Shown here in pieces: positions 1 through 52,904 of a stretch of DNA of 52,904 bases (within the stretch, counting starts at the first letter, position 1; each line of letters begins with the position of its first letter). This stretch comes from a virus. The position numbers were made by a program, and so were the translations under genes. Where the stretch lies: IMG/VR virus record IMGVR_UViG_3300025585_000055, positions 1 through 52,904 of that record; one strand, 5' to 3'. Below the pieces are notes generated by a model. The model did no database searches. It had not been told where the DNA came from and saw only the letters and a list, made by a program, of their open reading frames with translations.

Positions 1-5002: not shown

Positions 5003-5653
5003 ATGACGGTGATGATTTTGAACGCAGACCGTGCGGTCCCTATGACAGACGAAGCGCAGAACATTGACCTGCGCGAAAGAATCAGTGCTGCAGCAGCTAC
5101 GCTCGATCTACTGGCCGAAGTTGGCTACGATTTCGACATAAACGACGATGACATTGCTGAAGCCAACGATCTGGCAAAGTCCTTTGCCAAAGACCCCGCA
5201 GCGACCTCCAAAGCAACAACCCACAAACGTGCGTCCAGCCTCGCTCCTGCCACAGTGGCTCTTGTTAAAACAATTTTAGACGAGTTTGGACACGAGATCG
5301 CCGAGAGCTCAAAATCCATACGCAACCTTGTCGTCAACAAATTGATCATTGAATCGGAAAACCCCGATGCCCGGATACGCATAAAAGCCATTGAGATGTT
5401 GGGCAAGATGTCGGATGTCGCGCTGTTCACAGAACGCAGTGAGGTGCTGATAACCCACCAGAGCAGCGATGATCTGAAGAGCAAGCTCAAAGAGAAGTTG
5501 CAGAAGCTGCGAGAAAGCACCACGACGATGGTGCAGAACCACGAAGGCGTGTTTGAAGCAGTCGAGTTCAATGATGTCCCGAAGGTAGAGGCGGAAAGTT
5601 TCCAGTTGGATGAAGCGATGCAGGAGCTGGGGATTGAAGACTACATCAAGTAA
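5003..5653 (+). CDS. terS: Small terminase subunit
   Basis: 216 aa. It should recognise the packaging site and pass concatemeric DNA to the large subunit at the portal. The middle (SIRNLVVNKLIIESENPDAR and the following LGKMSDVALFTERSEV) matches a pattern I know from phage small terminases. The N-terminal half is helical, and the C-terminus is acidic, where these proteins usually contact TerL. The large terminase follows immediately. The ATG at 5003 lacks a good ribosome site; ATGs at 5012 and 5042 are alternatives. It opens the long rightward late block, right after the tandem-repeat region that may hold its binding site. Confidence 0.82.
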   Translation: MTVMILNADRAVPMTDEAQNIDLRERISAAAATLDLLAEVGYDFDINDDDIAEANDLAKSFAKDPAATSKATTHKRASSLAPATVALVKTILDEFGHEIAESSKSIRNLVVNKLIIESENPDARIRIKAIEMLGKMSDVALFTERSEVLITHQSSDDLKSKLKEKLQKLRESTTTMVQNHEGVFEAVEFNDVPKVEAESFQLDEAMQELGIEDYIK

Positions 5654-5654
5654 C

Positions 5655-7226
5655 GTGCGCAGCCTCGACGGCTTGATCGTGGCAAAAGAGCCCGTGCAGT
5701 TCAGCGAAGAAGAGCTGGACTTCCTGCTGGAGAACATTGAGCACTTGGATAACGAAGAGGCCGAGGAGCTGCTGCAGATTACGCAGGTGCTGGAAGAGCG
5801 TGAGTTTGCCCGCAAGTGCCGAGACGATCTGATCGAGTTTTGCAAAGCGATGCAGGAAGGGTACAAGGTCGGTGCACACCACCGGCGTCTCGCCTCTCTT
5901 CTTATGGACTGCGAGAGTGGAGAAAAAGACCGTGTGACGGTGTCGATTGCACCAAGACACGGGAAGAGTCAGATGACGTCCATCTTCTTTGCGGCGTGGT
6001 TCTTGGGCCGTAACCCCAACAAGCAGGTGATGCTGGTGTCTCACACAGCCGATTTGGCTGTGGATTTCGGTCGAAAGGTGCGTAACCTGTTTGATACCCC
6101 CGAGTACCAGAAAATCTTCCCCGGAGTGAGTCTTGCAGTGGACTCAAAGAGCGCCGGCCGCTGGAACACTAATAAAGGAGGCGTGTTCTACGCCACCGGT
6201 GTGGGCTCATCACTGGCCGGGCGAGGTGCTGATCTGCTGATTGTCGACGACCCGCACTCAGAACAAGACATGCTGGCGGGCAACTTCGACTCGCTGGAGA
6301 CGGCGTACAAGTGGTTCTTGATCGGTGCCCGCACTCGTCTGATGCCCGGTGGACGCGTGGTGGTGGTCGCCACCCGCTGGCACAAGTCGGACCTGATAGG
6401 AAAGCTGATCACCGACATGTCAAAGGATGAGGGGGTAGACCAGTACGAAGTTGTGGAGTTTCCCGCCATCCTCAACGAGAACACCGACAAGGAGAAGGCG
6501 CTGTGGCCTGAGTTCTTCGACCTTGAGGCGCTGCGCCGCACCCGCTCGACAATGCCGGCGTACCAGTGGAACGCCCAGTACCAGCAGAACCCGACCGGGG
6601 ACACAAGCTCTATCTGTAAGCGGGAGTGGTGGCGCACATGGCCTGAAGAAGAACCCCCACAGTGCGAGTACCTGATCCAGTGCATCGACGCCGCGGCAGA
6701 ACTCAACAACCGCTCAGACTACACCTCGATCACTACGTGGGGCGTGTTCCTGAACGAAGAGACCGGGCTGCACAACATCATCCTGCTCAACTCAGTGCGT
6801 GCCCGCATGGAGTTCCACCAGCTGAAAGAGCGGGTGCTTGAAGAGTATACTTACTGGGAGCCTGACAGCTGCCTCGTCGAGAAGAAGTCCAGCGGAACGG
6901 CGCTGTATCAAGAACTTCGCCGCATGGGCGTGCCGGTGGGAGAGTACACCCCCCACCGCGGGACTATAAACAACCCGAACAACAAGTACATGCGCCTGAA
7001 CGCAGTGACTGACATGATCAGAGAAGGGCTGGTCTGGGTGCCTCAGACGCGCTGGGCGGAGCAGTTGGTTGAAGAAGTGGCAGAGTTCCCGTATGGTGAC
7101 CACGACGACACCGTGGACACCACGATCATGGCGTTGACAAGATTCAGGCAGGGCGGGTTTGTGCAGCTGTCCACCGACCATAAAGACGAGCCGAGAATGT
7201 TCCGGCGCAGAAACGGATATTATTGA
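5655..7226 (+). CDS. terL: Large terminase subunit (packaging ATPase-nuclease)
   Basis: About 523 aa. N-terminal ATPase: Walker A-like APRHGKSQ near residue 100, Walker B LLIVDDPH, and coupling motif VVVATRWHKSD. C-terminal RNase H-fold nuclease: CIDAAAELNN, then DSCLVEKKSSG and HDDTVDTTIMA, which supply the acidic metal ligands. It pumps DNA into the prohead and cuts it. The start is unclear: GTG 5655 lies just past the small-subunit stop, GTG 5679 gives MAKEPVQF, and ATG 5610 would overlap terS in another frame. None has a strong ribosome site. Translational coupling to terS is likely. Confidence 0.95.
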   Translation: MRSLDGLIVAKEPVQFSEEELDFLLENIEHLDNEEAEELLQITQVLEEREFARKCRDDLIEFCKAMQEGYKVGAHHRRLASLLMDCESGEKDRVTVSIAPRHGKSQMTSIFFAAWFLGRNPNKQVMLVSHTADLAVDFGRKVRNLFDTPEYQKIFPGVSLAVDSKSAGRWNTNKGGVFYATGVGSSLAGRGADLLIVDDPHSEQDMLAGNFDSLETAYKWFLIGARTRLMPGGRVVVVATRWHKSDLIGKLITDMSKDEGVDQYEVVEFPAILNENTDKEKALWPEFFDLEALRRTRSTMPAYQWNAQYQQNPTGDTSSICKREWWRTWPEEEPPQCEYLIQCIDAAAELNNRSDYTSITTWGVFLNEETGLHNIILLNSVRARMEFHQLKERVLEEYTYWEPDSCLVEKKSSGTALYQELRRMGVPVGEYTPHRGTINNPNNKYMRLNAVTDMIREGLVWVPQTRWAEQLVEEVAEFPYGDHDDTVDTTIMALTRFRQGGFVQLSTDHKDEPRMFRRRNGYY

Positions 7227-7237
7227 GGGCCAAGAAA

Positions 7238-9652
7238 ATGGCGATTGAACGCAGCTTGTATGAAATGCCGCAGGGCTTGCCGGAGCAAGAGCTTGAGATT
7301 GAGCTTGAGCTTGATTCGCCAGCGGTGGGCCTCGTTGAGCTGGACGACGGTGGAGTCGAGATTACGTTTGGCGAAGTTGAAGAAGACGTTGAGATGGCTC
7401 CGTTTGACGCAAACCTCGCCGAATACCTCGACGACAGCACACTGCTGACCCTCGCCAACGACTTGGTTGGTTATGTGCAGGCAGACATCAACAGCCGAAA
7501 GGACTGGGCGGATACATTCGTCAAGGGTCTTGAGGTGCTGGGCTTCAAGTACGACGAGCGCACTGATCCGTGGGAAGGCGCGTGTGGTGTGTACTCAACC
7601 GTGCTGGCAGAAGCGGCGATACGATTCCAAGCCGAAGCCATGAGTGAGACATTCCCGGCCGCAGGCCCGGTCAGAACCAAGATCATCGGGGAAGTTACGC
7701 GGGAGAAAGAAGACGCCGCACTGCGTGTCCAAGTGGACATGAACTACGAGCTGACCGATGTGATGATCGAGTACCGCCCAGAGCATGAAAGGATGCTCTA
7801 CACCCTCGGTTTGGCGGGCTCTGCGTTCAAGAAAGTGTATTTTGACCCCAACATCGGACGGCAGGTAGCGATTTTCATACCGCCGGAAGACGTCATCGTG
7901 CCGTACGGTGCCTCAAATATCGAGAGCGCCGAGCGAGTAACGCACGTAATGCGTAAAACCAAGAACGAAATGGTGAAGCTGCAGGCCGCGGGCTTCTACG
8001 CAAACGTCTCACTGGGCGATCCAGTGCCGTACCACACCGACATCGAGGAGAAAAAAGCCGAAGAAGGTGGATATTCTCTGACAGATGACGACAGATATAC
8101 CATTTATGAGATACACGCAGAGCTCGTTATCGACGGAATTGACGCCGAAGACGACGATTCTCCTCAAATTGCCAAGCCTTACGTCGTCACTATCGAGCGC
8201 GGCAACAATAAAGTGCTCTCGATCCGTCGAAATTGGAACCCAGACGACCCTCTGATGCTGAAAAGGCAGCATTTTGTGCACTACGTGTACGTCCCGGGCT
8301 TCGGATTCTATGGTTTGGGCCTGATTCACATCATTGGTGGCTATGCCAAGGCCGGAACTTCGCTGATTCGTCAGCTGGTGGACGCCGGCACGCTGTCAAA
8401 CCTGCCGGGTGGCCTGAAAACTCGTGGTTTGCGCATAAAAGGGGACGATACGCCGATTCCTCCGGGCGAATTCCGCGATGTAGACGTCCCGAGCGGGTCA
8501 ATCCGCGACAATATCATGCCTCTGCCCTACAAAGAGCCGAGCCAGACACTGCTCGCGCTGCTGAACCGGATCACCGAGGAAGGTCGACGTCTGGGGGCGA
8601 TCTCCGACATGAACATCTCCGACATGAGCGCTAATGCGCCAGTCGGAACGACGCTTGCGCTGCTTGAACGCACGTTGAAACCCATGGCTGCAGTGCAGTC
8701 ACGCGTGCACTACGCGATGAAGCAGGAGTTCAAGCTGCTCAAGGCGATCATTGCCGAGTACGCTCCGGACGAATACACATACCTGCCGGACCGAGGGGAG
8801 CCCCGGGCAAAGCGCACCGACTACGAAGTGGTCGACGTCATCCCGGTGAGCGACCCGAACTCCAGCACAATGGCCCAGCGCGTGGTGCAGTACCAAGCGG
8901 TACTGCAGATGTCCCAGACAGCGCCCCAGATTTACGACCTGCCGCAGCTGCATCGCCAGATGATCGAGGTGTTGGGGATCAAGAACGCGGACAAGCTCAT
9001 ACCGACAAAGGACGACATCAAGCCTACGGACCCCGTGAGCGAGAACATGAACGCGCTGGTGGGCAAGCCGATCAAGGCGTTTATCCACCAAGACCACGAC
9101 GCGCACATCGCCACGCACCAGTCATTCATGCAAGACCCGCAGATTGCCGCGTTTATCGGGCAGAACCCCGCCGCCCAGCAGATCATGGGCGCACTGATGG
9201 CGCACATTGCGGAACACATCGCGTTTGCGTACCGACAGCAGGTGGAGAACGCACTGGGAGCGCCGCTGCCGGCACCCAACGCCGAGCTGCCTGAAGAGCT
9301 GGAAGTGAAGTTGGCGAGCATGATTGCGGAAGCTGCGCAGCAGAACACACAGCAGAAACAGGCGCAGGCTGCTCAGCAGGCCGCCGCCCAACAGGCCCAA
9401 GACCCGATCATGCAGATGCAGATGCAAGAACTGCAGATCAAAGTTGCAGAACAGCAGCGCAAAGCCCAGAAAGACCAAGCGGATACTCAGCTTGCCGCGG
9501 CAAGACTGACGCTGGATGCCCAGAAAGCACAGGCCACCTCGACTCTGGAAGCCGCTCGTATCGCAGCAATGACAGACCAAGCTAACGCCAGTCAGGACTT
9601 GGCCGAGGCAAAGGCAATCATGGACCTTACGAAACAAGATAAGAGGGAGTGA
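7238..9652 (+). CDS. Portal protein
   Basis: 804 aa, the usual size for podovirus portals with a C-terminal barrel. It forms the dodecameric ring at one capsid vertex through which DNA is packaged and ejected. Start ATG 7238 follows GAGGG; a TTG-initiated frame at 7223 overlaps terL and is less likely. Portal-like signatures include DINSRKDWADTFVKGL and DPWEGACGVYST near residues 85-130 and RVTHVMRKTKNEM later. The last 120 residues are a Gln/Ala-rich coiled coil (QQKQAQAAQQAAAQQAQ), likely the barrel or inner crown. Its position after terL and before scaffold supports the call. Confidence 0.92.
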   Translation: MAIERSLYEMPQGLPEQELEIELELDSPAVGLVELDDGGVEITFGEVEEDVEMAPFDANLAEYLDDSTLLTLANDLVGYVQADINSRKDWADTFVKGLEVLGFKYDERTDPWEGACGVYSTVLAEAAIRFQAEAMSETFPAAGPVRTKIIGEVTREKEDAALRVQVDMNYELTDVMIEYRPEHERMLYTLGLAGSAFKKVYFDPNIGRQVAIFIPPEDVIVPYGASNIESAERVTHVMRKTKNEMVKLQAAGFYANVSLGDPVPYHTDIEEKKAEEGGYSLTDDDRYTIYEIHAELVIDGIDAEDDDSPQIAKPYVVTIERGNNKVLSIRRNWNPDDPLMLKRQHFVHYVYVPGFGFYGLGLIHIIGGYAKAGTSLIRQLVDAGTLSNLPGGLKTRGLRIKGDDTPIPPGEFRDVDVPSGSIRDNIMPLPYKEPSQTLLALLNRITEEGRRLGAISDMNISDMSANAPVGTTLALLERTLKPMAAVQSRVHYAMKQEFKLLKAIIAEYAPDEYTYLPDRGEPRAKRTDYEVVDVIPVSDPNSSTMAQRVVQYQAVLQMSQTAPQIYDLPQLHRQMIEVLGIKNADKLIPTKDDIKPTDPVSENMNALVGKPIKAFIHQDHDAHIATHQSFMQDPQIAAFIGQNPAAQQIMGALMAHIAEHIAFAYRQQVENALGAPLPAPNAELPEELEVKLASMIAEAAQQNTQQKQAQAAQQAAAQQAQDPIMQMQMQELQIKVAEQQRKAQKDQADTQLAAARLTLDAQKAQATSTLEAARIAAMTDQANASQDLAEAKAIMDLTKQDKRE

Positions 9653-9654
9653 TC

Positions 9655-9852
9655 GTGGCAAAAACCGTCTTTGACGTGCTGGAAGAAAAACTTCTCTTGG
9701 CTCAGCGAGACCAAGAAGCGTTTGTAATGTCTGGAGGGGCAAAAACCTTCGAGGCATACAGAGAAGCGTGCGGGATGATTCGAGGTCTAACCCGTGCCAG
9801 ACAGGAAGTACAAGACCTTGCGAAAAACTTTATGGACCAAGAAGATGACTGA
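9655..9852 (+). CDS. Small conserved phage head-region protein, 65 aa
   Basis: Start GTG 9655 has a GAGGG ribosome site 8 bases upstream; another GTG at 9649 is too close to the site. The protein (MAKTVFDVLEEKLLLAQRDQ ... GGAKTFEAYREACGMIRGLT) is helical and resembles a small protein often found after portal genes. A role in head assembly is inferred from position only. It overlaps the next start by 8 bases. Confidence 0.72.
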   Translation: MAKTVFDVLEEKLLLAQRDQEAFVMSGGAKTFEAYREACGMIRGLTRARQEVQDLAKNFMDQEDD

Positions 9853-10267
9853 AAAAACCGCAGCGATGAAAGAGTTGGAACTGCAGCGACGCAAGAAGAT
9901 AGAGCAAGAGGAGAAAGAAAAAGCCGCCCTTGAGGCAGCGATCCCCAAACCCACCGGGTACCACGTTCTCATTGCACTACCGAACGTCGAAGAGACTTTC
10001 GGCGAGTCGATGCTGTTGAAAGCGGAAAAGACGGTGCGCGAGGAGTACATCCTTTCTACCATCGGGCTGGTTCTCGACATGGGGGATCAAGCCTACAAAG
10101 ACAAAGAGCGGTTCTCTGAAGGCCCGTGGTGTAAGCCGGGGGACTACGTGATGTTCCGAGCCAATACGGGGACGAGATTCAAGATTGGTACGCAGGAGTA
10201 CCGGTTGATGAACGACGACTCCATCCAAGCAATTGTGCCAAACCCGAGAGCCATCTCTCGTGCATGA
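9845..10267 (+). CDS. GroES-like co-chaperonin
   Basis: 140 aa. Residues 1-35 are a charged helix. The rest is a beta-rich GroES-type domain: PTGYHVLIALPNVEETFGES, then TIGLVLDMGDQAYKDK, GPWCKPGDYVMFRANTGT and a C-terminal strand DDSIQAIV. This matches phage Cpn10-like proteins; T4 gp31 and RB49 CocO are functional examples that replace GroES when GroEL folds the capsid protein. Start ATG 9845 overlaps the previous gene; the longer frame to 9794 is unlikely. The site between portal and scaffold fits a role in capsid folding. The extra N-terminal helix is unusual for a plain GroES. Confidence 0.82.
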   Translation: MTEKTAAMKELELQRRKKIEQEEKEKAALEAAIPKPTGYHVLIALPNVEETFGESMLLKAEKTVREEYILSTIGLVLDMGDQAYKDKERFSEGPWCKPGDYVMFRANTGTRFKIGTQEYRLMNDDSIQAIVPNPRAISRA

Positions 10268-10277
10268 GGAATAAACC

Positions 10278-11327
10278 ATGGCGATGCAACAAGTTGAGTT
10301 TGAGTTTCCGGACCCCGATAAGAAAGCCGCGGCGGTTGTGGAGATAGAACAAGAGGAAGAAGACCTGCGGATCGAGGTAGAAGATGCCGTCGGTAGAGAA
10401 ACCATTGGTAAGAAGAAAAAGACACTGAAGGTGGATGATGTCGAGATCGAGGTTGTTGACGACACGCCGCCGGCTGATCGAAACAAAAAACCCTCCGCTC
10501 CGCCGGATGAAGTAACCGACGAAGAGCTGGAAAACTACTCCGACAAGGTCAAGAAGCGCCTGCAGCACTTCAGCAAGGGCTACCACGACGAGCGCCGTGC
10601 CAAAGAACAGGCTCTGCGTGAGCGCGAAGAACTTGAGCGGTACGCCAAAACTCTTATTGAAGAGAACCAGAAGCTCAAAGGTTCAGTGGATAAGGGCCAC
10701 AACGCGCTGTTGGAGTCCGCCAAAAAGCAGGTTCAGATCGAGCTGCAGGCCGCCAAGCAGAAGTACAAGGAAGCGTACGAGGCGGGTGATACGGACGCCA
10801 TCATCGCGGCACAAGAGGGCTTGAACAACGCGCAGATTCGCTTGGACAAGGTGAATAACCTGAAACCACGAGCGGATCAACAGGATACGGAGACTTTACA
10901 ATCTCAACCTGTTAATGTACAACAGCAAAAAGCACCTACTCAGCCCGCCCAACCTCCGCGGGATTTGAAGGCAGAGGCTTGGAGAAACGACAATCCGTGG
11001 TTTGGCAGTGACGACGAGATGACTGCGGCGGCACTTGGCTACCATAGCAAACTGGTTAAAGAGGGTGTAAACCCTCAGTCAGACGAATACTACGAGAAAG
11101 TAAATTCTCGTATGCGACAGTTGTTCCCAGAGAACTTCGATGAAGATGTTGATGATGCACCGGAGCCCAAGAAAGTAAAGAAAGCGTCAACTGTGGTGGC
11201 ACCCGCTACGCGGAGCACTGGCCCTATCAAGGTCAAATTAAGCGAAACACAGATTGCGCTTGCTAAACGAATGGGAGTATCCCTTGCAGACTACGCCAAA
11301 CAGGTTGCGCTATTGAGGAGATCATAA
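10278..11327 (+). CDS. Scaffolding protein
   Basis: 349 aa, start ATG 10278 with GAGGA. Charged and mostly helical. It has an acidic N-terminal 80 residues, a long coiled coil at about 110-200 (RRAKEQALREREELERYA), a Gln/Pro-rich linker, and a basic segment with a C-terminal helix (QIALAKRMGVSLADYAKQVA). Scaffolds guide capsid shell assembly and often use a basic C-terminal helix to contact the shell. The place between portal and major capsid is standard. No protease motif is present. Its stop overlaps the next ATG by one base. Confidence 0.85.
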   Translation: MAMQQVEFEFPDPDKKAAAVVEIEQEEEDLRIEVEDAVGRETIGKKKKTLKVDDVEIEVVDDTPPADRNKKPSAPPDEVTDEELENYSDKVKKRLQHFSKGYHDERRAKEQALREREELERYAKTLIEENQKLKGSVDKGHNALLESAKKQVQIELQAAKQKYKEAYEAGDTDAIIAAQEGLNNAQIRLDKVNNLKPRADQQDTETLQSQPVNVQQQKAPTQPAQPPRDLKAEAWRNDNPWFGSDDEMTAAALGYHSKLVKEGVNPQSDEYYEKVNSRMRQLFPENFDEDVDDAPEPKKVKKASTVVAPATRSTGPIKVKLSETQIALAKRMGVSLADYAKQVALLRRS

Positions 11328-11773
11328 TGGCCGATAACAGACTAGACCGAGAACTGGAAAAACGCGAGCGCACCCCGCGCAAGCAAGCATGGCGCCGCCC
11401 AGAAGTGCTGCCCACTCCGAATCCGGAGCCCGGGTATTCGTTTCATTGGGTCCGCGTAAGTACCAGAGGCCAAGCTGATGCGATCAATGTATCTTCTAAG
11501 CTACGTGAAGGTTGGGAACCCGTGCGCGCAGTAGACCACCCTGAGATTTTCCTGAGCAGCATCGAAAACGAGCGGTTCAAGGACAATATCGTGATTGGTG
11601 GCTTGCTGCTGTGTAAAGCGCCAACTGAGCTGGTCAAGGAACGTAATGACTATTACGCCCACCAGAACCGCTCACAGATGGTCGCTGTGGACAACAACCT
11701 TATGCGAGAAAACGACCCGAGGATGCCTCTCTTCAACGAGAGAAAGACCACGGTTACTTTTGGTAAAGGTTAA
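11327..11773 (+). CDS. Capsid-region conserved hypothetical protein, 148 aa
   Basis: Start ATG 11327 with GAGGAG. The N-terminal 30 residues are basic and Pro-rich (RERTPRKQAWRRPEVLPTPN). A compact domain follows with PGYSFHWVRVSTRG, GWEPVRAVDHPE and IGGLLLCKAPTELV. This layout recurs in other phages between scaffold and capsid. It may be a minor head protein, but the function is not known. Confidence 0.78.
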   Translation: MADNRLDRELEKRERTPRKQAWRRPEVLPTPNPEPGYSFHWVRVSTRGQADAINVSSKLREGWEPVRAVDHPEIFLSSIENERFKDNIVIGGLLLCKAPTELVKERNDYYAHQNRSQMVAVDNNLMRENDPRMPLFNERKTTVTFGKG

Positions 11774-11787
11774 TTTAGGAGTTAATC

Positions 11788-12399
11788 ATGGCTACAACTG
11801 CCGCACCGTACGGGCTTCGTCCCGTTAAGCGCGTAGATGGGATGCCCTACGCAGGGGCCTACTCTACGTTCCTGATTGACCCGGCTGGCTACAACACCAA
11901 CATCTTCTACGGAAGCGTGGTGTACATCAATGCCAACGGGTACGTCAACATTGTCACCGGTACCGGTGCTGATGCAACTACCAACGACTGGCCGACTGGT
12001 TCCACTAGCGCGACAGGTGCTCTCGGCGTATTCGTCGGCTGCAGCTACATCAACGCTCAGGGCCAGCTGATTTTCAGCCAGTACTACCCCTCCGGCACCA
12101 CCGGTGTGGTACAAGCGTTTGTCGTGGATGACCCCATGGTTCTGTTCGCAGCCCAGCTCGATGGTACTGCTACACAGGCCGCCATTGGCGCCAACACGTT
12201 CTTCGCTGCAGCACAAAGCACTTCTACCGGCAGCACTCGTACAGGCAATTCAACCAGTGCGCTTGACGCAACGGTTGTCACTGTGCCCGCTGCGCTGCGT
12301 ATTGTGGCCTTCGTGTCCCCCGTGTCAGATGCGTTCCCGGACGTTCTGGTTAAAATCAACCCCGGTTTCCACAGCATGTCTGTGAACACTGGCATTTAA
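11788..12399 (+). CDS. Putative capsid decoration or minor head protein, 203 aa
   Basis: Start ATG 11788 with AGGAG. The start ATTAAPYGLRPVKRVDG is a common opening for a family of phage structural proteins encoded beside the capsid gene. The protein is beta-rich, Thr/Ala/Gly-rich, nearly free of Lys and almost Cys-free, as expected of a virion surface protein. A strong AAGGAG for the capsid gene follows at once. Decoration is inferred from composition and position. Confidence 0.72.
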   Translation: MATTAAPYGLRPVKRVDGMPYAGAYSTFLIDPAGYNTNIFYGSVVYINANGYVNIVTGTGADATTNDWPTGSTSATGALGVFVGCSYINAQGQLIFSQYYPSGTTGVVQAFVVDDPMVLFAAQLDGTATQAAIGANTFFAAAQSTSTGSTRTGNSTSALDATVVTVPAALRIVAFVSPVSDAFPDVLVKINPGFHSMSVNTGI

Positions 12400-12412
12400 G
12401 GAGTAGGCGAAC

Positions 12413-13327
12413 ATGGCTATTTCACGCGCCCAGCTACTGAAAGAACTCCTGCCGGGGCTTAACGCTCTGTTTGGCATGGAATACGCTCGCTACGGCGAGG
12501 AGCACGCGGAGATTTTCGAGACCGAAAGCTCTGAGCGTTCCTTCGAAGAAGAAACCAAGCTGTCTGGCTTTGGTGCCGCCCCGGTTAAAAACGAAGGCGC
12601 TGCCATTGCGTACGACAACGCACAAGAAGCGTTCACCGCACGCTACACTCACGAAACCATTGCAATGGGCTTCTCCATCACTGAAGAAGCTGTGGAAGAC
12701 AACCTGTATGACAGTCTGTCTACCCGCTACACCAAAGCACTGGCTCGTGCCATGGCGTACACCAAGCAGGTCAAGGCCGCTGCCGTTTTGAACAATGCGT
12801 TCGCCGGCTCTGGTGTGACTTACGGTGACGGTAAAACTCTGTGCGCCACTGACCACCCGCTGGTCTCCGGTGGCACCAACAGCAACACTCCGGCAACTCC
12901 TGCTGACCTGAACGAGACTTCTCTTGAAGCCGCCATCATTCAGATCGCCGCATGGACTGACGAACGTGGCCTGCTGATTGCCGCTAAGGCCCGTAAGCTG
13001 GTTGTGCCTCCGTCGCTGCAGTTCGTAGCAACTCGTTTGCTCGAAACTGAACTGCGCCCGGCAACCGCGGACAACGACATCAACGCTATGCGCTCCATGG
13101 GTAGTATCCCCGGCGGTCACACCGTCAACAACTACCTGACGGACAACAACGCATGGTTCCTGATGACTGACGTTCCGAACGGCCTGAAGCACTTCGTCCG
13201 CACCCCGATGCAGACATCCATGGACGCCGATTTTGACACTGGCAACGCCCGTTACAAGGCACGCGAGCGTTACAGCTTTGGTGTTTCTGACCCGCTTGGT
13301 ATCTTCGGCTCGCCCGGCGCTGCCTAA
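12413..13327 (+). CDS. Major capsid protein (HK97 fold, Mu gpT-like)
   Basis: 304 aa, start ATG 12413 with AAGGAGTAGG. It has the expected pattern of an HK97-type capsid subunit. The N-terminal arm is MAISRAQLLKELLPGLNALF, followed by a charged E-loop (FETESSERSFEEETKLSG), a spine-helix region (YTKALARAMAYTKQ) and a central beta domain with GLLIAAKARKLVVPPSLQFV. The sequence resembles capsid proteins grouped with Mu head subunit gpT. Pro-rich cleavage signals are absent, and no prohead protease lies nearby. A strong terminator follows, typical for this highly expressed gene. Confidence 0.9.
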   Translation: MAISRAQLLKELLPGLNALFGMEYARYGEEHAEIFETESSERSFEEETKLSGFGAAPVKNEGAAIAYDNAQEAFTARYTHETIAMGFSITEEAVEDNLYDSLSTRYTKALARAMAYTKQVKAAAVLNNAFAGSGVTYGDGKTLCATDHPLVSGGTNSNTPATPADLNETSLEAAIIQIAAWTDERGLLIAAKARKLVVPPSLQFVATRLLETELRPATADNDINAMRSMGSIPGGHTVNNYLTDNNAWFLMTDVPNGLKHFVRTPMQTSMDADFDTGNARYKARERYSFGVSDPLGIFGSPGAA

Positions 13328-13332
13328 GCAAA

Positions 13333-13383
13333 TCAACGACTTACGTCGTTACGAAAGGGCCCTTCGGGGCCCTTTTTGTTTTT
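13333..13383 (+). terminator. Rho-independent terminator after the capsid gene
   Basis: AAAGGGCCC-TTCG-GGGCCCTTT followed by TTGTTTTT (13354-13383): a 9-bp stem, UUCG-type loop and T tract. A second small hairpin AACGAC-TTAC-GTCGTT precedes it. Downstream genes need read-through or the promoter at 13387. Confidence 0.9.
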
Positions 13384-13386
13384 GCG

Positions 13387-13415
13387 TTGACACCATACTG
13401 CGCACCTGCTACAAA
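13387..13415 (+). promoter_or_regulatory. sigma70-like promoter after the capsid terminator
   Basis: TTGACA (13387-13392), 17-bp spacer, TACAAA (13410-13415). It begins right after the terminator T tract and faces the structural genes from 13506. About 90 bases of untranslated leader follow, with no clear feature. Confidence 0.6.
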
Positions 13416-13505
13416 GAGGCATCCCCGGACACATTACGCGCTGCAGACCGACCGGGCGGACGACATGCAGACTGAAGCGCACTACTCGCATGTGAGGATT
13501 TTAAA

Positions 13506-14225
13506 ATGGCTGGCACTCATTATTCAGGCCCGTTACTCTATTCTGGCGCAAACACAAACCCCTACTTTGCCGGTATGGGCGAGATGCCCATCGGCATCAA
13601 CCTCGCCGTTTTTACTGTGGCTGACGACTTTACCAGCGTAGCTATCGACAGCACCAATGACTGGACTGTCGTGAAAGACTCCGGTGCTTCTGTTGCTATC
13701 GTGGCTGACACTGTTGGTGGCGAGGTTGCTCTGACATCTGCCGCAACAACTGACGATGACGGCGCCTCAATCCAAGGCAATGAAGTGTTCTCTGTTGACG
13801 CAAACAGCAGCGTTTTCTTCTCCACCCGCATCAAGTGCAACGACGCTGACCAGACCGACATCTGTGTGGGCCTGACTGTAAACTTCGCTACCAACCCGGA
13901 AGCCATGCTGACTGCAGCTGACCGCATCGTGTTTCAGGTAGACGATGGCAACGCCTCTATCCTGTGCAAAACAGAGAAGGATGGCACTGAGACTTCCACA
14001 GACTCCGGCGTTGATCTGGCCGATAACACCTACGTGGTTCTGTCTTTCCGTGTCGATGGTACTGGCAGTGTGACTTTCTACGTCAACGGCAAAGTGGTTG
14101 CTCAGCACACCACCAACATCCCTGACGATGAGAACCTGACCGTAGCAGCCATGAGCCTTTCAGGCTCCGCTTCTGGCACCCGCGCTACAACCCTCGACTA
14201 CATCATGGCGGCGCAAACTCGCTAA
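13506..14225 (+). CDS. Concanavalin/LamG-like structural protein, 239 aa
   Basis: Start ATG 13506 after GAGGATTTTAAA. The protein is beta-rich with a jelly-roll pattern: FTVADDFTSVAIDSTNDWTV, then SVFFSTRIKCND, TYVVLSFRVDGTGSVTFYVN and a closing LTVAAMSLSG. This order resembles LamG/concanavalin-like domains that bind sugars or decorate heads. The N-terminal 25 residues (THYSGPLLYSGANTNPYF) look like a virion-binding arm. It is first after the capsid terminator. A decoration role is an inference. Confidence 0.65.
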   Translation: MAGTHYSGPLLYSGANTNPYFAGMGEMPIGINLAVFTVADDFTSVAIDSTNDWTVVKDSGASVAIVADTVGGEVALTSAATTDDDGASIQGNEVFSVDANSSVFFSTRIKCNDADQTDICVGLTVNFATNPEAMLTAADRIVFQVDDGNASILCKTEKDGTETSTDSGVDLADNTYVVLSFRVDGTGSVTFYVNGKVVAQHTTNIPDDENLTVAAMSLSGSASGTRATTLDYIMAAQTR

Positions 14226-14235
14226 GGGGTGACCT

Positions 14236-14376
14236 ATGACTGAGGTCAAAACTGAAAAACCCAAGAAGTCGACCAAAAAGGTCACGCAAGAGCAGCAAGC
14301 TGCACCGGTGGAGCTCCCGCCGGTTGGCTCTGCAGCTCGAAAAGCAATGGTTATGCAAGGTCTGATTAAGGAGTAA
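14236..14376 (+). CDS. Tiny Lys-rich protein, 46 aa
   Basis: Start ATG 14236 with a GGGGTGA ribosome site. The N-terminal half is Lys/Thr-rich (EVKTEKPKKSTKKVT), the middle is Pro-rich and the end is a short helix (ARKAMVMQGLIKE). It lies tightly between two structural genes with a 3-base gap to the next ATG. Function unknown; a basic virion or assembly peptide is possible. Confidence 0.65.
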   Translation: MTEVKTEKPKKSTKKVTQEQQAAPVELPPVGSAARKAMVMQGLIKE

Positions 14377-14379
14377 GTC

Positions 14380-14973
14380 ATGCAATATGATATTTGGGCT
14401 ATAAACCCGGCTCCGGATGACGACATTCTGCGCGCAAACGCTTCGATTGCTGGGGCTGGTGCGCTGACGTTGCTTACTACGAGCGTGTCTCCTTACGGCA
14501 CCGGCTACAAGCTGGCGATTACGTCTGCTGGGAATGACAGCGGCATTACGTTTACCGTCGTCGGGATCAAAGTGGGCGATTTGACTGGGGCCAATACCAC
14601 GGAAGTGGTGACAGGCGCCAACGCCGGGGCGGCCACAACAACCAATTACTACACCTCGGTGTCCAGCATTACCGCAAGTGGTGCTTCAGCGGGCAACGTA
14701 AAGATTGGTTCAAGTGGTTCGCTCGCGCTTCCGCGTACGCGCATCAAGAGTTTCTACTTTGTGGGCGCTGCTAACGCTGGCTCTGTGAGTTTCAACCTTA
14801 ACAGCCCCACTGGTGCGACACTGCTTAAGATCGACACCCCAGCTGGCTCCGGGGCTTTCTCGGACAGCGTTACTATTCCGGGAGAGGGTATCCTGACAAC
14901 TCGCAACAATCGAACTGATTTTGCGGTGGTGACACTAACTGAAGTGACTAATGTGACGGTGTTCTGTGGCTAA
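14380..14973 (+). CDS. Beta-rich structural protein, 197 aa
   Basis: Start ATG 14380 with AAGGAG. The sequence is Ser/Thr/Gly/Ala-rich and beta-strand-like throughout (ITFTVVGIKVGDLTGANTTE, FYFVGAANAGSVSFNLNSP), with very few charged residues. This composition is typical of phage head-decoration or tail-surface proteins. No named domain is recognised. It overlaps the next gene by 8 bases. Confidence 0.65.
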   Translation: MQYDIWAINPAPDDDILRANASIAGAGALTLLTTSVSPYGTGYKLAITSAGNDSGITFTVVGIKVGDLTGANTTEVVTGANAGAATTTNYYTSVSSITASGASAGNVKIGSSGSLALPRTRIKSFYFVGAANAGSVSFNLNSPTGATLLKIDTPAGSGAFSDSVTIPGEGILTTRNNRTDFAVVTLTEVTNVTVFCG

Positions 14974-15226
14974 ATCACCAGCTTGGACTCGCAAAGAAGG
15001 TAAAGACCCAAAAGGCGGACTCAACGCAAAGGGGCGGGCGTCTGCAAAGGCGCAAGGCATGAACCTGAAGCCACCCGCGCCCAACCCGAAGAATGACAAG
15101 GACGCGGCCCGCCGCAAATCGTTCTGCGCACGCATGAAGGGTATGAAAGCCAAGAACACCAGCTCTAAAACGGCCAACGACCCGAACAGCCGCATAAACA
15201 AGAGCCTGCGGGCTTGGAACTGCTGA
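14966..15226 (+). CDS. DUF6321-like small basic protein, 86 aa
   Basis: Start GTG 14966 overlaps the previous gene. The sequence AWTRKEGKDPKGGLNAKGRA near the start and SFCARMKGMKAK with SRINKSLRAWNC at the end match what I know of the DUF6321 family in phages and giant viruses. It is very basic with two Cys. Biochemical function of the family is unknown. Its position within virion genes, beside other tiny basic proteins, suggests a packaged nucleic-acid-binding or assembly role, by inference. Confidence 0.82.
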   Translation: MAKSPAWTRKEGKDPKGGLNAKGRASAKAQGMNLKPPAPNPKNDKDAARRKSFCARMKGMKAKNTSSKTANDPNSRINKSLRAWNC

Positions 15227-15233
15227 GGTAGTC

Positions 15234-15380
15234 ATGCCGTCGACATCAAAGCGTCAGCGCAAGTTCATGGCAGCAGCTGCCCATAACCCGAAGTTTGCAG
15301 CCAAGGCCGGTATACCGGTGGAGGTTGCCAAAGAGTACAACCGCGCCGATACGCGCAAATCCAAGAGGGCTAAGAAATGA
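15234..15380 (+). CDS. Tiny basic protein of the KRQRKFMAAAAHN type, 48 aa
   Basis: Start ATG 15234 with GAGGTAG. The protein opens MPSTSKRQRKFMAAAAHNPK and continues with a GIPVEVAKEY helix and a Lys/Arg tail. This short motif (a basic start, an Ala-rich helix, then P-x-x-VAKE) recurs in many phage and large-DNA-virus proteins. It overlaps the next gene by ATGA. Function unknown. Confidence 0.75.
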   Translation: MPSTSKRQRKFMAAAAHNPKFAAKAGIPVEVAKEYNRADTRKSKRAKK

Positions 15381-15580
15381 AGATGGATATGAAGATGATG
15401 TCCCCCCGTAAGCGCATGGATATGGAAGGCTCCGGCCCCATGAAGAAAATGGCGATGGGCGGCTCCTGTGGCACCAAGAAAATGATGGGTGGCGGCATGA
15501 CCAAAGGCTACGCCAAAGGCGGCGTTACTCGCGCTGACGGCTGCTGCATGAAGGGCCACACCAAAGGCAAGATGGTCTAA
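15377..15580 (+). CDS. Met/Gly/Lys-rich small protein, 67 aa
   Basis: Start ATG 15377 inside the ATGA overlap with the previous gene. About a fifth of the residues are Met and most of the rest Gly or Lys (MKMDMKMMSPRKRMDMEG; MMGGGMTKGYAKGG), with four Cys in GGSCGTK and DGCCMKGH. It is unlikely to have a classic hydrophobic core. Metal binding by Met/Cys/His is conceivable. It belongs to the run of tiny basic proteins. Confidence 0.68.
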   Translation: MKMDMKMMSPRKRMDMEGSGPMKKMAMGGSCGTKKMMGGGMTKGYAKGGVTRADGCCMKGHTKGKMV

Positions 15581-15582
15581 TC

Positions 15583-15756
15583 ATGATGCCCTGTCGCGGG
15601 ATGGGGGCTGTGGCCCCCAGCAAAATACCGGGGTTCAAAGAAGGTGGCACCGTCAAAGACGCTTGCTACCGTAAAGTGAAGGCCCAGTACCGCGTGTTCC
15701 CGTCAGCTTACGCGTCGGGCGCCATCGCCAAGTGCAGAAAAAACCGAGGAGGCTGA
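15583..15756 (+). CDS. Tiny basic protein with CYRKVK motif, 57 aa
   Basis: Start ATG 15583 or 15586; 2 bases after the previous stop. The C-terminal 30 residues (VKDACYRKVKAQYRVFPSAY, then ASGAIAKCRK) match a short conserved unit I recognise from phages and large DNA viruses, with two Cys that may pair or bind metal. Strongly basic. A GGAGG site inside its end serves the next gene. Confidence 0.75.
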   Translation: MMPCRGMGAVAPSKIPGFKEGGTVKDACYRKVKAQYRVFPSAYASGAIAKCRKNRGG

Positions 15757-15757
15757 T

Positions 15758-16030
15758 ATGGCCGTTCGGAAGACTGAGAAAGGCGCGGCGCTGAAGCGTT
15801 GGTTCAAAGAAGAGTGGAAGGACGTTCGCACAGGAAAAGCGTGTGGTCGGCAAGAAGGCGAAAAACGCGGTACTCCGTACTGCAGACCGACCAAACGCGT
15901 TTCCGAAAAAACGCCAAAGACCGCTTCCGAAATGACGGCGGCCGAGAAGAAATCGCGGATCGCCCAGAAGAAGAATTTGGGCCAGCCCGCAGGCGCACCT
16001 AAACGCGTGCAGCCGCTGAAGAGGAAATAG
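15758..16030 (+). CDS. DUF5872-like basic protein, 90 aa
   Basis: Start ATG 15758 with AGGAGG. The segment LKRWFKEEWKDVRTGKACGR, then EGEKRGTPYCRPTKRVSE, fits the DUF5872 pattern (Trp-rich start, Cys-Gly-Arg, later Cys-Arg-Pro). The tail is Lys-rich. The family is known from phages and giant viruses and has no proven activity. Two conserved Cys could bind zinc. Like its neighbours it may bind DNA in the virion. Confidence 0.82.
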   Translation: MAVRKTEKGAALKRWFKEEWKDVRTGKACGRQEGEKRGTPYCRPTKRVSEKTPKTASEMTAAEKKSRIAQKKNLGQPAGAPKRVQPLKRK

Positions 16031-16032
16031 GC

Positions 16033-16737
16033 ATGGCAACGTCCGGCACCACAGCGTTCAATCTAGACTTCACCGAGATTGCGGAAGAAGCGTGGGAGCG
16101 TGCCGGCCGAGAAATGCGCTCCGGTTACGACCTGCGCACTGCGCGTCGCTCTATGAACCTGCTGACCATCGAGTGGCAAAACCGCGGCATCAACATGTGG
16201 ACCATCGAGGAAGGCACGCTGAATCTCGGGCAGGGCGTAGCAACATATACCTTACCTGCTGACACCATCGACCTTCTTGAGCACGTCATTCGTACCGGGG
16301 CTGGCAACGTCAGCACGCAGTCTGACCTCAACATTTCAAGAATCAGCGTCTCCACGTACTCCACTATCCCGAACAAACTCACTCAGGGGCGGCCGATTCA
16401 GCTGTATATTGACCGTGCCCGTGACAACCCGACGGTAACTGTGTGGCCGGTTCCAGATCAGGGAACCATCCTTGCGCCCTACTACATCATGAAGTATTGG
16501 CGCATGAGAAGAATCCAAGACGCAGGTAGTGGGGTTCAGACGCCGGATGTAAACTTCCGCTTCTTGCCGTGTTTGGTGGCAGGGCTGGCGTACTACATCG
16601 CCCAGAAAACCCCAGAGCTCATGCAGCGGGTTCCAATGCTGCAGGCGGAGTACGAGCGCCAGTTTGAGCTGGCTGCGGGCGAAGACCGTGAGAAGGCCCC
16701 TGTTCGCTTCGTACCGCGCATGTTCTACACGAGGTAA
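16033..16737 (+). CDS. Head-tail adaptor/connector protein 1, 234 aa
   Basis: Start ATG 16033, 2 bases after the previous stop. The helical N-terminus (FTEIAEEAWERAGREMRSGY, RTARRSMNLLTIEWQNRG) followed by a beta domain (TYTLPADTIDLLEHVIR) and a helical C-terminus is the layout of podovirus adaptor proteins that extend the portal (T7 gp11-, P22 gp4- and SU10-type). The call rests on this pattern and on its place downstream of the head genes. A second adaptor-like gene follows at 17242. Confidence 0.7.
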   Translation: MATSGTTAFNLDFTEIAEEAWERAGREMRSGYDLRTARRSMNLLTIEWQNRGINMWTIEEGTLNLGQGVATYTLPADTIDLLEHVIRTGAGNVSTQSDLNISRISVSTYSTIPNKLTQGRPIQLYIDRARDNPTVTVWPVPDQGTILAPYYIMKYWRMRRIQDAGSGVQTPDVNFRFLPCLVAGLAYYIAQKTPELMQRVPMLQAEYERQFELAAGEDREKAPVRFVPRMFYTR

Positions 16738-16739
16738 CC

Positions 16740-17051
16740 ATGAGCAATCGGTTTGCTTCTGGTCAAAAAGCGCTTGCCCTGTGCGATGTGTGTGGGTTCC
16801 CTTACAAGCTGCGAGACCTTCGTAATTTGATCGTAAAGAACAGGGACACGCACGTAAAAGCCTGCCCTGAGTGCTGGAACCCAGACCAACCGCAGCTGCA
16901 TCTGGGAGAGTTTCCTGTAGACGACCCACAAGCGTTGCGCGACCCAAGACCGGATTTTAATGAGTTTCCCCAAGAACGAGCTCGGCTGCAGCCTAGTGGT
17001 TCAGTTCACGCTGGGGGTACAATAGGTTACGTGAAGATCGTTATCTCCTAA
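16740..17051 (+). CDS. Zinc-finger-like structural-region protein, 103 aa
   Basis: Start ATG 16740. Two Cys pairs (LCDVCGFPYKL and KACPECWNPD) about 25 residues apart form a likely treble-clef or ribbon zinc site. The segment after them (DDPQALRDPRPD) is typical of this conserved phage family. The last 20 residues are beta-like. It lies between two adaptor-type genes, so a role in neck assembly is possible but unproven. Confidence 0.75.
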   Translation: MSNRFASGQKALALCDVCGFPYKLRDLRNLIVKNRDTHVKACPECWNPDQPQLHLGEFPVDDPQALRDPRPDFNEFPQERARLQPSGSVHAGGTIGYVKIVIS

Positions 17052-17062
17052 GAGGCACGGAT

Positions 17063-17230
17063 ATGAAAACCAATGCGAAGGCTCCGAAAGTTGTGGTAAT
17101 GCCGGCGGTACCTACGGCGTACAAGGTAGATACCGTGAACCAGTCAGTCGACGTGAAAACCAGTGGGGTGAAAACCCGCGGTAATGGCGCAGCGACAAAA
17201 GGCACAATGGCCCGCGGGCCGATGGCGTAA
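17063..17230 (+). CDS. Tiny basic conserved protein, 55 aa
   Basis: Start ATG 17063 with AAGAGG. The first half is hydrophobic and Val/Pro-rich (KAPKVVVMPAVPTAYKVD); the end GVKTRGNGAATKGTMARGPM is a recurring ending in small phage proteins of this neighbourhood. It is positively charged. Function unknown. Confidence 0.72.
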   Translation: MKTNAKAPKVVVMPAVPTAYKVDTVNQSVDVKTSGVKTRGNGAATKGTMARGPMA

Positions 17231-17241
17231 AGGGGTAACCC

Positions 17242-17877
17242 GTGAACTACAGCGAACTGACAGCGAACATACAAGACATCTGCGAACAGACGTTCACAGC
17301 AGATCAGCTCGCAATGTTTACGCAACAAGCAGAGCAGAAAATCTACACGACCGTGGATTTGCCGGCGTTTAGAAAGAACCAGACCGGCTCGCTGACCTCT
17401 GGAAATAAGTATTTGGCGATGCCCACAGGCATGTTGTATGTCTACTCTTTGGCGGTAATAGACGCAGAAGGCGACTACGAGTACTTGCTCAACAAGGACG
17501 TAAACTTCATTCGAGAGGCTTATCCGGGGCCCAGTGACACCGGTAAACCAAAACACTACGCGGTGTTTGACCAGAATACGTTCATCCTTGGCCCGACGCC
17601 AAACTCGAACTACAACGCTGAGATTCACTTTTCGTACTACCCGGAGTCCATTGTTACAGCGGGCACGACATGGCTGGGTGATGAGTTTGATTCTGCCCTT
17701 CTCAACGGGGCCTTGGTTGAAGCAATCCGATTCCAGCAAGGTGAGCAAGCCTTGGTGGCGCTGTATGAAAAGCTCTACGTGCAAGCCCTTACGCTGCTTA
17801 TTCAGGTTGGTGATGGTAAGCTGCGAGGCGACGCGTACCGAGACGGACAAGTAAAGAGGAAGATTGGTAATGCTTAG
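17242..17877 (+). CDS. Head-tail adaptor/connector protein 2, 211 aa
   Basis: Start GTG 17242 after GGGGTAA. The N-terminal helices (YSELTANIQDICEQTFTADQ) and beta middle (YLAMPTGMLYVYSLAV, NAEIHFSYYPESIV) lead into a helical C-terminus (NGALVEAIRFQQGE). This resembles the phage adaptor family typified by SU10 and T7 gp11. It would sit between portal and tail. The pair of adaptor-like genes separated by a zinc-finger gene is conserved-looking. The start of the next gene lies 8 bases inside its end. Confidence 0.75.
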   Translation: MNYSELTANIQDICEQTFTADQLAMFTQQAEQKIYTTVDLPAFRKNQTGSLTSGNKYLAMPTGMLYVYSLAVIDAEGDYEYLLNKDVNFIREAYPGPSDTGKPKHYAVFDQNTFILGPTPNSNYNAEIHFSYYPESIVTAGTTWLGDEFDSALLNGALVEAIRFQQGEQALVALYEKLYVQALTLLIQVGDGKLRGDAYRDGQVKRKIGNA

Positions 17878-18157
17878 CGCACTTGGCGGGGCCGAAATAG
17901 GCGAGATCAAAGCAACTTTGGTGTCTGGTAGGGGGTTTACCCCAGAAGAAGTGGCGGAACAGGCACTGAACAAGATTATTTCGGTTGGGGGCAACTGCCA
18001 CCCGGTGATCCGAGATCAGGCAGAGGCGTTCAAGAACGACATCCGTGGAGTGCTGGTGCATTACATGAAACAGGCGGTGCGGTCCAACCACACCACATTG
18101 GCAAATAGATTCCGCGCCGCTGGGCACCCGGAACTTGTAAAACTACTGGAGAGCTGA
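17870..18157 (+). CDS. Conserved small phage protein, 95 aa
   Basis: Start ATG 17870 with AGAGGA 9 bases upstream; a longer frame starts 6 bases earlier at TTG. It is helical, and RDQAEAFKNDIRGVLVHYMK, followed by a segment ending RFRAAGHPELVKLL, is a recognisable conserved unit in podovirus late regions. The C-terminal RAAGHPEL part may cap a helix bundle. Role unknown; position suggests tail or neck assembly. Confidence 0.75.
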   Translation: MLSALGGAEIGEIKATLVSGRGFTPEEVAEQALNKIISVGGNCHPVIRDQAEAFKNDIRGVLVHYMKQAVRSNHTTLANRFRAAGHPELVKLLES

Positions 18158-18158
18158 A

Positions 18159-18617
18159 ATGGCTATCACTGTTACTACCGCAATGCCCACGAGCTTCAAA
18201 GTTGAACTGCTCAAAGGTCTGCACGATTTCACTGCGTCAACTGGCGATACATTCAAAATCGCCTTGCTGAAGTCCGCTTCTGCGGGCAGCGGCACGTACG
18301 GCGCAGCCAGCACCAACTACTCAAACATCACCGGTAATAGCGACGAAGCAAGCGGCACTGGGTATACCGCGGGGGGTAACACACTCACCAACGTCACCCC
18401 GACAGCTGATGGCACAACCGCTATTACCGACTTCGCAGATACTACGTGGTCAAGCGCGTCTTTCACCACTTGCGGGGCGATGATTTACAACACCAACAAC
18501 TCCAACTCCGCTTGCGCGGTTCTGAGTTTTGGCGGCGACCAGACGGTAAGCTCCGGCGACTTCCAGATTCAGTTCCCTGCAGCAGCTGCATCAACGGCGA
18601 TCATTCGTATCGCGTGA
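18159..18617 (+). CDS. Conserved virion protein, 152 aa
   Basis: Start ATG 18159, one base after the previous stop. The start ITVTTAMPTSFKVELLKG and the Ser/Thr/Ala-rich beta body (GAMIYNTNNSNSACAVLSFG) are typical of a phage structural family seen beside tail fibre genes. No enzymatic motif is present. It may be a tail or fibre-base protein. Confidence 0.68.
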   Translation: MAITVTTAMPTSFKVELLKGLHDFTASTGDTFKIALLKSASAGSGTYGAASTNYSNITGNSDEASGTGYTAGGNTLTNVTPTADGTTAITDFADTTWSSASFTTCGAMIYNTNNSNSACAVLSFGGDQTVSSGDFQIQFPAAAASTAIIRIA

Positions 18618-18625
18618 GGTAGGTT

Positions 18626-19294
18626 ATGGCGTTGGTGTTGAAAGACAGGGTCAAAGAAACCTCGACTACGGCTGGAACTGGCACGCTGACGCTGGCTGGG
18701 GCCGTAGCCGGGTATCAATCTTTTTCTGTGATCGGAAACAGTAACACCACCTACTACGCGATTGTCGATGGCACCGCCAACACGTGGGAGATAGGTATTG
18801 GAACCTACACTTCCAGCGGCACGACGCTTTCTAGGGACACAATCTTAGAGTCCAGCAGCGGGGGGTCCGCGGTATCTTTCGCCTCGAACTCCAAAGACGT
18901 CTTCGTGACCTACCCTGCGGAGCGAGCTGTAGCTACAGACGCCACTCAAACCTTGTCTGGTAAAACCATCACCGACCTAGTGTTTGACGGCAACTATACG
19001 GAAGAGGTTTTTACCATTTCTGACGGTGCGTCTGTTGATCTAAACCCCGCTAACGGAACCATTCAGCTTTGGACGTTGGGCGCCAGTCGGTCTCCCACAG
19101 CCTCGTCTTTTGCTTCCGGGCAGTCTATGACGCTTATGATCGACGACGGTAGCGCGTACACCATTACATGGCCTAGCGTTACATGGAAAACCAACGCCGG
19201 CTTGGCCCCCACGCTTCAGACTAGCGGCTACACCGTGGTCCAGCTTTGGAAAGTAAGTACTACGTTATACGGGGCAAGAGTGGGGGATGCGTAG
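18626..19294 (+). CDS. Tail or fibre-base protein, 222 aa
   Basis: Start ATG 18626 with GAGGTAGG. The N-terminal 100 residues (ALVLKDRVKETSTTAGTGTL and WEIGIGTYTSSGTTLSRDTI) form a repeat-poor beta domain common at the start of phage fibre genes, followed by ATDATQTLSGKTITD, a typical fibre linker. The C-terminus is another beta domain (TYGARVGDA-type end, here LYGARVGDA). It probably anchors receptor-binding proteins. The stop overlaps the next start by one base. Confidence 0.68.
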   Translation: MALVLKDRVKETSTTAGTGTLTLAGAVAGYQSFSVIGNSNTTYYAIVDGTANTWEIGIGTYTSSGTTLSRDTILESSSGGSAVSFASNSKDVFVTYPAERAVATDATQTLSGKTITDLVFDGNYTEEVFTISDGASVDLNPANGTIQLWTLGASRSPTASSFASGQSMTLMIDDGSAYTITWPSVTWKTNAGLAPTLQTSGYTVVQLWKVSTTLYGARVGDA

Positions 19295-20865
19295 TGTTGA
19301 CAGGGAAACTTCTTACCGCAGCTGACCAAAATATGGCGTGGAATTTGAACGCTTACGCTGATGTTTATGTGCAGCAGTTTTCCGTCACGTCCCAAGAATC
19401 TATCCCCGAGGGTTTATTTTTTAAACCCGACGGAACGCGGATGTACATAGTTGGTTCGGGGGGCGATGAGGTAAACGAATTCAGCCTTTCAACGCCTTGG
19501 GACATAACAACTGCCAGTTACGTACGAGTATTCTCTGTCGCAAGTCAAGACACAAGCCCGGAAGGACTGTTTTTCAAACCAGACGGGACAGCGATGTACA
19601 TAGCGGGCAACATAAACGATAGCATATATCAGTACGCTTTGTCTTCCGCATGGGACATAAGTTCTGCGAGCTACGTTAGAAGTTTTTCTGTTGCCGCGCA
19701 AGAAACCGCCCCCTCGGATGTCTTCTTTAAGCCAGACGGAACAAAAATGTACGTTCTAGGGGACACCGGCAATGATGTTAACGAGTACGCATTGTCTTCT
19801 GCGTGGGATATAAGCACAGCAAGTTACGTTCAAGTGTTTTCTGTTGGTTCCCAAGACACCACCCCAAGGGGGTTGTTTTTTACATCTGACGGGTTGGGTA
19901 TGTATGTTGTGGGGGGGCTTAACAGCAGCGTGTATCAATATACGTTGTCATCCGCGTGGAACATAAGCACAACAAGTTACGTGAGAACACTTTCTATCGC
20001 TACGGCTGAAACATCTCCAACCGGCCTTTATTTTTCCCCTGATGGTTTGCAACTGTATGTCGTGGGGGCAGAGGCTGATTCCGTTTCTCGTTTTCTCCTT
20101 TCCAGTCCTTGGGACATAAGTACTGCCAAATTACCAACATCGTTTACAACATCGTCACAATCCAGCGGGGGAAGAGCAGTTTTTTTCAAACCCGATGGGA
20201 CAGTCATGTACAGGGTGGCTACAGGCAATGACGCTGTTTACGAGTACAGTCTTTCATCAGCTTGGGACATAACAACATCATCTTTTGTTAGAAGCGTTTC
20301 TGTTGCTTTACAAGACACAACCCCGACAGGGCTGTTTTTCAAACCCGACGGGACTAAGATGTACATGGTGGGGTCGGGCAGTGACCTAGTAAGAGAGTAC
20401 ACTTTATCCACTGCGTGGAACGTCAGCACTGCTACGTATACTCAAGGATTTTCCGTAGCAACACAAGAATCAGCCGCAACTGCACTTCAGTTTAGTTCCG
20501 ATGGCACGAAGATGTATGTTATTGGCACAAGTGGGGACGACGTAAATGAGTATTCTTTGTCTTCGGCGTGGGACATAAGCACCGCTTCGTATGTCCAAAT
20601 ATTCTCTGTAGCATCGCAGGAAACTGTGCCCAATGCCTTGTTTTTTAAGCCGGATGGTACAGCGTTTTATATTGGCGGAGATTCTTTAAAGCTGCATCAG
20701 TACTCGCTTACAACCGCGTGGAACGTGAGCACTTCGAGTTATTCAGGGCAATCTTTTTCATATGAGCCATCAGGCCCCGCTGGAAGTACAGCTGTTTTTT
20801 TCAGGGACACTGGTAGAAGATTGTTTATAGGTTCGACCACTATCTTGTACCAATTTTCGTTGTAA
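19294..20865 (+). CDS. Ten-repeat propeller-like tail protein, 523 aa
   Basis: GTG 19294 overlaps the previous stop; a longer frame from 19246 runs back over the upstream gene and is rejected. After about 20 residues the protein consists of ten repeats of about 50 residues, each with a FFKPDG-type turn, a MYxxG strand, an (N/Y)EYSLSSAWDIS-type strand and a TASYV linker. This is the layout of beta-propeller blades (about one blade per repeat); ten is more than the usual 6-8, so two propellers or an open array are possible. The DNA is clearly A/T-richer than neighbouring genes, which suggests recent transfer. Likely receptor binding. Confidence 0.72.
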   Translation: MLTGKLLTAADQNMAWNLNAYADVYVQQFSVTSQESIPEGLFFKPDGTRMYIVGSGGDEVNEFSLSTPWDITTASYVRVFSVASQDTSPEGLFFKPDGTAMYIAGNINDSIYQYALSSAWDISSASYVRSFSVAAQETAPSDVFFKPDGTKMYVLGDTGNDVNEYALSSAWDISTASYVQVFSVGSQDTTPRGLFFTSDGLGMYVVGGLNSSVYQYTLSSAWNISTTSYVRTLSIATAETSPTGLYFSPDGLQLYVVGAEADSVSRFLLSSPWDISTAKLPTSFTTSSQSSGGRAVFFKPDGTVMYRVATGNDAVYEYSLSSAWDITTSSFVRSVSVALQDTTPTGLFFKPDGTKMYMVGSGSDLVREYTLSTAWNVSTATYTQGFSVATQESAATALQFSSDGTKMYVIGTSGDDVNEYSLSSAWDISTASYVQIFSVASQETVPNALFFKPDGTAFYIGGDSLKLHQYSLTTAWNVSTSSYSGQSFSYEPSGPAGSTAVFFRDTGRRLFIGSTTILYQFSL

Positions 20866-20876
20866 AGGTTTTCACT

Positions 20877-21314
20877 ATGTATGCAAAATTGATGGCAGAT
20901 GGGTCAATCAAAGCCCCGTACTACTTGAACGATCTGCAGCGGGATAACCCCCACACGTCGTTCCCGGACACCTTGAGCCCATTGGTGCTTGAAGGTTTTG
21001 GCGTTGCTATTGTTTCGCAAACGCCCCCTCCAGAAGTGGACACGTCGGTTAACCAGCTGGCCTACTCGGTAGTACGCCAAGAAGGGCAATACAAACAGGT
21101 TTGGTCAGCTACGCCGATTTCAGAAGAGATTGCTTCGCAGCGTGTTAGAGATCGTCGTTCTGATAAACTAAGAGCTACAGATTGGACACAAACACCGGAT
21201 GCAACTGTTGATCGTGCAGCGTGGGCTACTTACAGACAAGCGCTCAGAGATGTTCCGCAACAGCCCGGTTTTCCGTACTCCGTAGTTTGGCCTAACGAGC
21301 CAACAGGGACCTAA
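20877..21314 (+). CDS. Tail fibre assembly chaperone-like protein 1, 145 aa
   Basis: Start ATG 20877. The C-terminal part (DWTQTPDATVDRAAWATYRQ, then ALRDVPQQPGFPYSVVWPNE) is the classic end of small fibre-assembly proteins, which pair with the fibre encoded just upstream. A second copy with the same ending is encoded at 25398. The N-terminal half is unlike that of the second copy, as expected if each serves its own fibre. Its stop is adjacent to the next ATG. Confidence 0.75.
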   Translation: MYAKLMADGSIKAPYYLNDLQRDNPHTSFPDTLSPLVLEGFGVAIVSQTPPPEVDTSVNQLAYSVVRQEGQYKQVWSATPISEEIASQRVRDRRSDKLRATDWTQTPDATVDRAAWATYRQALRDVPQQPGFPYSVVWPNEPTGT

Positions 21315-22301
21315 ATGTTTGGGTTTAGCAGTTTCTCAGAAGTACCCTTTGCTTCCCTGCCTGCCGCGGGGGGAGCTGTCACGGTCGCTGTTACTGGCGT
21401 CTCTGGTACGGGGGCTGTTGGAGCTGTTTCAACTCAAGTGATAAGCGGCGGTATTGTGCTGCCCTTGGGTGGTTGGGGTCGCGCCGGATGGGGAGAACTG
21501 CCCTTTGGTACTGGGTCTATCTCAGTATCTGGTCAGGGGCAGGTTGGTACAGTTTTCACTGCGGTAAACCGCAACGTCCTTGCCACTGGGGTTGAAGGGG
21601 CAGGTGCCGTTGGTAGTGTTGGTTTGGCCCTATCGTTAATTGTGCAGGGGGTCTTAGGGACAGGGGCAACCACCGCCCCAGTTACAGCTGTATCTGTAGT
21701 ACCCCCCGGTGTCCAAGGGAATGGTGCTGTCGGCACGCCCGCTATAGCAGAGATAATTACCCCCACCGGAGTTGCCGCGCAAGGTGCTGTTGGTGCTGTC
21801 ACCATTCGTTCAGGCATCCTGATTGAAGTCACGGGGGTTTCTGGAGCAGGTGCTGTAGGGGATGTTTCGCTTTCCTTCAGCAAGGTGATTGTGCCGGTAG
21901 GCGTATCAGGAACAGGAGAAGTTGGTAGCCCTGCACTAGCCATTAATTCTACGGTTATTCCGGTCGGTGTGAGCGGCAGCGGTGCGGTAGGCAGTGTTAC
22001 GGTAGCGTACAGCGGTGCGGTTGTAGCCACTGGCGTAGAAGGCACCGGGAGCGTTGGTAGTGTTACCACGGGCGTAGGCCAGACAGTCATTCCCGTCGGG
22101 GTTTCTGCCACTGGAGGCGTCGGCACGGTGTCCTTCAAAATAAGCGACATTGTTGTGCCGGTCGGAGTATCTGGTACTGGTGCAGTAGGTACAGTTAGGA
22201 TCGCCGGGTGGACCAACGTCAACGATACACAGAACCCGAATTGGGTTACTATAAATGACGCTCAGACCCCTACATGGGTCGACATAAACAAAGCGGCCTA
22301 G
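21315..22301 (+). CDS. Gly/Val repeat tail protein, 328 aa
   Basis: Start ATG 21315 directly after the previous stop. After a short N-terminal part with WGRAGWGELPFGTG it carries about twelve repeats of roughly 24 residues built on VPVGVSGTGAVGSV. These suggest a regular beta-fibre. The end NVNDTQNPNWVTINDAQTPT repeats a W-x-x-I-x-D-x-Q motif found at the ends of other phage fibre genes. Function is structural, by inference. Confidence 0.65.
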   Translation: MFGFSSFSEVPFASLPAAGGAVTVAVTGVSGTGAVGAVSTQVISGGIVLPLGGWGRAGWGELPFGTGSISVSGQGQVGTVFTAVNRNVLATGVEGAGAVGSVGLALSLIVQGVLGTGATTAPVTAVSVVPPGVQGNGAVGTPAIAEIITPTGVAAQGAVGAVTIRSGILIEVTGVSGAGAVGDVSLSFSKVIVPVGVSGTGEVGSPALAINSTVIPVGVSGSGAVGSVTVAYSGAVVATGVEGTGSVGSVTTGVGQTVIPVGVSATGGVGTVSFKISDIVVPVGVSGTGAVGTVRIAGWTNVNDTQNPNWVTINDAQTPTWVDINKAA

Positions 22302-22311
22302 GAGCTGAAAG

Positions 22312-23451
22312 ATGGCAACATACGCGAATGACCTCCGACTGAAAGAGATCGCCACGGGCGATGAGGATGGGCAGTGGGGCACAAGTACCAACACCAACCT
22401 GTCCCTGATTGCTGACGCGTTCAGCCTTGGCACTAAGCAGATGGCCGCGAATGCGGACGAGACCTTCACGATGCCGAATGCTACGGCGGACGGCACTCGC
22501 TCGCTGTACTTGAAGATCACCTCTGCTGTGTCCTTGACCGCCACGCGCACCGTGACGCTGGCACCGAACACGGTGTCCAAGGTCTGGATCATCGAGAACG
22601 CCACCACCGGCAGTCAGTCGATTACGATTGCGCAGGGTTCTGGCAGCTCGGTGACGATTGCCAACGGCGGCAAAGTGATGGTCGTGACCGACGGTGCAGG
22701 GGCAGGGGCTGCGGTTACCAATGCCAACCCAACTACAACGTCTGGTACAGTGACCTCAGTAAGCGGCACTGGTACGGTCAACGGGATTACCCTGACGGGC
22801 ACTGTTACAAGTTCCGGCAACCTGACGCTGGGCGGCACTTTGAGCGGGGTAGACCTTACCTCTCAGGTTACTGGCACTCTTCCCGTAGCCAATGGCGGCA
22901 CCGGAGCCACAACGCTCACGGGCGTTTTGAAAGGGAACGGAACGAGCGCATTTACTGCTGCGACAGCCGGAACAGATTTTGTGGCACCAGGGACGGCAAC
23001 GACTTTTACAGCAACGCAGACATTCAGCGGGTCAACCAGCGCACTCGGAATCGTGCTTTCTGACGCGGCTGAAACTGCCACTGTATCGGCTACTGCTGCA
23101 ACAGGCACGATCAACTACGACATCACGACTCAATCTGTTCTGTACTACACTTCAAACGCTTCTGCCAACTGGACGGTAAACTTCAGGGCTTCCAGCGGCA
23201 CGAGCCTGAACACCGCATTGTCCACTGGTCAGTCCACAACCGTTGCTTTCCTTGTCACCCAAGGCTCCACGGCCTACTACAACAACGTGGTGCAAGTGGA
23301 TGGCACTACCTCTGGTGTCACTACGCGCTGGATCGGTGGCGCTCCTACTGCTGGAAATGCAAGTGGCATCGACAGCTATAGATACCTGATAATCAAGACC
23401 GGCAGTGCCACGTTCACCGTGTTGGCCTCAGTCACCCAATTCAAGGCGTAA
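22312..23451 (+). CDS. Tail fibre protein with ANGGTG motif, 379 aa
   Basis: Start ATG 22312. The N-terminal 120 residues (TYANDLRLKEIATGDEDGQW) form a conserved base domain with GQWGTSTNTNL, known at the start of fibre genes from aquatic phages. The middle has the widely used fibre linker LPVANGGTGATTLTGVLKGN. The C-terminal domain (YYTSNASANWTVNFRASSGT onward) is beta-rich and may fold as a head domain. It should attach to the tail by the N-terminus. Confidence 0.75.
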   Translation: MATYANDLRLKEIATGDEDGQWGTSTNTNLSLIADAFSLGTKQMAANADETFTMPNATADGTRSLYLKITSAVSLTATRTVTLAPNTVSKVWIIENATTGSQSITIAQGSGSSVTIANGGKVMVVTDGAGAGAAVTNANPTTTSGTVTSVSGTGTVNGITLTGTVTSSGNLTLGGTLSGVDLTSQVTGTLPVANGGTGATTLTGVLKGNGTSAFTAATAGTDFVAPGTATTFTATQTFSGSTSALGIVLSDAAETATVSATAATGTINYDITTQSVLYYTSNASANWTVNFRASSGTSLNTALSTGQSTTVAFLVTQGSTAYYNNVVQVDGTTSGVTTRWIGGAPTAGNASGIDSYRYLIIKTGSATFTVLASVTQFKA

Positions 23452-23454
23452 ATC

Positions 23455-25389
23455 ATGCCATTACAAGAAACCAGCGGGTCTGCAAGTTACGATGCTTTCG
23501 GTGGCGGTGCTGCTGAGCGGGTATTTATAGAGGCAGTTTTCTCAACATGGCTCTACACTGGCAACGGCTCTACGCAGACCATTACCAACGGGATTGATCT
23601 GTCCACGAAGGGTGGGCTGGTGTGGATGAAAGGCCGATCAGGTGCAACAGACCATGCGCTATATGATACTACGCGGGGAGCCACAAAAGATTTAGTCAGC
23701 AACAGCACTGCTGCGGAGACAACGCAAAGCACTGGCCTGACAGCGTTTAACACTACGGGCTTTGCTATTGGCACGCTAGCTAAAATAAACACCAATGCAG
23801 CCACATACGTCTCATGGTCATTCCGCAAGCAGCCGAAGTTCTTTGATATTGTGACGTTCACAGCTCCGGGGGTTGGTACTGAGTTAACTGTAAACCACAA
23901 TTTAGGCTCTACACCGGGTTGTGTGATTATGAAATCAACAACCAACACCGGAAACTGGGTGGTGCTGCACAGGTACGATCAAACAAAATTTGGGGCACTA
24001 AACACTACTGCTGCCTTTGATGACGCATCATTTAATGCCAGCTTTACAAGCACTTCTTTCAAAGTAAAGGGTGGTTTTAACATTACCGCCAATTCTGGCA
24101 CCTACGTTGCCTACCTATTCGCCCACGACGCAGGCGGCTTTGGCCTATCTGGGACGGACAATGTGATTTCGTGTGGAAGCTACACTGGAAATGGTAGCGC
24201 GGCTGGGCCGACGGTAACGCTTGGGTATGAGCCTCAGTGGTTACTTGTTAAATGTTCTAGCTCTACAGGAGATTGGAACCTTATAGATAACATGAGGGGT
24301 TTTGTTGTAGGCGGAACTGACGCAGAACTGAATCCTAATTTGTCCAGTGCGGAAAGCACAGGCACGTTTGTAACGCCTACATCTACAGGGTTTCAAATAA
24401 ACACAACTGATGCGGGCTACAACACAAACAGCGCCATCTACATCTACATCGCCATTCGCCGTGGCCCGATGAAAGTGCCGACGAGTGGGACGAGTGTGTT
24501 TAAGCCTTTCACCTACGACAACAGCGCTGGCGGATTTACTCAAACTCAAAATGCCGGATTCCCAACCGATCTTGCTTTTGAAACAGACAGGGCACTATCC
24601 AGCCAGCACTATCTTGTGTCGAGATTGCAAGGCCCGAGAGCGCAGATGTCCACGGCCAATACGTTCGACGAATCAACGTTTAATACTGGAGGAGATCAAC
24701 AAAAGTTTGATTTGCAAAATCTGTTCGCTCAGCAGAATAGCGTTTCTTCAAGCGTTCTTTTGTATTGCCTACGCCGCGCCCCCGGCTTCATGGATGTGGT
24801 TTGCGATACTGGCACAGGTTCGGCACATACGATCACGCACAATTTGGGCGCTGTGCCTGAGTTAATGATCCGCAAAAAACGCAGCGCGGCAGATAACTGG
24901 ATTGTCTATGCCAACAATGATCCGACTGATTATCTGATCTTGAACAGCACTGCTGCAACGGCTGATCTGGATACGATGTGGAACGATACGGCACCGACAT
25001 CCACTGTATTTACGGTTGGAACAAATGACGATGTGAATCAGAACACAGGCACTTTCGTCACTTACCTTTTCGCCACCGTTGCGGGTGTGTCAAAAGTAGG
25101 CAGCTACACAGGAAACGGCAGTAGCCAGACGATAAACTGCGGCTTCACCGGAGGCGCTAAATTCGTTCTCATAAAGCGCATAAACTCCACCGGAGATTGG
25201 TACGTCTGGGACTCTGCCCGTGGTATCGTAGCGGGTAACGATCCGCACCTGAGCCTTAATGATACTGCCGCTGAAGTGACTACCGATGACAGCGTAGACA
25301 CAAACAGCACTGGTTTTATCGTCAATCAGCTTGCGGCAACTAACATTAACGTCAGTTCTGCCAACTATATCTTTTTGGCAATAGCTTAG
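23455..25389 (+). CDS. DUF7483-type tail fibre/receptor-binding protein, 644 aa
   Basis: Start ATG 23455. The segments FSTWLYTGNGSTQTITNGID, GGLVWMKGRSGATDHALYD and TRGATKDLVSNSTAAE define a domain repeated roughly three times (also GSYTGNGSAAGPTVTLGYEP and GSYTGNGSSQTINCGF). Each repeat has the YTGNGS start and a DSARG-type motif. I recognise this as the DUF7483 fibre domain. The repeats imply a modular beta structure on the virion surface, probably contacting the host. A chaperone-like gene follows at once. Confidence 0.75.
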   Translation: MPLQETSGSASYDAFGGGAAERVFIEAVFSTWLYTGNGSTQTITNGIDLSTKGGLVWMKGRSGATDHALYDTTRGATKDLVSNSTAAETTQSTGLTAFNTTGFAIGTLAKINTNAATYVSWSFRKQPKFFDIVTFTAPGVGTELTVNHNLGSTPGCVIMKSTTNTGNWVVLHRYDQTKFGALNTTAAFDDASFNASFTSTSFKVKGGFNITANSGTYVAYLFAHDAGGFGLSGTDNVISCGSYTGNGSAAGPTVTLGYEPQWLLVKCSSSTGDWNLIDNMRGFVVGGTDAELNPNLSSAESTGTFVTPTSTGFQINTTDAGYNTNSAIYIYIAIRRGPMKVPTSGTSVFKPFTYDNSAGGFTQTQNAGFPTDLAFETDRALSSQHYLVSRLQGPRAQMSTANTFDESTFNTGGDQQKFDLQNLFAQQNSVSSSVLLYCLRRAPGFMDVVCDTGTGSAHTITHNLGAVPELMIRKKRSAADNWIVYANNDPTDYLILNSTAATADLDTMWNDTAPTSTVFTVGTNDDVNQNTGTFVTYLFATVAGVSKVGSYTGNGSSQTINCGFTGGAKFVLIKRINSTGDWYVWDSARGIVAGNDPHLSLNDTAAEVTTDDSVDTNSTGFIVNQLAATNINVSSANYIFLAIA

Positions 25390-25397
25390 AGGTAACC

Positions 25398-25889
25398 ATG
25401 GAAATCCGAATCAGATCAACAGGCCAAGTCATGCTTGAACAGGAGTTTCGTGCTTACCAGCAGGCCAATGGCGGCCCTACATGGGGGCAGACGACAGACG
25501 AGATTCTGGACAACCTTGGTGCTGATCCTGTCTTTGAAGGCCCGCAGGATTCAGGCGGGACGGTCTACCAATACTCGCAGCGTGACGGCGTGGAGCAAGT
25601 TCAGGGCAAGTGGTACACCAAGTACATACTTGGCCCAGTCTTTGTTGACGGCGAGACCACAGCCGTTGAACAGGAAGCAGCCTACAAAGCACAGAAGGAT
25701 GCCGAGTTTGCAGCCAACGCCAGAACCCAGCGAGACAGGCTTTTGTCGGAGTGTGATTGGGTCGTCATCAAGTCTCTGGAATCTGGTCAGGCAATTCCGA
25801 GTGAGTGGGCGGCCTACCGTCAAGCCCTGCGAGACCTTCCGCAGCAAGCGGGCTTTCCAGTTTCAATCACTTGGCCCGTCAAGCCGTAA
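25398..25889 (+). CDS. Tail fibre assembly chaperone-like protein 2, 163 aa
   Basis: Start ATG 25398 with GAGGTAACC. It ends with WAAYRQALRDLPQQAGFPVS and a WPVKP finish, which is paralogous to the 145-aa protein at 20877. The N-terminal part (MEIRIRSTGQVMLEQEFRAY) differs and may recognise the DUF7483 fibre encoded just upstream. The middle contains a Glu/Ala-rich helix. The pairing of one chaperone per fibre supports the call. Confidence 0.75.
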   Translation: MEIRIRSTGQVMLEQEFRAYQQANGGPTWGQTTDEILDNLGADPVFEGPQDSGGTVYQYSQRDGVEQVQGKWYTKYILGPVFVDGETTAVEQEAAYKAQKDAEFAANARTQRDRLLSECDWVVIKSLESGQAIPSEWAAYRQALRDLPQQAGFPVSITWPVKP

Positions 25890-25898
25890 GGAGTCGCC

Positions 25899-26141
25899 AT
25901 GAACATCGACGAAATCGCGTTACGTCAGATCGTCCGTGAGGAAATGAAATCGGCTTTGAAAGAAGTCGGGCTTCATGACGATGACGCCGGTACCGATGTT
26001 CGTGACCTTCGCTCTTTGATTACCGACTGGCGCGGCATCAAGAAAACAATCTGGCAGACTATCGCTAGGGCTGGGACTGTTTTTGTTCTCGGCCTGCTTG
26101 TAGTTGGCGGATGGAGCAAGATTAACGGCAATGGTGAATAA
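25899..26141 (+). CDS. Small membrane protein of the lysis region, 80 aa
   Basis: Start ATG 25899 with AAGGAG. The N-terminal 50 residues are charged and helical (ALRQIVREEMKSALKEVG). One transmembrane helix follows (AGTVFVLGLLVVGGW). It lies two genes before the holin-like gene, so it may be an accessory holin or antiholin. The single helix and short length do not decide this. Its frame ends 2 bases before the next ATG. Confidence 0.68.
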   Translation: MNIDEIALRQIVREEMKSALKEVGLHDDDAGTDVRDLRSLITDWRGIKKTIWQTIARAGTVFVLGLLVVGGWSKINGNGE

Positions 26142-26143
26142 CC

Positions 26144-26617
26144 ATGCTCGATCCCGTCTCGGCTATGGCTATAGCTACATCGGCCTACAATATGCTCAAG
26201 AAGGGCATCGAGGTAGGCCGAGAGCTGGAGGACATGGGCGGGCAACTAGGAACCTGGTTCGGGGCCATCGCTGATGTAAAAGCAGCCGACGAGGAAGCCT
26301 CTGATCCGCCGCTATTTAAAAAGGTTTTTGCTAAGTCCTCTGTCGAGCAAGAAGCCATCGAAAACCTGATGCGCCGCAAAAAGATTGAGCAGCAGGAACG
26401 AGAACTTAGAGAAATGATCGTGTACCGTTTCGGCGTAGATGCCTATCGGGACATGATAAAAGATCGAAACAAAATTCGAGACTCGCGTCAAAAAGCAATC
26501 GACGCTCGCGCCAGAAAGATCAAGAAACTAATATTAAACGCTGTCGCCATTGCCTTGATCGCTCTGATCGTGGCAATACCGATAGCTGCCGCAGTCTACA
26601 TAATGCAGAGGATGTAA
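26144..26617 (+). CDS. C-tail-anchored membrane protein, 157 aa
   Basis: Start ATG 26144. An N-terminal helix (DPVSAMAIATSAYNMLKKGI) leads to a long, very charged coiled coil (IENLMRRKKIEQQERELREM; RARKIKKLI), and the C-terminus is a strong membrane helix (AVAIALIALIVAIPIAAAVY). Sequence and layout recall a conserved phage protein in lysis regions. The coiled coil on the cytoplasmic side plus a tail anchor could act with the holin or as a spanin-like part, by inference. Confidence 0.65.
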   Translation: MLDPVSAMAIATSAYNMLKKGIEVGRELEDMGGQLGTWFGAIADVKAADEEASDPPLFKKVFAKSSVEQEAIENLMRRKKIEQQERELREMIVYRFGVDAYRDMIKDRNKIRDSRQKAIDARARKIKKLILNAVAIALIALIVAIPIAAAVYIMQRM

Positions 26618-26619
26618 CC

Positions 26620-27102
26620 ATGATGACTCTCTTATCTACCCTGCTGGGATTCGCCTCCGGGGGATTGCCGAAGGTTTTGGACTACTTCCAAAGTCGCGGC
26701 GAAATGAAGCACGAGCTGGCTTTGATGGCCGCACAGCGCGAACGTGAAATTGCGCTGGCGAAAGAGGGTTACATCGCTCAGGCACGAGTCGAGGAAATCA
26801 AAACAGATCAGATCGCCATGCAAACACAGGCGCAGGAAAAGATTGCGATGTGGAAGCACGACATGAAAATCGGGGAGGGCGCGTCAATCTGGGTTATTAA
26901 CCTTCGGGCTTCAGTGCGACCGATTGTCACCTACCTCTTTGTTGGCTTACTTATCACCGTTGATATTGCTGGCATCTGGTACGCCTATTCAACTGGTGTC
27001 GCATTTGCTGATGCCATGAATATGGTTTTCAGTGACGATGAAATGTCTATTTTGGCCGCAATCATCGCTTTCCATTTTGGCGGAAGGGCGTTTGGCAAAT
27101 GA
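26620..27102 (+). CDS. Holin-like protein (3TM holin type), 160 aa
   Basis: Start ATG 26620 or 26623 after GAGG. It begins with a weakly hydrophobic helix (LLSTLLGFASGGLPKVLDYF), then has a long charged helix (MKHELALMAAQREREIALAK). Near residue 95 come ASVRPIVTYLFVGLLITVDI and a last hydrophobic part (SILAAIIAFHFGGRAF). This pattern matches holins grouped as the three-TM phage/GTA-release type. It would open the inner membrane so that lysozyme can reach the cell wall. Its stop overlaps the homing endonuclease start (ATGA). Confidence 0.72.
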   Translation: MMTLLSTLLGFASGGLPKVLDYFQSRGEMKHELALMAAQREREIALAKEGYIAQARVEEIKTDQIAMQTQAQEKIAMWKHDMKIGEGASIWVINLRASVRPIVTYLFVGLLITVDIAGIWYAYSTGVAFADAMNMVFSDDEMSILAAIIAFHFGGRAFGK

Positions 27103-27590
27103 TAGGCGTTTACGCGGTCATAAACATATTCAACCGTAAAGCCTATGTTGGAAGCAGTATAAACATTGGCAGGCGTTTGGCGCAGCACCGATGGTCAATA
27201 AAGCACAAGCGTTTTCTTAATCGGCAGCCTTATCAAGACGACGCTACGATTTACGGTATTGATGGCTTTGAGTTTGTTGTTTTAGCTAAGACAGACACAA
27301 TAGAGCAGGCGCGTGAACTTGAAACTGCTTGTCTTGAGTGTTTTTTTGGCGATGACCTTTACAACAAAAGTCCAAACGCTGACGGCGCTACTGGCACTAA
27401 AAGGGATAGTGCGGCTTATGTTGTTGGTTCTGCAAAACGCATAAGCAACCCTAACTTCTCAGCAAAGTTGTCAGAGGCGTGTAAGGGTAAAAGGCAGATT
27501 GTTACCTGCCCATCATGTGGGCTTTCTGGTGGTGGGGGTAATATGCGTAGATATCACTTTGAGAAGTGTAAATCATATGCAAACATCTGA
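27099..27590 (+). CDS. Free-standing GIY-YIG homing endonuclease
   Basis: 163 aa, start ATG 27099 overlapping the holin stop by 4 bases. The N-terminal GIY-YIG motif is MIGVYAVINIFNRKAYVGSS, in which the classic GIY and YIG become GVY and YVG. Residues INIGRRLAQH hold the catalytic Arg. A conserved Glu-bearing helix (ARELETACLE) follows. The C-terminus has a likely zinc finger, CPSCGLSGGGG then RRYHFEKC, which may recognise DNA. The gene is A/T-richer than its neighbours and sits between holin and lysozyme. Such genes spread by cutting related phages that lack them. Confidence 0.85.
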   Translation: MIGVYAVINIFNRKAYVGSSINIGRRLAQHRWSIKHKRFLNRQPYQDDATIYGIDGFEFVVLAKTDTIEQARELETACLECFFGDDLYNKSPNADGATGTKRDSAAYVVGSAKRISNPNFSAKLSEACKGKRQIVTCPSCGLSGGGGNMRRYHFEKCKSYANI

Positions 27591-28062
27591 GGAAGGCATT
27601 AATCTGATTAAAGCCTTTGAGGGTTGCCATAGCAGCCCCTATAGGTGTCCTGCTACGCTTTGGACAATTGGGTACGGCCATGTGCTATACCCTGAGCAAG
27701 CAAGGCTTAAAACAGACGATAGAGCCTCCTATCCACTAAAGCCACAGCATAATCGAGTCTGGGATGCTGACGAAATTAATTCGCTTCTTGAGGCGGACTT
27801 ACAACGCTTTTCGGATGGGGTATTACGATTATGTCCTGCTGCTGCTGATAATGATCGCCACCTATCGACACTGGTTAGCTTTGCGTTCAATGTGGGGCTA
27901 GGGAATTTGCAATCCTCGACATTGCGAATGAAATACAATCGAGGCGACTACGCTGGCGCGGCAGATGAATTCCTCAAATGGCGTAAGTCGAACGGCGTCG
28001 TTCTTGCCGGGCTGGTCAGGCGTAGAGAAGCAGAGCGGGCGCTGTTTTTATCCGGGGGCTAA
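27577..28062 (+). CDS. T4-type lysozyme (endolysin, GH24)
   Basis: 161 aa. It cuts the peptidoglycan sugar backbone at the end of infection. The catalytic set E15, C24 and T30 fits E-x8-C-x5-T, the accepted variant of the E-x8-D-x5-T triad of T4 lysozyme. TLWTIGYGH follows. The C-terminal helices (VSFAFNVGLGNLQSSTLRM, FLKWRKSNGVVLAGLVRRR) match the family, and the length is normal. Start ATG 27577 overlaps the endonuclease gene by 14 bases, with a weak GAGAAG upstream. An in-frame extension to TTG 27499 would add a hydrophobic segment. No signal peptide in the short form, so holin is needed. Confidence 0.92.
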   Translation: MQTSEEGINLIKAFEGCHSSPYRCPATLWTIGYGHVLYPEQARLKTDDRASYPLKPQHNRVWDADEINSLLEADLQRFSDGVLRLCPAAADNDRHLSTLVSFAFNVGLGNLQSSTLRMKYNRGDYAGAADEFLKWRKSNGVVLAGLVRRREAERALFLSGG

Positions 28063-28067
28063 TCCCA

Positions 28068-29936
28068 ATGCTGAAAAAAATCACGTTCAAGTCCGGGGTT
28101 AACCGAGAAAACACGCGGTATGCTGCCGAAGGGACATGGTACGAAACCAACAAAGTTCGGTTTCGCGTCGGCTTGCCTCAAAAAATTGGTGGGTGGCAGC
28201 GCTTGTCTTCCAACACCTACCTCGGCGTGTGCCGTTCCATGACCAACTGGGCCACACTGGCCGGCCAAAACCTCGTATCTGTCGGCACAAACCTCAAGTA
28301 CTACATCGAGCGCGGGGGCGATTACTTTGACGTGACGCCGATTCGGCTGACAACCTCTGCCGGAGATGTGACTTTTGCGGCTACTAACGGCTCTGCTGTT
28401 CTCACCGTCACCGATGTTGACCATGGTGCCCAGCAGGGGGACTACGTGACTTTCTCCGGCGCCGTAAGTTTGGGTGGCAACATCACTGCAGCGGTGCTCA
28501 ACCAAGAATACAGCATCGCCTCCATCATCGACGACGACAACTACACGATTGTAGCTACAGCCACGGCCAATTCGTCTGACAGCGGAGACGGCGGCGCCGC
28601 CGTTGTAGCGGCCTACCAAATTCCAGTAGGTAACGAGATAGAAGTGCCGTTTACTGGATGGGGCGCAGGTCGTTGGGGGTTTGGTACGTGGGGGATTGGT
28701 GGCACCACTATCGCGCCTATGCGTATATGGAGCCAAAACAACTTCGGGGAAGACCTGTTCTTCACCTACCGCGGCGGGAAGCCGTTTTATTGGGACGCTA
28801 GTACCGGGGTGACAACCCGGGCTGTTTATGTGTCCTCTCTTGGTGGCGCATCAGATGTCCCGACGATTACCAACATCGCCTTCGTGTCTGACATTTTTCG
28901 GTTTGCGTTCTGTTTCGGGGCGAATGAGATTGGCAGCAGCGCGCTTGACCCTATGCTGATCCGTTGGTCCGACCAAGAGGACGTAGCAAACTGGACCCCC
29001 GAGGCAACCAACCAAGCCGGCAGCCTACGTGTCTCAAAAGGCACCCAAATAGTCGCAGCTAAGCAAGCGCGTCAGGAAGTGTTGGTATTTACTGATGCGG
29101 CCGTATATGGCCTGCAGTACCTCGGAGCTCCGGAAGTGTGGGGTGCGCAACTACTCGGGGACAACATTACAATCATCAGCCCCAACGCCGTCGTGTATTC
29201 CAACAACATTGCGTACTGGATGGGCAAAGACAAGTTCTACTACTACGACGGTACCGTAAAAACGTTGCCCTGTTCAGTGCGCAGCTACGTGTTCGACGAC
29301 ATCAATAAGCAGCAATTTGACCAAGTTGTTTGCGGCACGAACGAGCAGTTCGACGAAATCTGGTGGTTCTACCCGGCAGCTGGCTCTGATGAAAACGACC
29401 GCTACGTGATCTATAACTACGTTGAGCAGGCGTGGTACTACGGCACGTTGCGCCGTTCTGCGTGGCTTGACTCCGACCTTCGGGACTACCCGATTGCCGC
29501 CACGTACAGCAACAACTTGGTTTACCACGAGTACGGCGTCGATTGTAACGAGCTGGGTACAGCCAACCCGATAACGGCAACAATCGTTTCGGCCGAGTTT
29601 GACGTGGACGACGGTGATCGCTTCATGCTTATCAACCGCGTGCTGCCTGACATGACGTTCCAAGGCTCTACAGCGGATACGCCATCAGCCACAATGACCC
29701 TGCTGCCTTTGGAAAACTCGGGCTCCGGGTACTACAACCCTGCCTCTGTGGGGGGCAACAGCACAAACACCATCTCCCGTACGGCTACGGTGCCGATTGA
29801 AGAGTTTACCGGGCAAGTGTATGTGCGGATCAGAGGCAGGCAGATGGCGTTCAAAGTGGAGTCCACGGGCTTGGGGGTTACGTGGAAGCTGGGTGCACCG
29901 CGGTTTGACATGATTCCGGCGGGGCGCAGAGGCTGA
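28068..29936 (+). CDS. P22 gp10-like tail hub / DNA stabilisation protein, 622 aa
   Basis: Start ATG 28068, 5 bases after the lysozyme stop. N-terminal ITFKSGVNRENTRYAAEGTW and FRVGLPQKIGGWQRL are hallmarks of the packaged-DNA stabilisation family (P22 gp10-like), which closes the portal after packaging and forms the tail nozzle. The long beta-rich body has many aromatic residues (FGEDLFFTYRGGKPFYWD), and the C-terminus carries YVRIRGRQMAFKVEST. Its placement after the lysis genes, not beside the adaptors, is unusual compared with P22 but common in aquatic podoviruses. Confidence 0.85.
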   Translation: MLKKITFKSGVNRENTRYAAEGTWYETNKVRFRVGLPQKIGGWQRLSSNTYLGVCRSMTNWATLAGQNLVSVGTNLKYYIERGGDYFDVTPIRLTTSAGDVTFAATNGSAVLTVTDVDHGAQQGDYVTFSGAVSLGGNITAAVLNQEYSIASIIDDDNYTIVATATANSSDSGDGGAAVVAAYQIPVGNEIEVPFTGWGAGRWGFGTWGIGGTTIAPMRIWSQNNFGEDLFFTYRGGKPFYWDASTGVTTRAVYVSSLGGASDVPTITNIAFVSDIFRFAFCFGANEIGSSALDPMLIRWSDQEDVANWTPEATNQAGSLRVSKGTQIVAAKQARQEVLVFTDAAVYGLQYLGAPEVWGAQLLGDNITIISPNAVVYSNNIAYWMGKDKFYYYDGTVKTLPCSVRSYVFDDINKQQFDQVVCGTNEQFDEIWWFYPAAGSDENDRYVIYNYVEQAWYYGTLRRSAWLDSDLRDYPIAATYSNNLVYHEYGVDCNELGTANPITATIVSAEFDVDDGDRFMLINRVLPDMTFQGSTADTPSATMTLLPLENSGSGYYNPASVGGNSTNTISRTATVPIEEFTGQVYVRIRGRQMAFKVESTGLGVTWKLGAPRFDMIPAGRRG

Positions 29937-30592
29937 TGTCCATTGAAAAATATCTCATAAATAAGATACAGCCCCCGGCGCTTCCCGTGTCGCCGCCCAA
30001 CCCCCTGCGCGGGTATTTGGATGATCTGAACAACATACTGCGCTTGTTCTTCGCCAGAGCGGCTAACAACATCAACCTGCTCACCGGCAGTAACGGCGGT
30101 CGGTTTATTGATAGCCCCAACGGGCTTTTCTGGGATGACGACGACCAGCCTCTGGATACGATCAACGTCGAACAGCCGGTGCGGTTTAACCAGACGTACC
30201 TGAACAACGGTATGACCATTAACGGCCCAACAACGTCGCAGATCACAATGACGTATTCGGGGATATACAACTTCCAGTTCAACGCCATGCTGCGCAGCTC
30301 TTCGGCCAACAGTAAAATTGCGTACATCTGGATTGCTAGAAACGGCACTAACATTGGGTATACCGCTCGGGAGTACTTGATCTCTGGTTCCGGCGGGGTT
30401 TTGGAGATTAACTGGAACTTCAACATAGACATGCAGGCGGGGCAGTACATTGAGATCATGTGGACAGGTGATAATATTGACCTCTCGCTCGATGCGGTTG
30501 CACCCACGTCCCCTCACCCGGGTATTCCGTCCGCGGTAATTGCCGTAACTTTCGTATCCGTGTTGCCCGACACGTTACCGACACCACCTTGA
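29936..30592 (+). CDS. C1q/TNF-like jelly-roll tail protein, 218 aa
   Basis: Start ATG 29936 overlaps the previous stop by one base. A helical N-terminus (YLDDLNNILRLFFARAANNI) probably docks to the hub. The C-terminal 130 residues follow the order of a C1q/TNF-like jelly roll: VRFNQTYLNNGMTIN, then GIYNFQFNAMLRSSS, IAYIWIARNGTNIGYT and GQYIEIMWTG. Such domains often bind receptors or cap tails. No enzymatic residues are seen. Confidence 0.72.
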   Translation: MSIEKYLINKIQPPALPVSPPNPLRGYLDDLNNILRLFFARAANNINLLTGSNGGRFIDSPNGLFWDDDDQPLDTINVEQPVRFNQTYLNNGMTINGPTTSQITMTYSGIYNFQFNAMLRSSSANSKIAYIWIARNGTNIGYTAREYLISGSGGVLEINWNFNIDMQAGQYIEIMWTGDNIDLSLDAVAPTSPHPGIPSAVIAVTFVSVLPDTLPTPP

Positions 30593-30600
30593 GGTGAAGC

Positions 30601-32061
30601 ATGGCCGATTACATTGACACCCTTCTCAGTCGACGCGACCCGACTTACGGTGGAGCAGTAAACGAAACGGGCTTGGTAAGTCTCCAAAATATGTTTCCGA
30701 GTGAAAACCCTGCTCCTGTTTTCCTCAGTGGGCTCCCCCCTTCGATTTACCCCGGGCCGCAGGATCGTCTTGGCGAAGACGTTGAAGGTGCGGGCACCGC
30801 GGGAATTCTGCCGAATGTGCAGGAAATGGAGATTCAAAGTTGGTTCGCGGCTAACCCCGATGCCACAGCACAAGACATTTTTGATGTCATGCAGGCCAAC
30901 GACATATCTCCGGAAGCGGTCATCAGCGCAATGGGGTTCGACCCCGTAAGCGCAATGGCGACGTACAATACCTTTCTACAAGCGCCGGCTGCGCCGACTG
31001 CGCCTACACAACAGGCAGACACAGGCGTGCTTGATACCCTTCTTGGAGGGGCGAAAGACGCGGTGACCGCCGTTAGCGGCGTGATTGATACCGGACTGCA
31101 ACAGCTGGGCGATCTTATTGGGATGGGCGATCCTAGCCTTGTGGTGCTTAACCCAGTGAACCCCACAGCGTCTGTGGTGTACGGCACTCCTACAGGCAAC
31201 GCGACGCCTACAATTATCGGCAGCATGCCAAACAGCGGCGCGCCAGTAGGGGTAATCACCGGTATTCCTGCGCTTGATAACATTCTTGCTGGGGTATTTT
31301 CTCAAAGAGCTTCGCAGGGTAGTCGTGACATCAAAGAGATCATCCGCGAAGCGGTGCTTGGCACCATTAGTTCCGAGACAGGTTACCCGGTTGCAGGTGT
31401 TGCAGGGGCAGTGGAAGGTGGCCTTAGTGGTGACCTCAACAAAGTTGTGGACAGTGTTAGTAAAGTTGTTCTGCAGATAGATAAGAAGCTCGAAGACGAC
31501 GTTAATGTAGACCCGTTGTCCATCATAAAAGGGCCGGCGCAAGTAGGCGAAATGGGCCCTACATTGGAAGAGTTGAATACTAAAACAACCACTACAACCG
31601 ACACCACTGGTGGCGACAAGACCGATACAACTACAACCGACACCACTGGTGGCAACAAGACCGATACAACTACAACCGACACCACTGGTGGGGATTCGAC
31701 GGTTATCACTGGTGGAGGCAAAGATGTAGCGGATTTGGGCACGCCTGTGACGTTAACCCCCGCCGATTTGGATGAAGGCGAAGAAGTCACATCAGACGCG
31801 GTCGAAAGCGTGCTAAAAACCCCAGTGCCGCAAACGCCGGCTACACCCCTCTATGGACAAGGAATCCGCGGCATGAAAACGGAGAAGGCAGGGATAGCAC
31901 CGTTGGAAGATACGTTTGACATCAGCGACTTGTCGCTTGCTGAGATACTGCGTTTATTGACTGCCGCAGATGACAATACACAGCGCTCCCCGTATTATGG
32001 TGGCGGCAGCGTAAACAGCGCAAATAGCCTAGACGAGATAATCCGTCTACTGAGAGGGTGA
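30601..32061 (+). CDS. Putative internal virion protein with Thr repeat, 486 aa
   Basis: Start ATG 30601 with GAGGTGA. Residues 40-130 are structured and include a helical unit (EIQSWFAANPDATAQDIFDV). The middle contains amphipathic helices (VTAVSGVIDTGLQQLGDLIG). A low-complexity stretch follows with 2-3 copies of KTDTTTTDTTGGD, encoded by a 39-bp tandem repeat. The C-terminus is short and charged. Size, order and composition suit an ejection protein that leaves the head with DNA, but no motif proves it. Confidence 0.6.
   Translation: MADYIDTLLSRRDPTYGGAVNETGLVSLQNMFPSENPAPVFLSGLPPSIYPGPQDRLGEDVEGAGTAGILPNVQEMEIQSWFAANPDATAQDIFDVMQANDISPEAVISAMGFDPVSAMATYNTFLQAPAAPTAPTQQADTGVLDTLLGGAKDAVTAVSGVIDTGLQQLGDLIGMGDPSLVVLNPVNPTASVVYGTPTGNATPTIIGSMPNSGAPVGVITGIPALDNILAGVFSQRASQGSRDIKEIIREAVLGTISSETGYPVAGVAGAVEGGLSGDLNKVVDSVSKVVLQIDKKLEDDVNVDPLSIIKGPAQVGEMGPTLEELNTKTTTTTDTTGGDKTDTTTTDTTGGNKTDTTTTDTTGGDSTVITGGGKDVADLGTPVTLTPADLDEGEEVTSDAVESVLKTPVPQTPATPLYGQGIRGMKTEKAGIAPLEDTFDISDLSLAEILRLLTAADDNTQRSPYYGGGSVNSANSLDEIIRLLRG
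31591..31692 (+). repeat. 39-bp in-frame tandem repeat
   Basis: About 2.6 copies beginning ACTACAACCGACACCACTGG, spaced exactly 39 bases (starts at 31591, 31630, 31669). Each copy adds 13 codons. The copies differ by few bases, so the array is recent and likely length-variable. Confidence 0.85.
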
Positions 32062-32065
32062 CTAT

Positions 32066-32689
32066 ATGGCAGGTATCACTGACCTTTTGAAAGGTTTGAT
32101 ATTCAAACCCGATGGCAGCATTGACTATGCAAAAGCCGCCGCTACTGCCGCAGGCTTGGCCGGGCTGTACGGACTTACAAACAAAGACAGTGGTATAGCA
32201 CAGTTTCTAGGCATGGGCAGTCGCCAGCAGCCAGTGGGCTACACCGGCGGTATCCCGGGGTACAAAGCAGAGCGCGCTGTTGTGCCCAACGCTTTTGCTA
32301 CAACTACCCCAACAGGAGAGCCGCGTCGCCCGGGTAGCACAGGCCGACGGTATTTTACAGATACTACGTATACTCCTACTGGCGCGCTGCTCTCCGCTTT
32401 TGCACAAGGCGGCCTTGCGTCACTCGCGCAGTCCCGCGGCTACTACTTGGGTGGCCCCACTGACGGTATGGCGGACGAAATCCCTGCCACTATTGACGGC
32501 GAACAGCCCGCTGCTCTGAGCGATGGGGAGTTCGTGATCCCCGCTGATGTCGTCAGCCACCTCGGCAACGGCAATTCTGACGCTGGTGCGAGAGCACTGT
32601 ACGAAATGATGGATCGTGTACGGCAGGCCCGTACAGGCCGTAAAGAACAGGGGCGCAAGATCAACCCCAACAAATTTATACCCGTGTGA
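32066..32689 (+). CDS. Conserved virion-associated protein, 207 aa
   Basis: Start ATG 32066. The N-terminus is helical with Ala-rich segments (YAKAAATAAGLAGLYGLT). The C-terminal 80 residues (GGPTDGMADEIPATIDGEQP, followed by LSDGEFVIPADVVSHLGNGN) form a strongly conserved block that I recognise from many aquatic phages near the ejection proteins. A basic tail follows (RTGRKEQGRKINPNKF). The role is unknown, but it is likely a structural part of the inner virion. Confidence 0.72.
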   Translation: MAGITDLLKGLIFKPDGSIDYAKAAATAAGLAGLYGLTNKDSGIAQFLGMGSRQQPVGYTGGIPGYKAERAVVPNAFATTTPTGEPRRPGSTGRRYFTDTTYTPTGALLSAFAQGGLASLAQSRGYYLGGPTDGMADEIPATIDGEQPAALSDGEFVIPADVVSHLGNGNSDAGARALYEMMDRVRQARTGRKEQGRKINPNKFIPV

Positions 32690-32699
32690 GGTAAGCACC

Positions 32700-33488
32700 A
32701 TGGCCGTATCAGACGTTCCTCAAGGAAACGTGCTCGGGGAAGAGTCATCCCTTTCCAGTTGGGCCGGTCCCTATGTGACCAATATGCTTGGTCGCGGTGC
32801 GGCGTTGTCAAATATGCCGTACACCGCTTACGAAGGTCCGCTGACTGCGGGCCCCTCTACACTTCAGACGCAGGCGTTTCAGGGGCTTGGGGCATTGAAT
32901 ATCCCCACATCCGGGTCGTTCACAGCACCCGGCACCGCGGCAACTTACATGAGTCCGTTTCTGGAGGGTGCCCTTGCTCCGCAAGTAGCTGCTGCACGTC
33001 GACAAGCTGATATCAGTGCGCAAAATCTGCAAACCCAGTACGGCAAAGCCGGAGCTTACGGCGGGTCACGCCAAGCTGTCGCTGAGGCAGAACTCAATAG
33101 AGGCTTGCTCGACAGACTGGATAGCATCTACGGCACCGGCTACGAAAACGCATTCCAGCGGGCGCAAGATCAGTTCAACACCGAACAACGATATGGGCTG
33201 GAGGCGCTGCGTGAGCAGCTTGCCGGTGGTAGAGAAGAGCGCGGGATTGAACAGCAGGGCGTCCTCGCCGACATCGCGCAGTTTGAGCAGGAGCGAGATT
33301 ACCCGATGCAGCAGCTCAAGTTCATGCAGTCGTTGCTCGGTTCCGGCGTGCCGCTGGAAACACAGACGTATTCGTACTACGAGCCGACCGGGCTGCAGTC
33401 TTTAACAGGAACACTGACGGGGCTTGGTGGTATTCCCGACTTACTAGAAAAACTTTTCGGTAGTTCGACTGGGGGTACAAAAGGATGA
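32700..33488 (+). CDS. Putative internal virion protein, 262 aa
   Basis: Start ATG 32700 with GAGGTAAG; the open frame back to 32616 overlaps the previous gene. It is mostly helical and Gln/Ala/Arg-rich (ARRQADISAQNLQTQYGKAG, YENAFQRAQDQFNTEQRYGL, QFEQERDYPMQQLKFMQSLL), with a Gly-rich C-terminus. It overlaps the next start by 4 bases. The pattern of long amphipathic helices fits proteins ejected to form a trans-envelope channel. No catalytic motif is visible. Confidence 0.65.
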   Translation: MAVSDVPQGNVLGEESSLSSWAGPYVTNMLGRGAALSNMPYTAYEGPLTAGPSTLQTQAFQGLGALNIPTSGSFTAPGTAATYMSPFLEGALAPQVAAARRQADISAQNLQTQYGKAGAYGGSRQAVAEAELNRGLLDRLDSIYGTGYENAFQRAQDQFNTEQRYGLEALREQLAGGREERGIEQQGVLADIAQFEQERDYPMQQLKFMQSLLGSGVPLETQTYSYYEPTGLQSLTGTLTGLGGIPDLLEKLFGSSTGGTKG

Positions 33489-35149
33489 TGCAACCACAAG
33501 GTTTGGCAGCGCTGATGCCGCAAGGGCAACCGGCACCGCAAATGAACAACCCTCGGCTTGCCGCCGCAATGGACGTTGTGACCAGTGACGCCGAGGAGAA
33601 CATCCTCGACCCGCGCACGTTGGCGATGCTGAAGTACAAAGACGCCGTGCAGGCGATGCAAGCGGCTGACCAGATGATGGCAGCAGCACAGCCTCAACCC
33701 ATGCCCCCTACCGTTGCTGAGCGCACTCGGCTCGCCGCCGAGCAGGGTATTGCCGGCCTTGCCGCACGTTTGTCTCCCGGGGTTCAACAGCGCGGCGCAC
33801 AGATTGCTGCGCAGCAGGGCGCAGGTGGTTTGCCTCAAATCGCAGCGCCGAATATGGCGCGTATGGCGGGTGGCGGGATTGTTGCGTTTGCGCAGGGTGG
33901 TGGGCCGATTGGCAGTGCCTACGTGGACCCTGTGACAGGAGAGCCGCTTTCAGCCGCCGAACGCGTCGCTTTGTTGCGCGACAAACTGGTGGAGTCGCTG
34001 TTTGGTAAACCTAAAGAAGGGTTTACCGGGCCTCTCACAAAAGAACAATTTGAAGAGCGAAACCTAAGGAACGCGCCGGGGGCTCCTTTGCTTGAGGATT
34101 TGCCAGTACCGTTTGCAACATCAGGTGCGTCGGAGGAGCCCACATTGCCCCGTGGTCTCGGCGTTACCAGCATTATGCCCGGTGGCGTAGCTCGTTCTGT
34201 TGAAACACCGCAAACTGCCGCAGCTCCGACGCCAAGCGAGATCGAATCGGTACTAACCCGTATGCAAGCCCCAGAGGCACAACAAGTACGCAGGGCTACT
34301 ACGGGCGAAGCGTCAGGACTTGAAGCACTACTGCGCAAGCAGTTGGAAGCACAGCTGCAGCCGGGGTTTGCTGACGAAAGGGGCAAAGCTATTGAAGATC
34401 GCGCCGCCACTGCCTACGCAGTGCCGCAAGAGATGCGGGAACTTATCGAAGCGCGAATCGCGCAAACCGGAAAACCAGAGTTTTCCCCGGAAGAGCTGCG
34501 TGACCGACGTATTCAGGCGTGGCTGCAGGGGTTGGCGAGTTCACCATTCATTGCCCAAAGCGGTGTTGCTGCGGCGCAAGGCCGCGAAGCTGTGATGGAG
34601 CGTAGCCGTCAGGACGCAAGGGAGCGAGCAGACCAACAATTTGAACTTGCGTATAACCTTATGAACACTGATCGTGAAGCGTCAATCAACGCATTCAAAG
34701 ACGGATTGGCAGCTTCTGACCGGGCAATGGCACAAGTGACAGGGGCCGTACAATCGGCTGCGGGAATGATCAGCTCAGAGCTGACCCGAGAGCAGGCTGC
34801 GCTGATCCAAGAGTCTCAGAACAACATGGAGGCACTGAAAGCGCAAGCTGCTGCGGTTGAAGCCGACTTGGCTCGTGGTCAGAAAAACACAGAACGTCTG
34901 ACCGCTTTCTACTCCAGCCTTGTAGATGAGTCTGATAACCTTGCCCGGGCAATTGCCAACATCAGCGCAGATACGACGCTTATTGCATCTCCGGAGGTTC
35001 AGACATTGATCACAGAACTCACCGCGCAGAAAGCACTGGTCGATGAAATGAAAAACGCTGCCCGTCTGCAAAGCGGGGACGTGGTGGGCGTTGATGTTCT
35101 TAGCCCAGAAGGCAGAGCCGCACTTGCGAGATACGGCCGGCAACAGTGA
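33485..35149 (+). CDS. Large helical virion (ejection-type) protein, 554 aa
   Basis: Start ATG 33485 in an ATGA overlap. The N-terminal region is Gln/Ala/Pro-rich with a hydrophobic GGGIVAFAQGGGPIGSAYVD stretch near residue 140. The C-terminal 250 residues are coiled coil (QEMRELIEARIAQTGKPEFS onward; ERADQQFELAYNLMNTDREA). Together with the neighbouring 262-aa and 1822-aa proteins it resembles a set of internal core proteins. The Met/Ala-rich start and the lack of Cys suit a protein that unfolds for passage through the tail. Function inferred. Confidence 0.65.
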   Translation: MMQPQGLAALMPQGQPAPQMNNPRLAAAMDVVTSDAEENILDPRTLAMLKYKDAVQAMQAADQMMAAAQPQPMPPTVAERTRLAAEQGIAGLAARLSPGVQQRGAQIAAQQGAGGLPQIAAPNMARMAGGGIVAFAQGGGPIGSAYVDPVTGEPLSAAERVALLRDKLVESLFGKPKEGFTGPLTKEQFEERNLRNAPGAPLLEDLPVPFATSGASEEPTLPRGLGVTSIMPGGVARSVETPQTAAAPTPSEIESVLTRMQAPEAQQVRRATTGEASGLEALLRKQLEAQLQPGFADERGKAIEDRAATAYAVPQEMRELIEARIAQTGKPEFSPEELRDRRIQAWLQGLASSPFIAQSGVAAAQGREAVMERSRQDARERADQQFELAYNLMNTDREASINAFKDGLAASDRAMAQVTGAVQSAAGMISSELTREQAALIQESQNNMEALKAQAAAVEADLARGQKNTERLTAFYSSLVDESDNLARAIANISADTTLIASPEVQTLITELTAQKALVDEMKNAARLQSGDVVGVDVLSPEGRAALARYGRQQ

Positions 35150-35160
35150 GAGCCCAATAA

Positions 35161-38100
35161 ATGGCAACGATTCGAGAGCTTGAAGCGGCGCTGATCAACG
35201 CAGACAGAGCTGGAGACACGCAGGCAGCCACTGCGCTGGCCGCAGAGATCGACAGACTGCTCGGTAGAGTTGTGCCAGCAGCTGCGCCGGAACCAGCCCC
35301 GGTCGAGCGCACGTTCATGGGCCAAGCGGGTGAATTGCTCAAAGGCATCCCTCGCGGTGCGATCAGCCTCGGGGAAACCGCAGCTATCGGTGCCAGCGCA
35401 CTGCTGCCTGACGAAGAAGAATCCTACCTGCGCGAAATTATCTCTGGCGCTGCGGAACGCGCTGCGTCCCCGTTCCAACGCAAACCCGGTTATGAAGACA
35501 GCATGGCGGGCACGTTTGGTGAGGTCGCCGGTAGCTTCCTCCCGCTTATGGCGACAGGGGCGCTGGGGTTGGCCGGGAGAGCCGCCGCCACAGGTTTGGC
35601 CGGCGCAGCCGGCGCAGGTACCGCAAGAACACGAGCGGAGCAGGGTGGAGCCACGCCTGAAGAACGTGCAAAAGCAACTGCGCTCGGTACTGCTGTTGGT
35701 CTGAGTGAAGTTCTCGTGCCATTCAGGATACTTGATAACGCACTCGACGCCACGGCGGCCACCACCATATTCAACCGAATCAAGCGGGCGGGGATCACCG
35801 GCGGCGCGGAAGGTGCGCAGGAAGCCGCTGCTGAAGTGGCGCAGAACCTCATCGAGAAGGGCCTTTATGACCCAGAGCAGGGTGTGTTTGTTGGAACCGG
35901 CGAGTCTTTCGGTTACGGCGCTGGGGTAGGCGGACTTGTGCAAGGTCTGTTCGACCTGTTTGTAAAGGACCGTTCGGCTGCTGGGGCACCACCTCCTGCG
36001 GAAGAACCGACAACTCTGACCGAGGAGCAGCAGCAAGCTGGCGATCTCTTCCCGGAAGAACTTGAAGCAGCGACCAGCGATGAGCAAATGGTTGCGGCCG
36101 CAATGGCTCGCCGGCAGGCACAAGAAGAAAACGATCTCGCACTACGTGAGGAGGACGCTGAGGCAGCGGAACTGCAAGGTCAGGAGCAGCTGGACATGTT
36201 CACGCCGCTCACCGACGCCGATCTGGACAAAGCAGGCGTGCCCAAAGCTGCCCCAGTGCGAAAGCGCGTAAAAGGAAACCCCGACGCAGCGAAGGTGAAA
36301 GCCGAGCTGACGACGTTTGCCAAGAACACCAACGTGACGCCAGAGGTTGCTGCGGCGGTCACTGCTGTAGCGGATAGTATTCCTGTGGCTGCGCCAGTTG
36401 TTGAAGAGGCGGCCCCCGCGGCAGAAGCCCCACCCATTGCTCCAGAGAACACTGTGGAAGCGGTATGGGCAAACAAAGATTTTGATCAACCGATGTTTGT
36501 GTACAACGAACCTCCCGCTATACGGGAGGGTGTTCAGTATTCTCGCGCTCGTGGCCCGGTAGAAACTGCGCCTGTCGTTGTTGAGGAAGCCGCCCAAGCC
36601 CCTGCGGCCCCGGTAGAAACCGTCACGCCCGCAGAAGAAGCCGCCGCAGCGGAAGTTGCGCCTATGACGCCAGCTAAGCGGCTAGATTTGGCTAGGCTTT
36701 ATTCAGCGTTATCAGAAACACCTCAACAAGATGTGTTTTTCGCCCTTAAGGAGATTGAAGCCGCTGGGCTTAACATCGAGGCCATGCCAACTACCACTGC
36801 GGTGTCGGCTATTCGGTACGTTGCACGAGGTGGGGACCCAAAAACTATAGGTGCCGGGGCAACCGCGCCCGCTCCCGCTGTGGAAACTACCACACCCCCC
36901 GAAGCCCCGGTAGAAACTGCGCCTATCGCCACGGCGGAGCCGGCACAAGCGACGTACCCGGACCAAGACATCCGAAGCGCTGCGAAAGAGCTGCAGCTGG
37001 ACGACATGCCGGCCAAGGGAAAAGCCACGCAGTGGCTGGGCAATCTCAGAACGTCTGACCCTGAAACGTACAACCGGGTTGTTGCGCAGATCGAAGGTCC
37101 CGCCCTCAACGCCGTACAGCCAAAACGCGAAGAGGCCGCCAGCATCCCAGCTAACCAGCGAATCATGCAGCTGGTCGAGCAGGGCGCGACTCCGGCGCAA
37201 ATACTGCGTGCGATCACACAGGACAAAGACCTCCCGCAAGCGCTGCGAGACATGGCCGCTCAGATGCTGCGCGTCGCGCCGAACATCAATGTGCCTGTGA
37301 TTTCCAAGCGCTACGATGACCCGAGCGTCGTCGGCGAGTACGTGCACCCGTCCAAGGGTGACGAGGCGATCTATCTCGACCCACGAGCCGAATCGGTTGC
37401 GCAGACGTTTGTGCACGAGTTCATTCACGCTGCGACTGTAAATGGTATTGCCCGGGGGGTACCGGCCGGCAGACGCCTGAAAGAGATGTTCGACGCGTAC
37501 AAGGCCGCCACACCGGAGGCCGACACTTACGGGCTGACAAATGTGTACGAGTTCGTCGCCGAGGCACTGACAAACCCTAAGTTCCAAGTCGAGCTCAAGA
37601 GCCGCAACCTCAAGGGCGCCAAGAAGTCCTACTGGGACTCATTCGTCGACTTCGTGAAGAACATCCTCGGCATCCAGCAACGTGGACCGCTGGAAGAAAT
37701 CCTCGACCTGACAAAAGACTTGGCAGTGCAGCAAGACAAAGTGTGGCAAGCAGCCGAGCAGGCTCTTACTGACCAGACCCCCGCAGCCAACGTGCGCTTC
37801 CTGAATGTGCAGGGCGCACAGCTTAACTCCACCTCCAAGCCAATGAAGTCGAAGCCGGTGCGCGAAACCATTGCCAAAGTGATGGGGACCACTGCTGGGG
37901 CAGCCACCTCAAATGCTGCAAGAAAAGTTCTGACATGGGGTCTCCCTTTGCCGGCGCTTAATGATTATGTGCAGTCGTATATGCGAAAAAAAGGCGCGGC
38001 GTACGTGCCATTTGCCGACGCCATGAAGCGTTACACCGAGACTGCTGTCAAGTTCGAGGGGGCAATGCGTGAGTTTGTCGACTCCATCACAGCCCAAATT

Positions 38101-40629
38101 TCTCGGATGGGGGACTGGAAAGTAAAGAACCCTGATAAGTACGCGGCGATGACCGAGCTGTACTTTGGCGGGTCTCATGCACGAGTTGACCTGACTAAGC
38201 AGGAAAGTGACTACGCCGGTAACGCCGAGAAACTCGCTGCATACCGCAAGCTGAAGAAGCACTTTGACGCCCTTGGGCCGAGTGGGCAGGCAATCTATCG
38301 GCAGATGCGGGCTATCCATAACCGTCAGTTCAAGCAAATTTCTCAACAGGTGTTTGATCGGGTATACGCCGAAACAAAAGACAAAGATATGGCTACCCGC
38401 GTCAGGAACGCGTTCACCGAACAGATGCGCGAAAAGGGTCCGCTGGAAGGCTATGCACCGATGCTTCGCCCAAGCGGCAAGCACATGCTCAAGTACACCG
38501 ATAAAAACGGTGAGCCCGCGTTTGAGATATTCACGAACCCCAACGATCTGGCAGCTCGTCAACAGCAGCTCATCGAAGACGGGGTTAGCGAGAAAGACAT
38601 CAAGCCGTTCTTGGGTGCAAATCTGCAGACATTCGACGGCGTGGTTCCGTCCAGCTTCCTTGGGAAGCTCGTCACTACACTTAAAGAAGGTAAAGCCGAC
38701 GAAGCTCTTATCGAATCCGTGATGACCCTTGGCGTGGCGATGTCACCGACAAACGCGGTCATGGAGCGGTTGGCGTCAAGAAAAGAGATCGCAGGTTATG
38801 TGCGCGATCCGTTCTGGGCCTTCCAAGAGGGTACCGTCGGTCTCGGCCGCAAGCTAATCAATTTGGAGTACGGTGCCAAATTGAATAAAGAGCTGCGTGA
38901 TATGCAGGCTGCTAGAGAGAACGTTATCAACGACCCGACGGCACTGTCCATCGTCGAAGATGTCGAGAAACGCGCGCAGTACGCAGCAAACCCCAGTCAA
39001 AGCTGGTGGTCGAATCTGTTCACAACCGGCACATACGGCTGGACGCTGGGCTTCAACGTGTCTTCTGCGATAGTTGATATGTCGTCACTTGTGCTGGTCA
39101 CTGGCCCTTACCTGACGAAGACGTACGGGTTCAGAAAGACTCACCGTGCCATGATGGCAGCGGCGAAAGACATACTCGGCATGGGCACAACCGCTGACGT
39201 GGAAACACTGGTGACGCAAGGGTTGGAAGGCGACGCACTCAAGGAAGCGCTGGACACGCTTGGCGTGAAAAACCGCGACATGGTGCGAAGGAAGACCATA
39301 CCGTCGATGCTGAACATCGACTTCAACGATCCAGCGCAGCAGAAGAAGTACGGCTACCTTAAGCCGCTGGTGGACAAACTGCGAGAGGCCGGGCACTCCG
39401 AGCGGTACTCCGAACTGTCTGAATCGGCCGAGTTTGGTGAGAGTAATCGTCTGTCCAAATGGTCAGCGCGTATGGGTTTCATGATGAACGCCAGTGAGCG
39501 GTTCAAGCGAGAGACGGGCCTGAAAACGGCATACGACTTGGCGCTGTCCGAGTTCGGCGCGAATCCCACCGCGGAGCAAATGGTAGAGGCAGCACAGAAA
39601 GCCATGGACATGAGCCTGCTGCTCAACGGCGGGTCAACGGCAGTGACCGGTGCCCGGTTCCAGCAGAATGATATTGCCCGGATTGCGTTCATGTATCGCC
39701 GGTTTGCCGCGCTGCAGATGTACCTGCAAACAAAGACCGCATACGACGCCACCCTGAATGACGACCCCGATGTACGCAAGGCCGCCAGAAAGTTTGCAGC
39801 GTGGACCATGTTGACTTCAGCTGCGCTGGTCGGTGTCAAAGGGATGCCGATGATGGGGGCAGTTGCCGGCTTGTGGGCCATCTATGGTGCGATGTTCGGG
39901 GAAGAGGATGAGGACAACTCCTTGGACAACTTCCTGCGCACAAACTTGGACCCGATCGTCGTGGAAGGTATCCCGAACCTCCTGTTCAACGCCAACGTGG
40001 CCGGCCGAATGGAGATGACAAATCTGCTGATCCGGGACTCCAACCTGCCGAATGACGCGACGCTGGCGGATATTGTAATGGCGCACTTTGGTGGTCCGGC
40101 GTACGGTTCCATCAGCAGGGCTTATCGAGGCGCACAGTTGTTGGCAGACGGCGAAGTTCAGCGAGGGGTTGAAAGTATGCTCCCGGCGTCGTTCTCCAAC
40201 ATATTCAAGTCCGTGCGCTTCTTGTCTGAAGGTGCCATAGAGACGCTGCGCGGTGACGCTGTTACAGAGGTCAACCCGTTCGGCGCACTGGCGCAGGCGC
40301 TGGGTTTCGCCCCTGCCGATTACGCACGAGCCATGGACTTCAACGTCGCCGATTCCAATGCAGAGCGTCGGATCAAGAGCCGCAGAACGAGCCTGTACGA
40401 AGCGGTCTATACCGCATACCGAGTGGGGGATTCCTCCGGTGTTGCGCAAGCGATGCAGAAGATCATTGAGTTCAACCAGCGGTACCCCGAGTGGGCTATA
40501 ACGTCTGAAGGGTTGCGGCAGTCAGTCCGCGGTCGAGACAGAAACACTAGAGACATGGTCATGGGCAGGTTGCCCGATGCCAGAGTCCGTGACGCTACGC
40601 TGGAAAGAGCAGAGGATTGGGGCTTCTAA
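35161..40629 (+). CDS. Giant internal virion protein with zincin motif, 1822 aa
   Basis: Start ATG 35161. The N-terminus is helical, followed by a hydrophobic Gly/Ala segment (GSFLPLMATGALGLAGRAAA) near residues 125-145 and long Pro/Ala/Glu linkers. At H752-E753-F-I-H756 there is an HExxH zinc motif (VHEFIHAATV) with E797/E801 (YEFVAEAL) downstream as the likely third ligand, an arrangement known in zincin-type metalloproteases. The remaining 1000 residues are helical and resemble large polyvalent-type phage proteins. It is probably carried in the head and ejected. The protease could cut host proteins or open the cell wall. No lysozyme or transglycosylase motif is seen. It ends the late block. 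Confidence 0.75.
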   Translation: MATIRELEAALINADRAGDTQAATALAAEIDRLLGRVVPAAAPEPAPVERTFMGQAGELLKGIPRGAISLGETAAIGASALLPDEEESYLREIISGAAERAASPFQRKPGYEDSMAGTFGEVAGSFLPLMATGALGLAGRAAATGLAGAAGAGTARTRAEQGGATPEERAKATALGTAVGLSEVLVPFRILDNALDATAATTIFNRIKRAGITGGAEGAQEAAAEVAQNLIEKGLYDPEQGVFVGTGESFGYGAGVGGLVQGLFDLFVKDRSAAGAPPPAEEPTTLTEEQQQAGDLFPEELEAATSDEQMVAAAMARRQAQEENDLALREEDAEAAELQGQEQLDMFTPLTDADLDKAGVPKAAPVRKRVKGNPDAAKVKAELTTFAKNTNVTPEVAAAVTAVADSIPVAAPVVEEAAPAAEAPPIAPENTVEAVWANKDFDQPMFVYNEPPAIREGVQYSRARGPVETAPVVVEEAAQAPAAPVETVTPAEEAAAAEVAPMTPAKRLDLARLYSALSETPQQDVFFALKEIEAAGLNIEAMPTTTAVSAIRYVARGGDPKTIGAGATAPAPAVETTTPPEAPVETAPIATAEPAQATYPDQDIRSAAKELQLDDMPAKGKATQWLGNLRTSDPETYNRVVAQIEGPALNAVQPKREEAASIPANQRIMQLVEQGATPAQILRAITQDKDLPQALRDMAAQMLRVAPNINVPVISKRYDDPSVVGEYVHPSKGDEAIYLDPRAESVAQTFVHEFIHAATVNGIARGVPAGRRLKEMFDAYKAATPEADTYGLTNVYEFVAEALTNPKFQVELKSRNLKGAKKSYWDSFVDFVKNILGIQQRGPLEEILDLTKDLAVQQDKVWQAAEQALTDQTPAANVRFLNVQGAQLNSTSKPMKSKPVRETIAKVMGTTAGAATSNAARKVLTWGLPLPALNDYVQSYMRKKGAAYVPFADAMKRYTETAVKFEGAMREFVDSITAQISRMGDWKVKNPDKYAAMTELYFGGSHARVDLTKQESDYAGNAEKLAAYRKLKKHFDALGPSGQAIYRQMRAIHNRQFKQISQQVFDRVYAETKDKDMATRVRNAFTEQMREKGPLEGYAPMLRPSGKHMLKYTDKNGEPAFEIFTNPNDLAARQQQLIEDGVSEKDIKPFLGANLQTFDGVVPSSFLGKLVTTLKEGKADEALIESVMTLGVAMSPTNAVMERLASRKEIAGYVRDPFWAFQEGTVGLGRKLINLEYGAKLNKELRDMQAARENVINDPTALSIVEDVEKRAQYAANPSQSWWSNLFTTGTYGWTLGFNVSSAIVDMSSLVLVTGPYLTKTYGFRKTHRAMMAAAKDILGMGTTADVETLVTQGLEGDALKEALDTLGVKNRDMVRRKTIPSMLNIDFNDPAQQKKYGYLKPLVDKLREAGHSERYSELSESAEFGESNRLSKWSARMGFMMNASERFKRETGLKTAYDLALSEFGANPTAEQMVEAAQKAMDMSLLLNGGSTAVTGARFQQNDIARIAFMYRRFAALQMYLQTKTAYDATLNDDPDVRKAARKFAAWTMLTSAALVGVKGMPMMGAVAGLWAIYGAMFGEEDEDNSLDNFLRTNLDPIVVEGIPNLLFNANVAGRMEMTNLLIRDSNLPNDATLADIVMAHFGGPAYGSISRAYRGAQLLADGEVQRGVESMLPASFSNIFKSVRFLSEGAIETLRGDAVTEVNPFGALAQALGFAPADYARAMDFNVADSNAERRIKSRRTSLYEAVYTAYRVGDSSGVAQAMQKIIEFNQRYPEWAITSEGLRQSVRGRDRNTRDMVMGRLPDARVRDATLERAEDWGF

Positions 40630-40633
40630 AAAT

Positions 40634-40669
40634 ACCCCGGCAGCATTAAGGGAGTTTGTCTGCCGGGGT
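40634..40669 (-). terminator. Terminator of the leftward replication operon
   Basis: Inverted repeat ACCCCGGCAG ... CTGCCGGGGT with a 16-base loop. On the minus strand it is followed by ATTTTT. On the plus strand the 3' flank is TCCGTAAG, without a T run. It therefore ends leftward transcripts at the junction with the convergent late block, and only weakly, if at all, the rightward ones. Confidence 0.75.
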
Positions 40670-40697
40670 TCCGTAAGTAACAACCGTGGCAAGTCTA

Positions 40698-40901
40698 TCA
40701 GGCCAGTCGCCAGAATCGAACCCCTTGCAGTTTATTCTCCACCCGGCAGCGGTGATCGCAGACCCAGCCTTTGCTTTGTGCAATCTCGTAAAACTGCGCC
40801 ACGGCTTCCACCATGTCAATGCAAGGGACGAACACGGAGCATCCGGGGTCAAAGGTTTTCCAGTTCACCACCATGCGTAAACCGTCGGGGGCCAAGTCCA
40901 T
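40698..40901 (-). CDS. Small conserved phage protein, 67 aa
   Basis: Start ATG 40901-40899, a little after the stop of the primase-helicase gene; the frame could begin at 40958, but that would overlap the large gene. The compact sequence (GLRMVVNWKTFDPGCSVFVP, then QFYEIAQSKGW and a final GVRFWRLA) is beta-alpha-beta and matches a small protein family often beside phage replication genes. It has four Cys. Function unknown. Confidence 0.7.
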   Translation of the reverse strand: MDLAPDGLRMVVNWKTFDPGCSVFVPCIDMVEAVAQFYEIAQSKGWVCDHRCRVENKLQGVRFWRLA

Positions 40902-40917
40902 GGCAACCCCGCGGTGC

Positions 40918-43800
40918 TCATTCTTCCTCGGTTTTCTGGGCGTTATTGACGACTTCATCTTCAGTCCCTGCGTCGCTAAGCCACGACGCTCCCTGCAGCA
41001 TAAGCACGCTCACCGGCGGCAGATTCAACTTTGTGCCTTTACCCATGCGCTTGGAAACCACCTTCGCGCCGCACGGCATGGTGCGCAGCTCTCGAATCAC
41101 CCCGTTATAGTCGATCTGTCTGTCTGCACACCATGCCCTGAAAGGCTTTGGCATCAAGTACAGCGTGTTGCTGTCGGTCTCCAACCGGCCGAGCAGCGCG
41201 ACGCGAGGCATTGCTTCCGGCACAACCAGATGGTCCAGCACATCTGCCCGACTACTATTATCGGCACGGCCGTCGCTTGAATCCCGGATTCGCAGGAAGT
41301 CGTTCACGTTGGCATAGAAATAGTCGCTGACCACTTGCGTGGCGTCGTGGTTGTACATATTGACGTCTTCTTCCTTGTACTCGCGCAGGTAGTTCACCAC
41401 CCAGTCAATCAGCGCTTTGACATCGTATTTTATGTACTTGAGGCGCTTGGCAATCAGTAGCCCTGTAATCACGCACGCAGCTTGCGCTGACCAGAATCGG
41501 TTTTGCGCAGTGAGCCCGGCACGGGCATCGATGCTCATCTGAACGCTGACCAGCAGCTTCTGGATTTCGTCGACGTTGTTCATGATGTACTGCAGGTACG
41601 GTATCGCCGCGTGCCCGAAGTGCAGCTCGATGGATTTTGCCAGCGCATCGGTGTCGTGCTTGGCAAGGTTCTTTTTCTGCGGAGAGAACTCCAGCACACG
41701 TTGCATCTCTGCCTTCGGTGCGTCCTTGTAGGAGTTCACCTTGGAGATGAGGCTGGCGTTGCCGGTTGTGACGCAGATGAAGCTCCATGGGTCCCCGCGC
41801 CAGCGGGATGAGTTAGCACCTTGGGCCAATCGGCCGCGCTGCTTACCGCTGGGAATCTGGTAGATAAAATCGCTGGTGTCCTTCGGGTGCATATTGGTCA
41901 ACTCGTCGCAATAAAGCGGCAAGTCCTTGATGACCTCTGCGTAGTTCATCTTGTCGTTGTAAGTATCACGCTCGAACTTCACGAACTTCGCCGGGTCGGC
42001 CCACAGACTGGCGGCTGCCAGCAGCGCCGTGGTCTTACCGTAACCTGAGTCCTTGGTGTGAAAGTGGAAGATTGACCCCTTGATAGCTGTCATCTTGGTC
42101 AACACAGAGCCGAATGCTGTGCCAATAATGTATTGGTACGACTCAAACCCCGGCTTGTTGAAGAACTCCAAATTATTCTTCCATTCGTCCATAGCCCCCT
42201 GCGGTTCAAACATTGGGAAGAAGTGGGACGTCTTGCTCGATGGTGCGTTAAGCTCCACACGGTCCGGCAGCACGCGGGCGCGACCCAGCGTAAAGCTGGA
42301 AAACTCATCGTCAGTCCAGCCGAATTGTCTGCGGCTCAAGTCCGCAGCGGAAGTGTGCTCCAGATTGGAGACCCATTTTATAACGTAACTCATTAATGCC
42401 TCCCAGTGTGCGGTTGTGGCAACCGCCACGCTGTTTCTCGACAGGTACTTTCGCAGCTCGTCCCGAGCCGTCGCCGCGTACATAGGCACCGTAAACTCTT
42501 TCACTCCGTCATACGGCAGGTGCACCCGTATCACAATTGACGCGCCTTCCTCGGGGTCTTCCACGCGTCGCAGAACATACAGATCGTGCTCATACACCAG
42601 CATTTCAACTGCATCCCCTTCCCGGTTCTCGGTCTCGATGTACACGCCGCCGTTCTTTCCGCGGAAGTAAGGGGCAGGGTATTTAGGTATTGTGTACGCC
42701 TGCAGTTCAACAGTCTTCATCTGCTCAGGGCGGTCAAACACAACGTTATCTTCGTCCTGCGCCCGAATAATCTCCTTGCCCAGCTGAATCGGCGACGTCA
42801 GTTTGCCGTTGTTGGGGCACTTATCACAAAGCCCGGGGTTCATGCTGTCAAATGTCGCGCAGTGATAGGGGCCTGCGGTCAGCTTGGCTTTCTTCTGAGT
42901 CTCCTCCGGGTCGTACTTCGGGTGCTTGCGAGAGATAATGTGAATAGCTTTGTCGCCGTCCACGCAGTTCACCGCAATAGACAGCCCGCCACGCCACAGC
43001 GGCTCTTCGACGTCTGCTTGGTTTGTTGTGATGTTGACCAGTTGCAGGCAGCCGCGCCCCTTGGCGCTCTTCTCAAGAATGGTTTTGAATCGGCTGGTGG
43101 CATTTCCCATCAGGGACGCCATCATGGGGTCAGCTGCGTTTGTACGCGCCTTCTTCGGCGGCACCTCGCCTTCTGGCACGTAGTGATCCAGAATCGCTTT
43201 GAACTTATCCAGCGACATCGCCGGCTCTAAATCCGCAAGCACCGCTACGTTCTTCGGCGGGCTGTCCTTATGGTTACGTGTCCCCGGGCAGCGCAGCACC
43301 CGTGCGCAGTCAGCCGGTACAACCGGGTCAATGTTAAGCCCGTGGTTCATGCACATTTGCTTGAAGCGAAGCGCGAGCGGGTGCCACTCCCTCTTCGGCA
43401 TGTCCTCGTCCATTGCCCAGTACACGTGCAGCCCGCGACCGGAGTTCACCATCGTGGGTTTCGGAAGCTGGTGTGTTTGGCAGAACACGCGCACGGCCTT
43501 TACCGCCGCTTGCTGTGTCGGAAAACCTTTGTCGCCTTTGTCCTTGCCACAGTCCAGATCAAGAAAAAACGAGCGCAGCTTCTCTGCGTTATCCGCGGTA
43601 CGTTTACCCTCGGAAAGAAAAGACGCCAACGCGAAGTACACGTCGTGGTCGGTTTCATCAAGCTCCTGTGCGTATTCCCCCATGTCTGCAAGAGACGAAA
43701 AGAACTTTTGCGTGAGCTGCTTTTGACCGGCCTTGACGGCAAATATGCAGTAGTGCTGCCCCTCGGCGAGCACATGTTCTAAGAATTTTAGTGCGCCCAT
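40918..43800 (-). CDS. Primase-helicase (AEP primase plus DUF927-type ATPase)
   Basis: 960 aa from ATG 43800; upstream codons to 43863 lack a start site. The N-terminal archaeo-eukaryotic primase domain has the metal-binding pair in FFLDLDCG (D81, D83) and the active-site basic motif SGRGLHVYW (H125). Cys-rich segments follow near residue 320 (LCDKCPNNG). The C-terminal ATPase has Walker A SGYGKTT, Walker B LPLYCDELTN and a sensor-like RGRLAQGANSSRWRG, as in DUF927/SF3-like phage helicases. It would unwind DNA and make primers for the family B polymerase. One protein thus covers both jobs that T7 gp4 does with unrelated domains. Confidence 0.85.
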   Translation of the reverse strand: MGALKFLEHVLAEGQHYCIFAVKAGQKQLTQKFFSSLADMGEYAQELDETDHDVYFALASFLSEGKRTADNAEKLRSFFLDLDCGKDKGDKGFPTQQAAVKAVRVFCQTHQLPKPTMVNSGRGLHVYWAMDEDMPKREWHPLALRFKQMCMNHGLNIDPVVPADCARVLRCPGTRNHKDSPPKNVAVLADLEPAMSLDKFKAILDHYVPEGEVPPKKARTNAADPMMASLMGNATSRFKTILEKSAKGRGCLQLVNITTNQADVEEPLWRGGLSIAVNCVDGDKAIHIISRKHPKYDPEETQKKAKLTAGPYHCATFDSMNPGLCDKCPNNGKLTSPIQLGKEIIRAQDEDNVVFDRPEQMKTVELQAYTIPKYPAPYFRGKNGGVYIETENREGDAVEMLVYEHDLYVLRRVEDPEEGASIVIRVHLPYDGVKEFTVPMYAATARDELRKYLSRNSVAVATTAHWEALMSYVIKWVSNLEHTSAADLSRRQFGWTDDEFSSFTLGRARVLPDRVELNAPSSKTSHFFPMFEPQGAMDEWKNNLEFFNKPGFESYQYIIGTAFGSVLTKMTAIKGSIFHFHTKDSGYGKTTALLAAASLWADPAKFVKFERDTYNDKMNYAEVIKDLPLYCDELTNMHPKDTSDFIYQIPSGKQRGRLAQGANSSRWRGDPWSFICVTTGNASLISKVNSYKDAPKAEMQRVLEFSPQKKNLAKHDTDALAKSIELHFGHAAIPYLQYIMNNVDEIQKLLVSVQMSIDARAGLTAQNRFWSAQAACVITGLLIAKRLKYIKYDVKALIDWVVNYLREYKEEDVNMYNHDATQVVSDYFYANVNDFLRIRDSSDGRADNSSRADVLDHLVVPEAMPRVALLGRLETDSNTLYLMPKPFRAWCADRQIDYNGVIRELRTMPCGAKVVSKRMGKGTKLNLPPVSVLMLQGASWLSDAGTEDEVVNNAQKTEEE

Positions 43801-43813
43801 ATCCCACCAGCGA

Positions 43814-43847
43814 TCTCTAGAGACGACAAGGGGCGCCGGAGCGCCCC
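43814..43847 (-). promoter_or_regulatory. Leader hairpin and palindrome before the primase-helicase gene
   Basis: GGGGCGC-TCCG-GCGCCCC stem (43830-43847) in the 76-base gap after the SSB-like gene, then a perfect TCTCTAGAGA palindrome (43814-43823) just before the ribosome site (GGTGGGAT). The stem has only two T's after it, so it is an attenuator at most. The pair may lower primase output relative to the SSB-like protein. Confidence 0.5.
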
Positions 43848-43876
43848 CGCCTAAAGTATGCACAGTCTATTTGGGA

Positions 43877-44884
43877 TTAGTCGTCCCACTCACCCAGCAA
43901 GTCGTCGAGCTCACCCGCGGGTTCGTCTTTTGGCACGGGCTTCTTGGAGCTGCGCACCACCGGCTCGTCGTCTTCCTCAACCACCGGAGCAGCTTTCTTC
44001 TTCGGTGCTGGCGCTTCGTCTTCATCTTCCTCGACTACCGGGGCAGGTTTCTTCTTGGCTTTCGGCGCAGGCGCTTCTTCATCGTCTTCAACTACCGGGG
44101 CAGCCTTTTTGGCCGCAGGCTTTGCGGAAGACCCGGAGGTTTTGTCGCCGTCAAACGCACCGACAGTCATCGTGATAGCGTCCTTGGCTTCCTTGGAGTC
44201 ACGCATCTCCAGCGCGATTTCGAGCTCTTCTTGATCCAACGGGCGCACCGCGCTGAAGGACAGCTTAGGCTGTTCGCTGGAAACATCGAACTTCATGCGG
44301 GTGACCACGGAAATAGCGTGCACAGAGTTTGCGGCCAAGAACTTGCCGTATGCCTGCAGGCCCATCTTGCCGTCCTTGCCGTCGCCGAACACGCTGGTGG
44401 CAGGGAGCTGCAGCTGGTACACCTCTTTCTTCTCAACTTCACCATCAAGCAGCACTGCAACGCGCTGGGAGAATCGGCACGCACGGGACTCGCCCTGACC
44501 GGAACCCTTGATATTGTTTGGGCAGGTCATGCACTTGTCGCTCTGGCGCTGGTCTTCCGGCACAGCTGCGTCTGGCTTCTGAGTATCAGAGGACCAGCAG
44601 GTGGGGGGAACAGCTTGTGCTTTGGGGTCGTACGCCCCTTCGTAGTATTGACGGGACACCGGCGCAGCGTTCACCAGAATTACATCCAGTGCGCGATCTT
44701 CACTGACGTAGACTTCTTCGCCGTTCACCACCTGACGAAACGCCTTACCCTTGATAGAGATTCGACGGTTACCCGCGCCGCCGCTGCCACCGCCTGCGAT
44801 GGTCTTAGTGATGCTGTCTTCAAAGCCTGCCGGCATGGCTGGCAGCTTGAATTTCTTGCCTTCAAACAATGTTACGTTGCTCAT
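43877..44884 (-). CDS. Putative single-stranded DNA-binding protein with acidic tail, 335 aa
   Basis: Start ATG 44884 with GAGG. Residues 40-250 are a beta-rich core that holds four Cys in a zinc-like set: C96, C118, C121, C136 (KCMTCPNN and SRACRFSQ). The C-terminal 80 residues alternate acidic and basic blocks with a repeated APVVEEDEDEAPAPKKK unit, and the protein ends GELDDLLGEWDD. An acidic, aromatic-ended C-tail is the mark of phage SSBs (T7 gp2.5, T4 gp32) that recruit replication enzymes. T4 gp32 also binds zinc. It lies next to the primase-helicase. SSB identity is inferred, not proven by a known domain. Confidence 0.68.
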   Translation of the reverse strand: MSNVTLFEGKKFKLPAMPAGFEDSITKTIAGGGSGGAGNRRISIKGKAFRQVVNGEEVYVSEDRALDVILVNAAPVSRQYYEGAYDPKAQAVPPTCWSSDTQKPDAAVPEDQRQSDKCMTCPNNIKGSGQGESRACRFSQRVAVLLDGEVEKKEVYQLQLPATSVFGDGKDGKMGLQAYGKFLAANSVHAISVVTRMKFDVSSEQPKLSFSAVRPLDQEELEIALEMRDSKEAKDAITMTVGAFDGDKTSGSSAKPAAKKAAPVVEDDEEAPAPKAKKKPAPVVEEDEDEAPAPKKKAAPVVEEDDEPVVRSSKKPVPKDEPAGELDDLLGEWDD

Positions 44885-44911
44885 ACTATCCTCTGCGTTT
44901 TGGTTTGGTTG

Positions 44912-45136
44912 TTACAAGTCGAGTTCAAGTTGTTTGCGCCCTTCGGCATTGTCGGCGCTAAGGTGGTCGCGTACCTTATCATAGTCAAACCGGTATGTGG
45001 TTCGATTGTCGCCGGGAACAGCAATGTACGAACTCTTTGGTATGACACCGCTTTCCATCCAGTTTCTTATGGTAACCGTGGAAACTTGCAGGCGTTCCGC
45101 CAGCTCGCCGATCCTGATAAGGTTGTTGCTATTCAT
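44912..45136 (-). CDS. Excisionase/MerR-type HTH protein, 74 aa
   Basis: Start ATG 45136 with GGAG; its start overlaps the upstream stop (TGATG). The N-terminus RIGELAERLQVSTVTIRNWM is a winged helix-turn-helix of the MerR/excisionase class, followed by a wing-like NRTTYRFDYDKVRDHL and an acidic end. It should bind DNA, likely as a dimer. It is the only clear small regulator in the window, so it is a candidate to bind the left-end palindromes or to control the replication operon. No test is possible here. Confidence 0.75.
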   Translation of the reverse strand: MNSNNLIRIGELAERLQVSTVTIRNWMESGVIPKSSYIAVPGDNRTTYRFDYDKVRDHLSADNAEGRKQLELDL

Positions 45137-45552
45137 CACTTTCTCCGAATGCTAATCTGGTATTTCGTTTCGGTGTTGAGGCCGGGCGGCAACACGTCGG
45201 GGTTCTCTTCCAAGAACTGTTTCATGTTGCCTTGGTGCAGGCGCTTCTCAAGCAAGTCTGGAACTTGGTGCTCAAGCACGAAAGCGTGCATCGACGCCCA
45301 GTCATTCGTCCAGTAGTTTGTTGAGGTGGTGCGGTAGAACAGGCCAGACTTGGTGCGTGCGCCTTCCACACCGTGCTCCTTGCAGTACTCCAGCAACGCG
45401 TTTTTTACCAGCGCCATTTGATCTGCAAGTTCTTTGGTTTGGTCTTTATACGCGGCGGTCAGCTCGTCGTTCTTCTCTTTCATTTTGAGATAGACCCGAA
45501 CCAGTTTGGTCAGCTTTGGGTCTTCAGTCTCAACGGTTTTTTCGGCAGACAT
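45136..45552 (-). CDS. Conserved phage hypothetical protein, 138 aa
   Basis: Start ATG 45552 with GGAGG. The N-terminal half is a coiled coil (LTKLVRVYLKMKEKNDELTA, QTKELADQMALVKNALLEYC). The C-terminal half is a compact domain (GLFYRTTSTNYWTNDWASMH) ending in a strand TKYQISIRRK. The layout is familiar from phage replication operons, where such proteins have no assigned function. It follows the only sizeable gap in the operon and may have its own promoter. Confidence 0.7.
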   Translation of the reverse strand: MSAEKTVETEDPKLTKLVRVYLKMKEKNDELTAAYKDQTKELADQMALVKNALLEYCKEHGVEGARTKSGLFYRTTSTNYWTNDWASMHAFVLEHQVPDLLEKRLHQGNMKQFLEENPDVLPPGLNTETKYQISIRRK

Positions 45553-45582
45553 CTCGGCCTCCAGTGGTTGTTTGTGCTACCC

Positions 45583-45611
45583 ACTGTACTACCCTTATTT
45601 TTACTACGCAA
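45583..45611 (-). promoter_or_regulatory. Possible internal promoter before the 138-aa gene
   Basis: On the minus strand TTGCGT (45606-45611), a 17-bp spacer and TACAGT (45583-45588). It lies at the end of the helicase gene in the 51-base gap, and would drive the 138-aa, HTH, SSB-like and primase-helicase genes. Both boxes are imperfect. Confidence 0.35.
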
Positions 45612-47142
45612 GCACTTTTTTATATAAATTGATCATTTCTGAGTGGACGCTGACTTTGTTTTCCAGCATAGAAAACACATGAACTTCCGCCCCCGACCCT
45701 TGCAGATGCACCACGGTGCACTTGTTCTTTTGTCCTGAGCGATGCACCCGAGCGTTGGCCTGTTCGTATATTTCCACGGATGAAGTGGGGCCCCACCATA
45801 CAACTGTGTCCGCCGCCGTGAGCGTCACCCCGTGCGCCGCAGCTTGCGGCTGTATCACGAGAACTCGGGGGCTGTCCGTGGTCTGAAAGCGTTGAAAGAT
45901 GTCCGTGCGTTTGGCAGGGCTTACGCCCCCATTGATGATCTCGGTGCTGATACCGTCGCTGTTCAGCTGATTGGCGAGCACCTCGATGACGCTACGGAAA
46001 GGGGCAAAGATCAGCACCTTGTTCTCTGTCTCGGCAATCACCTCCATCAGCACGTTGTATCGACTGGTGATGTCGAACTCCACCGTCTCACCGTCTTCGC
46101 TGTACACCGCTCCGGCCGAAATCTGGAGGAGTTTTCCCAGCTTTACCGCTGCGTTAGCGGCTGTCACCTGCTCACCCGCTGCCTCGATAATCATCTTCTT
46201 TTTCATGATCTCGTAGTACTTGGTTTGCTGCGGTGTCAGTTCGACGCGCCGTTTGATTGTCACCATGTCGGGCAAGTCCATGCACTCCGCTTTGGTAAAG
46301 CGTATTGCCGGCTGCAGTGCTTCATGCACAATCGTTTTGGCGTCCGGTCTGGGAACGTACTTAAACTGTGTCAGCTTGTACATCACGAGGTCGCGGAATC
46401 CGGTGAAATACTTCGGCACTCCGAGTGGGTTCACGAGTTTTGCCAGCCCGTAGGCATCCTCTGGAGACTGTGCTGCCGGGGTGCCTGTCATTAACCACAG
46501 CCATGTGTCCGGCCCGACCAACTGTCGCAGAGCTTTCCAGCGTTTTGTTTGCACGTTCTTGAGGTACGTGGCCTCGTCACAGATGATAAGGTCGAATCGG
46601 CCGTACTTGAGGTCGTCAAGTGAGTTCACCACGGTGTCGTAATTTGTGATAACAAACTCAGCATCGCTCTCTATCACGGCTTTACGCTTTGCTGCGCTGC
46701 CATGGGCAATATCCACCTTACGGTGCATGATGGTCTTGAAGAAGTCTGATCGCCACGCAACGTCCATAATGGACAGCGGGCACACCACCAGCACGCGCTG
46801 GATGATCCCTGCGGTAATCAGATAGTCGGCCGCCCACGCAGCAGCTGCGGTCTTCCCGCTGCCTTGCTGGTTGAAGCAGAAGGCTCGGCGGTGCAGGGTC
46901 AGAAACTCAGCCGTAGTGCGCTGGTGAGCAAACGGGGTGTAAAGCCCGGGCCAGTTGTAAGAGCGGTTGATGGGCGAGGGGACTTTCTTGACGCCGATGT
47001 TCTTCAACACCTGCATCTCTTCGAGCCCCCAGTTTACTGCGACGCGCCCGTCTGGCAGCTGCTTGCTCTTGGGGATAGTGTTGAGTATCTGCTGCGGGTT
47101 GCGCACGCGCAGCAGCACGGCCTTGTTGTCGTAAATCTGCAT
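45604..47142 (-). CDS. SNF2-family DNA helicase/translocase
   Basis: 512 aa, start ATG 47142. Two RecA-like domains are complete: motif I QQGSGKTAAA, Ia VVCPLSIMDVAW, II DEAT (LIICDEATYL), III LMTGTPAAQSPED, V around RVLVIQPQAAAHG and VI QANARVHRSGQ. This is the SNF2/Rad54 branch of superfamily 2; it is short, like other phage members. Likely it remodels or translocates on phage DNA during replication or recombination, or strips host proteins. A short spacing separates it from the HNH-like gene upstream. Confidence 0.92.
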   Translation of the reverse strand: MQIYDNKAVLLRVRNPQQILNTIPKSKQLPDGRVAVNWGLEEMQVLKNIGVKKVPSPINRSYNWPGLYTPFAHQRTTAEFLTLHRRAFCFNQQGSGKTAAAAWAADYLITAGIIQRVLVVCPLSIMDVAWRSDFFKTIMHRKVDIAHGSAAKRKAVIESDAEFVITNYDTVVNSLDDLKYGRFDLIICDEATYLKNVQTKRWKALRQLVGPDTWLWLMTGTPAAQSPEDAYGLAKLVNPLGVPKYFTGFRDLVMYKLTQFKYVPRPDAKTIVHEALQPAIRFTKAECMDLPDMVTIKRRVELTPQQTKYYEIMKKKMIIEAAGEQVTAANAAVKLGKLLQISAGAVYSEDGETVEFDITSRYNVLMEVIAETENKVLIFAPFRSVIEVLANQLNSDGISTEIINGGVSPAKRTDIFQRFQTTDSPRVLVIQPQAAAHGVTLTAADTVVWWGPTSSVEIYEQANARVHRSGQKNKCTVVHLQGSGAEVHVFSMLENKVSVHSEMINLYKKVLA

Positions 47143-47150
47143 TGTGACCC

Positions 47151-47432
47151 TTACTTCTTTTTCGGTTTGTGGCCGTTTCGGCTGCGGTTCTTGCTGGGGG
47201 ACTCCAGCTTGTACCCGTCGGCGTTAGTGCCGCCGTTCTTCATCATCTTGTTGTGGGACACATCCTTGCCCTCACGCCGGTCGGCGATGCCGTTGTCATT
47301 TCGATCAACACCGGTCTTGTCAATCGCACGTCGAGCCCGCTGGCGCTCCATGCGGTCTTCGTGTTCACCACGGGCCTTGGCGGTCTTGGCTTCTTGCTTG
47401 TAGTCACGCACGTAGTTCTTTGAACTTGGCAT
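47151..47432 (-). CDS. HNH-like small basic protein, 93 aa
   Basis: Start ATG 47432 with GGAGGAAC; the stop of the upstream nuclease overlaps it by one base (TAATG). The start PSSKNYVRDYKQEAKTAKAR, the central RRAIDKTGVDRN and the KDVSHNKMMKNGGTN segment align with a family of small phage HNH proteins. The usual paired Cys are missing and the first His is not obvious, so activity is doubtful. The end is Lys/Arg-rich. It may be a degenerate nuclease or a DNA-binding protein. Confidence 0.6.
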   Translation of the reverse strand: MPSSKNYVRDYKQEAKTAKARGEHEDRMERQRARRAIDKTGVDRNDNGIADRREGKDVSHNKMMKNGGTNADGYKLESPSKNRSRNGHKPKKK

Positions 47433-48100
47433 TACATGTTCCTCCCGTTGTGCGGGCAGCTCAGTACTACGCAGTACTTTTTGCATAGCCCTGATGTCTT
47501 GGGGTTCCACACCCCGGTGTCAATCGCGGTCAGTATCCGGCCGTACCGCTTGAGCCACTTGGCCCAAAGTCCCGGTGCTTCGTCACGCTTGTACTCACGG
47601 CGTATAAACGCTTTCGCTATCACAAAGAACAGCGCCGCATCGACTTCCTGCACCTGCGGGAAGTGCTTGAACGTCGCCAGTGCCATCAGCTCCAGCTGGT
47701 CTGTGTCTGCGTACTTGGCGCTCTTGCCGGCCTTGTAGTCGAGCACTTTTGCCTTTGTCCCATCGATGATACTGAGGTCGGCGATGCCACGCCACCACAC
47801 TTTCGGGTCGTCGATTGCGCACGCTTCGAGGTCTTCGGTCAGGCCCATCTCGTACTCGCAGTACTTCTTCCCGGGGAGTGCCTTGAGTTTGTCTAGTGCC
47901 TTTTTGGCGAATCCGAACTGTTTGGGCAGCTCTGCCTTCTCCGACACATAGAACTCGGCGGCCTCATGGAACTGCTCACCGTACAGCGCAGCGTCGTTCT
48001 GCTCGTCCTTGAAGTCCTTCTTGATCTTGAGGTGGTAGTACTTCCTCGGGCACTGTTCAAACAGCTTGATGGCACTGAACGACCACGTTGGTTTCTTCAT
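47432..48100 (-). CDS. Cas4/RecB-like PD-(D/E)XK nuclease
   Basis: 222 aa from ATG 48100, which overlaps the polymerase stop (ATGA); ATG 48112 would add 4 residues. The start FSAIKLFEQCPRKYYHLKI is typical of Cas4/RecB nucleases. It is followed by GEQFHEAAE, and WWRGIADLSI with KVLDYKAGK supplies the catalytic Asp and Lys. Cys17 and three C-terminal Cys (CKKYCVVLSC) could hold an iron-sulfur cluster, as in Cas4 and AddB. It probably processes DNA ends during recombination or replication. No Cas1/Cas2 genes are near, so it is not part of CRISPR. Confidence 0.85.
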   Translation of the reverse strand: MKKPTWSFSAIKLFEQCPRKYYHLKIKKDFKDEQNDAALYGEQFHEAAEFYVSEKAELPKQFGFAKKALDKLKALPGKKYCEYEMGLTEDLEACAIDDPKVWWRGIADLSIIDGTKAKVLDYKAGKSAKYADTDQLELMALATFKHFPQVQEVDAALFFVIAKAFIRREYKRDEAPGLWAKWLKRYGRILTAIDTGVWNPKTSGLCKKYCVVLSCPHNGRNM

Positions 48101-49989
48101 ACCCACACCCATTTACCTTCGTCGTTTTCTTCGATTTTTCCGGTCACCACCAGCTCGTTCCACGCTTTGGAATTCTTGCGCGGAATCTTGGGCAACTCAG
48201 GTCTCGGCACAGCGCCGATGTCCATCAGAATCTCTACACACTCTTTGGCGTACCACTTGTAATCAATGTCTGTTGGGAAGTCATCCAACAAGTCCATCAG
48301 CGGCTTGGCCCCGCGAGAGCGTGGCACTTTGTTCCCGTTGGTGCGGTAGGTGATCACCCCGTCCTCGCCCTTGGCGTAGTACCAGCGCACGACTTTACCC
48401 AACTGATAGCCGGGCTTCTCGGCACCGCCGTTCACGGTACGCAGGGTCAAAAATTTACGGATGTCACGGCACCCGAGAAGGGTCTCTTTGATAGACTTCC
48501 CAGAGGTCAACCGCTCAATCACTGCGAACGAACATATCTCATTCTGAGGGTTCTTGGCTATACCCGGTCGGCTGTGGTGGCTCTCGACGTATACGCCCTT
48601 TGCCTTCACTTTGCCGTCCTCCTTGATGGCGATGTAGTTGTTCACATCGCGGGAGTAGAGCGCCTTGTATCGGGTTTCCTCCGTGGTGAGGTTGGTGACC
48701 TTCTCCCACTTGGCAATGATCTTTTCCAGCAACCCCAGCTTGTCACGCGGGCACTTCATCACCACGCCGTCGGTGTTCGCCGACACCACTGGGATCGCGC
48801 ACAGCTCCAACATCTCAATCAGCATCAGAAGCGACAACTGGCCCGTCAGAGTTGTGCGTATCATCATCCTTGGGTTGTACAACAAGCTGTACTTGTTCGA
48901 GGTTTTGCCGAACGTGCCGTTGAGAACGATCTTGAGGGCGTCGGCAGTGACGGAATCCTTGTTCGCTTTTGCCTCCACGCGGCGCTCCAGAATACCCCGG
49001 TACACTGGTTCAAAGTACTTACCAAAAGACGGCGGGGACATCCCCATGTTGAGCATGAGGTTGGGGTAGTAAGAGGTCACGTCACGGTCTATCAGCACCA
49101 CATCATCGTCGCTGAAGTGTGCAACACTGGACTCTTGTGAGTGCAGCCCGCCGATACCTATCTTGTACTGATTGCCACCGATAGTGATCACCATCTTCTC
49201 GATCTGAGCCGGCATTTTGACGTGGCCTGTTTTCTGGATGACCATATCGGCAGAGCAGATAGTGTCGAAGCAATCCTTCAACTGCTGCGTCTGGAAGCGC
49301 ACGTACTCCGGCGGCTCGTACTTGAACGTGGTGTAGCGAATCTCGGTCTTGGGAGGGTCTTCTCCAACGAGGCGCGTGTACTCAGCCTTGAGCACGGCTT
49401 CTGCAATCTGCGCATCTGACTTGGATCGCAAGTCAACCCCGTACTGCTTACTCATAGCGCGGCGCAGGTCGATCTGCGGGGCCAGATATTCAGCCAATTC
49501 GGCCGTGACCTGTGTGTCGTTCTTGCAGTATTCCCGCACCTCGATCATCTGCTCTCGGGTCAGCTTCATGTCAGGGTTGTACGGCAGGTCTTGTAGCCGC
49601 TTCGTGCTCAGCCTGCCGCCGTAAATCTTCAAGCCAACCTGCCCAACTGCCACTTCAATGAGGTCGACGTGGTTGTACACGATCTCCTTCACCTCATACT
49701 TGCGGTAGAACTGCCACGGGCGCAGCTCGTTCAGGATGATGTCGTCTGACGCGTCCTTCAGTTCGTCGTTAGGTGCCCCTGCGAGGGCCAATCGGCACAT
49801 CAGAATGTCGTAGTTGTTGCCGTTGAATGACACCAGCTCCACACCTTCCGTCAGCATCAGGGCGAGCATTGCCTTCCTATCAAGAGGGTGCCCATCATAT
49901 TTCTCGAATGCCCGAAACTTTCCATCATCCCTGCGGAACATGGCAAGGAAGTAGTTTGGATAGCATTCAACGTCGACCACGATCTGCAT
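48097..49989 (-). CDS. Family B DNA polymerase with 3'-5' exonuclease
   Basis: 630 aa from ATG 49989; the frame continues upstream to 50145 through another gene and is rejected. Exonuclease: VDVECYPN (Exo I), FNGNNYDILM (Exo II), YCKNDTQVT (Exo III). Polymerase: motif A DRDVTSYYPN, motif B KIVLNGTFGKTSN, motif C SANTDGVVM. Motif C reads NTD instead of DTD; the second, catalytic Asp is kept. It is the replicative polymerase, working with the primase-helicase. It is shorter than T4 gp43. The insertions needed for protein priming are not evident to me, and the presence of a primase suggests ordinary RNA or DNA priming. Start and stop overlap neighbours. Confidence 0.93.
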   Translation of the reverse strand: MQIVVDVECYPNYFLAMFRRDDGKFRAFEKYDGHPLDRKAMLALMLTEGVELVSFNGNNYDILMCRLALAGAPNDELKDASDDIILNELRPWQFYRKYEVKEIVYNHVDLIEVAVGQVGLKIYGGRLSTKRLQDLPYNPDMKLTREQMIEVREYCKNDTQVTAELAEYLAPQIDLRRAMSKQYGVDLRSKSDAQIAEAVLKAEYTRLVGEDPPKTEIRYTTFKYEPPEYVRFQTQQLKDCFDTICSADMVIQKTGHVKMPAQIEKMVITIGGNQYKIGIGGLHSQESSVAHFSDDDVVLIDRDVTSYYPNLMLNMGMSPPSFGKYFEPVYRGILERRVEAKANKDSVTADALKIVLNGTFGKTSNKYSLLYNPRMMIRTTLTGQLSLLMLIEMLELCAIPVVSANTDGVVMKCPRDKLGLLEKIIAKWEKVTNLTTEETRYKALYSRDVNNYIAIKEDGKVKAKGVYVESHHSRPGIAKNPQNEICSFAVIERLTSGKSIKETLLGCRDIRKFLTLRTVNGGAEKPGYQLGKVVRWYYAKGEDGVITYRTNGNKVPRSRGAKPLMDLLDDFPTDIDYKWYAKECVEILMDIGAVPRPELPKIPRKNSKAWNELVVTGKIEENDEGKWVWV

Positions 49990-50525
49990 CACCACACCGC
50001 CCGCGCCTTGAACAGTTGCACCAGATGATTGGCCTGTGACTTGGCGTCGTCCAGCGCGTTGTGCGGGACGCCTTCCTGCGGTCGGATGCGGTCGTTGAGA
50101 AGATCGCACGTTGTGCGGTAGCAGCGGTTGTTCCAGAACTGCCAAGGTACCGGGAGCTTCAGCTTGTTGTAGGCGTGGGCCAGCATGGCGTTGTCAAAAT
50201 CGGAGCCGTTGCCCCACACGCACAGTTCCTTTGGCTCCGAGTAGGTGTTGAGAAATTCCGAGAAGTCCTGCAGCGCATCTTCCAGCGGGATATTGTTCAT
50301 GAACAACGCCTTGCGGGCCTCCTTGCTCTGCTTCATCCACCACATAAAGGTGCCGCCTGATACGGTCAGCCCGGCGTCGATGGCCGACTGCGCGTCGATT
50401 GTGCGGTAGAACTCTGGGCCTGTCCCACGCGGCGTAAACATCACTGCCCCAATGGACAGGATGACCCCTGTGCTCTTAGTGTCCAGCGTCTCCAAGTCGA
50501 GCATTACGTTAAATTTTTCGTTCAT
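49989..50525 (-). CDS. DnaQ-like DEDDh 3'-5' exonuclease
   Basis: 178 aa, start ATG 50525 in an ATGA overlap. Motifs: VMLDLETLDT (Exo I, D10/E12), GNGSDFDNAML (Exo II), and HNALDDAKSQANH (Exo III with the DEDDh His). The sequence resembles the Rv2179c-like exoribonuclease/exonuclease branch. It may trim RNA or DNA ends, perhaps removing primers or recycling host nucleic acid. The polymerase downstream has its own proofreading domain, so this enzyme likely does a different job. It overlaps the polymerase start (TGATG). Confidence 0.88.
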   Translation of the reverse strand: MNEKFNVMLDLETLDTKSTGVILSIGAVMFTPRGTGPEFYRTIDAQSAIDAGLTVSGGTFMWWMKQSKEARKALFMNNIPLEDALQDFSEFLNTYSEPKELCVWGNGSDFDNAMLAHAYNKLKLPVPWQFWNNRCYRTTCDLLNDRIRPQEGVPHNALDDAKSQANHLVQLFKARAVW

Positions 50526-50722
50526 CCCTTATCTCCAAAGTTCTTTATTCTTTCCAATTTGCGCCGAGCCTCGTGGTCAGCGATAGCGCCGAGGGTGGTG
50601 ACCCCGGCAGGTACTTGCGTGATCTTCCCGCCTTTGGCGAGAAACTTCTTGATGGCTTCGTCCAACGCATTGCGATCAATGGTCTGTTTATCAACCAACT
50701 GTTCTTCAATGTCGTCGTTCAT
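50522..50722 (-). CDS. Small phage protein with basic lever motif, 66 aa
   Basis: Start ATG 50722 overlaps the dUTPase stop by 4 bases. The acidic start (MNDDIEEQLVDKQTIDRNAL) leads to DEAIKKFLAKGGKITQVPAG, a short motif seen in small phage proteins, and a charged helix at the end (RRKLERIKNFGDKG). Function unknown; perhaps a nucleic-acid-binding regulator. Confidence 0.65.
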   Translation of the reverse strand: MNDDIEEQLVDKQTIDRNALDEAIKKFLAKGGKITQVPAGVTTLGAIADHEARRKLERIKNFGDKG

Positions 50723-51141
50723 CTTCCAGTGCTCCCGAAACCGCCGGTGCCTCGTGTTGTCTCAGACAGCTCGTCCACTTCCTGCAGATCAAACAGCGGA
50801 GCCGGCACGACGACCAGCTGGCCGATGCGACTCCCACGGTGCACGTAGTGCCCGCCGACACTGGCAGAGTAGATCAGCGCCAGCATGATCTCTCCCCGGT
50901 AGTCGGAGTCGATGACGCCGACGGCATTGACCAACGACACCCCGGCTTTGCCGAGACTGGAGCGCACCGTCACCAGCCCCACGTAGCCCTCGGGAATCTC
51001 TACAGCAACCCCTGTGCCGACCATCGTCGTGGCGTAATTCACCAGCAGACACTCGGTGTCTGAGTACAGATCAAGCCCGGCCGCGCCGGGTGTCCCGCGT
51101 GTCGGCGTGGTCGCCGTGGGGGTGAGTTTCTTGAATCTCAT
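50719..51141 (-). CDS. dut: dUTPase (deoxyuridine triphosphatase)
   Basis: 140 aa, the usual length of trimeric dUTPases. It splits dUTP to dUMP and pyrophosphate, keeping uracil out of phage DNA and feeding dTMP synthesis. All five motifs are present: I AGLDLYSD, II RSSLGKAG, III GVIDSDYRGEI, IV RIGQLVVVP, V RGTGGFGSTG. Start ATG 51141 is in an ATGA overlap with the upstream gene. No thymidylate synthase or kinase is in the window, so it relies on the host for those. Confidence 0.96.
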   Translation of the reverse strand: MRFKKLTPTATTPTRGTPGAAGLDLYSDTECLLVNYATTMVGTGVAVEIPEGYVGLVTVRSSLGKAGVSLVNAVGVIDSDYRGEIMLALIYSASVGGHYVHRGSRIGQLVVVPAPLFDLQEVDELSETTRGTGGFGSTGR

Positions 51142-51551
51142 ACCCGCTCCTGTGCTGCGCTCTCTCCGGCCAAGGCAAAATATGCCGCGCCATCTTCGTA
51201 GGAATCGGCACGGTATCTGCCCGCCTGTGCGCGTACCATTTTCAGGCAGGCCATGAACAGCCAGCCTTGTTCTTCCGTCAGCCCATGCTCGGTCAACGTG
51301 TTGAACATGGCTACCGTCTTGCCCATGCTGCGCTCACCCTGCGGCTGGTCGTAGGTGACCGCACGATCTTTCAGATGCCCGGCAGCGGTCGTTAGTATTT
51401 CGTCAGCGGTGGGGGTTGTTATTTTCACCGTCGGAGCATCTCCCATGCAACCAACAGCCTGATACTCCGGCCAGTTACGGTTAGTGTTGTGCTCTTGGCA
51501 AAAGCCGCCGAATGGCGCGTCATTCAAGCAACCAAAAAGAATACATTTCAT
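51138..51551 (-). CDS. DUF6378-like phage protein with Cys-rich N-terminus, 137 aa
   Basis: Start ATG 51551 overlaps the upstream stop by ATGA. The N-terminal 36 residues hold four Cys and two His-like ligands (CILFGCLND, GGFCQEHN, AVGCMGDAP), suggesting a small zinc site. The rest (ILTTAAGHLKDRAVTYDQPQ, then LTEEQGWLFMACLKMVRAQ and DSYEDGAAYFALAGE) matches DUF6378, an all-helical phage family of unknown activity; its shape recalls MazG-type nucleotide hydrolases, but key motifs cannot be confirmed. It lies beside dUTPase, which fits a nucleotide role. Confidence 0.78.
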   Translation of the reverse strand: MKCILFGCLNDAPFGGFCQEHNTNRNWPEYQAVGCMGDAPTVKITTPTADEILTTAAGHLKDRAVTYDQPQGERSMGKTVAMFNTLTEHGLTEEQGWLFMACLKMVRAQAGRYRADSYEDGAAYFALAGESAAQERV

Positions 51552-52027
51552 TTGCTTTTCTCCATCGCTGCTATCAGCGCGTCGGCGTGCTCAACGGCAC
51601 AGGTGTTGATCTTGGTCACCAGATCAAGGGGGCGGTTGGCGCCGTAGAATTCCGGGTTGCCTACCATCGCACAAGCAAGCCTTGCAATCAGTTCTTCGCG
51701 GATTGTCATCGTGGATGCCGGGCGATCCGGCACGGGGAAAGTATCCTCTGCCTCGGGTATCTCCACGCATCGGTAGATGTGGGCCTCGCCGCGCCCGCCT
51801 GCTGGACGGGTAATTTCCACGCGCTTGAAGTTTCGCATCTCGATTATGGCGTCGTCCACTGCAGCACGGCGGGACTTGGTTTGCAGCTTGGACAGCACCC
51901 CTCCCTGCTCCAGTGCGAGACGCACCACATCCGCGCGAGTGAAATCGTCGGTGCCGATGATGTTGTAGATAATTCGTTCCACTTCGCCGCGTCGTGACCA
52001 CTTGGCGAACAAGTAATGCGCTGTCAT
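51548..52027 (-). CDS. Putative winged-helix-like protein, 159 aa
   Basis: Start ATG 52027 in an ATGA overlap. The N-terminal region (EVERIIYNIIGTDDFTRADV, then LQTKSRRAAVDDAIIEMRNF and HIYRCVEI) has the helix-helix-strand order of a winged helix. The C-terminal half is helical (TIREELIARLACAMVGNPEF), with a PLDLVTKINTCAVEHADALI part seen in other phage proteins. It might bind DNA and regulate the operon. Not a named family. Confidence 0.66.
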   Translation of the reverse strand: MTAHYLFAKWSRRGEVERIIYNIIGTDDFTRADVVRLALEQGGVLSKLQTKSRRAAVDDAIIEMRNFKRVEITRPAGGRGEAHIYRCVEIPEAEDTFPVPDRPASTMTIREELIARLACAMVGNPEFYGANRPLDLVTKINTCAVEHADALIAAMEKSK

Positions 52028-52167
52028 GTGTTCTTCTCCTTGAGGGCCATTTCAATGTCCACCGCTACGCCGAAGACCCCTTCGTACAGCCTCGGGTCGG
52101 TGATCTTGATATTGTTCTTGATGATCTCTTCGACCTCTTCAAAGGTCAGTCCTATGAATTCGCTCAT
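52024..52167 (-). CDS. Tiny hypothetical protein, 47 aa
   Basis: Start ATG 52167 with AAGGTG and an ATGA overlap with the upstream gene. The longer frame to 52209 has no ribosome site. It is a short acidic helix protein (GLTFEEVEEIIKNNIKITDP) with a helical end (VAVDIEMALKEKN). The start and stop overlaps make translation likely. Function unknown. Confidence 0.65.
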   Translation of the reverse strand: MSEFIGLTFEEVEEIIKNNIKITDPRLYEGVFGVAVDIEMALKEKNT

Positions 52168-52412
52168 GTCGGCACCTTGTCGATGATGGCTTGTAGTTCG
52201 TGGTAGCACTGCACTGCTGAAGCGTGTTCTGGGTATGCAAGCTCTGTCCCTTCCATTGATTGAAACTCTCGTGAACAGCGCTCCAGCAACTCCACCGGCA
52301 CTATCCTGTGGGTGGCGGGGATGGCGTAGAGTTTTGTTCCGTCAGGAAGATGAATCGGTGCGACCCCGAATTCGTGCTTTATCACTGCCACCGGCTTGAT
52401 TTCTTCGCTCAT
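52164..52412 (-). CDS. Phage hypothetical protein, 82 aa
   Basis: Start ATG 52412 in an ATGA overlap. The first half is beta-like (PVAVIKHEFGVAPIHLPDGT) and the second half is helical (VPVELLERCSREFQSMEGTE). This layout, with LPDGTKLYAIPA, resembles small phage proteins of unknown role found in replication operons. Confidence 0.65.
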   Translation of the reverse strand: MSEEIKPVAVIKHEFGVAPIHLPDGTKLYAIPATHRIVPVELLERCSREFQSMEGTELAYPEHASAVQCYHELQAIIDKVPT

Positions 52413-52744
52413 GTTGGCTCCTTTTCTGCGTGAACTCTATCCGGCCTCCCGCCGCACCACGGGCAGTAGTTGGTTATCAGCCCATAGTCTCGGGCTTCGT
52501 TTGGCGTCCCGTTCCAACGTGCTGAATCATCCTCGAATCTCAGGTTTGCAACATCCATCAGCTCATACAGCAAACCATACATCTGCATGTCTCTGGCGCG
52601 ACTTACTCTAGGGTGGCTGTCTCTTGGAATATATCGCCCTATTGCATCCAGCATCCACGCAACTTGGTCGCAGCTGATCGGCCTTGCATTATGTCTCTTT
52701 GCTCGTGATTGATCGCATTCTTGCGTGGAACATTTTCCGCCCAT
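52409..52744 (-). CDS. Cys/His-rich phage hypothetical protein, 111 aa
   Basis: ATG 52744 has a GGAGGG site 7 bases upstream; the TTG at 52750 is less likely. Two metal-like clusters are visible: CSTQECDQSRAKRH at the start and NYCPWCGGRPDRVH at the end. The middle is helical (QMYGLLYELMDVANLRFEDD). The C-terminal CPWCGG knuckle is typical of single zinc ribbons in phage proteins. Function unknown. Confidence 0.66.
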   Translation of the reverse strand: MGGKCSTQECDQSRAKRHNARPISCDQVAWMLDAIGRYIPRDSHPRVSRARDMQMYGLLYELMDVANLRFEDDSARWNGTPNEARDYGLITNYCPWCGGRPDRVHAEKEPT

Positions 52745-52746
52745 TT

Positions 52747-52904
52747 TCAACCCTCCCGCGCCGTGGCGCTCAGTGCTTCGCGAGCTATTTCTTCAATTCT
52801 GACTATCGGTATTTCTCCCGCGCCAGATCGCAGCTCCCTCCAGCCCAGTATCGACCGCAACGCCTCCTCCAGCGCCATCACCCTCGCCTGCTGTGCGGAG
52901 GTGG
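52747..52904 (-). CDS. Partial hypothetical protein (5' part outside window)
   Basis: An open frame enters from the right edge and stops at 52747-52749. The 51 visible residues are helical and charged (QQARVMALEEALRSILGWRE, then VRIEEIAREALS). It belongs to the same leftward operon, with 2 bases between its stop and the next start. The N-terminal part and the function cannot be judged here. Confidence 0.55.
   Translation of the reverse strand, partial: TSAQQARVMALEEALRSILGWRELRSGAGEIPIVRIEEIAREALSATAREG

Follow-up and report, generated by a model that had tools for sequence, protein, structure and literature searches.

A conserved phage replication block with a slot probably exchanged between PolA and a DEDDh exonuclease–PolB cassette

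Does a replicative polymerase have to be co-adapted to the enzymes encoded around it? The question is raised by the replication genes of the virus record IMGVR_UViG_3300025585_000055 (IMG/VR), of which the whole stretch of 52,904 nucleotides, here called the window, was analyzed. The initial annotation singled out an unusual enzyme set, namely a family B DNA polymerase (PolB), a fused AEP-DUF927 primase-helicase, an SNF2 motor, a Cas4-like nuclease and a DEDDh exonuclease, joined mostly by overlapping start and stop codons. All of these enzymes were recovered with profile or motif support (Table 1), and every named gene of 40918-51141 has an intact frame, all on the minus strand. Overlaps were verified for o137/dUTPase, dUTPase/o66, o66/DEDDh, DEDDh/PolB (TGATG), PolB/Cas4 (ATGA) and Cas4/o119 (TAATG), the exception being o119/SNF2, which are separated by a short gap. 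The refined starts are ATG 49989 for PolB (630 aa) and ATG 48100 for Cas4 (222 aa); that of the primase-helicase is probably ATG 43800 rather than the first-listed GTG 43863.

Table 1. Features of the replication locus (positions in the window)
Feature	Position	Strand	Evidence
AEP-DUF927 primase-helicase (predicted), Cys-rich linker between domains	40918..43800	-	PF06048, fold matches, invariant residues
SSB-like protein	43877..44884	-	phrog_27714, alignment A5
Small MerR/excisionase-type HTH protein	44912..45139	-	PF13411 above cut-off; 159 loci
Gam-like / Pam3 gp33-like protein (o138)	45136..45552	-	phrog_13900 E 1.7e-18, weak PF07352 and PF23984; 159 loci
SNF2-family ATPase/translocase	45604..47142	-	PF00176 E 1e-20; 1z63 (Snf2/Rad54-family helicase) E 1.4e-28
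o119, small basic protein	47151..47433	-	phrog_4590 E 1e-7; start overlaps Cas4 stop
Cas4/RecB-type PD-(D/E)XK nuclease, Cys4 signature	47432..48100	-	PF12705 E 4.7e-14; conserved residues
Right junction of the putative swap, ATGA (polymerase stop/Cas4 start)	48097..48100	-	identity to PolA relatives ends here
Family B DNA polymerase (PolB), 3'-5' exonuclease motifs	48097..49989	-	phrog_1252, motifs, PDB profile matches
DEDDh exonuclease	49989..50525	-	PF16473 E 4e-54; 8kel (exodeoxyribonuclease) E 3e-5
Left edge of the putatively exchanged block, ATGA (o66 stop/DEDDh start)	50522..50525	-	L009 alignment ends at 50529
o66 (66 aa), upstream neighbor of the slot	50522..50722	-	SutA-type RNA-polymerase-binding domain match PF20661 E 1.8e-9, above cut-off
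dUTPase	50719..51141	-	PF00692 E 4e-26; phrog_135

Profile searches of the record recovered no second polymerase or primase, one of the findings that the initial annotation had named as refuting it: PF00476, PF03796, PF09250, PF13155 and PF00712 gave zero matches in the whole record, and neither a replicative helicase nor a clamp was found there in addition. A contig from a different dataset (L022), 99.9% identical to the window over 4.2 kb, extends about 3.4 kb past the right end of the record, and this extension holds no polymerase or primase ORF. At the other end of the locus, beyond the primase-helicase, a terminator-like hairpin is the only element noticed in 40600-40960, and no iteron-like origin such as lies 3' of this gene in SaPIs was seen in that interval. 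Megablast of the region against phages matched nothing, and a scan for defense families returned generic helicase and nuclease matches only.

The window polymerase is assigned to family B by its sequence motifs: motif A (DRDVTSYYP), motif B (KIVLNGTFGK), motif C (SANTDG) and the exonuclease motifs (D7xE9, FNGNNYD and YCKND) are conserved in alignment A2, with D7, E9, D304, K354/N358/G359, D408 and the exonuclease residues invariant and with motif C reading NTD, not DTD, across all members. PF00136 does not match the protein; phrog_1252 does (E 1.4e-192), and the A2 profile finds solved family B polymerases, the best being 1s5j (E 1.5e-7). The idea of a novel or rare enzyme was rejected, as the family is represented in 961 phage records and is common in siphophages. 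Homologous phrog_1252 PolBs (44-51% identical) occur in Casjensviridae, Septimatrevirus and Lokivirus (AH2, Ab26, Halfdan), some of which resemble the window in having a helicase and a Cas4-type nuclease annotated nearby, but these phages have a different, separately encoded primase, in some a sliding clamp, and PolBs that fall outside the clade described below. Like these homologs the window enzyme may be RNA/DNA-primed rather than protein-primed. In the neighboring exonuclease D10, E12, D111, H155 and D160 are conserved.

The primase-helicase can be read from sequence and model as an AEP primase fused to an MCM-like AAA+ DUF927 helicase, both activities being predicted. A profile search matches PF06048 (DUF927, E 5e-22), and the AlphaFold model (pLDDT 83; this model and that of the SSB-like protein were built on alignments of window and IMG/VR loci only) has fold matches to SCCmec Cch (5dgk, E 1.2e-19), SaPIBov1 Rep (8tch, E 7.5e-17) and the AEP domain of the S-2L PrimPol (6zp9, E 3.6e-7, TMt 0.77). 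The AEP catalytic acids D102, D104 and D179 are invariant and H146 is kept in at least 90% of the alignment; likewise invariant are C335/C346/C349 of the Cys-rich linker and, in the AAA+ domain, Walker A G607/G609/K610, Walker B D653/E654 and the expected sensor and Arg-finger residues N702 and R722. The architecture itself is already known (Kazlauskas et al. 2018, PMC5862659): in the PrimQH and All3500 families, as in the window protein, an AEP domain is followed by a DUF927 AAA+ domain, and Cch and Rep have the same DUF927 AAA+ fold by model. Those families belong to mobile elements; the present protein is phage-encoded beside a replicative polymerase.

Less can be said of the SSB-like protein, for which "zinc-binding SSB" is an unproven label and single-strand binding a putative function. 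It has four invariant cysteines (96, 118, 121 and 136 in alignment A5) and a disordered, acidic, low-complexity stretch leading to an invariant W333-D334-D335, that is, the acidic C-terminal tail with an aromatic residue that is a trait of phage SSBs. It matches no Pfam family or PDB sequence and no fold significantly (the AlphaFold model being of low confidence, pLDDT 59.5), nor is it similar to the proteins annotated as SSBs in AH2 and Ab26. The Cas4-like protein combines the PD-(D/E)XK core with four cysteines as expected of a Cas4-type nuclease, C21, C210, C214 and C219 along with D112, D125 and K127 being conserved in 95% or more of the 61 aligned rows; the cysteine signature is a probable Fe-S cluster site.

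A block comprising the primase-helicase, SSB-like, SNF2 and Cas4 genes is conserved in five isolates and in over 150 contigs of environmental phages, and most of the module proteins (these four with the Gam-like and HTH proteins) have HMM matches in 150-159 of 175 loci. The co-occurrence across phages that the initial annotation proposed to check is borne out for the block but not for PolB and DEDDh: among 145 distinct contigs with block and polymerase, the slot holds PolA in 138 and PolB in 7, and never both. Either polymerase adjoins Cas4, the first gene of the conserved block, on its upstream side, with SNF2, SSB-like and primase-helicase genes then in unchanged order; in loci lacking a polymerase, Cas4 lies no more than about 0.8 kb from where the contig ends. 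DEDDh accompanies PolB in 14 of 17 PolB loci as against 0 of 64 PolA loci; the PolB loci L263, L264 and L267 show none. Among isolates, this primase-helicase was found only in Pseudomonas phage Rollin and in the Rhizobium phages RHph_TM27A/B, TM29 and TM3_14A; these share homologs of the SNF2, SSB-like and Gam-like proteins with the window but have PolA for PolB and a primase-helicase only 24-28% identical. PolA- and PolB-type contigs have one common virion portal family; portal and TerL are nearest to pelagiphages HTVC027P/HTVC023P and similar phages, and with an internal virion protein match and a weak DNA-ejection match in the record a podovirus label is plausible.

Relatives whose primase-helicase is as much as 99% identical carry PolA in the slot and lack DEDDh. 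The window and L009 are 97% identical in nucleotides, their primase-helicases differing by 7 substitutions and their SSB-like proteins by 4, and L023 and L107, an independent pair, are 99% identical in nucleotides, yet in each pair the polymerase families differ, that of L009 being a PolA (PF00476, E 2.5e-22). Identity of the window to L009 ends at 48099, and that of L023 to L107 at the same polymerase-stop TGA; on the other side the window/L009 alignment ends at 50529, adjoining the L009 PolA start. Left of the slot identity falls to 68-78%, so the exchange between these two may exceed the cassette on that side. Two further differences were considered. The 160-350 bp of extra sequence following Cas4 in L009, L017 and L023 was rejected as a mobile element, since in L009 it looks like an additional small gene. 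Also rejected was o138 as a polymerase-specific partner: between window and L009 its identity is 85%, as against 98-100% for its neighbors, but it lies in a separate recombination tract (~45100-46000), and the PolA/PolB pair L107/L023 has identical copies of it.

Trees agree with repeated exchange. PolB loci are scattered in the Cas4+SNF2 tree, with 6 of 6 changes forced, and a core-gene tree with 15 PolB loci needs 9 changes, of which 8 are forced. A constrained tree with one PolB clade in the close group is rejected by the AU test (p 1.5e-47, Cas4+SNF2 DNA). The slot PolBs themselves (55-94% identical) form a single clade against 67 other PolBs (SH-aLRT 97). Closely related genomes carry different families, one each, at the same position, and very probably the locus comprises a fixed replication block and one slot exchanged between PolA and the DEDDh+PolB cassette. 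Recombination at gene boundaries would repeatedly have put the cassette in place of PolA, or PolA in place of the cassette, a process suggested by the observed breakpoints.

Other explanations fare worse. The single replication-recombination machine of the initial annotation, co-adapted across PolB, primase-helicase, SNF2, Cas4, DEDDh and SSB, draws on the contiguous operon with its overlapping codons, the matching functions of its enzymes and the lack of a second polymerase or primase; the joint conservation of the primase-helicase, SSB-like, SNF2 and Cas4 genes upholds that part of it. For the polymerase it is largely refuted by the substitution of PolA for PolB and DEDDh in near-identical relatives with the rest unchanged, and as a whole it is improbable. 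That chimeric contigs were joined at conserved sequence could be suspected from the abrupt change of identity at one point and from the slot loci being metagenome assemblies throughout. Such an artefact is scarcely credible, however, as both states appear in many independent datasets, the PolB-Cas4 junction recurs in more than 14 contigs of varied divergence, L022 matches the window through DEDDh and most of PolB, and two pairs break at one and the same codon. A PolB ancestral to the group and many times lost to PolA is unlikely, though less so than either of these: the count of changes carries no direction and the slot PolBs are one clade with the identities given above, but PolA prevails in the contigs, is present in both kinds of module-bearing isolates (Rollin, RHph_TM27A) and in the virion relative HTVC027P, and comes in diverse lineages in the slot. 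What is unusual here, as far as sequences tell, is the exchangeability of the polymerase and not a co-adapted single machine.

In-situ swapping of PolA and PolB in Caudoviricetes has already been published for Crassvirales and clades 1-4 (Yutin et al. 2024, PMC11348598), and as there the exchange is in place, in otherwise conserved and sometimes near-identical genomes with neighbor order kept. The present phages, known almost only from metagenomes and not named in that study, are a new and unusually well-resolved group for this phenomenon: at least 8 changes occur in one group, in two pairs the breakpoints can be placed at a stop/start overlap, a DEDDh exonuclease accompanies PolB, and the primase-helicase is constant, whereas in an Acinetobacter phage of that study it was replaced with the polymerase.

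Under the exchangeable-slot reading, the fixed part, as judged by conservation, would be the primase-helicase, SSB-like, HTH, Gam-like, SNF2 and Cas4 proteins, and the exchangeable part the slot immediately upstream of Cas4. Homologous recombination between co-infecting relatives might use as homology arms the conserved Cas4 flank and the flank with o66 and the early genes. The DUF927 domain may load as a hexameric 3'-5' helicase, as do SaPIBov1 Rep and SCCmec Cch, while the AEP domain would lay primers, the SSB-like protein coat single strands, whichever polymerase occupies the slot extend the primers, and SNF2 and Cas4 act in late recombination or end processing. If the cassette is swapped, the retained partners must tolerate either polymerase; and since the primase-helicase and SSB-like protein are 99% identical with either, the hand-off would have to be generic (via primer-template or SSB) and could not depend on docking specific to one family. 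More tentatively, and with somewhat less than even confidence, a standing two-state polymorphism might be envisaged, wherein a group-specific PolB+DEDDh cassette and PolA circulate in one phage population, are repeatedly exchanged at codon-precise gene boundaries and are kept by selection (through host defenses directed at one of the polymerases or through replicon exclusion), the primase-helicase being able to serve both families.

If this holds, a single natural replisome chassis operates with either of two distantly related polymerases, and the need of a primase-helicase for a matched polymerase would become testable with natural parts. The co-travelling DEDDh exonuclease would be a possible PolB accessory, and the near-isogenic natural pairs could serve in seeking the selective pressure, be it polymerase-sensing defense or replicon incompatibility. 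An abundant uncultured phage group, with many changes within it, would thereby join the cases of polymerase swapping.

Virion genes form a plus-strand block in the 52.9-kb virus record, and the replication genes lie in its minus-strand early block. All the enzymes that the initial annotation had tentatively joined into a single replication-recombination machine, i.e., a family B polymerase (PolB), a primase-helicase, an SNF2 protein, a Cas4-like nuclease, a DEDDh exonuclease and an SSB-like protein, are present as intact genes, but the single-machine reading is only partly supported, for in relatives up to 99% identical in the primase-helicase PolB and DEDDh are replaced by a family A polymerase (PolA). 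The record was searched for another polymerase or primase, which would have spoken against that reading; the search detected neither a further polymerase nor a primase of the Toprim or Prim-Pol type, and no DnaB-type helicase or sliding clamp. A related contig (L022), 99.9% identical to the window across 4.2 kb, runs 3.4 kb beyond its right end, and the absence of any polymerase or primase ORF from that stretch narrows, without removing, the risk of an incomplete record. This extension encodes, as judged by eye, VRR-NUC-like, SleB-like hydrolase and J-domain-like proteins; since it terminates in low-complexity sequence like window 1-200, the genome may be circular, with about 3.2 kb of it absent from the record.

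The window PolB belongs to phrog_1252 (E 1e-192), a family of 961 phage records, siphophages being numerous, with a best identity to it of 51%. It has the family B exonuclease and polymerase motifs, and its profile retrieves solved family B polymerases; PF00136 gives no match to it. At its N-terminus the primase-helicase has an AEP domain that matches 6zp9, the cyanophage S-2L PrimPol (TMt 0.77). After a Cys-rich linker comes a DUF927 domain, with matches to the Cch helicase of SCCmec and to the Rep initiator of SaPIBov1. The start of the protein is probably internal, because conservation begins at M22. Published work describes the DUF927 of Cch, the relationship with SaPIBov1 Rep and the 3'-5' polarity of Cch (PMC7581432), as well as AEP-DUF927 fusions (PMC5862659). 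The SSB-like protein has four invariant cysteines and an invariant C-terminal WDD; sequence and fold searches returned no identification for it, and we infer its SSB role.

The replacement is seen in an IMG/VR contig (L009), whose primase-helicase (99%), SSB-like (99%), SNF2 (98%) and Cas4 (99%) proteins are nearly identical to those of the window, while between o66, the gene upstream of the polymerase slot, and Cas4 it encodes a PolA (PF00476, E 2.5e-22) in place of DEDDh and PolB. Partners of the two polymerases differ by only 7 substitutions in 981 residues in the primase-helicase and 4 in 335 in the SSB-like protein. Window and L009 share 97.9% and 96.7% DNA identity between window positions 48099 and 40602, and this identity breaks off at 48099, within the ATGA in which the polymerase stop overlaps the Cas4 start; in a second, independent pair, L023 (PolB) and L107 (PolA), 99.2-99.3% identity extends across 3.3 kb from the same TGA. 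On the left, the window/L009 alignment terminates at the stop codon of o66, the point from which DEDDh or PolA is read, and the left flanks are only 68-78% identical; thus, this exchange may have reached further left than the slot. A separate recombination tract (82-87% identity, against 98-100% on either side) spans the 3' end of SNF2 together with the Gam-like gene, with no link to polymerase type. In L009, L017 and L023, Cas4 and o119 are separated by a small additional gene that the window lacks.

About 250 loci were recovered with the primase-helicase, SNF2 and Cas4 as queries. After removal of duplicates, 145 contigs have Cas4, SNF2 and a polymerase: PolA in 138, PolB in 7 and both in none; loci without a polymerase have the contig end within about 0.8 kb of Cas4. 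More PolB loci, followed by the same block, came from a PolB-directed scan. On Cas4+SNF2 trees, six PolB loci require six changes, all forced by supported branches, and 15 require nine (8/9 forced); in the close group, a single clade of PolB loci is rejected by an AU test (p 1.5e-47). The slot PolBs (n=20, full-length) nonetheless group together, apart from 67 other PolBs, in a single clade (SH-aLRT 97), and this, with their scatter on the flank tree, means that one PolB lineage moves among relatives through recombination. The slot looks like a general recombination hotspot, because PolA is likewise discordant with its flanks (L015 and L011: flanks 94% nt, PolA 78%). At the apparent equivalent of E. 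coli Pol I Phe762, slot PolAs have Leu in 61/61 aligned.

Among PolB loci in which 1 kb or more is visible, 14 of 17 have DEDDh upstream of PolB, against 0/64 PolA loci; these counts are phylogenetically non-independent, yet the PolB loci stand for several independent changes. DEDDh thus travels with PolB, outside the fixed block, and is probably a PolB accessory. The PolA-bearing isolate Rollin has a DEDDh, but a distant one. In the unrelated Acidovorax phage ACF1, DEDDh also adjoins PolB, a hint that the association is wider than this group.

Coordinates of features in the window and related contigs
Feature	Position	Strand	Remark
Virion block	5003-40629	plus	
PolB	ATG 49989	minus	corrected start; TGATG overlap with DEDDh
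Cas4-like gene	ATG 48100	minus	corrected start; ATGA overlap with PolB
Primase-helicase	ATG 43800		probable start
o66	50522-50722		66 aa
Recombination tract	45100-46000		
TTTACTCAAATTTGAGTAAA palindromes	197-4482		6 copies, <=3 mismatches
Intergenic repeats	2713-3151		candidate origin or regulatory region
Virion protein	35161-40629		1822 aa
Continuation past 52904	L022:1-3421		about 3.4 kb
TTTACTCAAATTTGAGTAAA, exact copy	L022:1152-1167		
Slot PolA	L009:3497-5416		
Small extra gene	L009:6088-6419		
DEDDh and PolB, phage ACF1	L003:11977-14792		

Elsewhere in the window, the TTTACTCAAATTTGAGTAAA palindromes (0 expected in shuffles), several just upstream of minus-strand small-gene starts beside the ribosome site, resemble early-regulon operators or RNA hairpins. 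In the intergenic region, several CCTACTTCCCTACTT direct repeats accompany two long inverted repeats, one nested in the other, of 31 nt (94%) and 28 nt (93%), whose arms are separated by about 300 nt. The o66 protein has an above-cut-off match to the RNA-polymerase-binding domain of SutA (PF20661, E 1.8e-9) and is possibly a modifier of host RNA polymerase. The 1822-aa virion protein has an HEFIH metalloprotease-like motif and a C-terminus matching large phage polyvalent/DarB-like proteins.

By the features testable here, the case is one of in-situ polymerase swapping, which a 2024 study (PMC11348598) reported in Crassvirales and four further groups, among which the present group is not named. 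Isolates represent it only at great distance (Pseudomonas phage Rollin and Rhizobium phage RHph_TM27A), its closest virion relatives being HTVC027P-type and similar phages. The phenomenon is thus known; the new details are the constant primase-helicase, the linked DEDDh, the many changes and the codon-precise edges. The loci directly display gene content, breakpoints, a single polymerase each and constant partners. Co-infecting relatives would exchange the polymerase by homologous recombination, with a polymerase-agnostic primer hand-off, a helicase loading as in SaPI Rep, and SNF2 and Cas4 serving in recombination or end-processing. Host defence or replicon exclusion may be the selective force, a proposal already made for other groups (PMC11348598).
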